A stretch of 64,000 bases of DNA from Armatimonadota bacterium (GCA_018268395.1 JAFDWQ010000010.1:124001-188000); one strand, 5' to 3'; counted from the first letter of the stretch, positions 1 through 64,000 are shown. Numbers and translations are program-made. The notes: a model not told the origin generated them from the sequence alone.

Positions 1-657
1 TCTGACGGTAGTCCGCCCCAATCGTCGCTGAACATCGCCTTATGACCCGCGGCACAGACGCCGCGCTTGATCGAGGCGGCGTCCGACGCACCTGTGAGCC
101 AGGCAGGGACCATGTCTTGGCATTCGCACCAACTGGAGGCAGCGGCGTAAACGTCGGGAGCGGTGCGGGCGCAATGAAGGATCTTCGACCAGAACCACTC
201 GCTGGAATAGGTGCCGCCGCACTTGGCGAGATAAGGCTCGCCACGATTCTTGGCGAGTTCCGTGATCTCTTGGGCCTCGGCATAAGACGTGTGGTCCTTC
301 CAGAGCCAAGCCATGGCGTCCCGGTTTCCCGCGAACAGAGGATCGAGGGCGAGGGGCACGCCGCTTTCCGAGATCGGGATCGGAGTGGAGCCGGTCGTGT
401 CGACGCCGATCCCGACGATCTCCTCGTACGAGAAGTCTCCCTGATGGAGAACGTCGCCGACACAGTGGTAGAAGCCTTGAGAGTAGTCCCGCGGGTTTTG
501 CCGGGCGAGGTTCGGATCTTTCGGGTCGAGAAAGACCCCCGCTTCGCCGCCTTCGTAGTCTGCGACGGCGGTCGCAAGCTCCTCCCCCGTCGCACAGTCG
601 ACGACGAGGGCGCGGACGCTGTTGGTCCCGAAGTCGATCCCGAGGGCGAGCTTACGG

Positions 658-665
<8 letters not shown>
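1..665 (-). CDS. araB: Ribulokinase (N-terminal part, runs off the window)
   Basis: FGGY-family carbohydrate kinase that would phosphorylate L-ribulose in arabinose catabolism in the cytoplasm. About 221 N-terminal residues are visible. They begin MSDRKLALGIDFGTNSVRAL, the phosphate-binding DFGTNS loop of the FGGY/ASKHA fold, followed by the VDTTGSTP segment that ribulokinases carry where glycerol kinases differ. The ATG overlaps the stop of the upstream isomerase-like gene (ATGAGTGA), so the two are translationally coupled. The C-terminal half lies outside the window. AraB is the best fit because of the arabinofuranosidase next door. Another pentulose kinase of the same family cannot be excluded. 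Confidence 0.85.
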
Positions 666-2076
<1,411 letters not shown>

Positions 2077-2094
2077 GTCCGGTTCCTGAGACGG

Positions 2095-2104
2095 CATAAT
2101 TCTA
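2095..2104. promoter_or_regulatory. Overlapping divergent -10 elements of the arabinose locus
   Basis: The 10-mer CATAATTCTA reads CATAAT on the plus strand (2095-2100) and TAGAAT on the minus strand (2104-2099). A TTGGCA at 2070-2075 lies 19 nt before the plus-strand hexamer. Both promoters share bases, so they could exclude each other. No -35 of good quality was found for the minus strand. Confidence 0.4.
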
Positions 2105-2126
2105 GCCCCACGGGTGGTGGACAAGC

Positions 2127-4562
2127 ATGGTGGCGGCTTTAGTGTGGGCGTTGGCGATCGTGGTCGGAGACGGAGGCTCCAATGGCCCGGGTTCCGGGTC
2201 AGAGATTCGTGTTCCAGAACGGTCCGGACTGAAGTCCGGGATCCAGCGGACTGAAGTCCGCGCTCCGACAGAGGCCACCATCGTCGTCCATTGCGACCGG
2301 CCGACGGTGGACGTGAGCCCGCGGCTTTACGGGATCTTCTTCGAAGAGATCAATCATGCGGGCGACGGAGGACTGTACGCGGAGATGGTCCGGAACAGGT
2401 CGTTCGCCGAAGGTGAAGGTGCGGCGTTTTGGAGAGCAGACAGAGGTGGCAAGATCGAGACTTCGACCTCATCGGAAAGACATGCCGGAGAGACGTTCCT
2501 TTCATTGGTCGGACCTGTCGGTGCAGGTCTCGTCAACGACGGCTATTGGGGAATGTCGCTGCAACGCGGTACGCGATACAGGCTGCGCTACAAGGGCTTT
2601 AGCTCTGGTTCGACGATCGTGTTCAACCTGGAAAATCAGGCCGGCGAGGTCTTGGCGACGCACAAAGTCGAGTTTGGCGACGCGATCAAGTCCGAAGAGG
2701 TGACGCTAGTGCCTCTGAGGTCAACCGGGACAGGTCGTCTAGTCGTCCGCATAGCCAAGGGTCCGCACTTCGTGCTCGACCTGGTTTCGCTAACGCCAGA
2801 ATCTGGCTGGAAAGGACGGGCCCATGGCCTCCGCAACGACCTCGCCCGAATGCTCGACGGCTTGAAACCGGCTTTCGTCCGCTTTCCAGGAGGCTGTTGG
2901 GTCGAAGGGGACACGATGGCGACGGCCATGCGCTGGAAGGAGACGATCGGGAGCATCTGGGAACGACGGTCGCTCCCGAACCTTTGGGGCTACACGTCGA
3001 CCAACGGCCTCGGCTTCCACGAATACCTCCAGATGTGCGAAGACCTCGGCGCCGAGCCGTTGTTCGTGATCAACTGCGGGATGTCGCACAAGGAGAACGT
3101 GCCGCTGGAGAAAATGGGCGAGTTCGTCCAAGACGCCCTGGATGCGATCGAGTACGCGAACGGCCCGGTGACGAGCACCTGGGGCGCCAAGCGGGCTGCA
3201 GCCGGCCATCCGAAGCCGTTCCACTTGCGGCTCATGGAGATCGGGAACGAGAACGGCGGCAAGGCCTATGCCGAGCGATACCCGCTGTTCGTGAAGGCGA
3301 TCAAGGCGAAGCACCCTGAGGTGCAGTTGATCGCGAACGTCTGGGGCGGATATCCAAAGGACGCCCCGGTCGACATCATCGACGAGCACTACTACAACAA
3401 TCCGGCCTTCTTTTTCGAGAACGCGGACCGGTACGACAGTTATGACCGGAAAGGACCGAAGGTGTACGTCGGCGAGTACGCCGTCACCCAAGGTTGCGGG
3501 CAAGGGAACTTGATCGCCGCCGTCGCCGAGGCCGCGTTCATGACGGGGATGGAGCGCAATTCGGACCACGTGGTCATGTCCTCGTACGCGCCGCTCTTCG
3601 CCAATGTGAACGCGAAGGCGTGGAACCCCGACCTCATCAATTTCGATTCGGGCCGTGCGTATGGGACCCCGTCTTTTTACGTGCAAAAGCTGTTCGCGTC
3701 GAACCGGCCCGATCACGTGTTGAAGGCGGACGTCCCGGAGGTGGTCTCCGAGGCCAAGGCTTTTCCCCCGGGAGGGTTCGGGGTCGGGACGTGGGCCACT
3801 CAAGCGGAGTTCAAAGATATCAAGGTCGTCCAAGACGGATCGGACGTCTTCGAAAGCCGCGACGGTGAAGGGCTGACCGACGAGTCAGGGACATGGGCGG
3901 TCCGTGACGGGCTCCTCAAGCAGACATCGGGAGTGGACGGAGCGCGCAGGTTCGCGGGCCACGCCGATGCCAAAACGACGGCCGTCACTTTGAAGGCGAG
4001 GAAGACCGGAGGAGCCGAGGGGTTTTTGATCACCGTCGGCCGACAAGGCGACAAGGACTACCTGTGGTGGAACATCGGCGGCTGGGGCAACACGCAGCAC
4101 GCGATCGAGCATTCCGTGGGCGGAGCGAAGGCGTTGGTGGGTCGACCTGTCTCAGGCTCGGTCGAGACGGGCAGGTGGTACGACATCAAGGTCGAATACG
4201 GGCCCGAAAGGATCCGGTGCTGGCTCGACGGTCGGTTGGTGCACGACGAGAAGCCGGTGCAGACGAAGGTGTTGTTCGCGACGGCCGGCCGGAAGGACAG
4301 TGACGGCACGGTGATCGTCAAGGCCGTGAACGGGGGTTCCAAAGCGCTCGATACGGACGTCGTGTTCGAGGGGGTCGGAGCGGTGGTGTCGTGCGAGGGC
4401 GAGGTCTTGACTTCGCGTCGTCCGATAGACGAGAACACGTTGGAGCGGCCGAACCTCGTCTCACCGAAGAAGGTCAAGGCGACCGTAGCGGGCGGACGAT
4501 TGAGCGTGACGCTGCCGGCCTGCTCGGTGACGGTGTTGCGGTGTCGCGTGAAGGCCCGATGA
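2127..4562 (+). CDS. Secreted alpha-L-arabinofuranosidase, GH51
   Basis: 811 aa. A short hydrophobic N-terminus (MVAALVWALAIVVG) suggests export. Residues about 50-540 match the GH51 retaining arabinofuranosidase barrel, with the acid/base Glu375 in EIGNENGG and the nucleophile Glu450 in YVGEYAV. Residues about 545-715 are an inserted jelly-roll-like module (FKDIKVVQDGSDVFES onward), and the last about 90 residues complete the C-terminal beta domain. The enzyme would release L-arabinofuranose from hemicellulose side chains. It heads an operon with a sugar ABC transporter, and its TGA overlaps the next ATG. The stretch after the signal peptide is encoded by a dispersed hairpin repeat. Confidence 0.9.
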   Translation: MVAALVWALAIVVGDGGSNGPGSGSEIRVPERSGLKSGIQRTEVRAPTEATIVVHCDRPTVDVSPRLYGIFFEEINHAGDGGLYAEMVRNRSFAEGEGAAFWRADRGGKIETSTSSERHAGETFLSLVGPVGAGLVNDGYWGMSLQRGTRYRLRYKGFSSGSTIVFNLENQAGEVLATHKVEFGDAIKSEEVTLVPLRSTGTGRLVVRIAKGPHFVLDLVSLTPESGWKGRAHGLRNDLARMLDGLKPAFVRFPGGCWVEGDTMATAMRWKETIGSIWERRSLPNLWGYTSTNGLGFHEYLQMCEDLGAEPLFVINCGMSHKENVPLEKMGEFVQDALDAIEYANGPVTSTWGAKRAAAGHPKPFHLRLMEIGNENGGKAYAERYPLFVKAIKAKHPEVQLIANVWGGYPKDAPVDIIDEHYYNNPAFFFENADRYDSYDRKGPKVYVGEYAVTQGCGQGNLIAAVAEAAFMTGMERNSDHVVMSSYAPLFANVNAKAWNPDLINFDSGRAYGTPSFYVQKLFASNRPDHVLKADVPEVVSEAKAFPPGGFGVGTWATQAEFKDIKVVQDGSDVFESRDGEGLTDESGTWAVRDGLLKQTSGVDGARRFAGHADAKTTAVTLKARKTGGAEGFLITVGRQGDKDYLWWNIGGWGNTQHAIEHSVGGAKALVGRPVSGSVETGRWYDIKVEYGPERIRCWLDGRLVHDEKPVQTKVLFATAGRKDSDGTVIVKAVNGGSKALDTDVVFEGVGAVVSCEGEVLTSRRPIDENTLERPNLVSPKKVKATVAGGRLSVTLPACSVTVLRCRVKAR
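2224..2261 (+). repeat. Two tandem GGAC-TGAA-GTCC hairpins inside the GH51 reading frame
   Basis: CGGACTGAAGTCCG occurs at 2225-2238 and again at 2247-2260, a 22-nt period. Each copy folds as a 5-6 bp stem with a TGAA loop. The preceding 14-mer GTTCCAGAACGGTC (2211-2224) recurs at 30911-30924 beside another repeat. Here the element is translated as part of the linker between signal peptide and enzyme. Confidence 0.75.
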
Positions 4563-6049
4563 CTTACGTCCTCGACATGCAGGGGATCGTCAAGCAGTTC
4601 CCGGGCGTCCGGGCGCTCGACGACGTCTCGTTTTCGGTCATGCCGGGCGAAGTGCACGCCCTCATGGGTGAAAACGGGGCGGGGAAGAGCACGTTGATCA
4701 AGGTCATGACGGGCGTCGAACGCACGGACGCCGGGCGGATCGTCCTGGACGGCCGCGAGGTGTCGTTCCGCACGCCGCTCGAAGCGGTCGAAGCCGGAAT
4801 CAGCACCGTCTACCAGGAGGTGAACCTGGCAACGAACCTGTCGGTGATGGAGAACGTCGTGCTCGGTCGAGAGGCCAGGGGAGCGTTCGGGATCAAGTGG
4901 GGCGACGCCCGTCGACGCGCAGAGCATGCCCTGGGCAGACTAGGACTGGACTTGGACGTCCGGCAGAACCTGGGCGGCTGTTCGATCGCGGTCCGTCAGC
5001 TCGTCCTCATCGCTAGGGCGTTGGACGTTCGCTGCAAAGTCCTCGTGTTGGACGAACCGACGTCCAGCCTGGACAAGGACGAAGTGTCCCAACTCTTCGG
5101 AGTCTTGCGGCGGCTCAAGGACGAAGGATTGGGCATCGTCTTCGTCACCCACTTTCTCGATCAGGTCTATCAACTCGCCGACCGGACGACGGTGTTGAGG
5201 AACGGTAAGGTCGCGGGCACGGGCACGGTCGAAGAGATCGACCGTCGGCGGCTCGTGACTATGATGATCGGCCGCGACATTCCGGCCGAGGCGCGTCGGC
5301 CTAGCGGTGTCGCAGAGAAGGGGGGACCGCTCCTCAGTGCGAAGGGCCTTGGCAAGAAGCGTGCGGTCACCGGAGTCGACATCGACGTCGCGGCCGGAGA
5401 GGTGGTCGGCCTAGCGGGTCTGCTCGGATCGGGCCGTACCGAGACGCTGAACCTGTTGTTCGGTGCGGACCGGTCCGATTCCGGTTCCGTCCGGATCCGG
5501 GGAAGGGCGGCGAAGCCAGGCGTGCGGAGATCGGTCCGAGCCGGGATCGGACTGTGTCCCGAGGACCGGAAAGACCAGGCGGTGTTCGCAGGACTGTCGG
5601 TCCGTGAGAACATGTTGGTCGTGCTCCAAGGGCGGCGTGGTTGGTGGCGGAAGATCGGCGCACGGGAAGGCCGCGCGGCGGTCGACCGCTACTTCCGCGA
5701 CCTCGACGTCAGTGCGCCGAACCCCGACGTCCGGATCGAAAACTTGAGCGGAGGCAACCAGCAGAAGGTCGTCCTGTCGCGTTGGTTGGCTTCCGATCCC
5801 GCCGTCCTCTTGCTTGACGAACCGACCCGGGGCATCGACGTCGGAACGAAATTCGAGATTGCGGGACTCGTCGAACGGTTGCGCGGCCATGGAATGGGGT
5901 TCGTGTTCGTCTCGTCCGAACTCGAAGAAGTCCTTCGGTCCTGTACGAAGGTCTGTGTCTTCCGGGACCGGGCGATGGTGGGCGAGCTTTCGGGCGCGTC
6001 GTTGAACGAGCAGTCCGTGCAGAGCATGATTGCCGAGGCCCCGCGTTGA
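4559..6049 (+). CDS. Sugar ABC transporter ATPase, two fused NBDs (RbsA/YtfR class)
   Basis: 496 aa. The first nucleotide-binding domain has Walker A GENGAGKST at residues 37-45 and a normal Walker B (VLVLDEPTSSLD). The second has the degenerate Walker A GLLGSGRTE and signature LSGGNQQKV, the arrangement typical of CUT2-class monosaccharide ATPases. The ATG at 4559 overlaps the arabinofuranosidase TGA (ATGA). Two different permease genes follow directly, as in the E. coli galactofuranose system ytfR-ytfT-yjfF. Uptake of L-arabinofuranose is inferred from the upstream GH51. No periplasmic binding protein gene is in the window. Confidence 0.88.
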   Translation: MTYVLDMQGIVKQFPGVRALDDVSFSVMPGEVHALMGENGAGKSTLIKVMTGVERTDAGRIVLDGREVSFRTPLEAVEAGISTVYQEVNLATNLSVMENVVLGREARGAFGIKWGDARRRAEHALGRLGLDLDVRQNLGGCSIAVRQLVLIARALDVRCKVLVLDEPTSSLDKDEVSQLFGVLRRLKDEGLGIVFVTHFLDQVYQLADRTTVLRNGKVAGTGTVEEIDRRRLVTMMIGRDIPAEARRPSGVAEKGGPLLSAKGLGKKRAVTGVDIDVAAGEVVGLAGLLGSGRTETLNLLFGADRSDSGSVRIRGRAAKPGVRRSVRAGIGLCPEDRKDQAVFAGLSVRENMLVVLQGRRGWWRKIGAREGRAAVDRYFRDLDVSAPNPDVRIENLSGGNQQKVVLSRWLASDPAVLLLDEPTRGIDVGTKFEIAGLVERLRGHGMGFVFVSSELEEVLRSCTKVCVFRDRAMVGELSGASLNEQSVQSMIAEAPR

Positions 6050-7047
6050 AGCGGCCTGCTTTCATCTGGCCGTTAGGGGCTCTCGTCTTAGTGCTTCTCT
6101 TCAATCTGGTCTTGACGCCTGGGTTCTTCGCGCTGAAGGTACAGGACGGCCGACTGTTCGGAAGCACCATCGACGTCTTGAACCGATCCGTCCCTGTCGG
6201 ACTATTGGCGCTCGGGATGACGCTGGTCATCGCGACGGCGGGGGTCGACCTATCGGTGGGCGCGGTCATGGCGATCACCGGATCCGTCGTGGCGAGCCTC
6301 GTGGCCCGGCCGGACGGGAGCCTGCTCAACGGCGTGCCGACGGGCGGCCATGTCCCGGCGGTCTTGCTCACCGGTTTGGCGGCGGCGGTCGTCTGCGGCC
6401 TCTTCAACGGGCTGCTCGTGGCCGTGTTCCGGCTTCAGCCGATCGTCGCGACCTTGCTTTTGATGGTCGCTGGGCGCGGCGTCGCGCAGTTGATCACGAA
6501 CGGACAGATCGTGACCTTTGAAAACCAGGCCGTACAATCGCTCGGTAGCGGGGCCTGGCTCGGACTGCCCGTGCCGTTGTGGATCTTCCTAGCGGCGTTC
6601 GGGGTCTTCGCGGTCCTCAGCCGGGGGACCGCGCTCGGGCTGTTCATCGAAGCCGTAGGGAGCAACCCCGTGGCGGCCCGGTTGTCCGGACTGTCGGTGA
6701 GCGGAATCCGGACGACGGTCTACGCGCTGAGCGGGCTCTGCGCCGGCGTCGCGGGACTGATCACGACGGCGGACGTCAAAGCGGCCGACGCGAACAACGC
6801 CGGCTTGTACCTCGAACTGGACGCGATCCTTGCCGTCGCGATCGGTGGTACGGCCATGGCGGGGGGACGCTTTTCCCTGATCGGGACCGTGATCGGCGTC
6901 GTCCTGATGCAGGCCGTCTCGACGACGGTGTTCACAAGGGGCGTGCCCCCGGAGGCGACCCTCGTTCTGAAGGCCGTCATCGTCGTCGCCGTTTGCCTCC
7001 TCCAGTCGGAGGCGTTTCGCCAGAAGTCCGTCCGGAGGACGGCTTGA
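6046..7047 (+). CDS. Sugar ABC transporter permease (YtfT-like)
   Basis: 333 aa, about 8-10 membrane spans. It carries the conserved CUT2 permease motif LGMTLVIATAGVDLSVGAVMAI early and the GGTAMAGG loop late in the chain. The start is TTG 6046, overlapping the TGA of the ATPase gene (TTGA). It would form half of a heterodimeric inner-membrane channel with the next gene product. Confidence 0.88.
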   Translation: MKRPAFIWPLGALVLVLLFNLVLTPGFFALKVQDGRLFGSTIDVLNRSVPVGLLALGMTLVIATAGVDLSVGAVMAITGSVVASLVARPDGSLLNGVPTGGHVPAVLLTGLAAAVVCGLFNGLLVAVFRLQPIVATLLLMVAGRGVAQLITNGQIVTFENQAVQSLGSGAWLGLPVPLWIFLAAFGVFAVLSRGTALGLFIEAVGSNPVAARLSGLSVSGIRTTVYALSGLCAGVAGLITTADVKAADANNAGLYLELDAILAVAIGGTAMAGGRFSLIGTVIGVVLMQAVSTTVFTRGVPPEATLVLKAVIVVAVCLLQSEAFRQKSVRRTA

Positions 7048-8012
7048 GGCGCTGGTTCAGCCAAGACCGGTTGCCGGTGATGGCGACGACGGTCGTCCTC
7101 TTGGTCCTTTACTTCGGGGCGCGACAGCTTTACCCCGGCTTCGGCACTCCGCGCGTTTTCGGCAACTTCATCGCGGACAACGCGTTCCTCGGCGTCATCG
7201 CCGTCGGGCTGACGTTCGTGATCCTGACCGGCGGCATCGACCTCTCGGTCGGCTCGTTGTTGGGGTTCACCAGCATCCTGGTCGCGACGATGGTGCAAAA
7301 GGGGCACGTCCATCCGGTCGTGGCCGTGTCGGCGGCCCTGGCCCTTGGGACGGCGGTCGGCTGCGCCCACGGGATCCTTGTTCAAAAGTTCAAGATGGCG
7401 CCGTTCCTCGTGACGCTCGCCGGGCTGTTCGTCTGCCGTGGGTTAGGGTTGTGGACGAGCAAGGAGTCGATCCAGATCAAGCATCCCGCGTTCGAAGCGG
7501 TTTCAGACTGGTCGCTCAAGCTCGGAGAGGCCAAGATGCCGGTCGGCTCGATCGTCTTCCTCGCTGTCGTTGCGATCGGGATTTTCGTCGCGAAGCAGAC
7601 CCGGTTCGGACGGACGGTCATGGCGACCGGCGGCGGCGAGCAGTCGGCGGTCTTGATGGGGCTTCCCGTCGCCCAGGCGAAAGTCGGGGTGTACGCGGTC
7701 AGCGGGTTCTGTTCGGCGTTGGGAGGCGTCCTGTTCACGGTCTATACAGGTAGCGGGAACGCGGTGTCCGGTACCGGTCTCGAGCTGGACGCGATCGCTG
7801 CCGTCGTCATTGGCGGCACCCTGTTGAGCGGAGGGTACGGTTCCGTGTTCGGATCGTTTCTCGGCGTCTTGATCTTGGCCGTCATCCAGACGGCGATCAC
7901 CTTCCAGGGCACGTTGAGTTCTTGGTGGACGAAGATCGTCATCGGCGTCCTGCTCATGTTCTTCCTTCTGATGCAGAAGGCCATCGAAAGAGGCGTCAAA
8001 GGGCGCGCTTAG
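7044..8012 (+). CDS. Sugar ABC transporter permease (YjfF-like)
   Basis: 322 aa, starting at TTG 7044, which overlaps the stop of the first permease (TTGA). The same CUT2 motifs appear: VGLTFVILTGGIDLSVGSLLG near the N-terminus and VIGGTLLSGGYGS near residue 260. Two distinct permeases in one operon is the hallmark of furanose importers (E. coli YtfQRT-YjfF; the L-arabinofuranose GafABCD system). The end overlaps the convergent ankyrin gene by 4 nt, and no terminator hairpin is visible here. Confidence 0.87.
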   Translation: MRRWFSQDRLPVMATTVVLLVLYFGARQLYPGFGTPRVFGNFIADNAFLGVIAVGLTFVILTGGIDLSVGSLLGFTSILVATMVQKGHVHPVVAVSAALALGTAVGCAHGILVQKFKMAPFLVTLAGLFVCRGLGLWTSKESIQIKHPAFEAVSDWSLKLGEAKMPVGSIVFLAVVAIGIFVAKQTRFGRTVMATGGGEQSAVLMGLPVAQAKVGVYAVSGFCSALGGVLFTVYTGSGNAVSGTGLELDAIAAVVIGGTLLSGGYGSVFGSFLGVLILAVIQTAITFQGTLSSWWTKIVIGVLLMFFLLMQKAIERGVKGRA

Positions 8013-8632
8013 AGCGCCGACAGGTCGAGGCCCGCTTCCAGTGCGAAGTCGGCGGCCGACCTGCCTTCGTCGTTCTTCAACCGACTGTCAGCTCCGTACC
8101 GGAGCAACAACGCCACGCAGTCAGAGTCTCCGTTCTGAGCGGCGGCCATCAGCGCCGTATAGCCTCCTTGTTGTCGAGCGTCGGCCGTCGCCCCAGCCTC
8201 TAGGAGAGCCTCGACCGCCCCGGAGTTCCTTCCGAAGACCGCAGCGTGCAAGGGTGCGACCCCGCCGAGGCTGACGGACCGGGCCTCAGGGTCGGCACCC
8301 CAAGCGAGCAAAGTCCGAACGGTCTCGGGAGGCGCAAAAGCCGAAGCCAAGCAAAGGGCCGTGAACCCGTCGGACGAGGGTTCGTCAATACACGAGGAGT
8401 CCGGCCGGAACCGATCGTCGAGCGTGCCCGCCGCAGCAGCGGAATAGACGTCGCACACCCCGCCGTTGGAGACGAGCCAAGCGGCCAACTCCCGTCGACC
8501 GTGGTAGACCGCCACTTGAAGAGCGGTCGCGCCTTGCTCGTCGCGGGCCGTCACCAGCTCGGGACGTTCCGCAGCGAGGGACGCCACTTGACCGACGTCG
8601 CCCGAACGGACCGCGTCCCAGAAGGCCAGCAT
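8009..8632 (-). CDS. Ankyrin-repeat protein
   Basis: 207 aa built almost entirely of ankyrin repeats: units such as GATALQVAVYHGRRELAAWL, GFTALCLASAFAPPETVRTL, GVAPLHAAVFGRNSGAVEAL and GYTALMAAAQNGDSDCVALL. There is no signal peptide, so it is probably a cytoplasmic protein-binding scaffold. Partner unknown. The -10-like CATAAT (8646-8641) ends 8 nt before the ATG, with no Shine-Dalgarno. Confidence 0.8.
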   Translation of the reverse strand: MLAFWDAVRSGDVGQVASLAAERPELVTARDEQGATALQVAVYHGRRELAAWLVSNGGVCDVYSAAAAGTLDDRFRPDSSCIDEPSSDGFTALCLASAFAPPETVRTLLAWGADPEARSVSLGGVAPLHAAVFGRNSGAVEALLEAGATADARQQGGYTALMAAAQNGDSDCVALLLRYGADSRLKNDEGRSAADFALEAGLDLSAL

Positions 8633-8640
8633 GCCTCAGG

Positions 8641-8646
8641 ATTATG
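8641..8646 (-). promoter_or_regulatory. -10-like CATAAT of the ankyrin gene (leaderless type)
   Basis: The gap to the ATG (8632) is 8 nt, too short for a normal ribosome binding site. The hexamer is identical to those of folB and the DASS transporter gene. Confidence 0.45.
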
Positions 8647-8677
8647 GGCCGTGCGCCGCGGTGGTACAACCATCGAT

Positions 8678-9586
8678 GTGAAACTCGTGGCCGAGGGGCC
8701 GGAACGCCTGGACAAGTTCCTGGCCAGGTCATTGCCCGGTCACACTCGCTCCCGGCTTCAGCGTCTTATCTCTGAGGGCCTTGTGACCGTGCAAGGGGAG
8801 ACGGCTTCGAAGGCGGGCCTCGAACTGCGGGAGGGCTGGACGGTAGAGTTGGGCGACGTCCCGGAAACGCCGCCGCACGACCTTGAACCCGTCGCGATGC
8901 CGCTCGATGTCGTCTATGAGGACGACGACCTTTTGATCCTGAACAAGCCACGGGGCCTGATGACGCACCCTGCCCCGTCGTCGAAGTCTCCGTCCCTTGT
9001 GAACGCCCTCTTGGCCCGGTCGCACTCGCTCAGCCAAGGATCGGCGCCGTATCGACCAGGGATCGTCCACAGGCTCGATAAAGACACGACGGGCCTGATG
9101 GTCGTCGCCAAAACGGACGCGGCCCATGCGGGACTGGCCCGGCAGATCGCGGACCGGACGGCCGTACGGGTCTATCTTGCCGTCGTCCGGGGCGATCCGT
9201 TGGAGGACCGGTTCACGATCGAGGCGAACCTCGGCCGGCATCCGACGAGACCGTTGCTCATGGCCGTCCGGACACAAGGGAAGCGAGCGGTGACCCATGT
9301 CCGCGTCCTCAAACGGACGGGCGAATCGTCGTTGGTGGCGTGCAAGTTGGACACGGGCCGGACGCACCAGATCCGGGTGCACCTGGCCAGTTGCCACATG
9401 CCGGTCTTCGGCGACGCCCTGTACTCGTCGAAGGACATGCCGACCGGTCCTTTGCAGTTGCACGCCGTCCTTCTTTCGGTGACGCAGCCTACGACCGGGA
9501 AGCGGATCACGGTGACGTGCGCGCCGCCGGCCGAGTTCATGATCCCGGCCGAGTTCAACGAGGAGGTGCTTTTGAATTGGACCTAG
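8678..9586 (+). CDS. RluA/RluD-family rRNA pseudouridine synthase
   Basis: 302 aa. An S4 RNA-binding domain (residues about 8-60, LDKFLARSLPGHTRSRLQRL) precedes the RsuA/RluA catalytic domain with the HRLDKDTTGLMVVAK motif that contains the catalytic Asp. It converts uridines of 23S rRNA to pseudouridine. The start is GTG 8678. A TACAAC hexamer ends 8 nt upstream and there is no Shine-Dalgarno. The end overlaps radC. RluD is the likeliest family member, but the target site cannot be read from the sequence. Confidence 0.85.
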   Translation: MKLVAEGPERLDKFLARSLPGHTRSRLQRLISEGLVTVQGETASKAGLELREGWTVELGDVPETPPHDLEPVAMPLDVVYEDDDLLILNKPRGLMTHPAPSSKSPSLVNALLARSHSLSQGSAPYRPGIVHRLDKDTTGLMVVAKTDAAHAGLARQIADRTAVRVYLAVVRGDPLEDRFTIEANLGRHPTRPLLMAVRTQGKRAVTHVRVLKRTGESSLVACKLDTGRTHQIRVHLASCHMPVFGDALYSSKDMPTGPLQLHAVLLSVTQPTTGKRITVTCAPPAEFMIPAEFNEEVLLNWT

Positions 9587-10263
9587 AGCGGACGACGGCT
9601 TGGGAACGCGTCCAGTACGCCGGGTTCGGCGGGGCGACCGTCACCGATCTCCTGACGTTGATGGTGACGCGCGAAGAGAGGGACCTGGAACGGAACGAAC
9701 CGGTCGTGCTCCAGTACTTCAGGTACCACACGATGCCTCGTCTGAAAGACCTGAGCCACGAAGAACTGTCTTCGGCGGGAGGACTCGAGCCTTTCGAGTC
9801 GGCCCGGATTTTGGCCGCCATCGAACTCGGGCGCCGGTCGGCGGCGGCGGGTATGGGCGAGAGACGGTCGGCCGTCACCCGGCACGAAGAGGCGTACCGT
9901 CTGTTCGCGCACTTGAGCGGACAGGAAAAGGAGCATTTTTGTGCGGCCTTTTTCGATTCGAAAGGGAAGCCGATCGGACAAAAGGTCATCCACATCGGGA
10001 CGTTGAACATGAGCGTGGTCGGGGCGAGGGAAGTGTTCCGGGAGGCGGTCCGGCACAACGCTTCGAGCGTGATCGTGGCCCACAACCACCCGAGCGGAGA
10101 CCCGGAGCCGAGTCCAGAGGACGTACGCGTCACCAAGGCGCTCAAAGAGGCGGGCGCCCTTCTCGACATTCCCCTCCACGACCATCTCGTCATCGGATAT
10201 CCGACCGAAGAGGGCGACCCGGCGGAGCGATATGTCTCGTTGAGCGACCGAGGACTGCTTTAG
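9577..10263 (+). CDS. radC: RadC-family JAB/JAMM protein
   Basis: 228 aa. An N-terminal helix-hairpin-helix-like segment is followed by the JAMM metal site AHNHPSGDPEPSPED (H-x-H-x7-S-x2-D), diagnostic of RadC (DUF2466). The biochemical role of the family is unsettled. The original link to DNA repair is disputed. The start is TTG 9577, within the end of rluD, and is chosen because AGGAGG at 9561-9566 precedes it by 10 nt. Confidence 0.88.
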   Translation: MDLERTTAWERVQYAGFGGATVTDLLTLMVTREERDLERNEPVVLQYFRYHTMPRLKDLSHEELSSAGGLEPFESARILAAIELGRRSAAAGMGERRSAVTRHEEAYRLFAHLSGQEKEHFCAAFFDSKGKPIGQKVIHIGTLNMSVVGAREVFREAVRHNASSVIVAHNHPSGDPEPSPEDVRVTKALKEAGALLDIPLHDHLVIGYPTEEGDPAERYVSLSDRGLL

Positions 10264-10299
10264 GACAGGTATCGTTCGGTCGATGGGCAAGGGGGAACT

Positions 10300-10932
10300 T
10301 TGACCCGGATCGACGGTGAGGACCGTGGACTCGCGTCCGTCCGGCAACGGATGGACGGCATGCACCAAGTGCGCGAGCAGGCGCTCAGGCACTGCCGCTC
10401 GATGATCCAGACATCGGCGAAGTGCATCCGGCACGTCCACAGGCGCCAGTTCGCCGAAGCCGCCGACCTTTTGGCCGAGGCCCGGTTGACGTCGGCGGCG
10501 GCGCGTTCCGAAATGGAGGATTTTCCCGAACTGATGTACGCGGGCTACCTCCAGGACGCCGAAAAGGAGCTCGTCGAGGCGACCGTCCTGCTGGCATGGG
10601 TCGGGCCCGATCCGACCGTGGACGATGGACTTGCCTCGTCGGTCGGCCCGACGTCGTACTTGAACGGCTTGGGGGAGGCGGCGTCAGAGTGCCGCCGCTA
10701 CGTCCTGGACGAAACGAGGAAAGGCGATCAGGCCGAGGCGGAGCGCCTTCTGGGTCGGATGGAGGCCGTTTACGACGGACTGATCACGTTCGACTATCCG
10801 GACGCGTTGACAGGCGGATTGAGGCGGACGTGCGACGCGTTGCGGGCCGTCGTGGAGCGGACCCGTTCGGACCTCACGATGACGAGCGTCCAGCGGGAGC
10901 TGATGGAAGAGCTCCGGCACGGCCGGCCGTGA
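10300..10932 (+). CDS. Translin-family protein
   Basis: 210 aa, all helical. It follows the archaeal/eukaryotic translin pattern: an N-terminal REQALRHCRSMIQTSAKCIR helix, then AEAADLLAEA, the YAGYLQDAEKELVEATVLL helix, a GLGEAASECRRYVLDETRKGD segment and the late FDYPDALTGGLRRTCDALR and ERTRSDLT motifs. Translin forms octameric rings that bind single-stranded nucleic acid, and with TRAX acts as an RNase. The TTG start has GGGGGA just upstream. The neighbours are radC and a response regulator. The function in this bacterium is unknown. Confidence 0.75.
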   Translation: MTRIDGEDRGLASVRQRMDGMHQVREQALRHCRSMIQTSAKCIRHVHRRQFAEAADLLAEARLTSAAARSEMEDFPELMYAGYLQDAEKELVEATVLLAWVGPDPTVDDGLASSVGPTSYLNGLGEAASECRRYVLDETRKGDQAEAERLLGRMEAVYDGLITFDYPDALTGGLRRTCDALRAVVERTRSDLTMTSVQRELMEELRHGRP

Positions 10933-11016
10933 CCGGGCGACCATGGTCGGGCACGACCCCCAGGCCTTGTGGTAGCATCCTTGCCGACCTGAACGGTCCC
11001 ACCAGGTGAAATCTGC

Positions 11017-11424
11017 ATGCCGTCCTTGAAGATCCTCGTTTGTGACGACGAACGCCATATCGTGCGACTGATCCAGGTCAACCTTGAGAAACAGGGATGG
11101 CAGGTCGTGACCGCCTACGACGGCAAAGAAGGACTGGAGAAGATCCGGTCGGAGAAGCCCGACCTGTGCGTCCTTGACGTCATGATGCCGTACATGGACG
11201 GGTTCGAGGTCCTGAAGTCGTTGCGGCGGGAACCGGAAACGGAAGGCTTGCCCGTCATTATGCTGACGGCCAAGGCCCAAGACAAGGACGTGTTCGAGGG
11301 CTATCACTACGGCGCGGACATGTACTTGACCAAGCCGTTCAACCCGGCCGAACTGGTCGCGTTCGTGAAGCGCATCGCCCAGGGCGGGACGAAGTCGGAC
11401 GGGCCCACCCGCTACGACCTTTAA
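11017..11424 (+). CDS. Single-domain response regulator (CheY-like receiver)
   Basis: 135 aa receiver domain with the acidic pocket CDDE (10-11), phosphoacceptor Asp54 in CVLDVMMP, the Thr in MLTAKA and the conserved Lys in YLTKPF. There is no output domain, so it works by protein contact or as a phosphorelay intermediate. No histidine kinase is in the window. The ATG has AGGTGA 7 nt upstream. A possible -10 TAGCAT is at 10973-10978. Confidence 0.9.
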   Translation: MPSLKILVCDDERHIVRLIQVNLEKQGWQVVTAYDGKEGLEKIRSEKPDLCVLDVMMPYMDGFEVLKSLRREPETEGLPVIMLTAKAQDKDVFEGYHYGADMYLTKPFNPAELVAFVKRIAQGGTKSDGPTRYDL

Positions 11425-11471
11425 CGCGCCGTGAGCGGATTGGCACACGTCTTGAACGTACGAGCGGCAAC

Positions 11472-11849
11472 ATGTTCGGGCTGACCCTCCTTACCGACCT
11501 CCTCGGAGAGTTCAACCGAGGAAAGTTCGAGACGGACGAACTGATCCTGACGGCACTGATCCCTTCGATCATCGCGGTCATCGTGTTCTATGCCGGGATG
11601 AAGCTCCAGCACCTGGGCAAACCGAAGTTCATCAAGTGGACGGCGGTGGTCGCGTTGCTCGTCGGCGTGTTCCTCGGAATGGAGCCGTTCCGAATGATGT
11701 TCTTCGACACCACGTACCAGCAAATGTATCCGGGCGGTGGCAAAACGAAGCTGATGCACGCCGGCGGCGTGATCATGCCGGTCCTGACGCTGATCGGCCT
11801 CGCCTTCTGGAGCTGGTGGAACAACCGTCAGCGGTTCGAAGAGCTTTGA
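11472..11849 (+). CDS. Small membrane protein of unknown function
   Basis: 125 aa with three predicted membrane spans (about residues 27-45, 55-70 and 95-113) and charged ends. I do not recognise a family. It lies 47 nt after the response regulator gene on the same strand and ends 1 nt from the convergent flavoprotein gene. The tyrosine/glycine-rich loop between spans 2 and 3 would face the outside. Confidence 0.6.
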   Translation: MFGLTLLTDLLGEFNRGKFETDELILTALIPSIIAVIVFYAGMKLQHLGKPKFIKWTAVVALLVGVFLGMEPFRMMFFDTTYQQMYPGGGKTKLMHAGGVIMPVLTLIGLAFWSWWNNRQRFEEL

Positions 11850-11850
11850 G

Positions 11851-13113
11851 CTAACGGCTTCCGGCGGCCGTCGCGGCCGCAGATTCTCCGGCCACGAAAC
11901 CCGTCGCAAACGCTGCCTGCAGGTTATAACCTCCCACGGGGCCGACGATGTCGAGGACTTCGCCTGCCAGAAAAAGGCAGGGATGTTTCGTCGACCGCAT
12001 CGTCTTCGGGTCGACTTCGTCGAGAGCGACGCCACCTGCGACGGCTTCGCCCTTGTCGAGCACGGCGTCCGTCACCCGGCCGATCGTCCAGCCCTTGAGC
12101 GTCTCGACCACGCGGTTCAGCTCTTTCTTCGACGCCGATTGGAGCGTGCGGTCGGGATCGACGCCCGCCGTGGCGAAAAGGAGCTGCCGCAGACTCTCGG
12201 GGACGCCAGGAGGGCACAGCGAAGCCGTTCGTGCCTGAGGGTTATCGGCGGCCTGCTTCCGTAGTCTCTCGCTGAGGGCTTCAAAGGTCGAGTCAGGGAG
12301 CAGGTCGATCTCGAGGGTCACGGGACCCGTCTCCAGCCGCTCGGCGACGTCGCGGCTGATGCCGAGGGCACAAGGCCCGGAGACCCCGTGGTGGGTGAAG
12401 AGCACGTCGTCCCGCCATCTGGCGGACTCTTTCGTGCCGCATCGCGCCTTGAGGACGACGTCGCGCAGGGCGACGCCGGGCGGAAAGGGCCAGCCGCCGC
12501 CGAGCCGGTCGGCTTCAAGGTCCATCGGGGCCAAAGCGGCCCGGACCGTTACGACGGTGTGACCGAGTGCTCCGGCCCATGCCCAGCCGTCGCCCGTCGT
12601 ACCGCTTTTGGGATAGCTGCTGCCGCCGGTCGTGACGACGACGGCTTTGGCATGGAAAGGGCCGCCTTCCGCGTCGACCGTCAATCCGGCGCCGTCAGCG
12701 CGGACGCCCGTCACCGAAGTCTGGAGGCGGAGGTCGACCGAGCGCTCGGACACGTACGATGCCAGGATGCGGACGACGTCCTTGGCGGTTTGGTCGACGG
12801 GGAAGATCCGGCCGTCCGGGCGCGTCATGACACGGAGGCCCCGGTCCGTGAGCATGCGGACGATCTCGGTGTTGGGCAGTCGGTAGCAGGACGGTCGAAG
12901 GAACCGCGCTTCCGCGGCCCGGAACGCCTTAAGGACGTCCTCAAGGGGCCCGTCATGGGTGATGTTGCACTTTCCCCCACCAGACATCAGGATCTTCGTG
13001 CCGACTCGGACGGTCTTCTCGAGAAGGAGCACGTCGGCACCGTGGCGGGCCGCGTTCCAGGCAGCCATGATGCCGGCTGCGCCCGCTCCGATGACGACGA
13101 CGTCCCTCTGCAC
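11851..13113 (-). CDS. BaiN/HI0933-family flavoprotein (aminoacetone oxidase-like)
   Basis: 420 aa. The N-terminal FAD-binding Rossmann motif is VVVIGAGAAGIMAAWNAA, followed by the family signature GGGKCNITH and the late GGVALDEVDPKTM with FLAGEVLDIVGPVGGYNLQ. This is the NAD(P)/FAD-dependent HI0933/BaiN group, whose members reduce or oxidise varied small molecules. I chose GTG 13113. The longer reading frame (to 13401) lacks family similarity and would overlap the divergent gene. TATCAT at 13123-13128 ends 9 nt before the GTG, so the mRNA is probably nearly leaderless. Confidence 0.85.
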   Translation of the reverse strand: MQRDVVVIGAGAAGIMAAWNAARHGADVLLLEKTVRVGTKILMSGGGKCNITHDGPLEDVLKAFRAAEARFLRPSCYRLPNTEIVRMLTDRGLRVMTRPDGRIFPVDQTAKDVVRILASYVSERSVDLRLQTSVTGVRADGAGLTVDAEGGPFHAKAVVVTTGGSSYPKSGTTGDGWAWAGALGHTVVTVRAALAPMDLEADRLGGGWPFPPGVALRDVVLKARCGTKESARWRDDVLFTHHGVSGPCALGISRDVAERLETGPVTLEIDLLPDSTFEALSERLRKQAADNPQARTASLCPPGVPESLRQLLFATAGVDPDRTLQSASKKELNRVVETLKGWTIGRVTDAVLDKGEAVAGGVALDEVDPKTMRSTKHPCLFLAGEVLDIVGPVGGYNLQAAFATGFVAGESAAATAAGSR

Positions 13114-13122
13114 GGAACCAGT

Positions 13123-13128
13123 ATGATA
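13123..13128 (-). promoter_or_regulatory. -10-like TATCAT upstream of the BaiN-like gene
   Basis: Ends 9 nt before GTG 13113. The overlapping plus-strand TATGAT (13122-13127) could serve the divergent gene at 13162. No clear -35 on either strand. Confidence 0.4.
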
Positions 13129-13161
13129 AGGCGTCCGCCGGGAGGACGGGAAAGGTAGAAG

Positions 13162-13758
13162 ATGATGCTGAGTACGTTGGCGCTGACGTCCATGGTCCTC
13201 GTACAGAAGAGTCCGGAGCCCGTGACCTACATGGTTTCGACCACGGTCTACGCCCTGAAGGTCGGCCCCAAGATCGCTGGGCTCTACGAGGTGCCGGCCG
13301 GAAAGTCGGGCACGTTCAGCATCCACGGGGCCACGGCGACCCAAGTCCAGCGGCTCGAACGGTACGTGAAGGCGAAAACGGGGCGCGTCACGGCTCAGCA
13401 CTCGATGCGGACGTTGAGCGGGTACGAAGGTGTCATCTCGAAGTCGGTTAGTGGGGGAGATCCGGACCGGCTGACGATCCTTGTCAAGTTGTCACCGGAC
13501 AAGGACCGGACGGCGATCGATCTGACGGCCTCGGACGGCGTGCCCGAATGGGACGGACCTGAGGGTCTCAGTCCGAAGGCGAGACGTGTGAAGGTCGTCG
13601 GCAGCAGTTGGACCGACCGGACGAACGGATTCCTCGAGCCAGGCCAGTCCGTCATCGTCGGCCACTACCGGGAGGAAGCCGGGTGGCAGGTCGCGGTCGT
13701 TTCGGTCAAAATCGAACCGTCGCGGTTGCGCTTGTCGGACCGGAAGGACGGCTCCTAG
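13162..13758 (+). CDS. Secreted protein of unknown function
   Basis: 198 aa with a short hydrophobic N-terminus (MMLSTLALTSMVLVQ) that looks like a signal peptide or anchor. The rest is beta-rich with a repeated lysine/glycine pattern. A secretin-like stretch (LYEVPAGKSGTFSIHGATAT followed by VQRLERYVKAK) hints at a short N0/N1-type fold, but this is weak. A GNAT acetyltransferase gene follows 14 nt later on the same strand. Confidence 0.55.
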   Translation: MMLSTLALTSMVLVQKSPEPVTYMVSTTVYALKVGPKIAGLYEVPAGKSGTFSIHGATATQVQRLERYVKAKTGRVTAQHSMRTLSGYEGVISKSVSGGDPDRLTILVKLSPDKDRTAIDLTASDGVPEWDGPEGLSPKARRVKVVGSSWTDRTNGFLEPGQSVIVGHYREEAGWQVAVVSVKIEPSRLRLSDRKDGS

Positions 13759-13772
13759 GCGGCAAGCCTGTC

Positions 13773-14369
13773 ATGGCGTGGATCGATCACAGGGCTTTGG
13801 AAGGACGTCACGTCCGCCTCGAACCTCTGACTCTGGGGCACGCCGAGGGCCTGTTCCGTGCTGCGGGAGGACCGGACACGTTCCGGTACATGTTGTGGAC
13901 CCCTGACCCGTGGGGCCCGGCGGGGTTCGAAGAATGGATCCGTAGGCGGCAAGGCGACACGTTTCCGTTTGCGGTCGTGTGGAGAGAATCGGGCGAAACG
14001 GTGGGGGCGACGACGTTTCTGGAAGTCGACGAGACCAACAAGGCGCTGGAAGTCGGATACACCTGGTACGGTCCGGCTTGGAGGGGCACGGTCGTCAATC
14101 CCGAGGCGAAGTTCTTGCTGCTGAGCGAAGCCTTCGAGAACCTTGGGGCCGTTCGCGTGCAGCTCAAGTGCGACGACAGGAACGAGCGGAGCAAAGCCGG
14201 GATCTTGAAACTCGGTGCGAGACCGGAGGGCGTTCTGCGCAACCACCGGATCTTGCCGGACGGACACCGGCGCGCCACCGCCTATTTCAGCGTCCTCCCC
14301 GAAGAGTGGCCGGACGTCCGTGGGAAGTTGGTGGAAAGAATCGGCTCATTCGGCCCGGCCGGTCCTTGA
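13773..14369 (+). CDS. GNAT-family N-acetyltransferase (RimJ/RimL type)
   Basis: 198 aa. The pattern LEGRHVRLEPLTLGHAEGLF at the start, GATTFLEVDETNKALEVGYT in the middle and the acetyl-CoA helix region with NERSKAGILKLGARPEGVLRNH is the RimJ/RimL-like subgroup that acetylates protein N-termini or small amines. The ATG at 13773 is chosen because the homologous region starts there. The upstream in-frame part overlaps the previous gene. Target unknown. Confidence 0.85.
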   Translation: MAWIDHRALEGRHVRLEPLTLGHAEGLFRAAGGPDTFRYMLWTPDPWGPAGFEEWIRRRQGDTFPFAVVWRESGETVGATTFLEVDETNKALEVGYTWYGPAWRGTVVNPEAKFLLLSEAFENLGAVRVQLKCDDRNERSKAGILKLGARPEGVLRNHRILPDGHRRATAYFSVLPEEWPDVRGKLVERIGSFGPAGP

Positions 14370-14541
14370 GCCTCAATGCCGTGGCAACGTAGACGCATGT
14401 CTGTCTGGTAACCTGTGGAGAGTCTGTGAACAGGTCGCCGGACGTCGCCTCCGCGAGCCTGTGTGGAGGGTCGAGACGGCCTTGAGAGGCGTCAGGCCCA
14501 AGAGACACGTCTGTACTAGCGCCGCCCACAGGGCCGGCGAT

Positions 14542-14547
14542 TAACAT
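14542..14547 (+). promoter_or_regulatory. -10-like TAACAT of dnaB
   Basis: Ends 11 nt before the dnaB ATG. The 190-nt region before dnaB (14370-14558) contains CCTGT...ACAGG half sites at 14409-14431 and no gene or tRNA that I can recognise. Confidence 0.35.
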
Positions 14548-14558
14548 CTTCTGACCCC

Positions 14559-15992
14559 ATGGCCGTATCCCGATTCGCGAGCAACCGTCCGAGCACGATC
14601 GAGGAACGCGTCCCGCCCCACAGTGTGGAGGCGGAGATGTGCGCCCTCGGCACGATGGTGCTGAGCGAGCGGGGGGCGGAAGAAGTCCAGGCGATCGTCA
14701 CGGAAGACGACTTCTACCGGCCGTCTCACAAAGAGATCTTCCGGGCGATGCGACAGTTGTTGCTCTCGGGCAAGGTCATCGACCTGTTGACGCTGTCGCA
14801 CGAGCTTACGAGTCGGGGCAAGTTGGAAGAGACGGGCGGACTGGAGTACCTCATCCAGATCCAGGAGGCGGTCCCTAGCGCCCACAACGCGGCATATTAC
14901 GCGCAGATCGTCCAAGACTTGGCGACGTTGAGGAGGTTGGAAGAAGCGGGACGGGAGATCGTCGGGCTGGTCCACGACCCGGACAAAGAACCGGACGACA
15001 AGGTCGACGAGGCGGAGGACATGGTCTTCCAGGTCGGTCGGAAGCGGCTCGGGAAGTACTTCTCGCCCGTCAGGAGCCTCGCGAAAGAGTTCTTTAAAGA
15101 CGTCGACCACTTGCTTGAAACCGGCGAGCCGATCCTGGGGACGCAGTGCGGTTACACGGACCTCGACAATCTGACGACCGGGTTTTACGGGGGCGACTTC
15201 GTGATCCTTGCCGCCCGTCCGGCCATGGGCAAGACGTCGCTCGTCATGAACATGGCGATCAACGTCTCCCGGTTGGGGGCGGGCAACGTCGCGGTCTTCA
15301 ACCTGGAAATGAGCGGGCAGCAGCTCGTCCGAAGAATGATCTCGACGATGGCGAAGGTGCCGATGGGGACGCTGAAGAAGTCGAACCTGTCGACCCACGA
15401 CTATCAGCGGCTGACGGACGCGTGCGAAGAGCTCTATGAGCTTCCGATCTTCATCGACGACTCTTCGGACGTGTCGCCGATGGAGATGCGAGGGAAGTGT
15501 CGCAGGTTGAAAGCCGACGGCGGTCTCGCGCTCGTGATCGTCGACTACCTACAGTTGATGCGAGGTTCGAAGAAGACCGAGAACCGGACCCAAGAAATCA
15601 GTGACATCGCCCGGTCGTTGAAGGCGATGGCAAAGGACCTCGACGTCCCGATCATCGCCTTGTCCCAGCTCAACAGAGGCGTCGAATCACGTCCGGACAA
15701 GCGGCCGATGCTCAGCGACATCCGGGAATCGGGCTCGATCGAAGCCGAAGCGGACATGGTCATGTTCATCTATCGCGAGGAGTATTACCGCCGCAAGGAG
15801 GCCGGGGTCGAGCAGGAATGGAACCCCGACGCGACGGAAGCGACGGAGCTCATCATCGGTAAGCACCGGAACGGCCCCACAGGCACCGTGTTGCTCGGCT
15901 TCCAGCCGTCGTACACGAAGTTCACGTTGTTGGACGAAGGGTCGAAGAGCGAGTACTTCCGGATGCTGAAGTCCCGGGGTTCCGACGATTGA
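14559..15992 (+). CDS. dnaB: Replicative DNA helicase DnaB
   Basis: 477 aa hexameric 5'-3' helicase that unwinds DNA at the replication fork. The N-terminal primase-interacting domain (PPHSVEAEMCALGTMVLSE) is followed by the RecA-like domain with Walker A ARPAMGKTSLVMN, Walker B LVIVDYLQLM, and SQLNRGVESRPDKRPMLSDI with the arginine-finger region after it. Full length, with no intein. It stands alone with its own short upstream promoter-like hexamer. Confidence 0.96.
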   Translation: MAVSRFASNRPSTIEERVPPHSVEAEMCALGTMVLSERGAEEVQAIVTEDDFYRPSHKEIFRAMRQLLLSGKVIDLLTLSHELTSRGKLEETGGLEYLIQIQEAVPSAHNAAYYAQIVQDLATLRRLEEAGREIVGLVHDPDKEPDDKVDEAEDMVFQVGRKRLGKYFSPVRSLAKEFFKDVDHLLETGEPILGTQCGYTDLDNLTTGFYGGDFVILAARPAMGKTSLVMNMAINVSRLGAGNVAVFNLEMSGQQLVRRMISTMAKVPMGTLKKSNLSTHDYQRLTDACEELYELPIFIDDSSDVSPMEMRGKCRRLKADGGLALVIVDYLQLMRGSKKTENRTQEISDIARSLKAMAKDLDVPIIALSQLNRGVESRPDKRPMLSDIRESGSIEAEADMVMFIYREEYYRRKEAGVEQEWNPDATEATELIIGKHRNGPTGTVLLGFQPSYTKFTLLDEGSKSEYFRMLKSRGSDD

Positions 15993-16019
15993 CGCGGTCT
16001 TCGCGCGTCGACCCGGGGA

Positions 16020-16025
16020 CATAAT
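16020..16025 (+). promoter_or_regulatory. -10-like CATAAT of the DASS transporter gene (leaderless type)
   Basis: Ends 6 nt before ATG 16032, with no Shine-Dalgarno between. Same hexamer and same spacing as at folB. Confidence 0.5.
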
Positions 16026-16031
16026 CCGCGG

Positions 16032-17507
16032 ATGAGCCGGCACGACGACGGGCCTCAACACGCGCCCCGGTTCTGGACATTCGGGCTTTCGTGCCTGATC
16101 GGGGTCGTCGTCTGGGCGCTGTTGGGAGGATTGGACCCTCGACAGCGGACGGTCGCAGCGGTGTTCGCGTTCACGGTCGCCCTATGGATGACTGAAGCGG
16201 TGCCGCTCGCTGTAGCGGCCCTGACGAGCACAATGCTCCTGGTTTTGACAGGCGCGATGTCGGGAAAGGACGCCTTCGGTGCCTATGGCGATCCGATCGT
16301 TCTGCTCTTCGTCGGAAGCTTCATTCTGGCGAAGAGCATGGAGGACAGCGGCCTCGACCGTCGGGTGAGCTTTTGGATCCTGAGCCGTGGATGGGCTTCG
16401 AAGAACGCCTCCTCGATGCTGCTGACCCTCGGCGGCACAGCCTGCCTGATCAGTCTCTTCGTCAGCAACACGGCAACGACCGCGATGTTGCTTCCGATCG
16501 GGATCAACGTCCTCAAGGCGATGAAGCGGGACGAGCGGGGCGACCCCGTCGCGACTTCGGTGCTGTTGATGCTGACATGGGGTTCGAGCATCGCGGTGGG
16601 GACGATCATCGGAACCCCTCCGAACGTGATCGGGGTCGGATTGATCAGGGAGGCGACGGGGACGAGCATCAACTTTCTTCAGTGGGCTGTCTTCGGCATG
16701 CCGGTCACGGTCGTGATGCTGGCCGTCGCCTGGCTCCAACTCCGAAGGTGGCGGCCGACCGACGTCCCGACCACGGACACCGCCCGGACCGAGGCCCGAT
16801 CGCATTTCGCCGCCCTCGGACCGATGAGCGGGGCCGAGAAAGTGACTTTGGCCGGGTTCTTGGTGGCCGTCCTCCTTTGGACGGTTCCCGGAATCGTGGA
16901 GTATGCGACGGGAATCGGTTCTCCGGTCGCGAAGCTCTGGGCGGCCCGGGTACCAGAAGCGGTTGCGGCCCTGGCGGGCGCCGTCCTTTTGTTCGTCGTG
17001 CCGTGTCCGGGGAACAAGCGTCAACGCGCGATGGACTGGCACCGGGCGACGCGCATCGAGTGGGGAACGGTCTTACTCTTCGCGGGCGGATTGGCCCTCG
17101 GAAAGGCTGCCTTCGATTCGGGACTGGCGAAGGTCGTGGGCGAGAGTCTGGCCACGACATTGCGGGTCCATGACGTCTGGAGCATCACGGCGTTGACGAC
17201 GGCTCTCGGAATCGTCGTCAGCGAGCTTGCGAGCAACACCGCGGCGGCGTCGACGGTCGTGCCCGTCGCGATCGCGCTCGCGCAAGGGGCCGGAGTCAGT
17301 CCGGTGCCCGCCGCGCTCGGAGCGACGATCGGCTCGAACCTCGGGTTCATGCTGCCGGTCAGCACTCCGCCCAACGCGATCGTCTATAGCTCGGGACTTG
17401 TCCCGTCCCGTTCGATGCTCCGTGCGGGCTTGTTGTTCGACGTCATCGGATACGTCGTCACGATGTTGTGCCTTCGAACAATCCTGCCTCCGATGGGTCT
17501 CGCTTAA
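16032..17507 (+). CDS. DASS/SLC13-family sodium:anion symporter
   Basis: 491 aa, about 11-12 membrane spans. The two inverted-repeat substrate motifs of the divalent anion:Na+ symporter family are present: SLFVSNTATTAMLLPIG in the first half and SELASNTAAASTVVPVA in the second, plus LPVSTPPNAIVYSSG. Family members move dicarboxylates, citrate, phosphate or sulfate with Na+. The specific substrate cannot be read. It ends in a 4-nt overlap with the convergent DinB gene. Confidence 0.88.
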   Translation: MSRHDDGPQHAPRFWTFGLSCLIGVVVWALLGGLDPRQRTVAAVFAFTVALWMTEAVPLAVAALTSTMLLVLTGAMSGKDAFGAYGDPIVLLFVGSFILAKSMEDSGLDRRVSFWILSRGWASKNASSMLLTLGGTACLISLFVSNTATTAMLLPIGINVLKAMKRDERGDPVATSVLLMLTWGSSIAVGTIIGTPPNVIGVGLIREATGTSINFLQWAVFGMPVTVVMLAVAWLQLRRWRPTDVPTTDTARTEARSHFAALGPMSGAEKVTLAGFLVAVLLWTVPGIVEYATGIGSPVAKLWAARVPEAVAALAGAVLLFVVPCPGNKRQRAMDWHRATRIEWGTVLLFAGGLALGKAAFDSGLAKVVGESLATTLRVHDVWSITALTTALGIVVSELASNTAAASTVVPVAIALAQGAGVSPVPAALGATIGSNLGFMLPVSTPPNAIVYSSGLVPSRSMLRAGLLFDVIGYVVTMLCLRTILPPMGLA

Positions 17508-17986
17508 ACCCTCTGTAGGAATTCTGCGGACTGACGAAGGTGGTACATATCGTGCCCAAGGACGATCGATGCGAGATGGACGGCATCGACGTCTCCGATG
17601 AACTCCCTGTGCGCCGTGCGTCCCCAGGCGTCGGCCGGGAAATCGCGGAGGGCTTGGACGAGCCGGCCGCGCCCCGTACGGTGCCGTTCGAGGTTGGCGA
17701 CCGGGTCTTGGCCGGAATAGCCCCTTTCCGAGCACAGCACGGCCTCGTCGATGCTCTCCAGCAGCGGGCCGTCTTCTTCCAAGATGCGTTCGAACCGGCG
17801 TAGGAACACGTCGTCCCAATCGGCGACGTGCGCGATCATTTCCCTCAAAGTGAACCGTGACGGGTCTGGCCGTGCGTCCCATCGGGGATCGAGCCGATCG
17901 AGGCCCCCGAGCAGGCCCGTAAAGACGACGGGGGTGGCGGCGATGCCATTGACAAGATAATCGAGCATTCCGGGGGCGGGCCGCAT
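17504..17986 (-). CDS. DinB-family protein
   Basis: 160 aa four-helix-bundle protein of the DinB/YfiT superfamily. The motif TLREMIAHVADWDDVFLRR and the C-terminal HLASIVLGHDMYHLRQSAEFL supply the three metal-binding histidines (HVADW, LGHDMYH). Family members include bacillithiol and mycothiol transferases and damage-induced proteins. The substrate is unknown. TAACCT (17999-17994) ends 7 nt before the ATG. Confidence 0.82.
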   Translation of the reverse strand: MRPAPGMLDYLVNGIAATPVVFTGLLGGLDRLDPRWDARPDPSRFTLREMIAHVADWDDVFLRRFERILEEDGPLLESIDEAVLCSERGYSGQDPVANLERHRTGRGRLVQALRDFPADAWGRTAHREFIGDVDAVHLASIVLGHDMYHLRQSAEFLQRV

Positions 17987-18042
17987 GGGGACGAGGTTAC
18001 CGTGGGGCGTCCTGCGCGAACGGGAGGCACCGTTTCATCCGT

Positions 18043-18048
18043 CAGAAT
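18043..18048 (+). promoter_or_regulatory. -10-like CAGAAT of pafA (leaderless type)
   Basis: Ends 6 nt before ATG 18055, with no Shine-Dalgarno. Confidence 0.4.
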
Positions 18049-18054
18049 GAGAAC

Positions 18055-19506
18055 ATGTCCCATCGCGACGGTGAGAGGATCTTCGGGATCGAGACCGAGT
18101 TCGGCACACTCGTCGAGACGGACTGGGGCGATCCGGAGGCGGCGGTCGAGGCCGTCAAAGACCACGTCTTTTACGAACTGAAGCTCGGAGCGATCGACCG
18201 TCACGCTCGGGACGAAGTGTTCGAGCCTGCAGAGTCCGGAGGGTTCCTCATGAACGGAGGAAGGCTTTACATCGACGCGGTCGGTTCACACCTCGAGTAC
18301 GCCACTGCCGAGTGCCGAAAGGTCAGGGACCTGGTGGCCAACGACCGGGCCGGACAGCGGACGATCGTCCGAGCGTTGAGGGAAACGGGACTGTCCGACG
18401 TCGTTTCCGTCTACAACAATAGTGTCGACCATTTCGGTGGTCACACGTTCGGGTGCCACGAGAACTATCTCGTCCGGATGGGCGAGGACTTTTTCAGCCA
18501 CAGGGCGCAACTCCTTTACGCGTTCTTGGTCACGCGCCAGATCTATGCGGGCGTCGGCCGCGTCGGCGGACACTTCTTGGCCGCAGGCGGTCGTCCCCAC
18601 GCATCGGAGGTGGCGCAAAACCCCATCGACTTCATTTGGGTCTCTCAGGTCTATAACGTCTATCCCGATCCAGACGTCCGGTTCCAGTTGAGCCAGCGGG
18701 CCGACCATATCCTCAAGACCATCGCGAGCCGCGTCCGGTTCAACCGGGCGATCATCAACCCCAAGTGGGAGCACTTCTACGCCCATGAAGGGATGCACCG
18801 GTTACACGTGTTGTTCGGCGAGTCGAACCAGTGCGAATACGCGTTCGCGTTGAAGGTCGGGGCGACGAGCCTCGTGCTGCGTCTGATCGAAGACGCGGCG
18901 GTGCCCGAAGACCTTCAACTGGCCGAGCCATTGATCGCTCTCCGAGACGTGAGCCGCGATCCCGATTACAAGTGGACCGTAACGATGGCGGACGGGAGCC
19001 TTTCGACCGCGGTCGAGGTCCAGCGGAGGTATCTGGAACTCGCCGAGCGGTACCGCGACTTCGACTCGGACACGGACTGGACTCTGGACAACTGGGCTCG
19101 AACGTTGGACAGCTTGGCGAGCGATCCCTTGTCGCTGGCCGACCGTCTCGACTGGGTCAACAAGCTGAAGGTCGTCGAAGCGTACAGGGAGGACGCGGGT
19201 CTGGCGTGGGACGACGACTCGCTCCACAGCGTGGACCTTGAGTACCACAACATCGACCCCTCTCGCGGCTTGTTCTATGCGACGGACACCGTGAAGGTCG
19301 TTTCGGAGCCGGACATCGTCGAGGCCCAGACCGAGCCGCCGCAGGACACACGGGCCAAAGGCAGGTCGGAGCGCCTTAAAGAAGTGTTGCGGCGCGCGAA
19401 CGCGCGGCCTTACGTCTTCGACTGGAGCGGCGTCGCTCTCGACCGAAACGCCTACATCGAAATGCCGGATCCGTTCGAAACGTACTCTTCTGCCGATCAA
19501 AAATGA
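18055..19506 (+). CDS. pafA: Pup-protein ligase (PafA/Dop family)
   Basis: 483 aa, glutamine-synthetase-like fold. It opens with RIFGIETEFG (ATP-site glutamates) and carries LYIDAVGSHLEYATAEC with Asp74 at the position of the PafA catalytic Asp. It also has NNSVDHFGGHTFGCHENYL and ends in the PafA-type C-terminal domain with a late DPFETY. The pattern fits the ligase PafA better than the deamidase Dop, whose motif reads HAHPEY at this place. The enzyme would attach a Pup or UBact-type tag to lysines for proteasomal or other degradation. No pup, dop, mpa or proteasome gene is in the window. Confidence 0.85.
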   Translation: MSHRDGERIFGIETEFGTLVETDWGDPEAAVEAVKDHVFYELKLGAIDRHARDEVFEPAESGGFLMNGGRLYIDAVGSHLEYATAECRKVRDLVANDRAGQRTIVRALRETGLSDVVSVYNNSVDHFGGHTFGCHENYLVRMGEDFFSHRAQLLYAFLVTRQIYAGVGRVGGHFLAAGGRPHASEVAQNPIDFIWVSQVYNVYPDPDVRFQLSQRADHILKTIASRVRFNRAIINPKWEHFYAHEGMHRLHVLFGESNQCEYAFALKVGATSLVLRLIEDAAVPEDLQLAEPLIALRDVSRDPDYKWTVTMADGSLSTAVEVQRRYLELAERYRDFDSDTDWTLDNWARTLDSLASDPLSLADRLDWVNKLKVVEAYREDAGLAWDDDSLHSVDLEYHNIDPSRGLFYATDTVKVVSEPDIVEAQTEPPQDTRAKGRSERLKEVLRRANARPYVFDWSGVALDRNAYIEMPDPFETYSSADQK

Positions 19507-19508
19507 CG

Positions 19509-19539
19509 CGGCGCCCCTGTCCGAAGGACAGGGGCGCCG
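19509..19539. terminator. 14-bp perfect hairpin between pafA and the kelch gene
   Basis: Arms 19509-19522 and 19526-19539 with a GAA loop. It lies 2 nt after the pafA stop and before the stop of the convergent gene. No U-tract on either side. Probably a bidirectional terminator or 3'-end stabiliser. Confidence 0.6.
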
Positions 19540-19564
19540 TAGTCGACCGTGTGACGAGCGCGGG

Positions 19565-21475
19565 TCAGCGGACCAGGAAGTGGACCTGGTCGAACCGTGC
19601 CTGCCATGCGGCGATCGCGACCGGGCCTGTTTTGTTGAACGAGATCTTGGCCGTAATGTTGCCGTTGGCATCGACGTAGTCGGACGCGTTCGTCGTGACC
19701 GTATCGAGCGACGTGGAGTCGGTCTGGGTCGCAGCGCCGTTTCCGATCAGGTCGTACTGCCCCGTGTTCTTATTGAGCAGATAGACGTAGCGTCCGAGGT
19801 TCGCCGAGTTGACGGCGGTCTCCGCGCTGACGCTGATCGCGGTCGGGTTGGAGACCGTCGACGCGGCGACGAACTTGACTTGGATCGGCGCCTCGCTGGC
19901 GTTGGCGACGACGCCCTTTTGGACGCGCAGGTAGCTGTCGTCGGAGAAGTGGACGTCGCTCAGGACGCCGCTGATCAGCGAGCCGCGGATGATGTTGAAC
20001 GCGGCGATCCGAAGGGAGTCGTTGACCCCGATCTTGACAGGCAAGGACGGGATCCCGACGGCGACGGCTTCGAGCTCGTAGGCGCCCGTCGCGGTCGCAT
20101 TGTTCAGGATGAAGTTCGTCGAAACGGGCGTCGCACCGGTTTGCACTCCCATCGTGCTGTGGTCGAACGTGCGTGCGTACCAGACCCGTCCGTCGTTGGC
20201 GTTCTTGACGCGCACGAGAGGATAGTTCTGGGCCGGATAGGCTTCGTCACCGTAGCTCGCACCGTTGGACACGCCGTTGAGCTGCGTCCCGTTCAGGACG
20301 TAGTTGACGCCGCGCTCGAGTTCGGTCGGGACCGACGTGATGGTGGGTCGCCATGCGTTCTGGAACGTGGAGCCGTTCGTGTACAGGTACATGCCCGGGA
20401 TGCCCTGGCACCAGGCGAGCTCGCCCGTCGGAACGACCAAGAGGTGCCCCTTATACGGAACCGTGCCGCTCGAGTTCGGGGCCGACGTCACCTGGGTGGT
20501 CGTGTTGTTGGCCATGCTGTACTCGAAGAAGTACGTGGGCGTTTCGAACGTGCCGCCTCCTGAAGTGACCGGACCCGTGACGTACAGGACGTCGCCGTTC
20601 GGAAGCATGGCGGCAGGGGCGTCTTCGGCCCCGATCGTCCGACCGCCGATGTTTGGATTGGTCGGTCCCGCCGTCCACGTTCCGGCGCTTCCGTCGTTGG
20701 CGCCCTGGGTGTACAGGTTGGTCTTGTTCGTCCCACCGACGCAGAAGGTCTTGCCGTTCGGCATCAGGATGGCCGGCCCGGTTTCGAACGAACTCGGAAG
20801 GACCATGTCGCCAGGCGTGTTGCCCGTGTTGATCCATGTGTTGCTCGACGGGCGGTATTTAGCCGAGCCGGGGTGCCCGACGCAGTGCCACTTGAGGACG
20901 GTGCCTTCGGGCAGGGTGATCCAGGTCTCCTCGGTGAGCTGGGCGTTGGGGGCGTTGGCCGTCGGCGTCCAGGTCATGCTCGCCGGATTCAAGACGGCGG
21001 TGCGATTGTCAAAGATGTTGGCAAGGAAGAACTTACCGTCCGGGAGCATCGAACAAGGGGCGTCACCGATGTTGCTCCAACCTGCGGGCGGCGCGATCTC
21101 CGTCCAGACGTTGGTCATCGGGTTGTAGTACTCGGTCTTGTTCGTCCAGTTGCCGGCGTTGCTGTACTCGCCTCCGGAGACGATGACCCGGCCGTCGGCT
21201 AAAACGGCGCAAGCGTAGTAGAGGCGCGTCCAGTGCATGTTGGCGACCTGCGTGAACGTGCCGTTCTTGAAGCTACCGAACTGGTCTGGTTTCCAGAGGT
21301 ACCAGCCGGTCGTGAACTCGTTGTGGACCAGGATGTTGCCGTCGAGCAACTGGAACATGGTGCTGGGGTTGAACGTCGGCGGGTTCGTCACCGGCGTCCA
21401 CGTTCCGGCCTGGGCAAAGGCGGTCGTGGCGAGTGCTACGGCCAAAAGGGATTTCAAGCGCTTCTTGGAACTCAT
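19565..21475 (-). CDS. Secreted kelch-repeat (galactose-oxidase-like propeller) protein with C-terminal module
   Basis: 636 aa from ATG 21475 (MSSKKRLKSLLAVALATTAFAQA, a clear Sec signal peptide). GGAG lies about 10 nt upstream. Residues about 25-420 repeat kelch-type strands (ADGRVIVSGGEYSNAGN, MLPNGKTFCVGGTNKTNL, MLPNGDVLYVTGPVTSG), like galactose-oxidase-type propellers. The last about 120 residues (LRVQKGVVANASEAPIQVKF to AAWQARFDQVHFLV) match the C-terminus of the propeller protein at 42993-44297. Extracellular and probably carbohydrate- or surface-related. No oxidase active-site residues were identified. Confidence 0.8.
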   Translation of the reverse strand: MSSKKRLKSLLAVALATTAFAQAGTWTPVTNPPTFNPSTMFQLLDGNILVHNEFTTGWYLWKPDQFGSFKNGTFTQVANMHWTRLYYACAVLADGRVIVSGGEYSNAGNWTNKTEYYNPMTNVWTEIAPPAGWSNIGDAPCSMLPDGKFFLANIFDNRTAVLNPASMTWTPTANAPNAQLTEETWITLPEGTVLKWHCVGHPGSAKYRPSSNTWINTGNTPGDMVLPSSFETGPAILMPNGKTFCVGGTNKTNLYTQGANDGSAGTWTAGPTNPNIGGRTIGAEDAPAAMLPNGDVLYVTGPVTSGGGTFETPTYFFEYSMANNTTTQVTSAPNSSGTVPYKGHLLVVPTGELAWCQGIPGMYLYTNGSTFQNAWRPTITSVPTELERGVNYVLNGTQLNGVSNGASYGDEAYPAQNYPLVRVKNANDGRVWYARTFDHSTMGVQTGATPVSTNFILNNATATGAYELEAVAVGIPSLPVKIGVNDSLRIAAFNIIRGSLISGVLSDVHFSDDSYLRVQKGVVANASEAPIQVKFVAASTVSNPTAISVSAETAVNSANLGRYVYLLNKNTGQYDLIGNGAATQTDSTSLDTVTTNASDYVDANGNITAKISFNKTGPVAIAAWQARFDQVHFLVR

Positions 21476-21518
21476 GGGGCTACTCCACTCCTGCAGCCGC
21501 ACAATACGGCTTCGGAAC

Positions 21519-21545
21519 ATTCTATACGAAGGCCTCAGGCTCTTA
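21519..21545 (-). promoter_or_regulatory. Promoter of the kelch gene
   Basis: On the minus strand TTAAGA (-35-like, about 21545-21540) is followed after 16 nt by TAGAAT (21524-21519). The ATG is 43 nt further on, with a GGAG ribosome site. Confidence 0.45.
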
Positions 21546-21621
21546 AGCCGGTAATCGTACGAACGAAGTCCGTTCGCCTAGAGTCTTGGCAAAATCTAAT
21601 GTCTTGAGTCGTCGGGGGAGT

Positions 21622-22575
21622 TCAAGGCGCGCTCATTGCGAGTCGGACAAGGTCACGTGACGGTCGGAACTCGACCTTTTCTTTGACGGTTTCGACGATT
21701 TCGACCTGAGCCTCGGGGCTGGCTTCCAATAGCGCTCCGAGGATCTCTTCGACCAGGGTCTCCGGAGTCGAAGCGCCACTCGTCACGCCGATCGTCCGGT
21801 GCTCGAGGGCCCAAGAAGGGTCCAATTCGTCCGGCGACATGATCAGGACGGCCGGCGTCCCGCACGATTCCGCGACTTCGCGGAGCCGGTTGGAGTTCGA
21901 GGACGTCGGCGAACCGACGACGACGACCCGGTCGGCGCGTTGGGCCAGCTCTTGGACGGCGGCCTGGCGGTTGGTCGTCGCGTAACAGATGTCTTCCTTG
22001 GCGGGCTTCTCGATATGGGGGAACCGTCTGTGGAGCACATCGAGGATGGCCTGGACTTCGGAAACGCTGAGCGTCGTCTGGGTGACGACGGCCAGTCGGT
22101 CGTGCGCAGGTAAGACGAGGGCTTCGGCCTCTTGGGGCGTCTGGACCAGGATCATCCGGTCGGGGGCCTCGCCCATCGTGCCTTCGGCCTCGACGTGTCC
22201 GGCATGTCCGATGTAGACCATGAGGTAGCCCTTTTCTCCATAGCGGCGGGCTTCGTTGTGGACTTTCGTGACGAGGGGGCAGGTCGCGTCGATGACTTGG
22301 AGCCCCTTGACCTGGGCTTGTCGCCTCACTTCGGGGGACACGCCATGGGCGGAGAAGACGACGACCGAGCCGTCGGGGATTTCGGCGACGTCTTCGACGA
22401 AGACGACCCCGCGGCGCTCCAGGCTCTTGACGACCCACTCGTTGTGGACGATGGCGTGGCGGACGTAAAGCGGCGTGCCGTGCGCCTTCAGGGCGAGTTC
22501 GACCACTTCGATCGCGTAGGCGACCCCGGCGCAAAACCCGCGGGGGGCGGCGAGAAGGATGGTTTCAAGGGGCAT
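21622..22575 (-). CDS. ispH: 4-hydroxy-3-methylbut-2-enyl diphosphate reductase
   Basis: 317 aa. It catalyses the last step of the MEP isoprenoid pathway, reducing HMBPP to IPP and DMAPP with a [4Fe-4S] cluster. The three cluster cysteines are in PRGFCAGV, DATCPLV and DICYATTNR. The substrate-binding HGVSPEVR and GHVEAEGTMGE with the catalytic Glu are present. Its ATG lies inside the end of folB (11-nt overlap), so the pair is co-transcribed. Confidence 0.95.
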   Translation of the reverse strand: MPLETILLAAPRGFCAGVAYAIEVVELALKAHGTPLYVRHAIVHNEWVVKSLERRGVVFVEDVAEIPDGSVVVFSAHGVSPEVRRQAQVKGLQVIDATCPLVTKVHNEARRYGEKGYLMVYIGHAGHVEAEGTMGEAPDRMILVQTPQEAEALVLPAHDRLAVVTQTTLSVSEVQAILDVLHRRFPHIEKPAKEDICYATTNRQAAVQELAQRADRVVVVGSPTSSNSNRLREVAESCGTPAVLIMSPDELDPSWALEHRTIGVTSGASTPETLVEEILGALLEASPEAQVEIVETVKEKVEFRPSRDLVRLAMSAP

Positions 22576-22930
22576 GGCGCTCGACGGTCATTGTGACGCC
22601 GACCGAGTCGACGACGACGGGCGCGGGGGGCAAAGGCTTCATCGTTCGGACTTCGACCTTCCGGACCAATGGAAAGTCCGCGAGGACGCGGTCGGCGATG
22701 GCCCGGGACAGGGCTTCCAGGGTCCGGTACTTCCTTTCCGAGGACGCGTCGAGGGCGGTCTGCGCGAGGCGGATGTAATCGACGGTATCGCGGACGTGGT
22801 CGGTCGTCGGGGCCTCGCCTTCGGCCCAGACCGTGAGGTCGAGGGTCAGTCTGTGCCCCAACTCCTGTTCGTTCTCGGAAACGCCGTGATATCCGTAGGC
22901 GTGAAGGCCTCTGACGACCACTTCGTACAC
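22565..22930 (-). CDS. folB: Dihydroneopterin aldolase
   Basis: 121 aa, the usual FolB length. The motif VVVRGLHAYGYHGVSENEQELGH holds the conserved Tyr/His-Gly and Glu of the pterin site, and the late VRKVEVRTMKPLPP ends the tunnelling fold. It works in folate synthesis, cleaving dihydroneopterin to hydroxymethyl-dihydropterin. The start is GTG 22930, and CATAAT ends 6 nt before it. Confidence 0.9.
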   Translation of the reverse strand: MYEVVVRGLHAYGYHGVSENEQELGHRLTLDLTVWAEGEAPTTDHVRDTVDYIRLAQTALDASSERKYRTLEALSRAIADRVLADFPLVRKVEVRTMKPLPPAPVVVDSVGVTMTVERHAP

Positions 22931-22936
22931 TGTGCG

Positions 22937-22942
22937 ATTATG
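22937..22942 (-). promoter_or_regulatory. -10-like CATAAT of folB-ispH (leaderless type)
   Basis: Ends 6 nt before GTG 22930. No Shine-Dalgarno in the gap. Confidence 0.5.
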
Positions 22943-23009
22943 GCCCCCGAAGGCCCGCCGTTCGAGGCTGCGTTAGGCCGGAACCGATCCTAGGAACCTT
23001 CGCAGGCTG

Positions 23010-23018
23010 TGATATAAT
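23010..23018 (+). promoter_or_regulatory. Extended -10 promoter of nusA-ylxR
   Basis: TGATATAAT: consensus TATAAT with an upstream TG, the extended -10 form that does not need a strong -35. It is the best promoter match in the window. It predicts a leader of about 80-85 nt before the nusA ATG. Confidence 0.7.
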
Positions 23019-23042
23019 CGGGACAACAACTGGCCACCTTTC

Positions 23043-23082
23043 GAGAAACCGAGGCGTGCCGCACGGCAGCCTCGGTTTCTTG
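23043..23082 (+). promoter_or_regulatory. Hairpin in the nusA leader, candidate attenuator
   Basis: Stem of at least 12 bp (23044-23055 with 23069-23080). The 13-nt loop itself pairs as TGCC/GGCA, giving nearly continuous helix. It is followed by TTGCC rather than a run of T. It sits between the promoter and ATG 23108, an arrangement that could let NusA control its own synthesis. Confidence 0.5.
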
Positions 23083-23107
23083 CCAAAAAGGGGTCACGGA
23101 GGAAGCG

Positions 23108-24199
23108 ATGGACATTCTGAACGAACTGAAACAGATCGCGACGGAGCGAGAGATCCCACTCGAAGAGCTCAAGGTCGAACTGGAGCAGGCACTGGCCGTC
23201 GCCTATAAGAAGTTCAAAGCGAGCAGCGGCGACGCGATCGTGCGTCTGGACGCGACGAAGAAGAGCGGGGCGGTCGTCGAGAAAGAGGTCGTGGGAGAGG
23301 TCCTCGATTTTGCGACGCAGATCGGCGTGGACGCGGCGAGACGGAACAATCCGGACGCCCAGGTCGGCGATTTCGTCGCGATCGAGATCGATCCGAACAC
23401 GTTCGGCCGTATCGCAGCCCAGACGTTCAAGCAGGTCCTCCAACAGAAGTTGCGCGAGGTCGAACTGCGCCGGGTCCACGAGCAGTTCAGCGACCAGATC
23501 GGCGAGGTCGTGAGCGGTCTTGTGGCCCGACGAGAGGAGTCGAACGTGATGATCCAAGTGAACCGTCACGAAGTCGAACTGCCGAAAAGGGAGCAAGTCC
23601 CGACGGACGACTATCGTCCGAACGAGCGCATCAAAGTCTATGTCCTGAAGATCGACGAAGGCTTCCGCGGGTTCAAGATCATCGTGAGCCGGTCCCATCC
23701 GAACCTGCTCCGTAAACTTGTCGAGCTCGAGGTTCCCGAGGTTTCAGAGGGCATCGTCGAGATCATGAGCGTCGCCCGAGAACCGGGTCAACGGTCAAAG
23801 GTCGCGGTGCTGAGCCACGACGAGCGCATCGACGCGGTCGGCGCCTGTGTCGGGCAGCGGGGCGCGCGCATCCAGGCGATCATGGACGAACTGCGGCCCG
23901 AAAAGGTCGACGTCGTGCCGTTCAGTGCGGACGCGAAGACGTTCATCATGAACGCACTCAGTCCTGCGAAAGTGAATTCGATCAGGATGGACATGGAGAA
24001 CCGGAGCGCCTATGTGATCGTTCCGGACACCCAGCTCTCGCTTGCGATCGGCCGTGGGGGCCAAAACGTCCGCCTGGCTGCCCGGTTGACGGAATGGAAG
24101 ATCGACATCCGATCTGAGGCCCAGGCGGCCGACGAAGCCCGAGAGGCGCGGCAGGCGAAACCCGAAGCCGCCGTCCCCGTCGATGCGAAGCCAGAGTGA
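23108..24199 (+). CDS. nusA: Transcription termination/antitermination factor NusA
   Basis: 363 aa. The N-terminal RNA-polymerase-binding domain (MDILNELKQIATEREIPLEE) is followed by an S1 domain (about 130-200) and two KH domains (AVGACVGQRGARIQAIMDEL; LAIGRGGQNVRLAARLTEWK). It lacks the C-terminal acidic repeats of E. coli NusA, as in most non-proteobacteria. The usual upstream rimP and downstream infB are absent. Only ylxR follows, with a 17-nt overlap. It has its own extended -10 promoter and a hairpin-bearing leader. Confidence 0.93.
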   Translation: MDILNELKQIATEREIPLEELKVELEQALAVAYKKFKASSGDAIVRLDATKKSGAVVEKEVVGEVLDFATQIGVDAARRNNPDAQVGDFVAIEIDPNTFGRIAAQTFKQVLQQKLREVELRRVHEQFSDQIGEVVSGLVARREESNVMIQVNRHEVELPKREQVPTDDYRPNERIKVYVLKIDEGFRGFKIIVSRSHPNLLRKLVELEVPEVSEGIVEIMSVAREPGQRSKVAVLSHDERIDAVGACVGQRGARIQAIMDELRPEKVDVVPFSADAKTFIMNALSPAKVNSIRMDMENRSAYVIVPDTQLSLAIGRGGQNVRLAARLTEWKIDIRSEAQAADEAREARQAKPEAAVPVDAKPE

Positions 24200-24443
24200 G
24201 CCGGTACGGACCTGCATCGTGTGCCGGGCGCGACGTCCGGCCGCGGGACTGACGCGCGTCAAGTTTGAGGTCGGTTGGGTGGTGGACGGCCCTGCGAAGG
24301 GTCGGGGCGCTTACTGTTGTCCCGCACCCGCGTGTCTTGAAGGCGTGACGAAGAAGGGACGGTTGGCGCGGGCCTTGAAGCGGAACTTCAGTGACGCGGA
24401 ACTCGCCACCTTGGCCGAGGCCCTCGGCTCCGGACCGGAGTGA
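24183..24443 (+). CDS. ylxR: YlxR-family RNA-binding protein
   Basis: 86 aa. The YlxR (DUF448) signature is present: RTCIVCRARRPAAGLTRV near the start, RGAYCCPAPACLEGVTKKGRL and RALKRNF. The cysteines could bind a metal. Family members bind RNA and, in Bacillus, affect many genes. It overlaps the end of nusA. The last codons and the TGA form one arm and the loop of a 12-bp hairpin. Confidence 0.85.
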   Translation: MRSQSEPVRTCIVCRARRPAAGLTRVKFEVGWVVDGPAKGRGAYCCPAPACLEGVTKKGRLARALKRNFSDAELATLAEALGSGPE

Positions 24444-24455
24444 CCGGTCCGGAGC
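24427..24455. terminator. 12-bp perfect hairpin whose loop contains the ylxR stop codon
   Basis: Arms 24427-24438 and 24444-24455, loop AGTGA (24439-24443, including the TGA). It separates ylxR from the convergent gene ending at 24466. No U-tract. Confidence 0.55.
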
Positions 24456-24465
24456 GGGCCCGGGT

Positions 24466-26283
24466 TCACTTCTTGATGAACTTCTTCTTCGTCTTGTCGA
24501 AGCCCTGTTCGACCTTCTTGTGGTCGTAGTGCCACACGGGCGAACCGGAGCGCTGGTAGAAACACACGTAGCTGGACAGTAGCGAAGCGAGCATCCTTCG
24601 CGACGTCCGCCGGACGACGTTCACTTCCCACAGGATCGTGAGGAAGTCGGCGCCCTTCGGCCAGTGCGTCATGACTTCGCGCAGGACGTCGAACGTCGAC
24701 ATTTCCTCGGCGCGTCCCGCGATCTCACGGAGCTCTTCCATTCGCTGGCTGCTGACGTAGACGACCGGGTCGGTCTGATCGAGCCATGTGAACTCGAAGA
24801 CGTTCGGTTTGCCTGTTTTGGTCAGGCTGAAAACGGCCCCTGACTCGACGGGCTGGTCGAGCCACCAGTCGAAGAAGCCGAACATGAGCCGGATCTCGTT
24901 GTTGACCCACACCTGGAGCTCACGCCCCTCACGGTCGATGAACAGGACTTCCTGGATGCGCGGGTCCGGATCGAACCAGCCGCTCGGGAACTGGGAGAGC
25001 GGGAACGTGCCGAGTTCGCGGTGCACGGGCTTGAGGACGAGCCGGACGGTGTCCATTTCGACCTTCGGCGCGGGAAGGACGTCCTCGTCGTTGACGTCCA
25101 TCGCGAGCGGGTGCACGATGAGTTTCCGCAGCGAACTCGAGAGGCCTTCGTCGGTGAGTTCGACGTCGACGGGGTCTCCGTCCTCTTGAAGGAACTGCGT
25201 CTGTTCGAACAGGAACGGTTCGGGCAACGCTTCGATGAAGTCCGGGGCGCTTTTCGGCTGCCGGAACCGGTCGCCGCCGACCCACCACACGCGAGGGTCG
25301 ACCTTGAGCGCGGACATCATGTTGCGCAAGTCGTCGGGGAACGTCTTGACGGTCGGCGTGACCTCGAACATCGATTCCAGCAGCGAGATCGCGGTCGACG
25401 TCCCGTCGAACCCGGCGATCTTTTCGACGACGCCTTCGATGTCGGACTTCTTGAGTTCGAGCGGGGCGGCGTCTTCGACTTCGATGGTCGGGCTGACCTT
25501 ATCGGACAGCTTGACGGCGGCGCTGACCCACTTCTTGGCTTCGCTCTCCGGATGAAGCGTGCCGTCCGAAGCATAGATGAAGCCGGGGATGCTAAGAAGT
25601 TCGGAGTTAAAAGCGCGCCAATCGTACAGCAGGTGCGAGCGCGGGTCTTGCGGGTTCAAAGCGCGCCAAGCGGCGGCACCGAGGGCCTTGGCCCCGACAG
25701 GCGCGGCCTTCTCCAGGGCCAGCAAGATCGCGTCGTTCTGCGTCCAATCGAAGTCGCCCAGTTTCTTTTCGGCGGCTTCGACCTCTTCGAGGGTGATCTT
25801 GTTCAGTCGGAGCGCCCGATCGACGTCTTCGTCATAGGCGGCGAAGACCATGCCCGCCAAGGCGACACGGTCGTCGAGGATCTGGAAGACGTCCTGCTCG
25901 GACTGGACGATGCGGCGGACAGCGGTCTCAACGTCGTCGACGGGCTTAGACTTAGAGCGCGAGAGCTCGCGGACGAGAAGTTCGAACGGGATCGGACCCC
26001 CGAAGCGGTCGACGACGACCTTCAGGGCTTCGTGGAGGGAACGGCCCTCGCCCTCGAGACGTGCAGCCGGGATCCAGCGGCGCTCGACGTAGGCGAACAT
26101 GACCGGGTTCGACGCAAGGAGCGAGCGGACGGCGGAAAGTCCGAGACCGTCTTGCTGGAGGAGGTCGGCCAGTTCGCTCGGCTTCACGACCTCGTACAAT
26201 TCTGTGAGCTTCTGGAGGATCAGGCGGTCGGCGTATCCGCGCGCGACGCTTTCTTCGGGTTTGAGTTCGTATGCTTTTGCCAA
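24466..26283 (-). CDS. Large unknown protein with helix-turn-helix-like N-terminus
   Basis: 605 aa, no signal peptide, no membrane span. The start is TTG 26283, supported by a strong GGGGAGGGA site. Residues about 10-170 contain repeated helical segments (LYEVVKPSELADLLQQDGLG, VVDRFGGPIPFELLVRELSR) that look like winged-helix or HARE-HTH units. The middle and C-terminus are alpha/beta and end in a basic tail (FDKTKKKFIKK). I do not recognise the family. Probably nucleic-acid associated. This is inference. Confidence 0.6.
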   Translation of the reverse strand: MAKAYELKPEESVARGYADRLILQKLTELYEVVKPSELADLLQQDGLGLSAVRSLLASNPVMFAYVERRWIPAARLEGEGRSLHEALKVVVDRFGGPIPFELLVRELSRSKSKPVDDVETAVRRIVQSEQDVFQILDDRVALAGMVFAAYDEDVDRALRLNKITLEEVEAAEKKLGDFDWTQNDAILLALEKAAPVGAKALGAAAWRALNPQDPRSHLLYDWRAFNSELLSIPGFIYASDGTLHPESEAKKWVSAAVKLSDKVSPTIEVEDAAPLELKKSDIEGVVEKIAGFDGTSTAISLLESMFEVTPTVKTFPDDLRNMMSALKVDPRVWWVGGDRFRQPKSAPDFIEALPEPFLFEQTQFLQEDGDPVDVELTDEGLSSSLRKLIVHPLAMDVNDEDVLPAPKVEMDTVRLVLKPVHRELGTFPLSQFPSGWFDPDPRIQEVLFIDREGRELQVWVNNEIRLMFGFFDWWLDQPVESGAVFSLTKTGKPNVFEFTWLDQTDPVVYVSSQRMEELREIAGRAEEMSTFDVLREVMTHWPKGADFLTILWEVNVVRRTSRRMLASLLSSYVCFYQRSGSPVWHYDHKKVEQGFDKTKKKFIKK

Positions 26284-26349
26284 GGCAAAATCCCTCCCCG
26301 TATGGGATTCGGGGCGAACGTTCAGTCTAGCATACGCGGCCGGGGGTCG

Positions 26350-26832
26350 CTAGACCTTGTTTTTCGGCCGAACGTCTCCAACGATCTGGCGGACGCGACG
26401 ATAGAACCGCACCCAGCTCAAAAGGGTCTCGTCATCGATGGAAGGTGCTTCGATCGTCGACAGTGAGCGATGGGCCGTCCACTGTGCCTGGTCGGCGAAG
26501 GGCCAAAACGGCTGCGGGATCTGCCGATGGAAAAGTCTGAAGAACACCGGAACCCTCCACTTCGGCGCTTCGTCCAGTCCTGACCTGAGGAAGGCGGCAT
26601 ACCTTCTTAAAAGTGCGTTCGTGCCAGGAGTCGGAGGATGGCTCTTGAAGTCATCGTAACAGCACCAGACAGCATTCGCGACCTCGAATGTTTCGTCCGA
26701 CCCGAAGTGCTCCCAGACCGTGTCGTCCAATTCTAAGTTGTCGATCTCCCCTCTCGACCATGCCTCGATCCTGTCGGCCAAGTGTTCCCGCGACTGGGTC
26801 GACGTAGCCTTCTCGGACGCGCCCCCGCACAT
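26350..26832 (-). CDS. Hypothetical protein
   Basis: 160 aa, acidic N-terminal half and aromatic-rich C-terminus (HRQIPQPFWPFADQ). No recognised family. The layout (REHLADRIEAWSRGEIDNLELDDTVWEHFG) is typical of small soluble helical proteins. CATACT (26845-26840) ends 7 nt before the ATG. It lies at the edge of the AT-richer island but has host-like codon use. Confidence 0.5.
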   Translation of the reverse strand: MCGGASEKATSTQSREHLADRIEAWSRGEIDNLELDDTVWEHFGSDETFEVANAVWCCYDDFKSHPPTPGTNALLRRYAAFLRSGLDEAPKWRVPVFFRLFHRQIPQPFWPFADQAQWTAHRSLSTIEAPSIDDETLLSWVRFYRRVRQIVGDVRPKNKV

Positions 26833-26921
26833 GGTTGACAGTATGCAGCCTGAGGCAACGCGCCTGTACCGAGCGTCGTCCCTTCAGTGTGCGTCCGGAT
26901 GTGTGGCCGGGGTGATGTCTC

Positions 26922-27030
26922 GTGCACCCCGGTCGGTACGACAAACTTAACGCGGCGTCAGTTGGAAGACACGTGGTCCCAGAACGAGCCTGCCGTCGAA
27001 GACCAGTGTCCGTTCCGGACCGGGGTGCAC
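26922..27030. repeat. 13-bp perfect inverted repeat around an 83-bp spacer
   Basis: GTGCACCCCGGTC at 26922-26934 and its exact complement at 27018-27030. It lies in the 298-nt gene-free region before the DUF4365 gene, at the left border of the AT-richer segment. It could be a small mobile element end pair or an operator. Nothing else is recognised between 26833 and 27130. Confidence 0.6.
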
Positions 27031-27130
27031 AAATCATCTCCTCGGCCAGGCGCCCGGACCATGCCACGGCCCCCAGACGGCCCCGGAGGACCGGTCATGA
27101 CGATAAGCCAAAATCATTATTGGCGACCAA

Positions 27131-29017
27131 ATGCCAATTCGCACGCGAGAGCACGAGCTCGAAGACGAGAGCCGCAAGGCTTTCTCTGCCGTCCTACCGT
27201 CGGGGTGGACGTTCAGCCGCGTCGACAACGACTATGGCCTTGACGGAGTCGTCGAGCTGTTTGACAAGGGTCAAACCACTGGTCATCTCTTCTGGGTTCA
27301 GCTGAAGGCAACGGACGAAGTCAATCAAAACAAGGCGCTCAAACTGAGGGTCTCGCTAGAGCATTGCCACTACTACAGATCGCTTGAGATGCCCGTCCTT
27401 ATTGTTCGTTACTTGGCATCCTCATGTCGGCTCTTTGTCAAGTGGTTCTGCAAAGTGAGTTTTCGACACGCTCGGGCCAGCGCCAAAACGGTCGGACTAT
27501 CGCTTGCTGCAGCCGACGAGTGGACGGCGAGAACCCTCGAAGAGATTCGGGTTGATCTCGAGCTACTGCGCGTGCTCAAGGAAGGCATGCCACGGGCGTT
27601 TAAGCTTTCTCTCGCGGCTCCCGATCTGGATCCCCAAGCCCGGTACGGAGCCCTGAATTCCATCCGTCGACGAACGTCCCAAAGCAACTTGACACCGACT
27701 CTGGTTGACGGGGACGCGAGCGACGCACTAGTGAGGATATTTATTGGGGATGGCTCTATCACCGTCTGGGTCACGATTCGACGTAGCTTCCGCATACCGA
27801 TCCGTCAGAGCCACCTCGATCCAACGACCGGTGGCGAAGCGATCGCGGCCGATGTGTTGACCATGGCGGGGCTTCTCATTGGATTCTGGCACCGCCTACC
27901 AGGGGGTGAGCTCATCGCCAGTAACGTGCTGGATTCGTCCTTTGTCTCGCCTAGTCTGATGTGCAGCAACCTTGCGATTTCGCTTGCCTCTGTTGGGCGG
28001 TCGGACGACGCCGTGAAGCTACTCACACGTTTGGTGGAGCTGCATTGTGTTGAGGCTTCGTATTGGGTTATCACAGCGTTTCTTATCGCCGGTCTCGACG
28101 GGCCCGAGGCAATGGAGCCCGCACTCGCGCTTGTGCGAAGCATCGGAGCCCGCATAGAACACAGCCTGGGCAGCAAATTCGCCTCAACCCTAGAGTACAG
28201 CGTAGGGAACCGAATCCGGGCTGAGCACCCGGAGCTGGCCTTGGAGTGCTATCTTCTTGCCGCCCAGCTCGATCCAAGCTATAAGGAGCGCGCATATTGG
28301 CACTCTGAACTGGGCGGGATACTCTTTCTCCTAGGTGAGTTCGTTGCGGCGGCGAGGGCGTACTTGCAGGCCCAAGTCATCCAGGAGGAACCAGCCGACT
28401 TCGGCAAATGCGCCGACGCGTTGTTGTTTGCGGGCTTCTATGACGATGCGAAGGGATTCTTCCTAAGGGCCGGGCCAATTCCCGAATGGCGTCTTAAAGT
28501 ACTCCTGTTGGACATGATTGCTGCCGAGGGGTTTCCAAGTACGCAGCGGCGGCACTTAGACGCCGAGTACCGTTGGCCGGCCTTGAAGGGGGATGAGCAA
28601 GCAAGAGTAGGGATCATCCGTAAATGCATGGCCCAAGACGCCCTATCGCCACGCGCCTGGGTATGGCTCAGTGAGCACACAGCTGGTCGTCCGCCTAACC
28701 ACCAAGCCGACTGCCTGACCGCGGCCGCGGTCAGTTCAATGTATGACCCTGTGCTTTGGTGCAGGGCCCTCGTTGTTACGATCGACGCTCTTGGTTTAGA
28801 CAGCGAGAGAACCGCCGATTTGATTGCCTGCGCATGTTTCCTAAATCGAAGTGCAATGTTGGACACTGCGTTGGCCATGAAGCGCGATGGCGTCCCGATG
28901 GATGACGAGGTTCTCCGACGCCTCAGTGAAGAGCTCGCAGGCTTGGACGGCCCTGACGAGGCTCCAATTCTCATTAGGCAGGTGCACGAAGATGGTACCT
29001 ACACCGAAATGGGGTAA
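27131..29017 (+). CDS. DUF4365 (nuclease-like) and TPR protein, putative defence gene
   Basis: 628 aa. Residues about 5-150 match DUF4365: NDYGLDGVVELF (Asp38, Glu42) followed by FWVQLKATD (Gln57-x-Lys59), which fits a PD-(D/E)XK-type nuclease core. Residues about 280-480 are helical TPR-like repeats (LALECYLLAAQLDPSYKERA; AARAYLQAQVIQEEPADFGK). DUF4365 proteins are often found in defence islands. The DNA is clearly AT-richer than its surroundings with different codon use, suggesting recent transfer. The convergent gene at 29030 ends 12 nt away. Confidence 0.65.
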   Translation: MPIRTREHELEDESRKAFSAVLPSGWTFSRVDNDYGLDGVVELFDKGQTTGHLFWVQLKATDEVNQNKALKLRVSLEHCHYYRSLEMPVLIVRYLASSCRLFVKWFCKVSFRHARASAKTVGLSLAAADEWTARTLEEIRVDLELLRVLKEGMPRAFKLSLAAPDLDPQARYGALNSIRRRTSQSNLTPTLVDGDASDALVRIFIGDGSITVWVTIRRSFRIPIRQSHLDPTTGGEAIAADVLTMAGLLIGFWHRLPGGELIASNVLDSSFVSPSLMCSNLAISLASVGRSDDAVKLLTRLVELHCVEASYWVITAFLIAGLDGPEAMEPALALVRSIGARIEHSLGSKFASTLEYSVGNRIRAEHPELALECYLLAAQLDPSYKERAYWHSELGGILFLLGEFVAAARAYLQAQVIQEEPADFGKCADALLFAGFYDDAKGFFLRAGPIPEWRLKVLLLDMIAAEGFPSTQRRHLDAEYRWPALKGDEQARVGIIRKCMAQDALSPRAWVWLSEHTAGRPPNHQADCLTAAAVSSMYDPVLWCRALVVTIDALGLDSERTADLIACACFLNRSAMLDTALAMKRDGVPMDDEVLRRLSEELAGLDGPDEAPILIRQVHEDGTYTEMG

Positions 29018-29029
29018 TAGCCGGCACGA

Positions 29030-30322
29030 TCACCCGCCTTCATCCGTCGTCGGGGTATCTGTTGCGGTGTGAGAAAGCTCTCTTTGGATCTCTGCCTTGC
29101 GCTTCTCGATCGACTTCGTCATGACCGGCATGACGTTTTCCAAGTGCCACTGAATCTCGGTTTCGAGGGGAGGAGCTAGTTCCATCAACCGATCGGTCAG
29201 TAGGGCAAGCACCCCGAGCAAGACGGCCGTGTTTTGGGCTTGCTGCTCGGCGAGCACGGAGAAGATTTTCTGGAATGGTGCGTCCTCGGCCCTAATGTCC
29301 ACGTAATTGTGAGGCTGCAGATCTGCAATTCCACGCTTGTGGAGGATTCCGCTACGGTATTTGTTGAGGTCGTCAATGTTCTCGGACTTTATCATCTCAA
29401 GAACGAATGCCCCGTAATGGGTTTCACGCGCCGTATCCGGGATGGCTGCTTCGAGTGCTCTGACCCTGGATGCATGATTTTTTCTGTCTTCGAGATCCTT
29501 AACACCGAAAACTAGCCCAAGGATGGCCATGGACTTTTCGACAGTAGCCTTTAGATAGGTGAAGATCAGGTCGGCCTGCATTATCGCGTCGACCTCGGCA
29601 TTGATCATCGCAGCGGCCCTTTTGTTGTCGGCGGTGTAAGTGGCCAGCCGCAGGTATTCCTGCATTGCGATTGAAGTCTTCTGTTGTAAGAACAGGATTT
29701 CGTACAGGAAGGCAACGAGAGCGTCTGCCTGCGGATGCCCGGATGCCCTAATACTATGTACTGACCTGTTGAAGTCAACATCGATGAACCATTTTAAGGA
29801 AACGACAGGAATCTTGATCTCCATCGGAAAGACAAGGCTAGCGAGCATGAAGGATCGGGAGCCAATGCCAAGGTTCAGCGGCGGCCAACTCTCTGTCACC
29901 TGGCCCAACCTCAGATACGTCGTCATGGTGAAAACTTTCAGGGCGTCGCATCTCCTTGAGTCGGAGTCTGTAAGCACGACCCCTTCCCGGTCGCGGCTGA
30001 ACCGCACATACATCAGCTCCATAAGCTCAGGCCCGAAGTCTTCTTCCTCGCCGAAGACTTCTTGGGCAAGTATTGTCTTTGCGGACGCCTGCGGCGCACC
30101 GTCCAAAGGTATCCAGCGACGCGTTAAGATGCTCCTGAACTTCCTGGCAAATGGTTCGGCACGCCAAAGAGGCCCTGGCGAAACTGCGGCGAACATTGAG
30201 CCAGCCTGGACCACTTCACCCAAGCTTACGGGAAAGTCCTCAGGGGCCCTGACCCACCAGAGGCAAATCCGTAGCATCAATTTGCTGAGTTGTTTCACAA
30301 TGAGATTTCCCAGTGGACTCAT
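29030..30322 (-). CDS. Putative HEPN-like protein, AT-rich island
   Basis: 430 aa from ATG 30322. It is helical and soluble in the C-terminal half. A KYRSGILHKRG stretch (Arg323, His328) fits the R-x4-H motif of HEPN ribonucleases, embedded in long helices as expected. I do not recognise the N-terminal part. The frame stays open to 30601, and that extension contains Cys pairs (PCHGSPCANC, LCPCHRRRKRYW) loosely like an SEC-C zinc motif, so the protein may start further upstream. AT-rich like the gene it faces. Confidence 0.45.
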   Translation of the reverse strand: MSPLGNLIVKQLSKLMLRICLWWVRAPEDFPVSLGEVVQAGSMFAAVSPGPLWRAEPFARKFRSILTRRWIPLDGAPQASAKTILAQEVFGEEEDFGPELMELMYVRFSRDREGVVLTDSDSRRCDALKVFTMTTYLRLGQVTESWPPLNLGIGSRSFMLASLVFPMEIKIPVVSLKWFIDVDFNRSVHSIRASGHPQADALVAFLYEILFLQQKTSIAMQEYLRLATYTADNKRAAAMINAEVDAIMQADLIFTYLKATVEKSMAILGLVFGVKDLEDRKNHASRVRALEAAIPDTARETHYGAFVLEMIKSENIDDLNKYRSGILHKRGIADLQPHNYVDIRAEDAPFQKIFSVLAEQQAQNTAVLLGVLALLTDRLMELAPPLETEIQWHLENVMPVMTKSIEKRKAEIQRELSHTATDTPTTDEGG

Positions 30323-30632
30323 TTTGGCGTCCGGATTGGGCAACGGCCAGTACCGTTTTCGTCGGCGGTGGCAAGGACATAACGCTCCGTCTGAATATTG
30401 ACTGGGAACCGGTTGGCGAGTGTTTCGGTCCTTGTCCGAAGGACTTCTGCAGTTCGCGCACGGGGAGCCGTGGCAAGGATTGCCAGCCCGGACTTCGTTG
30501 CTCCCAGTATTCCCCCGTCCGGCTACAGACCATGAACCGGTCCGCCCTTCTTCCCGGCCCGACGTCCGGTCTTGAGCGACGGAAGCCGCGTCAGGGGCCA
30601 CTCAGACCTCTTCAGTCGCGACGGCAAAGAAA

Positions 30633-30726
30633 AAAGTGGCCCGAGGAAGACAAAAAGTCGCCCGAGACGCCCCAAGAGTGAACATTGACCGGGCGAAAGT
30701 GGCCATTGTAGGAAAGAAAGTCGCCC
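30633..30726. repeat. 21-nt-periodic AAAGT(G/C)GCC motif array, possible transposon end
   Basis: Copies start at 30633, 30654, 30696 and 30717, so all spacings are multiples of 21, with a decayed copy near 30675. Types alternate GTGGCC and GTCGCCC. Regular about-20-bp transposase-binding repeats occur at ends of IS21- and Mu-like elements. The array lies at the right border of the AT-rich island. No transposase gene remains nearby. Confidence 0.5.
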
Positions 30727-30870
30727 AAGAAACTCAATAAGGGGCCCGGATATTGATGGAACAAGGTGTAGGCCAGGTTCACAGGAGCCCCTTCTCCTTG
30801 CGCGAGGGTTCGTGCGCGGAGGGAGATGGGCCGGGGATGAGGGTTCCGTCCAGGACCTCGTGAGAATGCA

Positions 30871-31026
30871 CCCTCACCCTCATCCCCCTCTCCCCCGGAG
30901 AGGAGAAGGGGTTCCAGAACGGTCGAGAGGTCGAAGGGAATCCCTCAAGGCTTAGCGCGAGGCGACCTTCGTCGTCGGCGCTTCGACGAGCGACGCGAGG
31001 TAGGGGCTGAGGTTCTCGGCGGCGGC
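30871..31026. repeat. Direct repeat, copy A (duplicated 3' end of the TPR gene)
   Basis: 156 bp, close to 87 percent identical by eye to 31052-31207, offset 181 nt. It contains the pyrimidine-rich CCCTCACCCTCATCCCCCTC stretch, GTTCCAGAACGGTC and a second copy of the last about 25 codons of the TPR lipoprotein gene. Confidence 0.8.
30952..31026 (-). pseudogene. Duplicated C-terminal fragment of the TPR lipoprotein gene
   Basis: Encodes AAENLSPYLASLVEAPTTKV and a stop, nearly the same as the end of the functional gene at 31133. It has no start codon or promoter and arose by the 181-nt tandem duplication. The rest of the 810-nt stretch 30323-31132 holds the 21-nt array and repeats only. Confidence 0.6.
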
Positions 31027-31051
31027 ACGGGGCTGAGACTGACGGCCTGAC

Positions 31052-31207
31052 CCCTCACCCCCATCCCCCTCTCCCCCGGAGAGGAGAGGGGGTTCCGGAG
31101 CGGTCGAGAGGTCGAAGGGAAGCCCTCGAGATTCAGCGCGAGGCGACTTTTGTCGCCGGCGATTCGACGAGCGAGGCGAGATACGGACTAAGGTTCTCGG
31201 CGGCGGC
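31052..31207. repeat. Direct repeat, copy B (native 3' end of the TPR gene)
   Basis: Continuous with the TPR gene. Stop codon at 31133-31135, followed by the pyrimidine-rich stretch shared with copy A. Confidence 0.8.
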
Positions 31208-32416
31208 GAGGCGGGTGCGGCCTTCGTCGACCTGGCCCGCGGCTTCTGCGATCCGACCGGCGCGGGCCCACAGCACGGGTTCCTGTACTCCGCTCGCAAG
31301 GCCCTTCCTGATCGTCGCGGCGGCGTCAGACGATCGGCCGTTGGCGAGCTGGGCCCAGGCAAGGGCGCTATAGGTCTGCCAGTTGGTGTGCTCCTTCGCT
31401 TCCGACGTCATCAGCTCAAGGGCTTCCTTGAGCTTAATGCCTTGGGCGAGCCAGTTCTCCGCCTGGACGACCTCGTCGCCATGGATGCCGTAGGACAAGT
31501 GCTCCTTGATGATGTCGTCGACCATCTGATGCTGCTTGGCGGCTTCGTCACGGCGGCCGGCTTTGGCGAGGAGCGAGGCGTATTCGATCCTGTAGAGTGC
31601 AGGGCACTTCTGATCGAGAGCCTTGGCGAAGAAGTCCATGCCTTCGTCGTCCTTCCTTTGCGAGAAGCGCACCCGTCCCATACCGAAGAGCGCGTGCCGG
31701 TACTGAGGATCGCGATCGAGAGCGCGCTGATAGGCGCGACCCGCCGCCGCGACGTTGCCGGTCTTGAAGGCTAGGTCGCCCACCTGGGTCATGCACCAGA
31801 GCGTGTTCTCGCCGAAGGGGGCGCCGGCATCCGCCGCCTTTTCCATGAGCAGGACCGCGCCTTTGGCGTCGCCCAATGACCACCGGTACTGCGCAGCACG
31901 ACTGTAGCTGGCCAGGTCCGGTCGGAGGTCGAGCATTTTCTGCGCCGAGGCTCCGGCTTCCTTATAGCGGCCGAGTTCCATTTCGCTGTCGAACTTCACG
32001 CCGTAGGCGAAGGGATCGATCGGGTTCTGGGCGAGGGCCTTGTCCGCAAGGTCGCGAGCTTTGTCGAAACTGTGGAACATCGTCCAGCACCATGCGAGGT
32101 TGTGGAGCGACACGGGGTCTTTCGGTTCGAGTGCGACCGCGTTTTCGAACGCGGCCAATGCACCTGCATAGTCGTCGAGCGCCGAGTGTTCACGGGCGCG
32201 CTGCATCAGGGCCTGACCAAGGTCGTTGTATCCCTTCGCCTTGTCCGGATGACGTGCGACGAACTTCTGGGCAGCGGCGATCATGCGGTCGGCACGGCTG
32301 TCGCCTTGGGCTTGGACGCGCTTGAGATCGAGTCGGCGGGCTTCGGTCGGACCTTGGGGGGCGCAACCGGCGATGGTCAGCGAAACAAGGGCAAGGATGA
32401 CGGTGGAGGTCTTCAT
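31133..32416 (-). CDS. TPR-repeat lipoprotein
   Basis: 427 aa. The N-terminus MKTSTVILALVSLTIAGCAP carries a lipobox (TIAGC), so the protein should be lipid-anchored. The rest is tetratricopeptide repeats (KGYNDLGQALMQRA, VSLHNLAWCWTMFHSFDKAR, GNVAAAGRAYQRALDRDP). It is the last gene of a three-gene minus-strand operon with the pseudopilin (5 nt upstream) and the DUF4331 protein. The role is probably as a scaffold for the secreted partner proteins, which is inference. Its 3' end is duplicated downstream. Confidence 0.82.
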   Translation of the reverse strand: MKTSTVILALVSLTIAGCAPQGPTEARRLDLKRVQAQGDSRADRMIAAAQKFVARHPDKAKGYNDLGQALMQRAREHSALDDYAGALAAFENAVALEPKDPVSLHNLAWCWTMFHSFDKARDLADKALAQNPIDPFAYGVKFDSEMELGRYKEAGASAQKMLDLRPDLASYSRAAQYRWSLGDAKGAVLLMEKAADAGAPFGENTLWCMTQVGDLAFKTGNVAAAGRAYQRALDRDPQYRHALFGMGRVRFSQRKDDEGMDFFAKALDQKCPALYRIEYASLLAKAGRRDEAAKQHQMVDDIIKEHLSYGIHGDEVVQAENWLAQGIKLKEALELMTSEAKEHTNWQTYSALAWAQLANGRSSDAAATIRKGLASGVQEPVLWARAGRIAEAAGQVDEGRTRLAAAENLSPYLASLVESPATKVASR

Positions 32417-32421
32417 GGCGA

Positions 32422-33318
32422 TCAGCGGGGAGGGTCGTTGAGGGGATAGCGGACCTTGTGGTCTGGGAACTGGTCGAGACGGGCCCGGCCCCACCGGAGC
32501 CATTTGGAATGTCCGTCGGCATAGATGTAGTTGGCCCCGCCGTTGTGACGGTCGAACTTGATCCAGCCTTCGCGAGGCCGGCTGCCCGCGCCCCATTGGA
32601 CGAGAGCGGCTTCGCCGGCCCAGGCGTCGTAGTCGTCTTGGGCGATGGCGTGGAAACCGCTGTCCGGATCGGCGAAGCCTTCGGAGTTCCTTTCAGAGAA
32701 CAGGATGAGGTTCGGATCGGCCAATCCGGCGAGGGCGGAATCGGTCGCAAAGCCGGAAATGACCCCTTCCAAGGCATAGCGGCAGGACTTATGGGTGAAC
32801 ACGCTGTTGAGGAGGTAGCTCCACATCGTCAGGTTGTTCCGTTCGGCCTGGCAGTGTTCGCCCTTCGGAGCGATGTCGCACTCCGTGCCGATCGTCTCGA
32901 TGCCGCCGTTATAGTCTTCGATCGAGGTCGCCGGCTCTCGGCTCTTGGCGGTGGGGTCGTGTGGGCAGTAGGCGACGGCGCGTGACTTGGCGTAGGGTTG
33001 GAAAATCACGGCCCAAGGCTTTTCGGCCTGGCTGTTGCCGAAACCGCCGCCTTGACACTGGTCAGCGGTCGCAGGAAGGTCGACCGTCAGCGTACCGTCG
33101 TCGAGCACCCAGTCTTCGTGGTGGCGGAAAAGGGCGCCTTCGTTATCGTCCATGTAGAGACGGGCGGCCACGGACAGTTGCTTCGTGTTCGACAGGCACA
33201 TGGTCTTGCCTGCGGCCTGTTTCGCCTGGGTAAAGACAGGGAAGAGGATCGCAGCGAGGATCGCGATGATCGCGATGACGACGAGAAGTTCGATCAGAGT
33301 AAAGGCGCGGTGTTTCAT
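32422..33318 (-). CDS. Type II secretion-like pseudopilin with H-X9-DG motif
   Basis: 298 aa. The class III prepilin signal is [20 protein letters not shown], with Ala rather than Gly before the Phe, followed by one long hydrophobic helix. The C-terminus carries the [12 protein letters not shown] motif of the H-X9-DG/DUF1559 group that is expanded in Planctomycetes and Armatimonadota. It would be processed by a prepilin peptidase and inserted in a fibre or secretion pseudopilus. Middle gene of the DUF4331-pseudopilin-TPR operon. Confidence 0.85.
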
Positions 33319-33372
33319 GGGGTTTCTCAGGTCTTGGAACCGGGGGCGGTCGTCCGCCCCCGGTCGAGGACG

Positions 33373-34794
33373 TCAGTCGTGGAGCGTCGTCCCCGGGCCG
33401 CCCCAAGGCGTGCCGCCATAGGGGAAGACCCTGTCGTAGACCGTGTCGTTGGCGTTCATGTTGTCGCCGACGGGTGTGATCGTCTGATAGCTCGGGCCGC
33501 TTGCGATGGCCGTCAGGGCGATGTCGACGACGTCGTCGCCGAAACGCCGTCCGTTCGGCCAACCCGAGGCGACGGGTTGCCCGGAGAAGCCGCTCGTGAC
33601 GGTGTCGCCGCCGAAGACGCTCAATCGGCTGTAGCCCGCGTCACCCGGGAGCGGGACGGACGGGGTCGAGAGATCGACCTTGAGCACGTCCGGGATGAAG
33701 AACCCGACCAGGTCGGTGCGGTTGTTCACCTGGAAGTTCGTGCCAAGGACGGCATTGAGGAGAAAGGCCAGTTCGCAGTTCTCCGCGTACTTCTTGAACC
33801 GGGCGACATCGGTCGTCGGAGGGTTCTGGTTGTAGCGGTCTTTGTCAGCGAGGGCGACGAGGGTCTCGTTGAACAGAGGGTTACCCATGCGCGAGACTTG
33901 CACCCATCCGCCGAACCGCGTGTTCTGCTCGGAGTTCTCGGCGATTTTGAAGCTCTGGCGGAAGGTGTTCCCGAAGACGCCGATGACGGGGTATTCGCCT
34001 TCACCGATGATCTGCGAGATGGGGATCTGCAGGTCGATCGAGTGGACGTTGGTCCCCGAGAAACCGTCCTTCCCCGTTTGGCGCACGCCAAGGAAGTCGA
34101 AAATCGCGGGAGTATCGGCGTAGAACCCGTCTTCCCGCTGACCTGCGAACACCTTCGTGCCGTCGTTCAACGTGAAGACGGTCTCTTGGACGTATTGGGG
34201 AAGGTCGTTGAAGGTCGACGCGCCTTGGAGGCGGTTGCCGCCGTTGTCGTAGTACTTCGGCGTCGTGCGCGGGCCGACGTTGACGGGCGGGCACTTGAGG
34301 ACCTGACCGTCTCCGAGATTGATCGTCTGGCCGCCCCTCGTCAGGATGCAGGTGTACGTCTGCGTCGCGTTCTGACGGGGATCGTCGGTGCTGAGGATCG
34401 GGCCTGCCTCTGTGCCGAGACCAAAGCTGAGGATCGTGTTCTTGTTCTTGTAAGTCGTGCGGAACTTGAACGTATAGGTGATCGAGGGAGTGCCCTCGAA
34501 GACGTAGTCGTTGCCTTGCTTGACGGGCTTGGCGATATTGATCTGGTAGATGACGTCTTCGGCGAACTTGTCGAAGATGACGCCGTTGCCCGGGTCTTCG
34601 AGCGGGTTGACGTTCATCGCAAGGTTCAGGACCTTGACGCCTTGGGCGTTGTTCCTGACGAAGGCGTAGACGTCGGTGATGTTGGCGGCAGGGTCGAGCA
34701 CCATCATCGGAGCGTCGCTGTGGCTTGCGGCCATTGCGTTCGTCCCGACGAGGGCCGCGAGCGCCGCTCCGGTCCATCGGATCAAGGGTTTCAT
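33373..34794 (-). CDS. Secreted DUF4331 protein
   Basis: 473 aa from ATG 34794 (GGAG 6 nt upstream). The signal peptide is LIRWTGAALAALVGTNAMAA. DUF4331 begins with ASHSDAPMMVLDPAANITDVYAF, the family's typical start, and includes NPLEDPGNG and the late GGDTVTSGF and FGDDVVDIAL. Function not known. Members are exported beta-rich proteins, often found with TPR and cytochrome-type partners. It heads a three-gene operon. The 282-nt region upstream (34795-35076) holds nothing else recognisable. Confidence 0.85.
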   Translation of the reverse strand: MKPLIRWTGAALAALVGTNAMAASHSDAPMMVLDPAANITDVYAFVRNNAQGVKVLNLAMNVNPLEDPGNGVIFDKFAEDVIYQINIAKPVKQGNDYVFEGTPSITYTFKFRTTYKNKNTILSFGLGTEAGPILSTDDPRQNATQTYTCILTRGGQTINLGDGQVLKCPPVNVGPRTTPKYYDNGGNRLQGASTFNDLPQYVQETVFTLNDGTKVFAGQREDGFYADTPAIFDFLGVRQTGKDGFSGTNVHSIDLQIPISQIIGEGEYPVIGVFGNTFRQSFKIAENSEQNTRFGGWVQVSRMGNPLFNETLVALADKDRYNQNPPTTDVARFKKYAENCELAFLLNAVLGTNFQVNNRTDLVGFFIPDVLKVDLSTPSVPLPGDAGYSRLSVFGGDTVTSGFSGQPVASGWPNGRRFGDDVVDIALTAIASGPSYQTITPVGDNMNANDTVYDRVFPYGGTPWGGPGTTLHD

Positions 34795-35076
34795 GTGTTG
34801 CTCCGGGGCCCTGTCGGGCACCCTGCATCAGTGTCGTCGGCCTGCGTGACGGTCGGATGTGCCCCGGCTGAACGAAGGATGAATGCGGGGAGAGGGAACG
34901 AGGAACGGACGGAAAGGGGACGGATAGGTCGAAATCCCGGGCGAGCGTAGCGAGGGACCGACCGAGCCGAACCAAGTCGATAGTGACGGAACGGTCGGAC
35001 ACACCCTTGACGGACGTTGGGTTCTGTCCACCGCATGGTTGACGCGGGCGTCGGCCGCCGACGAGGAAACAGCGTC

Positions 35077-35832
35077 ATGAAGGCGAACACCAGTCCACCC
35101 CCACTCGATCCGGCGTACACCTGGATCGACCGCCGGGCCAAGCTCTTCGAAGCCGGCGACTATCCTGACAAAGGTCTGACCGTCGACGAGGACGACCTCC
35201 TCAAACTCCAAGACACGTTCGGCGCCCCGGTGCCCGTGCTGATCGAGCACGCCGACTCGCCCCTCCAACTCGGTTTCCTGACCGGAGTCGAAGCCCAAGG
35301 CCACGAGCTCTTCGGGATGGTCGCGCTGACTAAGGAAGCGAACGACCTGATCGAGGCATCGGGGGCGCACTCGCTCTCGCTCGGTCTCGATGCCGCGCTC
35401 TCGAAGATCCAAGAAGTCAGCCTCGTGTCACGGCCTCGCGTACCTTCGGCCCGCCTGTTCCATGGAGAGGTCCTGAGCCTCGAACCGGACTGGCAGACCC
35501 GTTTCCGGCGTCTCGAATCGGACGTTGCGCGCCAGTCTGCCGAAACCCAGGTCGCGCGGCTCCTGAAGGAAGGGAAGCTGGTCCCGGCCCAAGCGGAAGC
35601 GGCCCTCGCCCTGCTCGAGGGGTCGCAGACGGTCACGTTCGACGGCGGCCCTGCTCCAGTGTCCTCCGTCGTCTTGCGGTTGCTGGAATCCGCCCGCGCC
35701 CACACCCTCTTCGCTCCGACGGCGCCGGAAAGTGCTCCACCGACCGGGATCCCGGACGACGAACGCGCGTTCTACGAGCGCTACTTTGGCGGTTTGAGCC
35801 TCGAGGAAATCGCAAAGCACCGCGGAGCGTAA
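35077..35832 (+). CDS. Phage head protease/scaffold-like protein (Mu gpI type)
   Basis: 251 aa from ATG 35077 (AGGA 10 nt upstream). Residues about 35-140 follow the Mu gpI-like prohead protease pattern: PVLIEHADSPLQLGFLTGVE, LFGMVALTKEANDLI, SLSLGLDAAL and EVSLVSRPRVPSARLF (corresponding to DH..LG, VEWT, SPVF and ALTNRPA of that family). The C-terminal half is helical and could act as scaffold. The next gene is a capsid-decoration-like protein. Host-like GC content. No other head or tail genes are present. Confidence 0.5.
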   Translation: MKANTSPPPLDPAYTWIDRRAKLFEAGDYPDKGLTVDEDDLLKLQDTFGAPVPVLIEHADSPLQLGFLTGVEAQGHELFGMVALTKEANDLIEASGAHSLSLGLDAALSKIQEVSLVSRPRVPSARLFHGEVLSLEPDWQTRFRRLESDVARQSAETQVARLLKEGKLVPAQAEAALALLEGSQTVTFDGGPAPVSSVVLRLLESARAHTLFAPTAPESAPPTGIPDDERAFYERYFGGLSLEEIAKHRGA

Positions 35833-35861
35833 GCCCGCCGTTCCGAACCTGAACCACACCT

Positions 35862-36299
35862 ATGTCCTTATCCAAAGCATTCGAAACCTATGAACGCCCC
35901 GGCCTCGTCGTCAGCTACAAGACCGCGGCCGTGAAGGTCTACAAAGGCGCCGCCGTCGGCGTCAACGCCCTCGGCTACCTGGTCCCCATGTCCCACTCGA
36001 CCGCGAGCTTGAAGTTCGTGGGCACGGCTAACGAGACCGTCGACAACACGGGAGGCGCTTCCGGCGATAAGTCCGTGAACGTGACCAAGTCCGGTTCCTT
36101 CGTCTTCAAGGCCGCGAGCGGGTTCACCCCCGTGGTCGCCGATGTCGGCAAGGAACTCTATGCGGCGAGCGACTGGGAGGTCCAGACGACCAACGCGGGC
36201 CTGACGAACAGCTACAAGGTCGGCACCGTCGTCGGCCCTGAGACGACCTCGACGGGCCAACCCGGCTACCGGGTGAGGATCGACAACTACACCGTTTAA
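35862..36299 (+). CDS. Capsid decoration-like protein (DUF2190 type)
   Basis: 145 aa, beta-rich, no signal peptide. VKVYKGAAVGVNALGYLVPM, FVGTANETVDNTGGASGDKS and VNVTKSGSFVFKAASG follow the pattern of phage capsid cement proteins that bind the head surface. It lies 29 nt after the protease-like gene, as in tailed-phage head operons, but the expected major capsid gene is missing. The stop codon directly abuts the stop of an AT-rich minus-strand gene. Confidence 0.5.
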   Translation: MSLSKAFETYERPGLVVSYKTAAVKVYKGAAVGVNALGYLVPMSHSTASLKFVGTANETVDNTGGASGDKSVNVTKSGSFVFKAASGFTPVVADVGKELYAASDWEVQTTNAGLTNSYKVGTVVGPETTSTGQPGYRVRIDNYTV

Positions 36300-36686
36300 T
36301 TAGGAATCAGAAAATGGATCGAACTCATCGGGCTTCACAAGATTTTCGACTCGAACTTGGAGTGTCTCCTCGAGTTCCGATGCCATGAGGTCTAGCACTT
36401 CCTGAAGTCCTAGCGCATTTCTACGCGCTGCCTCGTGTAGATCTTTATAGGCGCGGTAGTAGTCCCCGCTCCAAAATATTGATTCTTCCATCGGAGTCTC
36501 GTTTGAGTCTAGAACAGCAAAGCGGTAACCCTCATCGATTCCATCGAAAACATGTTCAATGCCGATGCGGCCGTCGCCAATTTCTGCGATATATAAGTCG
36601 CTTGCCTGGCTACTCCTACGCCAGTCAAGTTTATTCCTTCTGGTGGCTAAATCTGCGAGTACAAACAAATCTGCAATCGTTTTCAT
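36300..36686 (-). CDS. Hypothetical acidic protein, AT-rich module, second gene
   Basis: 128 aa, acidic, soluble. Its ATG overlaps the TGA of the upstream membrane-protein gene (ATGA), so the two form one unit. There is no recognised family. The N-terminus (MKTIADLFVLADLATRRNKL) is helical. AT-richer than neighbouring genes and with different codon use, so probably transferred. An immunity or antitoxin role is conceivable but unsupported by any motif. Confidence 0.5.
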   Translation of the reverse strand: MKTIADLFVLADLATRRNKLDWRRSSQASDLYIAEIGDGRIGIEHVFDGIDEGYRFAVLDSNETPMEESIFWSGDYYRAYKDLHEAARRNALGLQEVLDLMASELEETLQVRVENLVKPDEFDPFSDS

Positions 36687-37276
36687 GTGGTCGGTTTTTG
36701 ATCGTATGGTAATCGGGCCCGTACACTTTCTAAGATTGGAATGGACGGGGCAATGAACTGTGAAACCTTTTCTGCTGAGAATGTGTTTTTGGTTTTGCTT
36801 TGAAGATGCAATTCAAGTTGGGTAGCCAGGTGCCTCCCAGCTTTCAATACGGTGTCAAGCACGTCAAGTTCTTCAGGGCTGAATAGCGTGGGAGTCTGTC
36901 GAAGACGGGTGAGTGCATCGCAAAAATCCTGTAACCTTACATAGCCAGCGTCGAACTGCTTCGTCCTTATGTAAAGTACGGCCTCCTGAGCCAGTCTTCG
37001 ACAGTGGACGATTTCATCTGCTGAGATAAACCGCCGCAGTCCAGTCTCTGTCCTCCTCACCGTGGTCTCAATGAGCTCCGCCCGTCGTGTCAATGTTCCC
37101 AGTTGAATAAAACTGAACGTCAGTGCAAGGCAACCTACGAAAGTCCCGATCGTCGTGATCCAGTCATATCGGGTCGCGCTGGGATCTTGCGTGAGCCACA
37201 GGACAATCACTACAAGTCCAAGAACCGTTGCGATTAACCAGCCCGCCAGCCTTGAGAAGATCGAGGAGGAATTCAA
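36683..37276 (-). CDS. Membrane protein with cytoplasmic helical domain, AT-rich module, first gene
   Basis: 197 aa. Two membrane spans (about residues 8-27 and 42-60) are followed by a soluble helical domain of about 135 residues. The topology (two short TM helices and a cytoplasmic tail) is shared with many small effector proteins in defence systems, but no specific family is recognised. Coupled to the next gene by ATGA. The 219 nt upstream (37277-37495) contain a terminator for the preceding operon. Confidence 0.5.
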   Translation of the reverse strand: MNSSSIFSRLAGWLIATVLGLVVIVLWLTQDPSATRYDWITTIGTFVGCLALTFSFIQLGTLTRRAELIETTVRRTETGLRRFISADEIVHCRRLAQEAVLYIRTKQFDAGYVRLQDFCDALTRLRQTPTLFSPEELDVLDTVLKAGRHLATQLELHLQSKTKNTFSAEKVSQFIAPSIPILESVRARLPYDQKPTT

Positions 37277-37427
37277 TTCTTTTGATATGCTACCAAGTCA
37301 CAATCCACTCTGTCCACTGAAGTCGCCCGGGGCGGGGTAGACGGCCCGCCCGGGCTGGGAGCTGGTCCGCCTACTTTCCCAAGCGGTCCATAGCCTTAGG
37401 CGACCGGAGGCGCGAAAGTCAACGTCA

Positions 37428-37471
37428 CCGAAAGAAAAATCCGGCCCGGACGAGGTCCGTCCGGCCGGATT
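37428..37471 (-). terminator. Rho-independent terminator of the 38709-37496 operon
   Basis: Hairpin 37438-37471 (13 bp, one bulged C, 7-nt loop), followed on the minus strand by ATTTTTCTTTC. It is the only canonical stem plus U-tract terminator found in the window. Confidence 0.75.
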
Positions 37472-37495
37472 CCGACTGCCATAACAAGCTCGAGG

Positions 37496-37744
37496 TTACC
37501 TTTTCGAGGATGATTCACGTGCGTCTTCGAGGCGATTGTACGGATCCTTGACGTCCCAAGGATCCCTCCGTGCGGCTTCTTCCCGTGCCAGGCGGTCCCG
37601 TTGCTCCTTCGCTTCCCAAATGTAGCCACAGACAAGTAGAACGATGCCCGCGATCGGCAAGACGATCTGCTGGGTGGCGATCCCATACGCGGCGGCACCG
37701 ATCGCGAGGCCCCATCCCGTGGAAACAACCTTGTTTCTCCCCAT
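37496..37744 (-). CDS. Small membrane protein
   Basis: 82 aa from ATG 37744 (MGRNKVVSTGWGLAIG). Two hydrophobic segments, then a charged tail (WEAKEQRDRLAREEAARRDP). The start overlaps the stop of the upstream gene (TGATG). No family recognised. Second gene of a two-gene operon that ends at the terminator 37428-37471. Confidence 0.5.
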   Translation of the reverse strand: MGRNKVVSTGWGLAIGAAAYGIATQQIVLPIAGIVLLVCGYIWEAKEQRDRLAREEAARRDPWDVKDPYNRLEDARESSSKR

Positions 37745-38709
37745 CAAGGCCTCGTCACGTTGACCGTCTTCGAGCCCTTCTCGTTGCCCGTGTTCACGAT
37801 GACGTAGACCTTATAGAACACCTTCGAACCCGGAGCGACGAGACCGTCGTTGGTGACGAACTCGAGCACGCCCGGAGGGTTGCTCCCGATGACCTGCTCC
37901 TCGTCGGTCTTGTACTTCGCCCCGAAGCAAGCCCGCAGCTCGTATTCTTGGAGATCCGGATCCGACGAAGCGTTGTAGTTGATCCTGGCTTTGTCGACCA
38001 CCTCGTCCCAGATCGCAGAAACGTTCACGGCGGCGGGCGTGTGTCCCTTGGCCGGCGTCAGCCTCGGCAGAGATTGTACGAGCTGGTGGCTTGCGGGAAA
38101 GGCGCCGGCCACGGCTTGGCGGTACTGCTTGAGCCGTTGGAAGACCGGAGCGAAGACCTGGTCCCGGGCCTCCCGTGAGAGTTGGGCCACCTGCTCCGCG
38201 TTCGCCAATGTCGTGAAGGCCGCCTTCATGGCGGTCACGTCCTGGATGAAGACGAGCACCACGTATCCGCCGGCAAGTTTGAGCGGAGGGGTGAATCCGA
38301 TCACAGGCGGGTTGTTCGTGTTGATCGTCGTCCACAGGTTCGACATGTCGTCCATCGCGTCCCGCCATTTGCCGGGAGCGTCGCCGTATTGTGGCGTTCG
38401 GGGCAGGGCAGGAATGTATTTCGTGCCCGGAAGTTGACCGTTGACGGCGGCTCTGAACTGCAGGAACCGGGGCCTGACACCGGCTCGCTTGACGTCACGG
38501 TCCCCGCGAGCGATCTGCGTCGTGTTGTCCTTTTGCTGGACGTCCGTCACGGCCGATTCGACCAGAGCCCGGTCGGCTACAAGGCTCGCGCGGTTGTAAG
38601 TGCCTAGGAGCGTCAGTTCTCCCGGCGAAAGGGCCGCGTTGACGTCCGTCCAGTGCTGCAAGAATTCGTCGATCGTGGGGAGCCAGCTTCCAATGGAGGT
38701 GATCGGCAT
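37744..38709 (-). CDS. Hypothetical protein with C-terminal fibronectin-like segment
   Basis: 321 aa from ATG 38709 (MPITSIGSWLPTIDEFLQHW, with GGAG upstream). No signal peptide. Residues 1-215 are helical. Residues about 225-321 look like a beta-sandwich (DLQEYELRACFGAKYKTDEE to VFYKVYVIVNTGNEKGSKTV), possibly a fibronectin type III domain. I do not recognise the whole. Coupled to a small membrane-protein gene. Confidence 0.6.
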   Translation of the reverse strand: MPITSIGSWLPTIDEFLQHWTDVNAALSPGELTLLGTYNRASLVADRALVESAVTDVQQKDNTTQIARGDRDVKRAGVRPRFLQFRAAVNGQLPGTKYIPALPRTPQYGDAPGKWRDAMDDMSNLWTTINTNNPPVIGFTPPLKLAGGYVVLVFIQDVTAMKAAFTTLANAEQVAQLSREARDQVFAPVFQRLKQYRQAVAGAFPASHQLVQSLPRLTPAKGHTPAAVNVSAIWDEVVDKARINYNASSDPDLQEYELRACFGAKYKTDEEQVIGSNPPGVLEFVTNDGLVAPGSKVFYKVYVIVNTGNEKGSKTVNVTRP

Positions 38710-38756
38710 GTGTTTCTCTCCGAACCGGACGGAAAGATACACGGTCCGCGAAAGAA

Positions 38757-39224
38757 ATGTCCAGATTCTGGAACTATCTGTCTAAGATCAGTATTTCGGC
38801 CCCTCAGAGCTGTCAGAGAGGACTTCATAGCGGTCGGAACGGTATTGAGAGCAGCCAGGAAGACATTCACAGCAAGCAGGAGGACATTCAGAGCCGCCGA
38901 TGTGACATTCAGAGCGGCCGGAAAGACATGAAGAGCGGTTTGGCAGCGCTTAAGAGCGGTGGGGAAGGCATTCATAGCAACTGGTTAGACATCAAGAGTG
39001 GTCGGATACTCATCCAGAGTGGCGGTGGACCCTTTCAGAGCTGGATCGCCGGCTTTCAGACCGATGTCGTGACCCGTAGGGAGAGAGGGTGCCGCCGAGG
39101 AGACGATCAAAGTCCGACTTCATCACGTCCGTCTCGGGGCTGGTCGCCTCACTTAAGAACGTGGACTGATGTCTCGGCCGAAGGCCGAGCCCAGGCTCTG
39201 GTCGACGTCTTAGGATTCAGGTGA
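38757..39224 (+). CDS. Hypothetical heptad-repeat protein from a 21-bp tandem repeat
   Basis: 155 aa. Residues 18-101 are twelve 7-residue units of the form S-x-x-x-D/G-I/F-x (SSQEDIH, SKQEDIQ, SRRCDIQ, SGRKDMK and so on), encoded by a degenerate 21-bp tandem repeat. The tail is basic and unstructured. A single helix or beta-solenoid-like stack is possible. The minus strand of the same repeat is also open and reads as xALNVxx heptads, so the coding strand is not certain. No clear ribosome site. Confidence 0.35.
   Translation: MSRFWNYLSKISISAPQSCQRGLHSGRNGIESSQEDIHSKQEDIQSRRCDIQSGRKDMKSGLAALKSGGEGIHSNWLDIKSGRILIQSGGGPFQSWIAGFQTDVVTRRERGCRRGDDQSPTSSRPSRGWSPHLRTWTDVSAEGRAQALVDVLGFR
38808..39059. 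repeat. Twelve 21-bp degenerate tandem repeats
   Basis: Units start at 38808 and every 21 nt to 39039. The core is AGCggnnnggangacattcag. Constant bases at unit ends and variable middles suggest selection at the protein level rather than recent expansion. Not a CRISPR array, because there are no spacers. Confidence 0.85.
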
Positions 39225-39233
39225 AGGAAGGAG

Positions 39234-39425
39234 ATGGCCCCAGAAGACAAGGATCAGCCCTCATGGGACGCCGTTTTGAAGGCGTATCAGGACGTCGTCT
39301 CGGTCTGGAAGGAGCCGACGGAAGACGAAGTCGGGCCCGGCGGACTCTTCGAGGGCGAGAACGAGCAGGCCGGACCGCCGGACCTTGCGGAAGACGCCGA
39401 CAGCGCCGAGACGCAGGGGTCGTAA
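39234..39425 (+). CDS. Small acidic protein, hypothetical
   Basis: 63 aa, starting just after AAGGAAGG. Ends with a poly-acidic tail (DLAEDADSAETQGS). Codon third positions are GC-rich as in real genes of this genome. No recognised family. In the same direction as the repeat ORF before it and another short ORF after it. Confidence 0.4.
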   Translation: MAPEDKDQPSWDAVLKAYQDVVSVWKEPTEDEVGPGGLFEGENEQAGPPDLAEDADSAETQGS

Positions 39426-39496
39426 GGAGCAGCACGGCCCTTGTGCGCCGACGTACCCTTCGATCGTCTGGTTCTGGCCCTGAGTAAAACAGGGGT

Positions 39497-39655
39497 GTGG
39501 AACACCGGAAGACGTACGCCGAGGCGCTCCAAGACGCCTCCTTGAACAGCCTGTTCGACGTCGACGAAGCGCTCGAGGAGTCGGCCCGTCGCGCTCAGGA
39601 ACCGGAATCCACAGACGGTGACGGCCAAGCCGAACGGCCTGGCCCGTCTTCTTAG
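39497..39655 (+). CDS. Small hypothetical ORF
   Basis: 52 aa from GTG 39497 (VEHRKTYAEALQDASLNSLF). The frame has strong GC3 codon bias, but no clean ribosome site. It ends 18 nt before the convergent adaptor gene. Weakly supported. Confidence 0.3.
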   Translation: MEHRKTYAEALQDASLNSLFDVDEALEESARRAQEPESTDGDGQAERPGPSS

Positions 39656-39673
39656 AGGTCGAACGGCGCGGCC

Positions 39674-40828
39674 TCAGGCCCGCGTCGCCGGTGCGGGCGG
39701 GCTCTCGACCTTGACCTGCTCTCCGTCTTTCAGGCCGGAGACGATCTGGACGAGGGCGCCGTCGGTGATGCCGAGCGTCACCCGTCTCTTGCTCCACGTG
39801 CTGTCTTCCTTGACTTCGACCCAGAGGTCGGTGCCTTCACCGTGGACGGCGGTCGCCGGGACGACGAGGGCGTCTTCGACATAGCCGGACTTCACGCCGA
39901 CCCGCTTCACCGTCGCACCCGGCTGGACGAGCGCGCCGGGGTTCTTGAAGGCGATGACGGCGAGGTAGACGCCGCTCGCCTGGCCTTCTTTCGGTGGGGC
40001 GACGGAGACGTCCAGGACTTCGCCGTCGACCGGGTCGGAACTGACGCCGTTGAACGCGACGAGGACGTCGGTGCCTTTCTTGACCTTGTCTTTGAGCTCG
40101 GCGGGGAGGAAGCCTTGCACGCGGACTTGGCGGAAGTCGACGACGGTCGCCAGGGCCTGGTTGGAGGTCGCCGACATGCCCGGTTTGGCTTCGAGCGAGA
40201 CGACGGTGCCGGAGATCGGCGCGAGGATCAGGCCCTTGCGCTCGGCTTCTCGGACGGCGGCGAGGGTCGATCGGGCGCTGGCGACGGAGTCCTTGGCCGG
40301 TCGGAGCTGTTCGTCCCGTTCCCGCTGGGCTTCGGCGAGCGTGCGTTCGGCGTCCATGCGGGCTTGGACGGCGGCGTCGATGTCGGCTTCGCCCCCTCCG
40401 GCCACGACGTCGCGGGCCGTCTTTTCGACGGCGCGGGCCTCGTCCAGCGCTTTCTTGGCGTCCCGCACAGGGCCGGACTTGTCGGCGAGCTCGGCCGAAT
40501 AGGCGGCGCCTGCGGACTGGGTCTGGGCTTTGGCCGCGGCCTTGGCCGAATCGGTCCCGGGGATGTCCAGCTTGGCGATGGCCTGTCCCTTTTCGACTTC
40601 CTTGCCTGCGACGGTGTAGACCTCGACGACCTGGGTGCTATAGGGCGAGGTGGTGACGGCCGACGCCGAGGCAGGGACGACGAGCTTGCCGTCGAAGAAG
40701 GTGTAGCCTGTCAGGGCCTGGCGTCTCACGGTGGCGACGGACGTTTCGCGACCGCCTTTGTCGGCGGCCATCGGTGAGCACCCGGCGATCACGAGGGCCA
40801 GGAGGGAGAGGGGTGCAGTGCGTGTCAT
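39674..40828 (-). CDS. RND-type efflux periplasmic adaptor, lipoprotein
   Basis: 384 aa from ATG 40828. Lipobox (LLALVIAGCSP). The HlyD/MacA-type order is visible: a biotinyl-lipoyl half (TVAGKEVEKGQAIAKLD), a long coiled coil about 100-195 (DAKKALDEARAVEKTARD to QRERDEQLRPAKDSV), the second lipoyl half (GLILAPISGTVVSLEAKPGM), a beta-barrel and a membrane-proximal domain ending GLKDGEQVKVESP. It would bridge an inner-membrane pump and an outer-membrane channel. No pump or TolC gene is in the window. Confidence 0.82.
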   Translation of the reverse strand: MTRTAPLSLLALVIAGCSPMAADKGGRETSVATVRRQALTGYTFFDGKLVVPASASAVTTSPYSTQVVEVYTVAGKEVEKGQAIAKLDIPGTDSAKAAAKAQTQSAGAAYSAELADKSGPVRDAKKALDEARAVEKTARDVVAGGGEADIDAAVQARMDAERTLAEAQRERDEQLRPAKDSVASARSTLAAVREAERKGLILAPISGTVVSLEAKPGMSATSNQALATVVDFRQVRVQGFLPAELKDKVKKGTDVLVAFNGVSSDPVDGEVLDVSVAPPKEGQASGVYLAVIAFKNPGALVQPGATVKRVGVKSGYVEDALVVPATAVHGEGTDLWVEVKEDSTWSKRRVTLGITDGALVQIVSGLKDGEQVKVESPPAPATRA

Positions 40829-41013
40829 CTCTGGGTCCTTGACGCCTTCGCCAAGTGCCGGACGGGGCGTCAGCATCTTTAACGCACGCCTTTGGAAAAA
40901 ATTCTGAGGGGGTCCGCTTTCTTAGGGCCTGCGCCGAGGGCGGCGGTCCGGTTCTGCGGCGCCGGTGCATGCCCGTGCACAGGGACCGGCGTGGCACAAT
41001 CCGAGGACGGTCG

Positions 41014-41769
41014 ATGAGATATTGGCGCGCGTTCCTGGGCGAGCCGCCGCAACGCATGTTCTTGCAGTGGGGCGACCTGCCGCTCGGTCTGAAAGAGTGG
41101 GTCCAGCCCTCTGACACCTGGCGGGTCATCCTCTACGACCACGACGGGCTGGCGCGGATCAACGGCCGTTCGTACCCTTACACGAAGGGCCAAGGCTTGA
41201 TCTTCCCGCCGTTCGCGAGCTGCGCCCACGCCCACGTCGGCCCGCCGTCCTTGGTGGCGTCCGCACATTTCGATTTTCCGCCGACTCAGGAAAAGCCTGT
41301 CGCCCTGCCTGCGCAGTTTTCGTTCAGCCGGGAATGGTACGACCTCTTGTGGAACGCGGGGGAGCACGGCATGGGCGGTGCCGAACGGGGCAAAGCTCTC
41401 GTGTGGCACGTCCTCTGGACCGTTTCGGAACCGACGTCCGTTCTCCGGACGCAGACCGCGATCTATGACGCCGAGGACATGATCCGCTCCGAACTCGACC
41501 AGCCGCTGCGGGTCTCAGAGCTGGCGACACGGCTCGGGATCTCGCAGGGCACGTTGCTGCTCTGGTTCCAGTCCGAACACGGCACGACGATCCGTGGCTT
41601 CATCCGGCAAGCCCGGGCGAGGGAAGCGTGCCGCCTGCTGATTTCGACCGACCTCAAGGTCAAGCAGATCGCGGCCCAAGTCGGCGTCCCCGACCTGCAC
41701 CAGTTCAACAAGCTCGTCCGTTCTCACACCGGCCTCTCGCCTCGGGACTACCGCAACAAGGCGGGCTGA
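41014..41769 (+). CDS. AraC-family transcriptional regulator
   Basis: 251 aa from ATG 41014 (GAGGA 6 nt upstream). The N-terminal cupin-like sensor (ILYDHDGLARINGRSYPYTK) precedes the double helix-turn-helix (LRVSELATRLGISQGTLLLW; VKQIAAQVGVPDLHQFNKLV followed by TGLSPRDYR). It is divergent from the efflux adaptor gene with 185 nt between them, so it may control it. An arabinose role is only a possibility. The locus is 33 kb away. Confidence 0.85.
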   Translation: MRYWRAFLGEPPQRMFLQWGDLPLGLKEWVQPSDTWRVILYDHDGLARINGRSYPYTKGQGLIFPPFASCAHAHVGPPSLVASAHFDFPPTQEKPVALPAQFSFSREWYDLLWNAGEHGMGGAERGKALVWHVLWTVSEPTSVLRTQTAIYDAEDMIRSELDQPLRVSELATRLGISQGTLLLWFQSEHGTTIRGFIRQARAREACRLLISTDLKVKQIAAQVGVPDLHQFNKLVRSHTGLSPRDYRNKAG

Positions 41770-41778
41770 CCGCTTCTG

Positions 41779-42495
41779 TCAGCGGAACTCGACGGTGAGG
41801 AGCGAATGGTCGGAGATCCGTTCGGTCCGGACGTCGTGACGGAACCGGCACGTGGTGACGTCGTGGGCCAAGGCCGGGGAGACGTAGCAGTGGTCGAGCC
41901 GGAACCCGTTCTGTCTGTGGCTGAACCAAGAGTATTCCGAGGTCTCGGGGTTGCAGGCTCGCCACGCGTCGGTCCAGCCCGTCGCGATCAAGTGCTTGAG
42001 GAAGACCGCTTCGCGGATGGGGTCGCCTTGGCAGTCCTCGTCCAAGGCGGTGTTCAGGTCGCCGACGATGAGCGCGCGGTCGTCGGCGCGGGCCTCGGCG
42101 AAGGACAGGACGCAATCCCAGAACTCGCGTTTGTTCCAGACTTCCGTCTGGTTCGGCACATGGACGGCGAGCAGCGTCATGTCCGCGTCGCAGTGTTCGA
42201 CCGCCACCCATCTGTGCGAACTGGTAGGCGTGGCCGGGACCGCGACCGGACGGAGCTCCCCGGCGGACAGGACGCAGACACAGTTCAGTCCGGTCGTCCG
42301 GACCCCTTCGGCCACGGCCCCGCAGGCGTCCTTGTGGTGTCCGAGGGGCGCGAGGAGCGTCCTCAACTCCCGCCCTGGCGCGGCCCTGTATTCGGTCAGG
42401 ACGATGACGTCGGGTGCTTCTTCGATGAGGACCCGAGCGATCTCGGCGCTGCGGCGGCCCCCGCCCGCCCGGATGTTCCACGCCGCCAGTTTCAT
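41779..42495 (-). CDS. Endonuclease/exonuclease/phosphatase-family protein
   Basis: 238 aa. EEP fold motifs are in order: MKLAAWNIRAGGG at the start, PDVIVLTEYR (metal Glu), AVHVPN, LIVGDLNTALDED (Asp/Asn) and the terminal ERISDHSLLTVEF (SDH catalytic dyad). No signal peptide, so it acts in the cytoplasm on a phosphodiester. Substrate unknown. Convergent with the AraC gene. CAAACT ends 8 nt before the ATG. Confidence 0.82.
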   Translation of the reverse strand: MKLAAWNIRAGGGRRSAEIARVLIEEAPDVIVLTEYRAAPGRELRTLLAPLGHHKDACGAVAEGVRTTGLNCVCVLSAGELRPVAVPATPTSSHRWVAVEHCDADMTLLAVHVPNQTEVWNKREFWDCVLSFAEARADDRALIVGDLNTALDEDCQGDPIREAVFLKHLIATGWTDAWRACNPETSEYSWFSHRQNGFRLDHCYVSPALAHDVTTCRFRHDVRTERISDHSLLTVEFR

Positions 42496-42654
42496 CCCGG
42501 TCCAGTTTGAACGAAGGCCCGACCCGTCTGCGGTCGCTCTGCCGGCGCTTGACTGGGCTGCCCTGCAGGGGCTCTAACGGCCCTCGAAGCATGTCCCCGC
42601 GACGTGCGACACGGCCAACAAACCCCGTATCGCCGACCGCGTTCTGAGCCCTTT

Positions 42655-42696
42655 CCGTAATCCGTCCGTATCACGACCGTAATCCGTCCGTATCAC
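42655..42696. repeat. Two perfect 20-bp direct repeats, 22-nt period
   Basis: CCGTAATCCGTCCGTATCAC at 42655-42674 and 42677-42696. The 497-nt gene-free region 42496-42992 contains this and nothing else I can name. Confidence 0.7.
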
Positions 42697-42992
42697 TCGA
42701 GATACGCAAGGACGTCGGTCGGCAAGCGGAACAGGGAAGGAACCGCCTGACATTGTGGGGGGTCGGACGCCGCACCGCCGATGACGTGCCGTGGAAGGAA
42801 GTGGTCAAAAGTCCGGTTCTGGTCGAAATCAAGACACCTTTCTTGACTACGAAACGGCACAAGAGTCCTTCAGCCACTTCGTCCGTTCCCCCACCAGAGG
42901 TTGAATTCGTCCAACGGTAGCGAGAAACGACCACTTGTAGTGACGGAACCGCCGGCACAATGTCCGAGACGGCTCCTTTTGGAGAGGACGAC

Positions 42993-44297
42993 ATGCACTT
43001 GACAGTCTCGAACCCGCTCATCCGGCTCGCGTGGCCGGTCCTGGCCTTGACCCTGGCCGCGCCGGCCCGCGCCGACTACTACACGACCTACAACGACACG
43101 ACGAACCTGATCGGCGGGATCTCTCGCTGCGACGACGCCGGGACCGTCATCGGGACGTTCGGAGAGAACGTCCTCTACTATCCCATTTCGGTCGCCTTCG
43201 ACAAGTTCGGCGTGCTCTATGTCGGCGACTATGGGAACGGCAAGGTCCAGAGGTTCCTGCCCGACGGCACGTGGGTCGGCGAGTTCGCCGACGTCGGGGA
43301 CCAGATCAGCTCGATCGCGTTCCATCCGGACGGCAGCTTGCTCGTTTCGCGTTACGTCGGCGGGGCGGTCTGGCGCTTCGCTGCGGACGGGACGCCTCTT
43401 GGAGAGTTCGTCGCCGACACCGGGTTCCAGCGGAACGGCCAAATGGCGTTCGACGCGGCGGGCAACTTCTATATCCCGTCTTGGACGGAGTCGACGATCA
43501 ATCAGTACGACACCGACGGGAACTACCTCGGCGTGTTCTCCGACACGGACAAGTCGGGCATCTACGGCCCGACCGGGATCGCGTTCGACGCGTTCGGTCA
43601 GATGGTCGTCACCGAGTACACGACCTACGGACTGAAACTGTTGGACGGAGGCGGGTTCCTCGCCGCCGATCTGGGAGCCACGTTCGGCGAACCCGAATAT
43701 GTCACCGTCGAGGCCGACGGTACGTACCTGATCCCCTACTTTTATCTGAACACGGTCCATCGCTTCGCAGCAGACGGCACCGACCTAGGCGAGTTCACGA
43801 CGGCGCCCGGGCCCTACCAGACCGTGAAGGGTGCGTACTACACGGTGCCGGACGGTTATACGCGGTTGCGCGGCAAGGTCGACAGCGGCGGCGTCGAGAG
43901 CCTCTGGTCGGTCGATGCCGACGTGTTGCGCGTTTGCAGGTTCGTGGTGGCGAACTCGGTCGAACCGCCCGTCCAGGTCAAGGTCCACGGGACGCTTCCA
44001 GTGAGCGAGGCGTCGACGCTTTCAGTCTGGATGACCTCGAGGATGGCGTCCAACGGGTTCTTCAAGCAGGAACTGATCATGATCGACGAGAACGGGGTCG
44101 AAAGCCCGACGATGCGACGGACGGACACGGTGAACACGGGAGGTGCCATCGTCTCGCTCCAGACCGACGACGCCGCGTCGTTCATCGGTGACGACGGATC
44201 GGTCTCGGTCCGGTACAACGTCCGCCCTTCGGGCCCGGTCTCGGTCCAATTGTGGTGCCATGAGGCCGACCAGATCCTTTGGACGGCCGCTCCCTAG
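42993..44297 (+). CDS. Secreted six-bladed (NHL-type) beta-propeller protein with C-terminal module
   Basis: 434 aa from ATG 42993 (GGAGAGGA upstream). Signal peptide ending PARAD. Residues about 35-300 are NHL-like blades (SVAFDKFGVLYVGDYGNGKV, SIAFHPDGSLLVSRYVGGAV, GIAFDAFGQMVVTEYTTYGL). The last about 125 residues (VVANSVEPPVQVKV to SGPVSVQLWCHEADQILW) match the C-terminus of the kelch protein at 19565-21475. Exported; ligand unknown. Confidence 0.8.
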   Translation: MHLTVSNPLIRLAWPVLALTLAAPARADYYTTYNDTTNLIGGISRCDDAGTVIGTFGENVLYYPISVAFDKFGVLYVGDYGNGKVQRFLPDGTWVGEFADVGDQISSIAFHPDGSLLVSRYVGGAVWRFAADGTPLGEFVADTGFQRNGQMAFDAAGNFYIPSWTESTINQYDTDGNYLGVFSDTDKSGIYGPTGIAFDAFGQMVVTEYTTYGLKLLDGGGFLAADLGATFGEPEYVTVEADGTYLIPYFYLNTVHRFAADGTDLGEFTTAPGPYQTVKGAYYTVPDGYTRLRGKVDSGGVESLWSVDADVLRVCRFVVANSVEPPVQVKVHGTLPVSEASTLSVWMTSRMASNGFFKQELIMIDENGVESPTMRRTDTVNTGGAIVSLQTDDAASFIGDDGSVSVRYNVRPSGPVSVQLWCHEADQILWTAAP

Positions 44298-44339
44298 TCA
44301 CGTCGGGATTTGGAAGCGGCACGGCACGGACGCCCGGGC

Positions 44340-44372
44340 GCACCGGCACCCCTATGCCAGGGGTGCCGGTGC
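44340..44372. terminator. 14-bp perfect hairpin between convergent propeller genes
   Basis: Arms 44340-44353 and 44359-44372, loop ATGCC. Between the stops at 44297 and 44393. No U-tract. Same design as 19509-19539. Confidence 0.6.
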
Positions 44373-44392
44373 CTGTATGGGGCGACGTCTCC

Positions 44393-45547
44393 TCAAGGGC
44401 CGAACGCGTAGAGCTTTCCGTCCAGACACCCGGCGTAAAGCGTGCCGTCGTCCCCGATCGCCGGGTTGGACGTGAAGAGGGCCTCGGGCAAGGGGGTCTG
44501 ACGGACGATGGAAAGCCCCGAATTGAAGACAGTCAGATTCTTCTCGAACGGGATCGCCCATCTCTTTCCGGTCGCCATCCCCCAGAACAATCTGCCGGAC
44601 CCGTCGATCAGCGGGGACGACCATGTCGAGCCGAGAAAGTTGGAGTTCGGATCCTCTAAGTACTTCTGGACGAGGACGTTGCCGTTCGGCGAGAGCTTAT
44701 AGAGGTTGTAGTCAAACCCGTAGTACACGTTGCCTTGAGCGTCGACGGACGGAGAGGCGTACGTGCCGTAAGCGAAGATCGGAGCGCTCCATTTGACGCT
44801 GCCCGAGGAGGAGTCGAGCGCGGTCACGGTCTGCCCGCCGACGAGGACGTCCCCGTTCGGAGAGACCGCGATGGGAGCCGCCGTGCCGGAGACGGGGGTC
44901 GTCCAGACCAAGGCGCCTTGAGCGTTCAAGCAGACGACACCGGTGTCTCCAACGGCGAGGATCTTGCCGTCCAACGTCTCGCTCGGCCCGCCTTCAAGGT
45001 TCGTCCCCAGCGTGTACTCCCACCGTTTCGTCCCTGCGGGGCTGAACGACGTCAGCTTGCCGTCGAGGTTGACGTAGACGTTGCCGTCGCTTCCGACCAT
45101 GACGTGTGACCGGACGGGTTCAGAGGCTTGGTACCGCCACAGTTCGGAACCGTCCGGGCCAAGAGCGACGAACGTTCCATCGGCAGTGCCGGCGTAGACC
45201 CGGCCGTCCGCTGCCACGGCAGGCGTCGAGATCGTTTGGTCTTCGAACCAAGGAAGGGTGAACCGCCACTTCAACGTGCCGTCGGGCTTGACGGCGGTGA
45301 TCGTACGCGTCGGGCGGAGCGTTTCGTGCCACGTCGTCCCGACGATGACGGAGCCGTCCGGAGCGACGACCGGCGAGCAGATCACCGGGCCGCCGACGTC
45401 GAACGACCATTTCACCTTGGGTTGTGCCGGAGCCGTCACCGGAGTCAGTCCGTTCCGTTGGTTGTTGCCGTGAAAGGTCGACCAAGCCGGACAGGCTTCG
45501 GGCACAGCGACGGACAAGAGCGAGAGAAGACAGACGAGTCGTTTCAT
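44393..45547 (-). CDS. Secreted PQQ-like beta-propeller protein
   Basis: 384 aa from ATG 45547 (MKRLVCLLSLLSVAVPEACPA signal peptide). PQQ-type blades repeat: GSVIVGTTWHET, GRVYAGTADGTFVALGPDGS, GNVYVNLDGKLTSFSPAGTK, GTLYAGCLDGKLYAFGP. These families need no PQQ when quinone-binding residues are absent, and none were identified. It lies 7 nt downstream of a paralogous propeller gene, so the two form an operon. Confidence 0.8.
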   Translation of the reverse strand: MKRLVCLLSLLSVAVPEACPAWSTFHGNNQRNGLTPVTAPAQPKVKWSFDVGGPVICSPVVAPDGSVIVGTTWHETLRPTRTITAVKPDGTLKWRFTLPWFEDQTISTPAVAADGRVYAGTADGTFVALGPDGSELWRYQASEPVRSHVMVGSDGNVYVNLDGKLTSFSPAGTKRWEYTLGTNLEGGPSETLDGKILAVGDTGVVCLNAQGALVWTTPVSGTAAPIAVSPNGDVLVGGQTVTALDSSSGSVKWSAPIFAYGTYASPSVDAQGNVYYGFDYNLYKLSPNGNVLVQKYLEDPNSNFLGSTWSSPLIDGSGRLFWGMATGKRWAIPFEKNLTVFNSGLSIVRQTPLPEALFTSNPAIGDDGTLYAGCLDGKLYAFGP

Positions 45548-45554
45548 TTGGAGT

Positions 45555-46739
45555 TCACTTGATGCGGAAGACGTAGTTGAGCTGGTAGTTGAAGAACCCG
45601 GAAACGAAGGCCGAGCCGTCGGTCGAGAGGGCGGGTTGGGTGACGAGTTGGTCGGCGACCTTGAGGCTCCAGGCCAAGGTGCCGTCGGGCTTGAGGCAAG
45701 CGACCACACCGTCGCTCGACGAAACGTAGATCCTGCTCCTGACGTCGATCGAGAGTCCTTCGACGATGTTGCCGACGAACGGCAGAGTGGCCGTCCAGAC
45801 CAGGGTGCCGTCGTCTTTGTCGTAAGCGAAGACCCGGTTGCCTTGTGGGACGAGCGCTCGGCCAAGCCCATCGAGGCAGACGCCCCAGCCTCCGTTCGTG
45901 GCGTTCCACTTCACCGTCCCGTCTGCGCGGTATGCGGTGGTCCCACCGACCGTCGTGTAGAGGGTGCCGTCCGGACCGAAGCAGACTTGAGTCCGCGTGC
46001 CTTTCGTGGACGTCTTCTGCCAACGCAGCGATCCATTGGAGTCGTAGTACGATACGTCGGTCGAGCCGTGGGGCTCGTTCGTCCTGACGCCGCCTATGGC
46101 GACGTCCCCGTTCTTCGCGACGGCCGGATCGGTCTGACTGAACGCCGACGCCGTCCAGACCACGGACCCGTCGGGACGGATCCTGCGCAGGCTGGACTGA
46201 AGGTGAACGATGTCCCCGTTCGGCAAGACGGCCGGTGCGCGGTCGTTCGTCATGTTGGCGTTGCCTGAAATCGTTGCGATGAGGGATCCGGTGGCGTCGA
46301 ACCCGACGAGTTGCCCGTTTCCGGAGTTCATCACCACGCGGTCGCCGCTCATGAGGGCGGGCATGGAGCGGACGCCCTGTGACGCGCCCCACGCATAAGG
46401 TTCGACCTTGCGTCTCCAGTCCACCTCGCCGTCGGGTTTAAGGACTTGGACGTAGAGTTCGTTGGACCAAGAGGCGTCGAAGAAGGTCGCTCCTAGCACG
46501 GCCCGTCCGGAACGGTCGGCGGCGATGCCGGGAACGGATCCTCCCGTCCGTTGCTTCCAGTCGATCAGTCCGAGATCCGGCCCCGGGTAGAGCGAGCGGC
46601 CCGTACGGGCAGGGTCCGCATGGTCCATCGCCCAAGGCGCGCGGACGGAACCCGCCGCAGATCCCGTGCCGATGTGGACTTGAGCTTGTGACGAAACGGC
46701 GAGGAGCGAAAGGACGCCCAGACTCAAGAGGGGTTTCAT
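45555..46739 (-). CDS. Secreted PQQ-like beta-propeller protein (first of pair)
   Basis: 394 aa. Signal peptide MKPLLSLGVLSLLAVSSQAQ. Propeller blades such as GDIVHLQSSLRRIRPDGSVVW, GDVAIGGVRTNEP, GTLYTTVGGTTAYRADGTVK and SRIYVSSSDGVVACLKPDGTL. Paralogue of the following gene. TAACGT ends 6 nt before the ATG, with no Shine-Dalgarno. Exported, role unknown. Confidence 0.8.
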   Translation of the reverse strand: MKPLLSLGVLSLLAVSSQAQVHIGTGSAAGSVRAPWAMDHADPARTGRSLYPGPDLGLIDWKQRTGGSVPGIAADRSGRAVLGATFFDASWSNELYVQVLKPDGEVDWRRKVEPYAWGASQGVRSMPALMSGDRVVMNSGNGQLVGFDATGSLIATISGNANMTNDRAPAVLPNGDIVHLQSSLRRIRPDGSVVWTASAFSQTDPAVAKNGDVAIGGVRTNEPHGSTDVSYYDSNGSLRWQKTSTKGTRTQVCFGPDGTLYTTVGGTTAYRADGTVKWNATNGGWGVCLDGLGRALVPQGNRVFAYDKDDGTLVWTATLPFVGNIVEGLSIDVRSRIYVSSSDGVVACLKPDGTLAWSLKVADQLVTQPALSTDGSAFVSGFFNYQLNYVFRIK

Positions 46740-46745
46740 CGTTAG

Positions 46746-46751
46746 ACGTTA
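46746..46751 (-). promoter_or_regulatory. -10-like TAACGT of the propeller operon (leaderless type)
   Basis: Ends 6 nt before ATG 46739. Confidence 0.35.
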
Positions 46752-46869
46752 GGAGGCGACGTCCGATCTGTCTGATACGTTTCACGGCTCGAAAGGTCCC
46801 GGACCAAACTGTCAGAGGGGCCGGTCGATCCCCGTTCGGCGGTACGCGCCGCCCGGCCAGGGTCGCGAG

Positions 46870-46875
46870 TAAGAT
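46870..46875 (+). promoter_or_regulatory. -10-like TAAGAT of glpX (leaderless type)
   Basis: Ends 7 nt before ATG 46883. The same hexamer at the same distance precedes the gene at 59402. Confidence 0.45.
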
Positions 46876-46882
46876 GGACGGC

Positions 46883-47869
46883 ATGGCAAAGGACAACGGG
46901 CAGCGTGGCCCGAGGACCGTCGAGGACAGGTACCGGCACATCGACTATCTCCGGGTGACCGAGGAAGCCGCCCTCGCCGCGAGCAAATGGGTCGGGAAGG
47001 GCAAGAAGGACGAGGCTGACGACGCGGCCTGTACCGCCATGCGTGCAACGTTGAACGCCATGGACTTGAGGGCCAAGATCGTGATCGGCGAAGGAGAGCG
47101 CGACGAAGCGCCCATGCTTTACATCGGGGAGGAACTCGGAACCGGCAACGGTCCGGAAGTCCAGATCGCGGTCGACCCGCTCGAAGGGACCAACCTGTGC
47201 GCCAACGGGACGCCCAACGCGATCAGTGTCCTTGCCGCCGCCGTCGAAGGCGAGGGCTTCTTGATGCACGCTCCCGACACGTATATGGAGAAGCTCGTCG
47301 TGAGCAAGGAGTGCCGGGGTGTCGTGGACATCACGCTCCCTCCCAGGGTCAACGTCCGTCTGATGGCCAAGGCGCTCGGCAAAGAGGTCGAGGAGATCAC
47401 GATCGGCATCCTCGACCGACCGCGCCACGAATCCTTGATCTGGGAACTGAGGGACGCCGGTTGTCGCGTCCACCTGGTTCCGGACGGAGACCTTTCTGTC
47501 GCCATTGCCGCCCTCGACACGGACGCGGGTGTCGACGCGCTTATGGGGACCGGTGGAGCCCCTGAAGGCGTCTTGACGGCCGTCGCCGTCCTGTGCACCG
47601 ACGGCGAGATGCAGGCGAGGCTCAGGTTCCGTAACGACGAAGAACGGAAGCGGGCCGAAACCATGATGGACGGGGACATCGACCGCGTCCTTCATCAGAA
47701 CGATTTGGCGAAGGGGAACGTCGTTTTTTGCGCGACGGGCATCACGAGCGGCGACCTCTTGAAAGGCGTCCGGTACCGACGCGATTCGGTCTTGACAGAA
47801 TCGATCCTTATGAGGTCTTCGACCCGCCAGATCCGGAGGATCGAAACCGTGCACCAAGACCCGGTGTGA
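46883..47869 (+). CDS. glpX: Class II fructose-1,6-bisphosphatase
   Basis: 328 aa. It converts fructose-1,6-bisphosphate to fructose-6-phosphate in gluconeogenesis. GlpX signatures: KIVIGEGERDEAPMLYIGEE, the metal site AVDPLEGTNLCANG and GTGGAPEGVLTA. I use ATG 46883 because a TAAGAT hexamer would include the alternative ATG 46874. Followed 66 nt later by rpoZ. Confidence 0.92.
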   Translation: MAKDNGQRGPRTVEDRYRHIDYLRVTEEAALAASKWVGKGKKDEADDAACTAMRATLNAMDLRAKIVIGEGERDEAPMLYIGEELGTGNGPEVQIAVDPLEGTNLCANGTPNAISVLAAAVEGEGFLMHAPDTYMEKLVVSKECRGVVDITLPPRVNVRLMAKALGKEVEEITIGILDRPRHESLIWELRDAGCRVHLVPDGDLSVAIAALDTDAGVDALMGTGGAPEGVLTAVAVLCTDGEMQARLRFRNDEERKRAETMMDGDIDRVLHQNDLAKGNVVFCATGITSGDLLKGVRYRRDSVLTESILMRSSTRQIRRIETVHQDPV

Positions 47870-47917
47870 GCCCCTGCTTCCGGCCCACTCCGGCCGGGAG
47901 CGGCCCGGCAACGTGGG

Positions 47918-47923
47918 TAGAAT
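47918..47923 (+). promoter_or_regulatory. -10-like TAGAAT of rpoZ
   Basis: Ends 12 nt before ATG 47936, giving a leader of only a few nucleotides. Confidence 0.45.
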
Positions 47924-47935
47924 AGGCGGTTCCCC

Positions 47936-48436
47936 ATGGCCGCCGGCGAAAAGATCCTGCCCAACCCTGACAAACTGAACGACCTCGAGTACGGGCCGTT
48001 CGTTTTGGCGAATCTGGCCGCCAAGCGCGCCAAGCAGATCAAGGAAGGGGCGCCGCCCCTGGTCCGCATCGACAGCGGCCACCCTTTGAGCATCGCCCTT
48101 GCCGAAATCGCGGCAGGGAAGATCAAGCCGATCATGGCGGCCGAGGGCGCCGAAGCGGTCGAGGCGGGCGATTACAGCGCGCTCGAGTCGCTCGACATCG
48201 GTGAAGTCGGGCTGTTGCTGCCGGCCATCGAGGAAGATCTGGAACTGGGAGTCGTCGGGCTCGACGAAGAGGAGTCTCACGACGACTCGGAAGAGGAGCC
48301 TGTGGGCGAGTTGTCAGAGCTTCTGGAGGAAGAGGAGATTCCGGCCGCCTCCGACGACGGCGACATCAGCCTTGACGATCTGGCAGAGCAAGAAGAGGGC
48401 GGGGACGAAGACGAATCGTCCGCCCCTGAAGCCTGA
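47936..48436 (+). CDS. rpoZ: RNA polymerase omega subunit-like protein with long acidic tail
   Basis: 166 aa, roughly twice a typical omega. Residues about 15-62 match omega ([18 protein letters not shown], then [11 protein letters not shown]). Residues about 85-166 are an Asp/Glu-rich tail ([20 protein letters not shown] and on) with no globular pattern. Omega helps RNA polymerase assembly. The tail is unusual and could be a lineage-specific protein-binding or charge-mimic segment. dnaJ follows after 5 nt. Confidence 0.75.
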
Positions 48437-48441
48437 GCGAG

Positions 48442-49572
48442 ATGTCCCAAGACCCTTACAGCGTGCTCGGGGTTTCCCGCGACGCGTCGGCCGACGAGAT
48501 CAAGTCGGCCTATAGGAAGCTGGCGCGTCAGTACCACCCCGACGTCAACCCGGACAATCCCGACGCCGAAGAAAAGTTCAAAGAAGTCTCGGCGGCTTAC
48601 GCCGTGCTGTCCGACCCTGAAAAACGGTCACGGTTCGACCAGACCGGTCTGACCGACGACGCACCGTCCGGCCCAGGCGACTTCTATGGAGCCGGCGGGG
48701 CCGGGTTCGGCGACCTCTTCGGCATGATGGAAGAGGCCTTTTTCGGCGGCCAAGGGCGGGGCCGTCGCTCGACGGGCCGCGACGGGGACGACCATCGCGT
48801 CGACGTCACGTTGAACTTAGAAGAGGTCTTGAGCGGGACCGACAAACTGGTCAGCTTCCGGAGGTTGGCCTCCTGTGGGACCTGCGGCGGAAACGGTGCC
48901 GCTCCAGGGACGTCGCCGGAGACCTGCCGGACGTGCCAAGGCTCGGGCGTCGTCACCCGGATGCAACAGACGATCTTAGGTTCGATCCGGACGACGGTGA
49001 CGTGCGGAACGTGCAACGGGGCGGGGAAGTCGATCGCGACGCCGTGCACCAACTGTCACGGCCGGGGACTCGAGACCGTGACGGAGAAGCTGACCGTGAC
49101 GGTGCCGGCCGGTATCGAGGACGGCCAGACCCTCAGGCTCGGTGGGCAGGGTTCGGACGGGACGCAGGGCGGAGCGAAGGGCGACCTCTACGTGGTCGTC
49201 CATGTTCCGGAGGATCCGCGCTTCGACCGGCAGGGCCGGACCTTGACGACCCGGTACCCCCTGACCTTCGCTCAAGCCGTCATCGGTGACCACGTCACGG
49301 TCCAGGGTTTGACCGGAGACCTGAAGGTGGACGTCGAACCAGGGACGCAACCCGGAGCGCACGTGCGGATCAAGGGCGAAGGTCTGCCGAAACTCCACGG
49401 CGGGTCGCGCGGAGACCTGTACGTCCAGTTCGAAGTGAAGGTGCCGAAAAAGGTCAGTGACAAGGAGTCCGACCTCTTGCGGCAGTTCGCGGAGCTTCGT
49501 GGAGAGCCGATCCCGTCAGGGCCCGAAAAGGCCGGTTTCATGGGCGGGTTGTTCGGCAAGAAGAAGAAATGA
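48442..49572 (+). CDS. dnaJ: Chaperone DnaJ
   Basis: 376 aa. J domain with the HPD motif (YHPDVN), a short G/F-rich linker, the zinc centre with four CxxCxGxG repeats ([32 protein letters not shown]) and the C-terminal substrate-binding domain. Co-chaperone of DnaK. dnaK and grpE are not adjacent. The TGA overlaps the prmA ATG. Confidence 0.94.
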
Positions 49573-50399
49573 GCGTCTGGACGAAGGTGACGGCCGTGTT
49601 GACCGAGGAGCCGGAGGACTGGTCGGTTTACGCCGAGGTCTTCGAACGTCACGGGATGCCGGGGACAGTCCAGACGGACGAACCACCGACGATCAGCGCC
49701 TACCTTGCCCCAGGGACGGAGGACGGTTTCGGACCGCTCCGGACGGAGCTCCTGGAACGCGGCGCGGTCCGGGTCGACAAAGAGTCGGTCATGGAAGAGG
49801 ACTGGGCCGAGTCGTGGAAGCAGTTCTTCAAACCGCGTCGGATCGGTCCGTTCCTTGTCCGGCCGACTTGGGAGGAACCCGATCCGTCTTTGGGAGGACG
49901 CGAAATCGTCCTCGATCCAGGTCAAGCGTTCGGGACGGGAGACCACCCCACGACGCGGATGTGCCTGGAACTCATGGGCGGTCTGGAGGGGAAGGACGTG
50001 GCCGATATCGGTTGCGGGAGCGGCATCCTTTCGGTCGCGGCCGTCCTCTCGGGCGCTCGGTCGGTCGACAGCGTGGACACGGACCCCGTCTCGGTCACGG
50101 CGACCCAGGAGAACGCGGCCCGAAACGGCGTCTCGGTCAGGGCGCACGTCGGAAAGGGCTTTGATCCGCTTAGCGCGTCGTCCCAGTACGACACGGTGTT
50201 GAGCAACATCATCAGCGCGGCCCTGATCTCGCTGGCACCGGAGGCAGGACGGCGCGTCCGGCCCGGGGGCGTGTGGATCGTGTCAGGGATCATCGAAGCG
50301 AACTGGGAGGACGTTCAAGCGGCGGCCGTCCGGTCAGGATTCTCGCTAGAGTCGGAGAAAAAGGAAGGCGAATGGGTAGCGGCAGTCTTCCGTCGCTAA
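49569..50399 (+). CDS. prmA: Ribosomal protein L11 methyltransferase
   Basis: 276 aa. AdoMet-dependent methyltransferase of ribosomal protein L11. [21 protein letters not shown] is the PrmA-specific motif, followed by [13 protein letters not shown] (AdoMet loop) and the catalytic-loop [12 protein letters not shown]. Linked to dnaJ by an ATGA overlap and to rsmE by a 28-nt overlap, the common dnaJ-prmA-rsmE order. Confidence 0.92.
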
Positions 50400-51100
50400 G
50401 GTCGCTTCCTCGGGCGTTCGTCGAAGGGATGCCCGACCCGGCGCCAGAGTCGTTCGAACTCCCGCGCGAGGAATTCGACAAGTTCCACAAGGTCTTAAGG
50501 CTCGGAAGCGGCGACCAAGTCGCCCTTTTGCCCGGCGACGGTCGGGTCGTCCGGTGCGTCCTGCAGGGCCGGGAGGCGGAGCCGCTCGAGACGGTCCGTC
50601 CTGAAACGGAGCCGAAAACCCGATTGACGTTGGCGCTTGGACTGCCCAAGCCTGAGAAGCTCGAGGAGTCGGTCCGAATGGCGACGGAGATCGGTGCGGC
50701 CGGTTTCGTCCTGTTCTCAGCCGAGCGTTCGGTGGTGCGGTGGTCGGAAGACAAGGTCGCCCAGAAGACGGATCGACTGAGACGCATCGCTCGCGAAGCG
50801 TCGGAAGTCTGTTTTCGGACAAGACTGCCGTCCTTCGCGTGGGAACCGTCCCTGGGATCAGTACTCGAACGCTATCCGGACGCTCTGGTGCTCAGTGAAG
50901 GGGAAGGCGTCCGTCGGAAGCTCGAGGCGGCAGGGTCGCTACCGGAGCGGCCCGTACTCGTGATCGGTCCGGAAGGCGGATGGGCGCCCCAGGACGTCAA
51001 GGCCATCGGCGACCGCGCCGTGACGCTGGGGCCGCGGGTGCTACGGGTGGACACGGCCGTGGCCGCCGCTTGCACGTTAGTCCTCTTGGACCGTTCCTAA
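50372..51100 (+). CDS. rsmE: 16S rRNA m3U1498 methyltransferase
   Basis: 242 aa from ATG 50372 (AAGGAAGG upstream). SPOUT-class knot methyltransferase with PUA-like N-terminus (HKVLRLGSGDQVALLPGDG) and the C-terminal motifs VLVIGPEGGWAPQDVKAIGD and LGPRVLRVDTAVAAACTLVL. Its start lies within the end of prmA. Confidence 0.92.
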   Translation: MGSGSLPSLRSLPRAFVEGMPDPAPESFELPREEFDKFHKVLRLGSGDQVALLPGDGRVVRCVLQGREAEPLETVRPETEPKTRLTLALGLPKPEKLEESVRMATEIGAAGFVLFSAERSVVRWSEDKVAQKTDRLRRIAREASEVCFRTRLPSFAWEPSLGSVLERYPDALVLSEGEGVRRKLEAAGSLPERPVLVIGPEGGWAPQDVKAIGDRAVTLGPRVLRVDTAVAAACTLVLLDRS

Positions 51101-51161
51101 GCTCTGGGCCGGCTGTCATGCCGGCACAAAACCGGGCGTCTCTATTGGCAAGAGGACCCCA

Positions 51162-53453
51162 TTGACTTCGAACAGGCAGCCCTTTCGTATCGCCATGGTC
51201 GGAACCCACGTGCCGCGCCGCTGCGGCATCGCGACGTTCACGGCCGACCTTTCCCGCGCTCTGATGGGCCAAGGCGCCCATGTCGACGTGATCGCCGTCG
51301 ACGACGACGACGAGCGCGAATACGGGAGACCCGTGACGTTCCGCATCCGGGAAGACTGCATCGGAGACTATCGGGACGCCGCACGGTGGGTCAATGAGGG
51401 TGGGTTCGACGCCGTATGCCTGCAGCACGAATTCGGAATTTTCGGGGGAACGGACGGACGATACGTCCTCGAATTCTTGCGCATGCTCGAATGTCCCGTC
51501 GTCACGACGCTTCATACGGTCCTTGAGCATCCGACGAGCGGGCAAAGGGAGGTCTTCGAAGAGCTCGGACGGCTTTCGGACAAGCTCGTGACCATGAGCC
51601 GGCGAGGGATGCGGATCCTGAGGTCGACTTATGACGTTCCGCTGGGTAAGGGCGTTCGGATCCCGCACGGCACTCCGACGACGGCAGGTAAAGACGACGG
51701 CTCGGCCAAGCACCGGCTGGGACTCGACGGCAAGAAGGTCCTCTTGACGTTCGGACTGCTTTCTCCCGACAAGGGGATCGAAGACGCGATCGAGGCGATG
51801 CCCGACGTGGTGCGCGAACATCCCGAGGCGGTCTACATCGTTGCCGGGGCCACGCACCCGCACGTCAAGGCCCGGCACGGCGAGTCCTACCGTCAGTCCC
51901 TCCTGGCCCGGATCGATGAACTGCAGTTGACCGAAAACGTGCGCCTCGAAGACACGTACCTGTCCCAGGACGACCTCATCGAACGGCTTCAGGCGGCCGA
52001 CGTCGTGATCCTCCCTTACCGGAAGAAGGAACAGATCACGAGCGGCGTCCTTTCGGTCGCGTTCGCCAGCGGCAACGCCATCGTGTCGACATCGTTCTGG
52101 CACGCCGAAGAGTTGCTTGACGACGGCCGAGGCGAACTCGTGGGCTTTAAGGATCCCCAAGCGATCGGGCGGGCCGTCGTCGGCCTTCTCGACGATGCCG
52201 CCCGCCGTAAAGCTCTGCAGACGGTGGCGAGGTCGGAAGGGGCCAAGACCCGATGGTCGAACGTCGCGGCCACATACCTGTCCGCGATCCGGGATAGGGA
52301 CGAGCAGACCCGCGATCTGGTCCGCGTGCGGACCGTGACGGACGGCCTTGGCGTACCTTCGTCGCGGTCGGACGTGCCTGGCCTGAAGCGTTTGCTCGCG
52401 ATGACGGACGACGTCGGGTTGCTCCAACACGCGAAGTACACGGTGCCTCTCCGTCAGGAAGGCTATTGCGTCGACGACAATGCGCGGGCGCTCTGGCTCC
52501 TTGGCCGGCTCGGGGCCGTCAACGGACTTGACGAACGGGCCGAAGCCGCGCGCGGTGCCGCGTTCGCGTTCGTGGTCCATGCGTTCGACGGAGAAACGAA
52601 GCGGTTCCGGAACTTTATGTCCTATGGCCGGGAGTGGACATCGGCTCCCTTTTCGGAGGACGCGGACGGCCGGAGCGTGGCAGCACTGGCTTCTGTGATG
52701 TCGTCCTATGGCAGCGAGGCCGAGAAAGGCTTGGCTGAGGAGCTTCTCCGGTGTGCTTTGAGCAACCCTTCGATCGTCCCAAAGATGAGGGGCGCGGCCC
52801 AGGCCGTGATCGGCCTCAGCACGCTCTTAGAGGACGACGTTCTCCTCGACCTGAAGGGACACGTGTCCCGACGGACGATCGGACTTCATACCGTGTGGCG
52901 GTCTCATGCGACGTCGGCCTGGCCCTGGTTCGAAGACGCCGTCACGTACGAGGGCGCGAGACTGTGTCAGGCACTGATCGACGGCGGCCGCGCGATCGGC
53001 CGGCGCGACATCGTGGACGACGGCCTGACGGCGCTGCACTGGCTCGTCGGCCTCCAGCAGGACGAGGAAGGTCGCTTCTCCCCGATCGGGTCCGAAGGTT
53101 TCTATCCTCGGGGCGGAAGGAAGGCCGTCTATGATCAGCAACCCGTCGAAGCGTGGGCGACCGTGGACGCCGCCGTCGCTGCCCACCGTGCGACGGGGGA
53201 CGAACTCTGGCGGCGAGTCGGTGGGAACGCTTTGGCCTGGTTCTGGGGCGCGAACGCTCAAGGAGTCCAGATGGTCGATCCGACGACGGGCGGAGCTTAC
53301 GACGGTCTAAGGCCGGACGGCCCGAACCAGAACCAAGGGGCCGAATCGACGCTCAGTCTGCTCGGGAGCCACCTCGCGTCCTTGTCCCTTTCGCGGTCGG
53401 TTTCAGCCCTCGACGCGCGGATGCCCACGCCAGAAAACGTAGGAGTCGCTTGA
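51162..53453 (+). CDS. GT4 glycosyltransferase fused to an alpha/alpha-barrel-like domain
   Basis: 763 aa. Residues about 8-385 are a GT-B family 4 glycosyltransferase (GTHVPRRCGIATFTADLSRA, TFGLLSPDKGIEDAIEAM, ILPYRKKEQITSGVLSVAFA). Residues about 410-740 form a helical domain resembling family-15/alpha-alpha-6 barrel hydrolase or epimerase folds (GYCVDDNARALWLLGRLGA; TYEGARLCQALIDGGRAIGR; AWATVDAAVAAH). TTG start with AGAGGA upstream. The following GH130 gene overlaps by TTGA. The coupled pair suggests a mannoside or related oligosaccharide pathway. This is inferred. Confidence 0.8.
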   Translation: MTSNRQPFRIAMVGTHVPRRCGIATFTADLSRALMGQGAHVDVIAVDDDDEREYGRPVTFRIREDCIGDYRDAARWVNEGGFDAVCLQHEFGIFGGTDGRYVLEFLRMLECPVVTTLHTVLEHPTSGQREVFEELGRLSDKLVTMSRRGMRILRSTYDVPLGKGVRIPHGTPTTAGKDDGSAKHRLGLDGKKVLLTFGLLSPDKGIEDAIEAMPDVVREHPEAVYIVAGATHPHVKARHGESYRQSLLARIDELQLTENVRLEDTYLSQDDLIERLQAADVVILPYRKKEQITSGVLSVAFASGNAIVSTSFWHAEELLDDGRGELVGFKDPQAIGRAVVGLLDDAARRKALQTVARSEGAKTRWSNVAATYLSAIRDRDEQTRDLVRVRTVTDGLGVPSSRSDVPGLKRLLAMTDDVGLLQHAKYTVPLRQEGYCVDDNARALWLLGRLGAVNGLDERAEAARGAAFAFVVHAFDGETKRFRNFMSYGREWTSAPFSEDADGRSVAALASVMSSYGSEAEKGLAEELLRCALSNPSIVPKMRGAAQAVIGLSTLLEDDVLLDLKGHVSRRTIGLHTVWRSHATSAWPWFEDAVTYEGARLCQALIDGGRAIGRRDIVDDGLTALHWLVGLQQDEEGRFSPIGSEGFYPRGGRKAVYDQQPVEAWATVDAAVAAHRATGDELWRRVGGNALAWFWGANAQGVQMVDPTTGGAYDGLRPDGPNQNQGAESTLSLLGSHLASLSLSRSVSALDARMPTPENVGVA

Positions 53454-54442
53454 AGTTCTTCGAGCGTTCTGTCAGCAACCCGATCCTGACGGCGGCCGAT
53501 TGGCCCTATCCGGTCAACAGCGTCTTCAATCCCGGAGCGGTCCGCATCGCGGGCGGCTCGACACTGTTGTTGTGCAGGTGCGAGGACTTTCGGGGGATCT
53601 CGCACTTCACGACGGCCGTTTCGAAGAACGGGTTCGACGATTGGACCATCGCTGGACGACCGGTCATGACCCCGGAACCCGACCGCTATCCGGACGAGCT
53701 ATGGGGGATCGAGGATCCCCGGATCACGTACGTCGACGAGTTCGGACAATACGTGATCGCCTACACGGCGTTCGGGGAAGGCGGCCCGGGGGTCGCGCTG
53801 GCGATGACCAAGGACTTCAAGTCGTTCAAACGTCGAGGCTTGGTCATGCAGCCGGACGACAAGGACGCCGCCCTGTTTCCGCGCCGTTTTAAGGAAGGGT
53901 TCGCCTTGATCCATCGTCCGGTATCGGCCGAACGGGCGGACATTTGGCTGTCGTACTCGCCCGACCTGAAGAACTGGGGCCGTCCGCAACACGTCCTGAA
54001 AGCCCGCCGGGGCGCATGGTGGGACGCTTACAAGATCGGGCTCTCGCCGCCACCGATCGAGACGCAAGAAGGGTGGCTGATCCTCTACCACGGTGTACGG
54101 CGCCACGCATCGGGAAGCCTCTACCGGGTCGGAGCGGCGCTGCTCGACCTGGAAGACCCGAGCAAGGTCATCCGGCGCGGGCAGGAATGGATCTTCGCGC
54201 CTGAGGCGCCTTACGAACGGGTCGGAGACGTACCGAACGTCGTCTTTCCGGGCGGCTGGACGATCGCGGAAGATCAAGACACGCTCCGCCTTTACTACGG
54301 TTGCGCGGATACCGGGATCGCCGTCGCGACCGGCAGCCTGTCCCGGATCATCGAATGGCTGTACGGCGAGAACCAGGTCGACCCCTACGCCGAAGAAGAG
54401 GCGCGGATCCCTGCGCACCCGAAAGACCCGATCGAATCCTGA
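53450..54442 (+). CDS. GH130 glycoside phosphorylase/hydrolase
   Basis: 330 aa, five-bladed propeller. Catalytic Asp in ELWGIEDPRITYVDEFGQYV, YPVNSVFNPGAVRI and WWDAYKIGLSPPPIET are GH130 hallmarks. Family members phosphorolyse beta-1,4/1,2-mannosides. Start TTG 53450 with AGGAG upstream, overlapping the glycosyltransferase TGA. No signal peptide. Confidence 0.88.
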   Translation: MKFFERSVSNPILTAADWPYPVNSVFNPGAVRIAGGSTLLLCRCEDFRGISHFTTAVSKNGFDDWTIAGRPVMTPEPDRYPDELWGIEDPRITYVDEFGQYVIAYTAFGEGGPGVALAMTKDFKSFKRRGLVMQPDDKDAALFPRRFKEGFALIHRPVSAERADIWLSYSPDLKNWGRPQHVLKARRGAWWDAYKIGLSPPPIETQEGWLILYHGVRRHASGSLYRVGAALLDLEDPSKVIRRGQEWIFAPEAPYERVGDVPNVVFPGGWTIAEDQDTLRLYYGCADTGIAVATGSLSRIIEWLYGENQVDPYAEEEARIPAHPKDPIES

Positions 54443-54503
54443 GGGACTCCTGCAACGCTCCTGACGAGGGAGGCGTAACCTGGACACTCCCGAGGAGAAA
54501 AAC

Positions 54504-55160
54504 ATGCTTGCCACATTGACCCTGTCCACAGTCCTCTTCGCCGGCCAATCGGCCGACAAAGTCAACTTCGCCCACCGCTATGCCAAAGGTGAAACGCTCG
54601 AGTACACCTTTCAGGTGAAGGGCGACGCCGACAACGGCCCGATGGAGATCAATTCCGCGTTCACCGTCAAGGTCGGCGAGAAGGCCGAGAAGGGTACGGA
54701 CGTCACGGTCGTTCCGAAGATGCTGAAGATGAGCATGGACGGGAACGAGATGGACCAGGGATCGTCGTTGGGCGAGACCAAGTACACGCTCGACGCCTTC
54801 GGATTGCCGGACAACGTCTCGATGGAGGGCGCCTCGGGAATCCTGATGATCCCCTTCGTCATCAGTTACCTCCCGAACAAAGAGTTAGCGAGCGGCGAGA
54901 CGTTCGACGTCAAGTGGGACAAAGAGGGGGCCTTCGTCAAAGGAAGCGGCAAGTACGACGGGGAAGGGAAGGTCGGCGAGAAGACCTACCCGAAGCTTTC
55001 GATGAAGACCACGTTCAAACCGACCGGCGGCAACGATCCTCACGAAGCTCAGATGACGTACGACGTCTATTTCGACAAAGAGTCCGGCCACGTCTCTATG
55101 GTCAAGGGCAAAGTCGACGTTGAAGCCCAGCACTTCGACTTCACCCTGACCCGGAAGTGA
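54504..55160 (+). CDS. Secreted beta-barrel-like protein of unknown function
   Basis: 218 aa. Signal peptide MLATLTLSTVLFAGQSA and GAGGAG before the ATG. Rich in alternating strands (GETLEYTFQVKGDAD; ALSMKTTFKPTGG-type segments). Ends 25 nt before the convergent amidohydrolase gene. No recognised family. Confidence 0.6.
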   Translation: MLATLTLSTVLFAGQSADKVNFAHRYAKGETLEYTFQVKGDADNGPMEINSAFTVKVGEKAEKGTDVTVVPKMLKMSMDGNEMDQGSSLGETKYTLDAFGLPDNVSMEGASGILMIPFVISYLPNKELASGETFDVKWDKEGAFVKGSGKYDGEGKVGEKTYPKLSMKTTFKPTGGNDPHEAQMTYDVYFDKESGHVSMVKGKVDVEAQHFDFTLTRK

Positions 55161-55175
55161 TCCCGACCCGTGGCT

Positions 55176-55201
55176 CCGGTCCGGCCTACTTGGCCGACCG
55201 G
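55176..55201. terminator. Hairpin overlapping the end of the amidohydrolase gene
   Basis: Arms 55176-55186 and 55192-55201, one bulged C, loop TACTT. The last codon and stop of the minus-strand gene sit in the 5' arm and loop. No U-tract. Confidence 0.45.
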
Positions 55202-58200
55202 GGCCGCTTTCGGTACTTGTCGTAGAGTCGCGTCTGACGGTTTTCAAGGTCGACTTCACGGCTCTGGATCCAGGCGCGCAGCACCTTCGTCTTCGTTTCG
55301 ATGATCTCCCCGTCGGTCAAGATGACGGTGCCGTCCATGCCGGCCTTGATCGACCCGAGTCGGTCTTGGATACCAAGGACTTCGGCTGTGCGCAGCGTGA
55401 TCAGCCGCGCTGCTTCTTCCCGGTCGACGCCGTACGCCGCGGCCCAACCCGCTTGGTCGCGGATCTGGCGGACGTCCTTGTCGTTGTTCGTCGTCAGGCA
55501 GAACTTGACGCCGGCCTTCGCAAGTTTCGCCGGCAAGGTGTAGAACGCGTCGACGGGTTGCTCCGCCGTCGGGAGCTGATAGACGGCAGCGAGGCAGATC
55601 GGCACTTGCCTTTCAGCCAGCCAATCCGCGATCGAACCCGCTCCCGAACAACCGTAGAGGACGACCTGAACCGATTCCTTCTCGGCCCAGGCGACCGCAG
55701 CCTTAATCTCGGCCGCCGAGTTGACGCTCAGGATGACGGGCATCTTCCCGAGAGCGACTTCGGCCATCGCTTCTTGCTGCTGGTCGCGTGCGACGGGCTG
55801 CTCCGGCGTGGCGTGGTCACGGTCGTACAAGTACGCACGGGCCTGCTTGATCCGGTTCGAGAGGTCGCTGAGCGTCGATGCCGGCGCCGTGCCGCCGCCG
55901 CCGCGACGGTTCTGGCCCGCGGTCATGTCGTCGTCCTCGTCGTGTCCGTGCCCGAAGTGTTCGTCGCCGTCGTCTCCGAAGTCAAAGCCGCCGCCACCGG
56001 ACGAGAACGTCAACGCTGCTCCGCCTTTGACCGTGAGGTCTTCCCACGTAAAGCCTTCCGTGTTGATCAAAGCGGCCTGGCCCGATATTCCGGAGCCGGA
56101 CGGTTTGACGAGAACGGTCAGGACGCCTTGTTGCCGGGCGACGCCGAGCGTCTCCCATTCGGGATTGATCGTGCGTTCGACGCGGTAGTCCGGGTGGAAA
56201 TTGCCGCGCTCGGAGGAGTCGTCACTGGCGGGCACTTGGCCGATCTCGTTCAGACCGATGCCGGTCGCCGGATCGATGAGCCCGGGATAGACGTGTTTGC
56301 CGCGCCCGTTCACCGTTTCGGCACCGTCAGCCCTGAGGCTCCTTCCTACGCCCTGGACCTTGCCGTCCGAGCCTAGGAGGACGTCGCCGACGAACGGCGC
56401 TCCGTCCATCGGGTGAACGGTCGCTCCCGAGATCAAGACCGGTCTCCGCGGGTACCGCATCGTCGCGGGCTCAGACTTGACAGGGCCGATGCCGAACCTC
56501 GCGGTGGACTTGCCGCCCGATCCGCCGTCCGAGGCGAGGGCCGGAGATCCCGAACCGCTGTCGAACGGGTTGGACCCGCCGCTCGCGGACTTCGGCGCTT
56601 CGACCAGCAGGGCTTTGGCGGCGGTCAGTTCTTTATCCCTTTCGGCCCGTTGACGGGCGTCGTCGGCCCGGTCGAACCGTTTGACTCCATCGACGTACGT
56701 TTCGAGGCAGACGGCGAACACGCTTGTCGGTTCGGTCGTCCAGAGCGCGAGGTCCGCGTCCTTTCCTGGTTCGATCGAACCTGTATGCGACGCGATCCCC
56801 ATCTGTCGGGCGGGTTCGATGGTGACGAAGCTGAGGGCCTTCTCGGCGGAGACGCCGCCATACCTCATCGACTTGGCCGCTTCTTGGTTCAGTCGACGGG
56901 CGTGGTTGTCGCTGTCGCTGTTGACACTGACGGAGACGCCCCTGTCGGCCATGAGGGCCGCGTTGTAGGGGATCGCATCATAGGCTTCGAGCTTGTATCC
57001 CCACCAGTCAGCAAAGGTCGAACCTCCGATACCTTCGGCCGCCATTTCATCGGCGATCTTGTAGCCTTCCAGGACGTGCTGCAAGGTTGCGATCTTGCCG
57101 CCGAACTCCTTGACGACTCGGACGAGCATCAGGAGTTCGTCCGAGCGGTATCCGTGGCTGTGGACGAGTCGTCGACCGGAAACGACTTCGCCGAGCCCTT
57201 CGAGCTGCAGGTCGCGGCGCGGCTCGAACTTGGTCTTCCCGTCGCGATAGGCGGCCCATTCGTCGTTGTACTCCTTGCCTTGCTGCAGCCCCTTGCGGAT
57301 CGCTTCTTCGACGCCCATGCGCGTCCTGGGCCGGAACGTCAGGAGGGTCGTTCCGACCGGCGGCTGCTGACCGCCCGTCGCGTCTTCGCGGATCGGGTTC
57401 TGTCCTAAAGCGAACTTGACTCCGCTCGGGGCGTCGGCGATCGGGAACTCGGTCGGCCGCAGACCCCAACGCCACTTGACGGGACTCGACTGGCCGCCGA
57501 TCGCGTTGGCCGATCCATGGAGTTGCTGGGCACCGACCGTCCCGCCCGAAAGCTGTTGGTAGATGTTGGGCGCCTGATGGTTGATCACGTCGGCGATCCG
57601 ACACTCGATCGTGATCATGTTCGTGCCCTCGTTGACCCCGCCGTTGATGCCGGTATGGCTGTGGCAGTCCCAAATGCCGGGTGAGAGGTGACGACCTGTC
57701 GCGTCGACGACCTCACAGCCTGCCGGCGCTTTAAGGCCACGTCCGACCGAGACGATCTTGCCGTCCTTGATCAGAACGTCCCCACCCTTGATCACGCCTT
57801 CAGGGCCCTGCGTCCATACGGTCGCGTTCTTGTAGAGACGGAACGCGGGCGTGCTCTCGGCCGGTTTAGGGAAGAGGCCATGGTTCGGCGGCATGACCGG
57901 CAACGGCCCGTCCGGAGCTAGATCCTCGGGCTTCTTCTTGTCCGGCATTTTGAAGTCGACCTTATGTCCGCCGACGAAAACGGCCATGACCTGCGACTTT
58001 GAGTCGAAGAGGTCGCCCTGGGTGAGCACGACGCTGCCGTCCTTTCCGGCTTCGATCGTGCCGGCTTTATCTGAGACTCCCAGGAGGGCCGCGGGCCGGG
58101 TCGTCATCGACGCCAAGGCGGCATCGCGGCTGAGTCCGCCCCGCACGTAGGTCCGGATCCCATCGAGCGGATCGGCCGTGCTCGACGGCGAATAACAGAA

Positions 58201-59274
58201 CTCGATGCCGGCCTTCTCCATTTCTGCGCCGGCTTGGACTTCGTTGAAGTAGGTCCGGACGCCAGAGAGCGACGCCGTCGCGAGGTCCGTGCCGATACTG
58301 GGCTTCGTCGGCACGTTGCCCTTGAGCATCACGGCCGTCGAGGCGTCGCGGAGAAGGTCCTTAACGGATCCTGCGTCTTCACGGAATCCGCAAAGCGTCT
58401 TCAGTCCGAACTCCTTTGCGACCTTCCGGGACTGGAAATAGGTGATTTCGGTCAAGTCGTCGAAGACGGCGTACGAACTACCGGCGACGATCGGCCCCAA
58501 GGCGTCCAGAGCCGGATCGGTCTTCGAGGCGTCCAGGTCTTTCATGATCCGGCCGTAGCGACCGGCGTCATAGAGGGTCTGCCGGATAAAGGCGACGGCG
58601 CCCATAGCCGAACTCGGATAGGAGCCGAAGCCTCGAGAGGACGTGGAGAACGGGACGAATCCCGGCCGGGCCTTGACCGAGTCGGGACCGATCTCGCCAG
58701 ACCCTAATCCGTACACGGCCGACGTCGGGCCGACGAGTCCGCCGGTCGCGCACACTTGGGCCAGGACGTAGCCGCTCTTCCGCAAGGTGACGAACGCGGA
58801 GACGTCCTTTTGCTTGAGGTCGCCTGTCGCCGTCTTGGTCAAGAGGTTCGTTTCCCGTCCGAACGGGTCGGCGTCCCGCTTGGCTTGGGCCGCGGCCTGC
58901 TCGGCCGCCGTCTGGGTCGGACGACCTCCTCCGCCTCCGCCGCCAGGGCCGCCCCCCGTCGCCGGCGCGGCCGGAGACGTTCCCGTGATGCTGACGCGCA
59001 TGAACGGTTGGATCAGCCCGGCATAGGCGGTCAGGCCCGTACAATCGATGGCAGCCGTACCCTCGGGTACGTTCAGGCCGGGGCCGACGTCCACGATGGA
59101 GCCGTCCTTGATGTAGACGTCCGTGTTCTCTCGGACCACGCCCGGTCGGACGACGACCCTTGCGCCCTTCAGCACCCAAGTCGCGTTTTGAGGGTGGGAC
59201 GCGACCTTCGGGGCGTCTTGCGACGGACCGACAGGTGCAAACGCCAGCGCGGCGATGAGGGCGAATCCGGACAT
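55186..59274 (-). CDS. Secreted triple-domain amidohydrolase fusion
   Basis: 1362 aa, signal peptide MSGFALIAALAFAPVGPSQD. Three amidohydrolase-like domains in tandem (about 35-450, 480-890 and 955-1340), each opening with ATVWTQG- or GATVHPM-type strands and closing with a GSI..GKD / ADLALW-type strand. Only the second has the metal site: GIWDCHSHTG (near residue 536), LVHSHGYRSDE, TLQHVLEG and NSDSDNHA. In domain 1 the HxH is replaced (AGLIQPFMRV), and in domain 3 too (PGLIDPATGIG). A His/Asp-rich loop (DEHFGHGHDEDDD) lies near 1105. Substrate unknown; TAAATT ends 6 nt before the ATG. Confidence 0.82.
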   Translation of the reverse strand: MSGFALIAALAFAPVGPSQDAPKVASHPQNATWVLKGARVVVRPGVVRENTDVYIKDGSIVDVGPGLNVPEGTAAIDCTGLTAYAGLIQPFMRVSITGTSPAAPATGGGPGGGGGGGRPTQTAAEQAAAQAKRDADPFGRETNLLTKTATGDLKQKDVSAFVTLRKSGYVLAQVCATGGLVGPTSAVYGLGSGEIGPDSVKARPGFVPFSTSSRGFGSYPSSAMGAVAFIRQTLYDAGRYGRIMKDLDASKTDPALDALGPIVAGSSYAVFDDLTEITYFQSRKVAKEFGLKTLCGFREDAGSVKDLLRDASTAVMLKGNVPTKPSIGTDLATASLSGVRTYFNEVQAGAEMEKAGIEFCYSPSSTADPLDGIRTYVRGGLSRDAALASMTTRPAALLGVSDKAGTIEAGKDGSVVLTQGDLFDSKSQVMAVFVGGHKVDFKMPDKKKPEDLAPDGPLPVMPPNHGLFPKPAESTPAFRLYKNATVWTQGPEGVIKGGDVLIKDGKIVSVGRGLKAPAGCEVVDATGRHLSPGIWDCHSHTGINGGVNEGTNMITIECRIADVINHQAPNIYQQLSGGTVGAQQLHGSANAIGGQSSPVKWRWGLRPTEFPIADAPSGVKFALGQNPIREDATGGQQPPVGTTLLTFRPRTRMGVEEAIRKGLQQGKEYNDEWAAYRDGKTKFEPRRDLQLEGLGEVVSGRRLVHSHGYRSDELLMLVRVVKEFGGKIATLQHVLEGYKIADEMAAEGIGGSTFADWWGYKLEAYDAIPYNAALMADRGVSVSVNSDSDNHARRLNQEAAKSMRYGGVSAEKALSFVTIEPARQMGIASHTGSIEPGKDADLALWTTEPTSVFAVCLETYVDGVKRFDRADDARQRAERDKELTAAKALLVEAPKSASGGSNPFDSGSGSPALASDGGSGGKSTARFGIGPVKSEPATMRYPRRPVLISGATVHPMDGAPFVGDVLLGSDGKVQGVGRSLRADGAETVNGRGKHVYPGLIDPATGIGLNEIGQVPASDDSSERGNFHPDYRVERTINPEWETLGVARQQGVLTVLVKPSGSGISGQAALINTEGFTWEDLTVKGGAALTFSSGGGGFDFGDDGDEHFGHGHDEDDDMTAGQNRRGGGGTAPASTLSDLSNRIKQARAYLYDRDHATPEQPVARDQQQEAMAEVALGKMPVILSVNSAAEIKAAVAWAEKESVQVVLYGCSGAGSIADWLAERQVPICLAAVYQLPTAEQPVDAFYTLPAKLAKAGVKFCLTTNNDKDVRQIRDQAGWAAAYGVDREEAARLITLRTAEVLGIQDRLGSIKAGMDGTVILTDGEIIETKTKVLRAWIQSREVDLENRQTRLYDKYRKRPRSAK

Positions 59275-59280
59275 CCGGCC

Positions 59281-59286
59281 AATTTA
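59281..59286 (-). promoter_or_regulatory. -10-like TAAATT of the amidohydrolase gene (leaderless type)
   Basis: Ends 6 nt before ATG 59274. No ribosome site in the gap. Confidence 0.4.
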
Positions 59287-59388
59287 CCTTCGAAGGTGTG
59301 CGATCCCGTCTTGACGGAATCGTTCTGCGTACAAAACCGCCCGGCGCAAGGGACGGCGTTTCAGAGTCCGGCCTACGAGGGGCGACGG

Positions 59389-59394
59389 TAAGAT
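59389..59394 (+). promoter_or_regulatory. -10-like TAAGAT of the gene at 59402 (leaderless type)
   Basis: Ends 7 nt before ATG 59402. Same hexamer and spacing as glpX. Confidence 0.45.
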
Positions 59395-59401
59395 CGCGAA
59401 C

Positions 59402-59803
59402 ATGGACTTCGAGGCCTGGCGGAAGGCCGTCGACAATGAGCTCGTGGCGAACAAGTCGGCCTTGACGATCGACGATATCGACGAGGATCGATCGCTGAGC
59501 GCGTTCCAGTCCGGCGTCGCACCGGCGGAGTTCGCCCGGTCGGCTTTGCCTGCGGTCAGGCCCGGCGTCGGTCGGCGGTCGGACCGGAAGACGGCGATCG
59601 CGATGGCGGTGACCTTCGACGTGTTCGGGATCGTGTCGTGGCTCGGAGCCATCATCAGCACGATCGTGGTGGCGGGCCGGGCCGGAAACACGGTCGGGGC
59701 GCTGGTCGCGGTCTCACAGTGGTTCTACGGCGGAGCGGTCATGTTCTTCCTGGGGATCGTCGTGAGGCTTCTCGTTTCGATCGAAGAGAACACGTCGCAT
59801 TGA
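59402..59803 (+). CDS. Small membrane protein
   Basis: 133 aa. A charged, soluble first 65 residues and two C-terminal membrane spans (about 73-91 and 103-121). No recognised family. Preceded by TAAGAT at the leaderless distance. It lies between two long minus-strand secreted-protein genes. Confidence 0.55.
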   Translation: MDFEAWRKAVDNELVANKSALTIDDIDEDRSLSAFQSGVAPAEFARSALPAVRPGVGRRSDRKTAIAMAVTFDVFGIVSWLGAIISTIVVAGRAGNTVGALVAVSQWFYGGAVMFFLGIVVRLLVSIEENTSH

Positions 59804-59842
59804 AGCGCGGAGGCCTGACGGCCCCCGCGCCTCGAACGGCCC

Positions 59843-61504
59843 CTAATCGTGCGGCGTCGCGTTCGGGACGTCGCGTTCCTGGCTCGCTCCTGGTCCCACG
59901 ATGCGTGCTTCGTCGGGGCTCAGGTTCATCGACTGCGGTTTCTTGTAGAGCTCGGGGTGTAAGTATCGTCCGCGCTCTTCCGCCGACTTGGCACGCTCGG
60001 CTTTGTAACCATACTTCTGAACGTACAGGTCGTTGCGGACGGCGGTCACCATCCAACTCACCTTGGCGTTCGGCGCGCCGCCGACCTGGAAGCGGTTGCC
60101 CTTGACCTCGACCGCCACAAACGGTTGGAACGCAGAGCCGATCGGGGTCAAGTGAACCGTCGCGTCCCGGTTGATCGAGGCGAAGTAGTCGGGAAGTTCG
60201 ACCCAGGCTTTGCCACTTGAACCGAGCGTGACCGTGCCGCGATAGATGAGATATGGCTCCGGCCCTTCGCTGGAGTAGTGGAGCAGGAAGCTGTTCGAAG
60301 GATCGAGCGGATGGTCGATGATGAACGACTTCGTGCCCGTCGCTTCCGTGTTGCCGACGGCGTGGAGCGCGACCTTGGCGCCGCCGCCCGTGTGCTCGGC
60401 GAAGACGCCGTAGGCCGTCGAAAAGCTCGTCGTCGCACGGATCCCGGAACCACCGGCGCCCGTACCGTTGCCGTAAATGCAGGGCTTCCCGGCGATGATG
60501 GTCTTGAAGGGAGCCGCGCAACCGTCGTAGTAGAAGGACGTGTTTGACCCTCCAACATAACCTGCGATCGCCGTTCCCGCGTTTCCGTCGACGCTGACGT
60601 TGATGCCTCGGCCCCCCGATGTGCTCGTGCTCGAGACGCTGATCACGGAGCTACTGGACGTGTTACGGGCTTGGATCGCGTTCGCGCCGGTGGCCGTCGC
60701 CCTCAAAGCGGAAGCAAGGCCCGTCGTGCTCTCGAACCACCCACCGTAGGTCTGTTGAGAGTTCGCGTTCGTCACGCCCTTGACGCCATAGCCGTTCCAC
60801 GTGGCGGTCTCTCCGAACACCCCGATCGACGTCCCGCTGTTCGTCGCGGTCGGCCGGCCCCAAACGGCGATCCCGTCGTGTGAGCTGTTATAGAACAGGG
60901 CCGAAACGGTCGCTCCGGTCGCACTGGTGTTCTCTCCGACGATGGCCCGTCCTCCGGGGCTCGCGCTCGTGAAGTATCCGCCTGCGCCGAGCCCCGACGT
61001 GGCCTTGGACTGTCCATAGACGGCCACACCGCTCTGCGTGATCGAACGGACGCCTTGAAGCGAGCCGGGCTCATCGATCTGCAGTCGGGCGAGCGTCGGG
61101 CTAGCGCCGAGGCCGACCCTGCCTGCAAGGACATATCCCGACAAGTTCATGTGCCCGGTTTGCTGCGTGCCCGGCGACCCGGCTTGGAGCTCGACATAGT
61201 TGACGAACGGGGCCGAACCGGCGGCCGTGGCCTTCAGGGCATAAAGGCCGGCCCGTTCCAGTGACGGGACCTCGGCAAAAAACCGTCCCTTTTCGAACCG
61301 GGCCTCGCCGCGCCGCGAAGCGAGGACCGCACCGGTCCTAGGGTCTGAGAACTCGAAGTCCATCGTGACCGTCCCGTCCGCTGACTTCGGAGCCTCGCCG
61401 AAGAGGGCGAGTGTCGTGGCGCCGGCCGCAGTGGGCCGCAGGGCGAATCCGGCCATGACCCCGCCAAGGGCCGAGGCGAAGGCGACGAGAGCGATCGGTT
61501 TCAT
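59843..61504 (-). CDS. Large secreted repeat protein
   Basis: 553 aa, signal peptide MKPIALVAFASALGGVMAGF. The middle carries repeated strands of the GVYGQ/GGYFTS/VVGENTS type (AVYGQSKATSGLGAGGYFTS, AVWGRPTATNSGTSIGVFGE, GVKGVTNANSQQTYGGWFES), which would stack as a beta-solenoid. The C-terminus (FIIDHPLDPSNSFLLHYSSE, YRGTVTLGSSGKAWVELPDY, INRDATVHL) is a conserved end domain seen in surface proteins of several phyla. Likely exported adhesin or envelope protein; function not shown. Confidence 0.7.
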   Translation of the reverse strand: MKPIALVAFASALGGVMAGFALRPTAAGATTLALFGEAPKSADGTVTMDFEFSDPRTGAVLASRRGEARFEKGRFFAEVPSLERAGLYALKATAAGSAPFVNYVELQAGSPGTQQTGHMNLSGYVLAGRVGLGASPTLARLQIDEPGSLQGVRSITQSGVAVYGQSKATSGLGAGGYFTSASPGGRAIVGENTSATGATVSALFYNSSHDGIAVWGRPTATNSGTSIGVFGETATWNGYGVKGVTNANSQQTYGGWFESTTGLASALRATATGANAIQARNTSSSSVISVSSTSTSGGRGINVSVDGNAGTAIAGYVGGSNTSFYYDGCAAPFKTIIAGKPCIYGNGTGAGGSGIRATTSFSTAYGVFAEHTGGGAKVALHAVGNTEATGTKSFIIDHPLDPSNSFLLHYSSEGPEPYLIYRGTVTLGSSGKAWVELPDYFASINRDATVHLTPIGSAFQPFVAVEVKGNRFQVGGAPNAKVSWMVTAVRNDLYVQKYGYKAERAKSAEERGRYLHPELYKKPQSMNLSPDEARIVGPGASQERDVPNATPHD

Positions 61505-61549
61505 CGTTGGAATTCGAGACGATGAAGACCCGGCTAGGGGAGCGGAGCT

Positions 61550-62635
61550 TCAGCACACTTCGAGAGCGTCTTTGTCCGGCAGGGCAGGGAAGGGCGCGGT
61601 CGGGAGGGTCTGGTACCAGAACGCGACGCTGGCGATGTCGTCCTGGAGGGGCAGGTACCGGCCGCCGCTGCGCCATCCGAGCGCCTGTATCGTCACCTTA
61701 AGATCGGACTTGAAACGTACGGGGTCCATGACGTGCCAACGGTAGAGGCCGAACCGGGTGTTGGCGCGATAAAGCCCGTCGGGACGCAAGACCTGAGGCA
61801 TGCCGGAATAAGGTGTCGTGAACTCCCGATAACCGCCGCTCTCCTTGCCGACGTCGAAGTTGTACGACCCGCAGAAGTAGTCTTCGGTGCCTGTCCCGCA
61901 AAGCGTCGGGAACGGCCCGTCACCGTCGAGGTAGAACTTGATCTCTCCCTCGCCCCACCAACCGTCGGAACGGACGCCCCAGGCCATATAGGTGCCGACG
62001 AATTGGCCCTGACCTTGGACCCCGTCGAGGATCGTGTAGACCTCCTTGTACGGCAACGGGTTCGTCCGACGGAACTGCGCATGGAAATAGGCGCAGTCGT
62101 CCGGGACTTCGGTCAACGTATAGTTGACCTGGTAGTAGAGCACCATCTCCTCGTCCGCTAAATTGGTCACCGTCATGCGGCAGCGCTTCCGGAACGGCAT
62201 TTCCCAATAGCAGTTGAAGGCGCTGCCAGGATTGACGCAGACAGCAAGCGAGGAGACCTGGGCGTAATGCCCCCACCCGCACGCGAAGAAGTCGCCGACC
62301 GGGCATTCGACCGACGGTTGCTCCTGACCGTCCCAATAGATCCGGAGCACCGCGAACCTCCAGTGACCGGTCGGTGTCATCCAGATCTGTTGGACCGCGC
62401 CTGGCCCTTCGATGTCGGCGACGACGTGCTCGTCACCGGCCGCGATCCGGACGAAAGGCGAAACCTTCCAGCCCTGTCCCAAGTCTCGCGCAGCGTGCGA
62501 CGCCGGCCCTTCGACGGACCTTCCCCCTTGTCCTTTGGCTCCCGTCGGGTTTTCAGGACTGATCGACCGGGACTGGGCTTCCGACAGCCGGGACAGGTTG
62601 CCCAGATGAAGACCGAGACCGTTAAAGGGAAGCAT
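61550..62635 (-). CDS. GH172 (DUF2961) furanosidase-like enzyme
   Basis: 361 aa, no signal peptide. DUF2961, now glycoside hydrolase family 172, includes alpha-D-arabinofuranosidases and difructose-dianhydride synthases. The core motif GEGEIKFYLDGD (Glu229/Glu231) followed by CGTGTEDYFCGSYNF (Glu251) supplies the two catalytic glutamates at family spacing. WMTPTGHWRFAVLRIYWDGQ and NPLPYKEVYTILDG are further family blocks. CAAACT ends 6 nt before the ATG. The substrate is probably an alpha-furanoside, by family. Confidence 0.78.
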   Translation of the reverse strand: MLPFNGLGLHLGNLSRLSEAQSRSISPENPTGAKGQGGRSVEGPASHAARDLGQGWKVSPFVRIAAGDEHVVADIEGPGAVQQIWMTPTGHWRFAVLRIYWDGQEQPSVECPVGDFFACGWGHYAQVSSLAVCVNPGSAFNCYWEMPFRKRCRMTVTNLADEEMVLYYQVNYTLTEVPDDCAYFHAQFRRTNPLPYKEVYTILDGVQGQGQFVGTYMAWGVRSDGWWGEGEIKFYLDGDGPFPTLCGTGTEDYFCGSYNFDVGKESGGYREFTTPYSGMPQVLRPDGLYRANTRFGLYRWHVMDPVRFKSDLKVTIQALGWRSGGRYLPLQDDIASVAFWYQTLPTAPFPALPDKDALEVC

Positions 62636-62641
62636 CGGCTG

Positions 62642-62647
62642 AGTTTG
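62642..62647 (-). promoter_or_regulatory. -10-like CAAACT of the GH172 gene (leaderless type)
   Basis: Ends 6 nt before ATG 62635. Confidence 0.3.
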
Positions 62648-62678
62648 GCACGGCCCTGGTCCGACCGTCCTGAGCCTG

Positions 62679-63719
62679 TCAGGCGGCTTGGCAACTGCTG
62701 AAGAGGTTGTGCTTCGTGTCGAGGATCATCTCTTCAAACCTGTCGTCGTGACCGCCAGCGGTCGTTTTCGCGAGAACCTCATAGAACGGTCGTGGGCTGG
62801 AGCCGTTCGCGATCCGTGTTGCGAGGCGGCAGAAGGCGTCGCGTTGCGCAGGCCGATCGAGGCGGTGCATCGCCCAAGCCATGTCCAGGCACCTCCAAAC
62901 GCTGTCGTGCCGGAGTCGTGGGACCGTCCACTCGTCTTCGTGCGACCAGATCGCCTCCAGGCGGGCCGACGACCGTTCTTCGCCCTTAAGGTTCTTTGCG
63001 GCGACGATGCTCAGGGCTTTGCAGAGCCGAGGGTGGATCCTTGCGTGCAAGAACAGGCGCCAAGCGTCCGAGAACCGGTCGGAAGCCAGTGTCACGGCGC
63101 ATTCGTCGTCCTTTGCCGGAGACACGTCGACGTCTTGAAGCAGGTGGTACGGGCCGATCGGAACGTCCGATAGACGCTCGGCCCATTCATCGGAGAGCCG
63201 GTTTCCCGGGTTATGGGGCAAGTGTCGGTGCACGAAAGCCAGTTTGCTCAAGCAATACTCGTAGGGAGCCTCCACGAGATAGCGCGCCGACTGCGGCTTA
63301 TGGAGCATTTGGAACCGCACGTCTCCCGCCCGTTCGCGAGGAAGGACGTGGTCGCGCAGGATGACGCACGATGCCGCGTAGTGGACGTCAGCCATCACCC
63401 AATAGAGCTTCCCCTTTTCGACGAAACACACGCCGACTTCGCTGAATCCTTGCTCGTCGGTCGTCCCGATCAGTCCGTACCGGAGCGGAGTCGGATCCGG
63501 GAATCCAGAGTCGAAGCTGTCCGGACGCGAAGGCGTGAATCCGGCTTCGCGAAGGAAGTACAAGATGCGCTTCGCCTTTCGTACGTCGCTCTTGTCGTCC
63601 AGTCCGTTCGCCAGTTCATTGACCGTGTCGCAGAGCTGCTGGTTCGGTCCTTGTCGCGCTACTGCTTCTAAAGCGCCCCAATCCCGTTCTCTGACCATGT
63701 CCCTCCACTGCCAACGCAT
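62679..63719 (-). CDS. Hypothetical soluble protein
   Basis: 346 aa from ATG 63719 (MRWQWRDMVRERDWGALEAV). Helical N-terminus, a beta-rich middle (GLIGTTDEQGFSEVGVCFVE) and helical C-terminus. No signal peptide, no recognised family. The longer frame to 63935 overlaps the divergent gene and lacks a ribosome site. Host-like codon use. Confidence 0.55.
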   Translation of the reverse strand: MRWQWRDMVRERDWGALEAVARQGPNQQLCDTVNELANGLDDKSDVRKAKRILYFLREAGFTPSRPDSFDSGFPDPTPLRYGLIGTTDEQGFSEVGVCFVEKGKLYWVMADVHYAASCVILRDHVLPRERAGDVRFQMLHKPQSARYLVEAPYEYCLSKLAFVHRHLPHNPGNRLSDEWAERLSDVPIGPYHLLQDVDVSPAKDDECAVTLASDRFSDAWRLFLHARIHPRLCKALSIVAAKNLKGEERSSARLEAIWSHEDEWTVPRLRHDSVWRCLDMAWAMHRLDRPAQRDAFCRLATRIANGSSPRPFYEVLAKTTAGGHDDRFEEMILDTKHNLFSSCQAA

Positions 63720-63906
63720 CGTAACCGTCCGCTCCCTTTTGCTTTCGGAATCTTCACTGATTTCTCCAGCGTCGGCCCAGGACGACGAAAGGGGCCCGCC
63801 TATGTCTTGGAAACCGCTGACGGGCGACGTCCATGCCCGAGAATCCTTTGGGCCCTGGTGCGGTGCCAAGACGCGCACTTGGCGTTCTTGGAACCAGGAC
63901 CTACGC

Positions 63907-64000
63907 ATGACGACGACATTGGCCGCGCTCACCATCGCCGCTCTGACTCCGGGCCTACAGCAAGGGCGCTCCGTGCGCGAGCTGCCTTCGGTCGTGCAGA
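63907..64000 (+). CDS. Start of a secreted protein, runs off the window
   Basis: 31 codons visible from ATG 63907 with AGGA upstream. Begins MTTTLAALTIAALTPGLQQG, a probable signal peptide. Nothing can be said about the mature protein. Confidence 0.45.
   Translation, partial: MTTTLAALTIAALTPGLQQGRSVRELPSVVQ

Follow-up and report, generated by a model that had tools for sequence, protein, structure and literature searches.

The DNA analysed here, a window of 64,000 nucleotides that corresponds to 124001-188000 of contig 10 and from whose first letter all positions are counted, comes from an Armatimonadota bacterium with a 3.7-Mb genome that is 99.8% complete. Gene A (27131-29017, plus strand) encodes a protein of 628 amino acids in which a small beta domain lies between a DUF4365/DREN nuclease and a TPR solenoid. 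It faces gene B (29030 to about 30322, minus strand), an orphan of about 430 amino acids whose reading frame is open to a GTG at 30601. As the preliminary description had it, the two genes are convergent and separated by 12 nt, the stop codon of A ending at 29017 and that of B beginning at 29030. Their GC content is indeed lower than that of the surroundings, but modestly so: 1-kb windows across A give 0.58 and those across B 0.534, as compared to a genome mean of 0.631 (sd 0.026; 810 sampled 1-kb windows, 4.2% of which lie at or below 0.58 and 0.9% at or below 0.534). The different codon use is also recovered, with a GC3 of 0.65 for A and 0.64 for B versus about 0.80-0.83 in nusA, ispH and the 605-residue flanking gene, the values of A and B ranking only near the 20th percentile of a reference set in which spurious ORFs are included.

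The genes lie between two anchors. On the left there is a conserved gene of 605 amino acids (24466-26283, minus strand) with full-length matches that are 57-76% identical, present in all eight relatives searched, and on the right a gene at 35017-35832 (plus strand). In relative G001 these anchors are only about 0.3 kb apart, so that G001 lacks the entire stretch 26284-35016, and with it A, B and several further genes. The designation of this stretch as a variable spot is thus supported, and the moderately AT-rich character of the DNA, together with its absence from close relatives, makes an insertion plausible.

Domain architecture of gene A

The N-terminal DREN nuclease domain of A comprises aa 1-152 (27131-27586, plus strand), with D38, Q57 and K59 as the predicted catalytic residues and with E42 and E11 conserved. 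Next comes a small beta-rich linker domain (aa 158-223; 27602-27799, plus strand), apparent from the secondary structure of the AF2 model, and then a TPR-like alpha-solenoid (aa 234-605; 27830-28945, plus strand), which is indicated by Pfam TPR, AF2 and Foldseek/VIA. Pfam places DUF4365 at aa 11-139 (E 1e-14; 55.2 bits versus a curated cut-off of 24.3) and finds TPR as well, in agreement with the initial assignment of A as a DUF4365-TPR protein. In PADLOC, A matches the Argonaute-associated nuclease Aga_REase, a match restricted to part of the nuclease (20-102), and beyond this Argonaute-associated nuclease PADLOC has no model for the DREN-TPR architecture. A search of solved structures gave the DREN-APAZ protein of SPARDA as the first match, and in a PDB profile search, where TPR proteins dominate, DREN-APAZ is still among the matches.

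The nuclease-like D-E-QxK core that had been read from the sequence is borne out by closer comparison. In a pairwise alignment, D38, Q57 and K59 of A fall on D41, Q60 and K62 of NbaSPARDA with identical spacing, and these are the catalytic residues of the latter (PMC12205087). Across 32 aligned relatives with identities of about 12-26%, the core is kept as well: D38 and Q57 never vary, and E11, E42 and K59 are each conserved in at least 90% of the sequences. The (near) invariance of D38, Q57 and K59 among such distant relatives indicates that A is an enzyme under selection.

Structure prediction, which had been put forward as a check, points in the same direction. The AF2 model of A has a pLDDT of 86, and Foldseek matches it to SPARDA and to TPR proteins, the latter over residues 248-602 (Foldseek/VIA). 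In VIA-align, residues 1-152 of the model rank six SPARDA DREN chains at the top (Z 12.6-16.6), the best being 9qcc_A with a Z of 16.6 (144 residues aligned at an rmsd of 2.7), and the DUF4365/DREN fold is therefore present in the model. Taking sequence and model together, A is a predicted PD-(D/E)XK nuclease of the DUF4365/DREN type with an apparently intact active site.

The fold extends beyond SPARDA: residues 4-150 of the model match I-Ssp6803I with a Z of 11.3 and the DREN fold of A matches Hjc resolvases with 10.1-10.4. These likenesses, and the fact that several relatives of A adjoin restriction systems, would fit a restriction-type or repair nuclease that acts sequence- or structure-specifically on invading or damaged DNA and is not an abortive effector. 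We nevertheless regard such an enzyme as unlikely, since the SPARDA DREN domain, with its known collateral activity, is by far the closest (Z up to 16.6) and has the same D-Q-x-K residues, and since in A only the TPR part, and no DNA-recognition domain, is seen.

Distribution and neighbours of the DREN-TPR architecture

A tblastn search of plasmids returned full-length relatives of A in Vibrio and Curtobacterium and partial ones in Agrobacterium, Aliarcobacter and others, and a scan with an A profile found 47 loci in a collection of genome contigs. About 30 relatives, belonging to Pseudomonadota, Bacteroidota and other groups, are intact and have a length of 600-670 aa and a constant architecture. 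The full-length relatives, whether plasmid-borne or chromosomal, are mostly 18-26% identical to A. Within the phylum, 17 of 291 genomes have a profile match at E 1e-10, many of these to the TPR part only. No counterpart of A was found in the other members of the genus or family that were searched, and no relative in the phages or viral contigs searched.

Genes adjoining the relatives of A encode type III RM, SMEK, McrBC, a DUF1016 (YhcG) nuclease, SAVED-HNH and SduA-like proteins, and further RES, TIR, HipA, SatD, relaxase, resolvase and IS21 proteins; from this raw listing of neighbours, the surroundings look like the company of defence islands and mobile elements. The neighbours vary from locus to locus, the largest recurring family being found at three loci, and a comparison of neighbour families across loci yielded no conserved partner gene. 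Some 30 relatives of the same length thus recur without a conserved partner, by which A is classified, on its sequence, as a member of a widespread family of stand-alone DREN-TPR proteins. In the papers found under the name DUF4365, it is most often regarded as a nuclease domain of short-Argonaute systems. No paper on DREN-TPR proteins was found in a search that missed most subscription papers, and within the literature searched the architecture seems to be undescribed.

The patchy occurrence of A and the location of its relatives near defence and mobility genes make it reasonable to speak of a transferred defence gene. That much of the transferred defence module proposed beforehand can be retained for A; its extension to a pair with B is unsupported. 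We consider it fairly probable that A is a horizontally acquired, stand-alone nuclease of the defence type. Some relatives are located on plasmids, beside relaxase or resolvase genes, and it could be imagined that A is instead a growth-arrest toxin or a nuclease of mobile elements, involved in plasmid competition or maintenance and not in phage defence; an antitoxin-like conserved partner was, however, not found among the neighbours, and this role appears decidedly improbable.

Gene B and the repeats at the edges

The first 92 codons of the longest reading frame of B have GC contents of 0.63/0.66/0.60 at the three codon positions, versus 0.57/0.39/0.64 in the remainder. As the codon-position pattern is missing in this first part, translation probably starts at the internal ATG at 30322 and not at the GTG at 30601, which gives a predicted protein of 430 aa. 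Its C-terminal half is mostly helical and contains R323-x4-H328, the sole R-x4-6-H motif of the protein; an R-x4-H occurs in 41% of shuffled versions of B, and a stricter form in 7.7%. The whole ORF has no Pfam family above the cut-off and no match in PADLOC, NCBIfam or PDB, with sub-significant matches only in PHROGs, and none of these five collections gave a HEPN match. The AF2 single-sequence model, built without relatives, has a pLDDT of 38 and is unfit for a fold search. A HEPN-like nature of B is possible. A match to DUF5932 on a sub-stretch (23.9 bits versus a cut-off of 23.7) is treated as chance, as DUF5932 had no match at E 0.001 when searched against the whole genome of the organism itself.

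No relatives of B were detected in 291 genomes of the phylum, in plasmids or in phages. Close relatives were also not found in two contig collections, genomic and viral, which were scanned with exact 8-residue peptides, a method that reaches close relatives only. At the 51 A-like loci not a single B relative is present, the best E value with all filters off being 1.1. The proposed survey of neighbourhoods has thus found no co-occurrence of A and B elsewhere, which speaks against the claim of a pair, as does the convergent layout, which is not operonic. Most of the sequence features first described for this locus are real, while the two-gene defence module built upon them is left without support.

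One could still suppose that the DREN-TPR nuclease cooperates with a HEPN RNase, or that B restrains A, given that the two genes are adjacent and convergent with merely 12 nt between them, have a lower GC than their flanks and are both missing from relatives. We judge this very improbable: apart from the empty A-like loci, B is lacking even in those genomes of the phylum that have other DREN-TPR genes, the relatives of A have no conserved partner, A and B are on opposite strands, and the GC difference between them (0.58 versus 0.534) suggests separate origins. As far as the evidence goes, the pair is an accident of neighbourhood. B is best read as an orphan unrelated to A that lies in the same insertion hotspot, possibly as a further accessory gene.

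The repeats were at first taken to border the island. On the left, the 13-bp inverted repeat is confirmed, with GTGCACCCCGGTC at 26922-26934 and GACCGGGGTGCAC at 27018-27030, and is the core of an imperfect inverted repeat of 42 nt (26893-26934 and 27018-27059). Its arms correspond to a REP doublet of the REPIN/BIME-like kind, with the first arm on the plus strand (26893-26934), found at about eight other places in the genome, and the second inverted on the minus strand (27018-27059), 79% complementary to the first. For the stretch 26885-27070 the folding energy is -99.4 kcal/mol, well below that of shuffled sequences (z -6.3). A REP unit of about 38 nt, GGCGCGTGGCCGGGGTGATGTCTCGTGCACCCCGGTCC, recurs in contigs 1, 3, 8 and 9; in contig 3 two inverted copies of 40 nt that match at 98% lie 574 nt apart and flank an ORF with a Y1_Tnp match (23.6 bits versus a cut-off of 23). 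The same layout is known for REP elements with a RAYT transposase (PMC3116915, PMC2817692). Given these dispersed REPs flanking a Y1 transposase ORF, the left inverted repeat (REINTERPRETED) is, by sequence comparison, a genome-dispersed REP pair and not an island-specific boundary. The repeat itself stands but its function as a border does not: it is part of the genome-wide REP furniture.

On the right, upstream of B, the reported 21-nt periodicity is confirmed, AAAGTSGCCCRAG being located at 30633, 30654 and 30717, with a weaker in-register copy at 30696, in an array that spans 30633-30730. The array is found nowhere else in the 3.7-Mb genome, and no similar DNA was found in plasmids. It could be an operator array. 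An IS21-like terminus was considered and rejected, as there is no IS21 element in the genome and no similar plasmid DNA. Rfam gave sub-threshold chance matches only. Somewhat further to the right there is a dispersed intergenic repeat (30784-30930), of which the genome contains about 20 partial copies, and near it a duplication of 149 nt (30871-31019 and 31052-31200).

The presence of repeats at both edges, and the lack of the stretch in relative G001, might suggest that A, B and the repeats constitute one mobile element that ends in the inverted repeat on one side and in the 21-nt array on the other. Such an element is scarcely credible: the left REP doublet occurs at many sites and is elsewhere tied to a Y1 transposase, the right array is unlike the left repeat and unique in the genome, no transposase or integrase is encoded by the ORFs scanned, no relic of an IS21-type IstB is found in the genome save two weak ATPase matches, and the stretch absent in G001 (26284-35016) is far larger.

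Proposed role and likeness to known systems

In SPARDA, the DREN domain alone is monomeric and inactive, and its tetramerisation on filaments gives rise to a collateral nuclease (PMC12205087). Activated DUF4365-APAZ cuts DNA nonspecifically, and Q62A/K64A served as its inactive mutant (PMC10810196). By analogy, A is probably an abortive-infection nuclease, in which the TPR solenoid would stand in the place of the APAZ/Argonaute part of SPARDA and is proposed as the sensor or oligomerisation part. In the resting state, the DREN domains of A would be monomeric and inactive. Recognition of an infection-specific protein or assembly by the solenoid would gather several copies of A, and the clustered DREN domains would then form an active nuclease that degrades DNA, and possibly RNA, indiscriminately, resulting in death or arrest of the cell, by which the infection would be stopped. 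All three steps, namely sensing by the TPR part, activation through clustering and an abortive outcome, are extrapolated from SPARDA.

On this basis, it may tentatively be proposed that DREN-TPR proteins constitute an Argonaute-free defence family, in which infection is sensed by the TPR part in place of a guide RNA and a collateral nuclease of the SPARDA type is switched on through clustering; we hold this to be possible, with less confidence than the defence-type assignment of A itself. If true, DREN would be a modular "kill switch" that is paired with different sensors. Should DREN-TPR proteins act in defence as single-gene nucleases, SPARDA's collateral nuclease would be a portable effector that is not bound to Argonaute. 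With about 30 intact members, the family provides genes that are directly testable.

Several known systems resemble parts of the locus. Like REPIN/BIME elements with RAYT (Y1), the left edge has two inverted REPs and the genome has a Y1_Tnp gene between REPs; the approximately ten strong copies in this genome are, however, far below the number of typical REPs. The homing endonuclease I-Ssp6803I has the PD-(D/E)XK fold in common with residues 4-150 of A (Z 11.3) and is a D2 tetramer, like the active DREN (PMC12205087), but it is a sequence-specific intron endonuclease without TPR, unlike A. The DUF4365 (TPR) proteins on plasmids of Vibrio, Curtobacterium, Agrobacterium and Aliarcobacter and at about 30 chromosomal loci have the architecture and length of A, and none of them is accompanied by gene B. 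In the SPARDA systems of Novosphingopyxis, Xanthobacter and Thermocrispum, which consist of DREN-APAZ and a short pAgo, the DREN domain is N-terminal as in A, catalytic residues and spacing are identical, and the best structural matches of A are found. In contrast to SPARDA, A is a stand-alone gene that has no APAZ but a TPR-like solenoid at residues 234-605; no short pAgo gene is found among the adjoining ORFs that were scanned, those of B, the 160-aa and 605-aa proteins and the TPR protein having no Piwi/Ago match in Pfam. A has its effector in common with SPARDA without being a SPARDA system.

Repeats to the right of the orphan gene

Upstream of gene B, the minus-strand orphan, lies a 21-nt-periodic AAAGTSGCCCRAG array (30633-30730), which occurs only here within the genome and is possibly an operator array or the relic of a transposon end. 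It is followed by a 149-nt direct duplication (30871-31019 and 31052-31200, 88%), which takes in the 3' end of a TPR lipoprotein-type gene at 31133 and also spans the CCCTCTCCCCCGGAGAGGAG repeat, dispersed in the genome.

Conserved genes and a second AT-rich stretch

Two conserved genes, of 251-271 aa and 145 aa, occupy 35017-36299 and have counterparts in relatives (L028, L029 and L031), where a 313-aa gene comes after them. These genes resemble ones for phage head proteins (a protease, a decoration protein and perhaps the major capsid); those of 35017-36299 are nonetheless kept in relatives, and possibly constitute an encapsulin-like or domesticated phage module. Next to them, a second two-gene AT-rich stretch (36300-37276, minus strand) has the lowest 1-kb GC of the whole window, 0.525. 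Its membrane-anchored ORFs of 128 aa and 197 aa overlap by 4 nt, and a Pfam search of both gave no match.

REPs elsewhere in the genome

On contig C3 (L107, G000:C3:404000-418000), a REP cluster (6137-9447) surrounds a RAYT-like Y1_Tnp gene, itself bounded by 40-nt inverted REPs, and includes a 272-aa orphan ORF enclosed by 26-nt perfect inverted repeats (6188-6213 and 7271-7296). On contig C9 (L108, G000:C9:181000-188000; 2026-3711), the same REP is found about 80 nt away from where an AAA_21/AAA_15 ATPase gene starts; a small partner gene accompanies the ATPase gene, and a HicB-like ORF lies on the REP's other side. REPs may thus mark accessory-gene spots in this genome; the ATPase and its partner are defence-like, resembling OLD/AbiEii systems.
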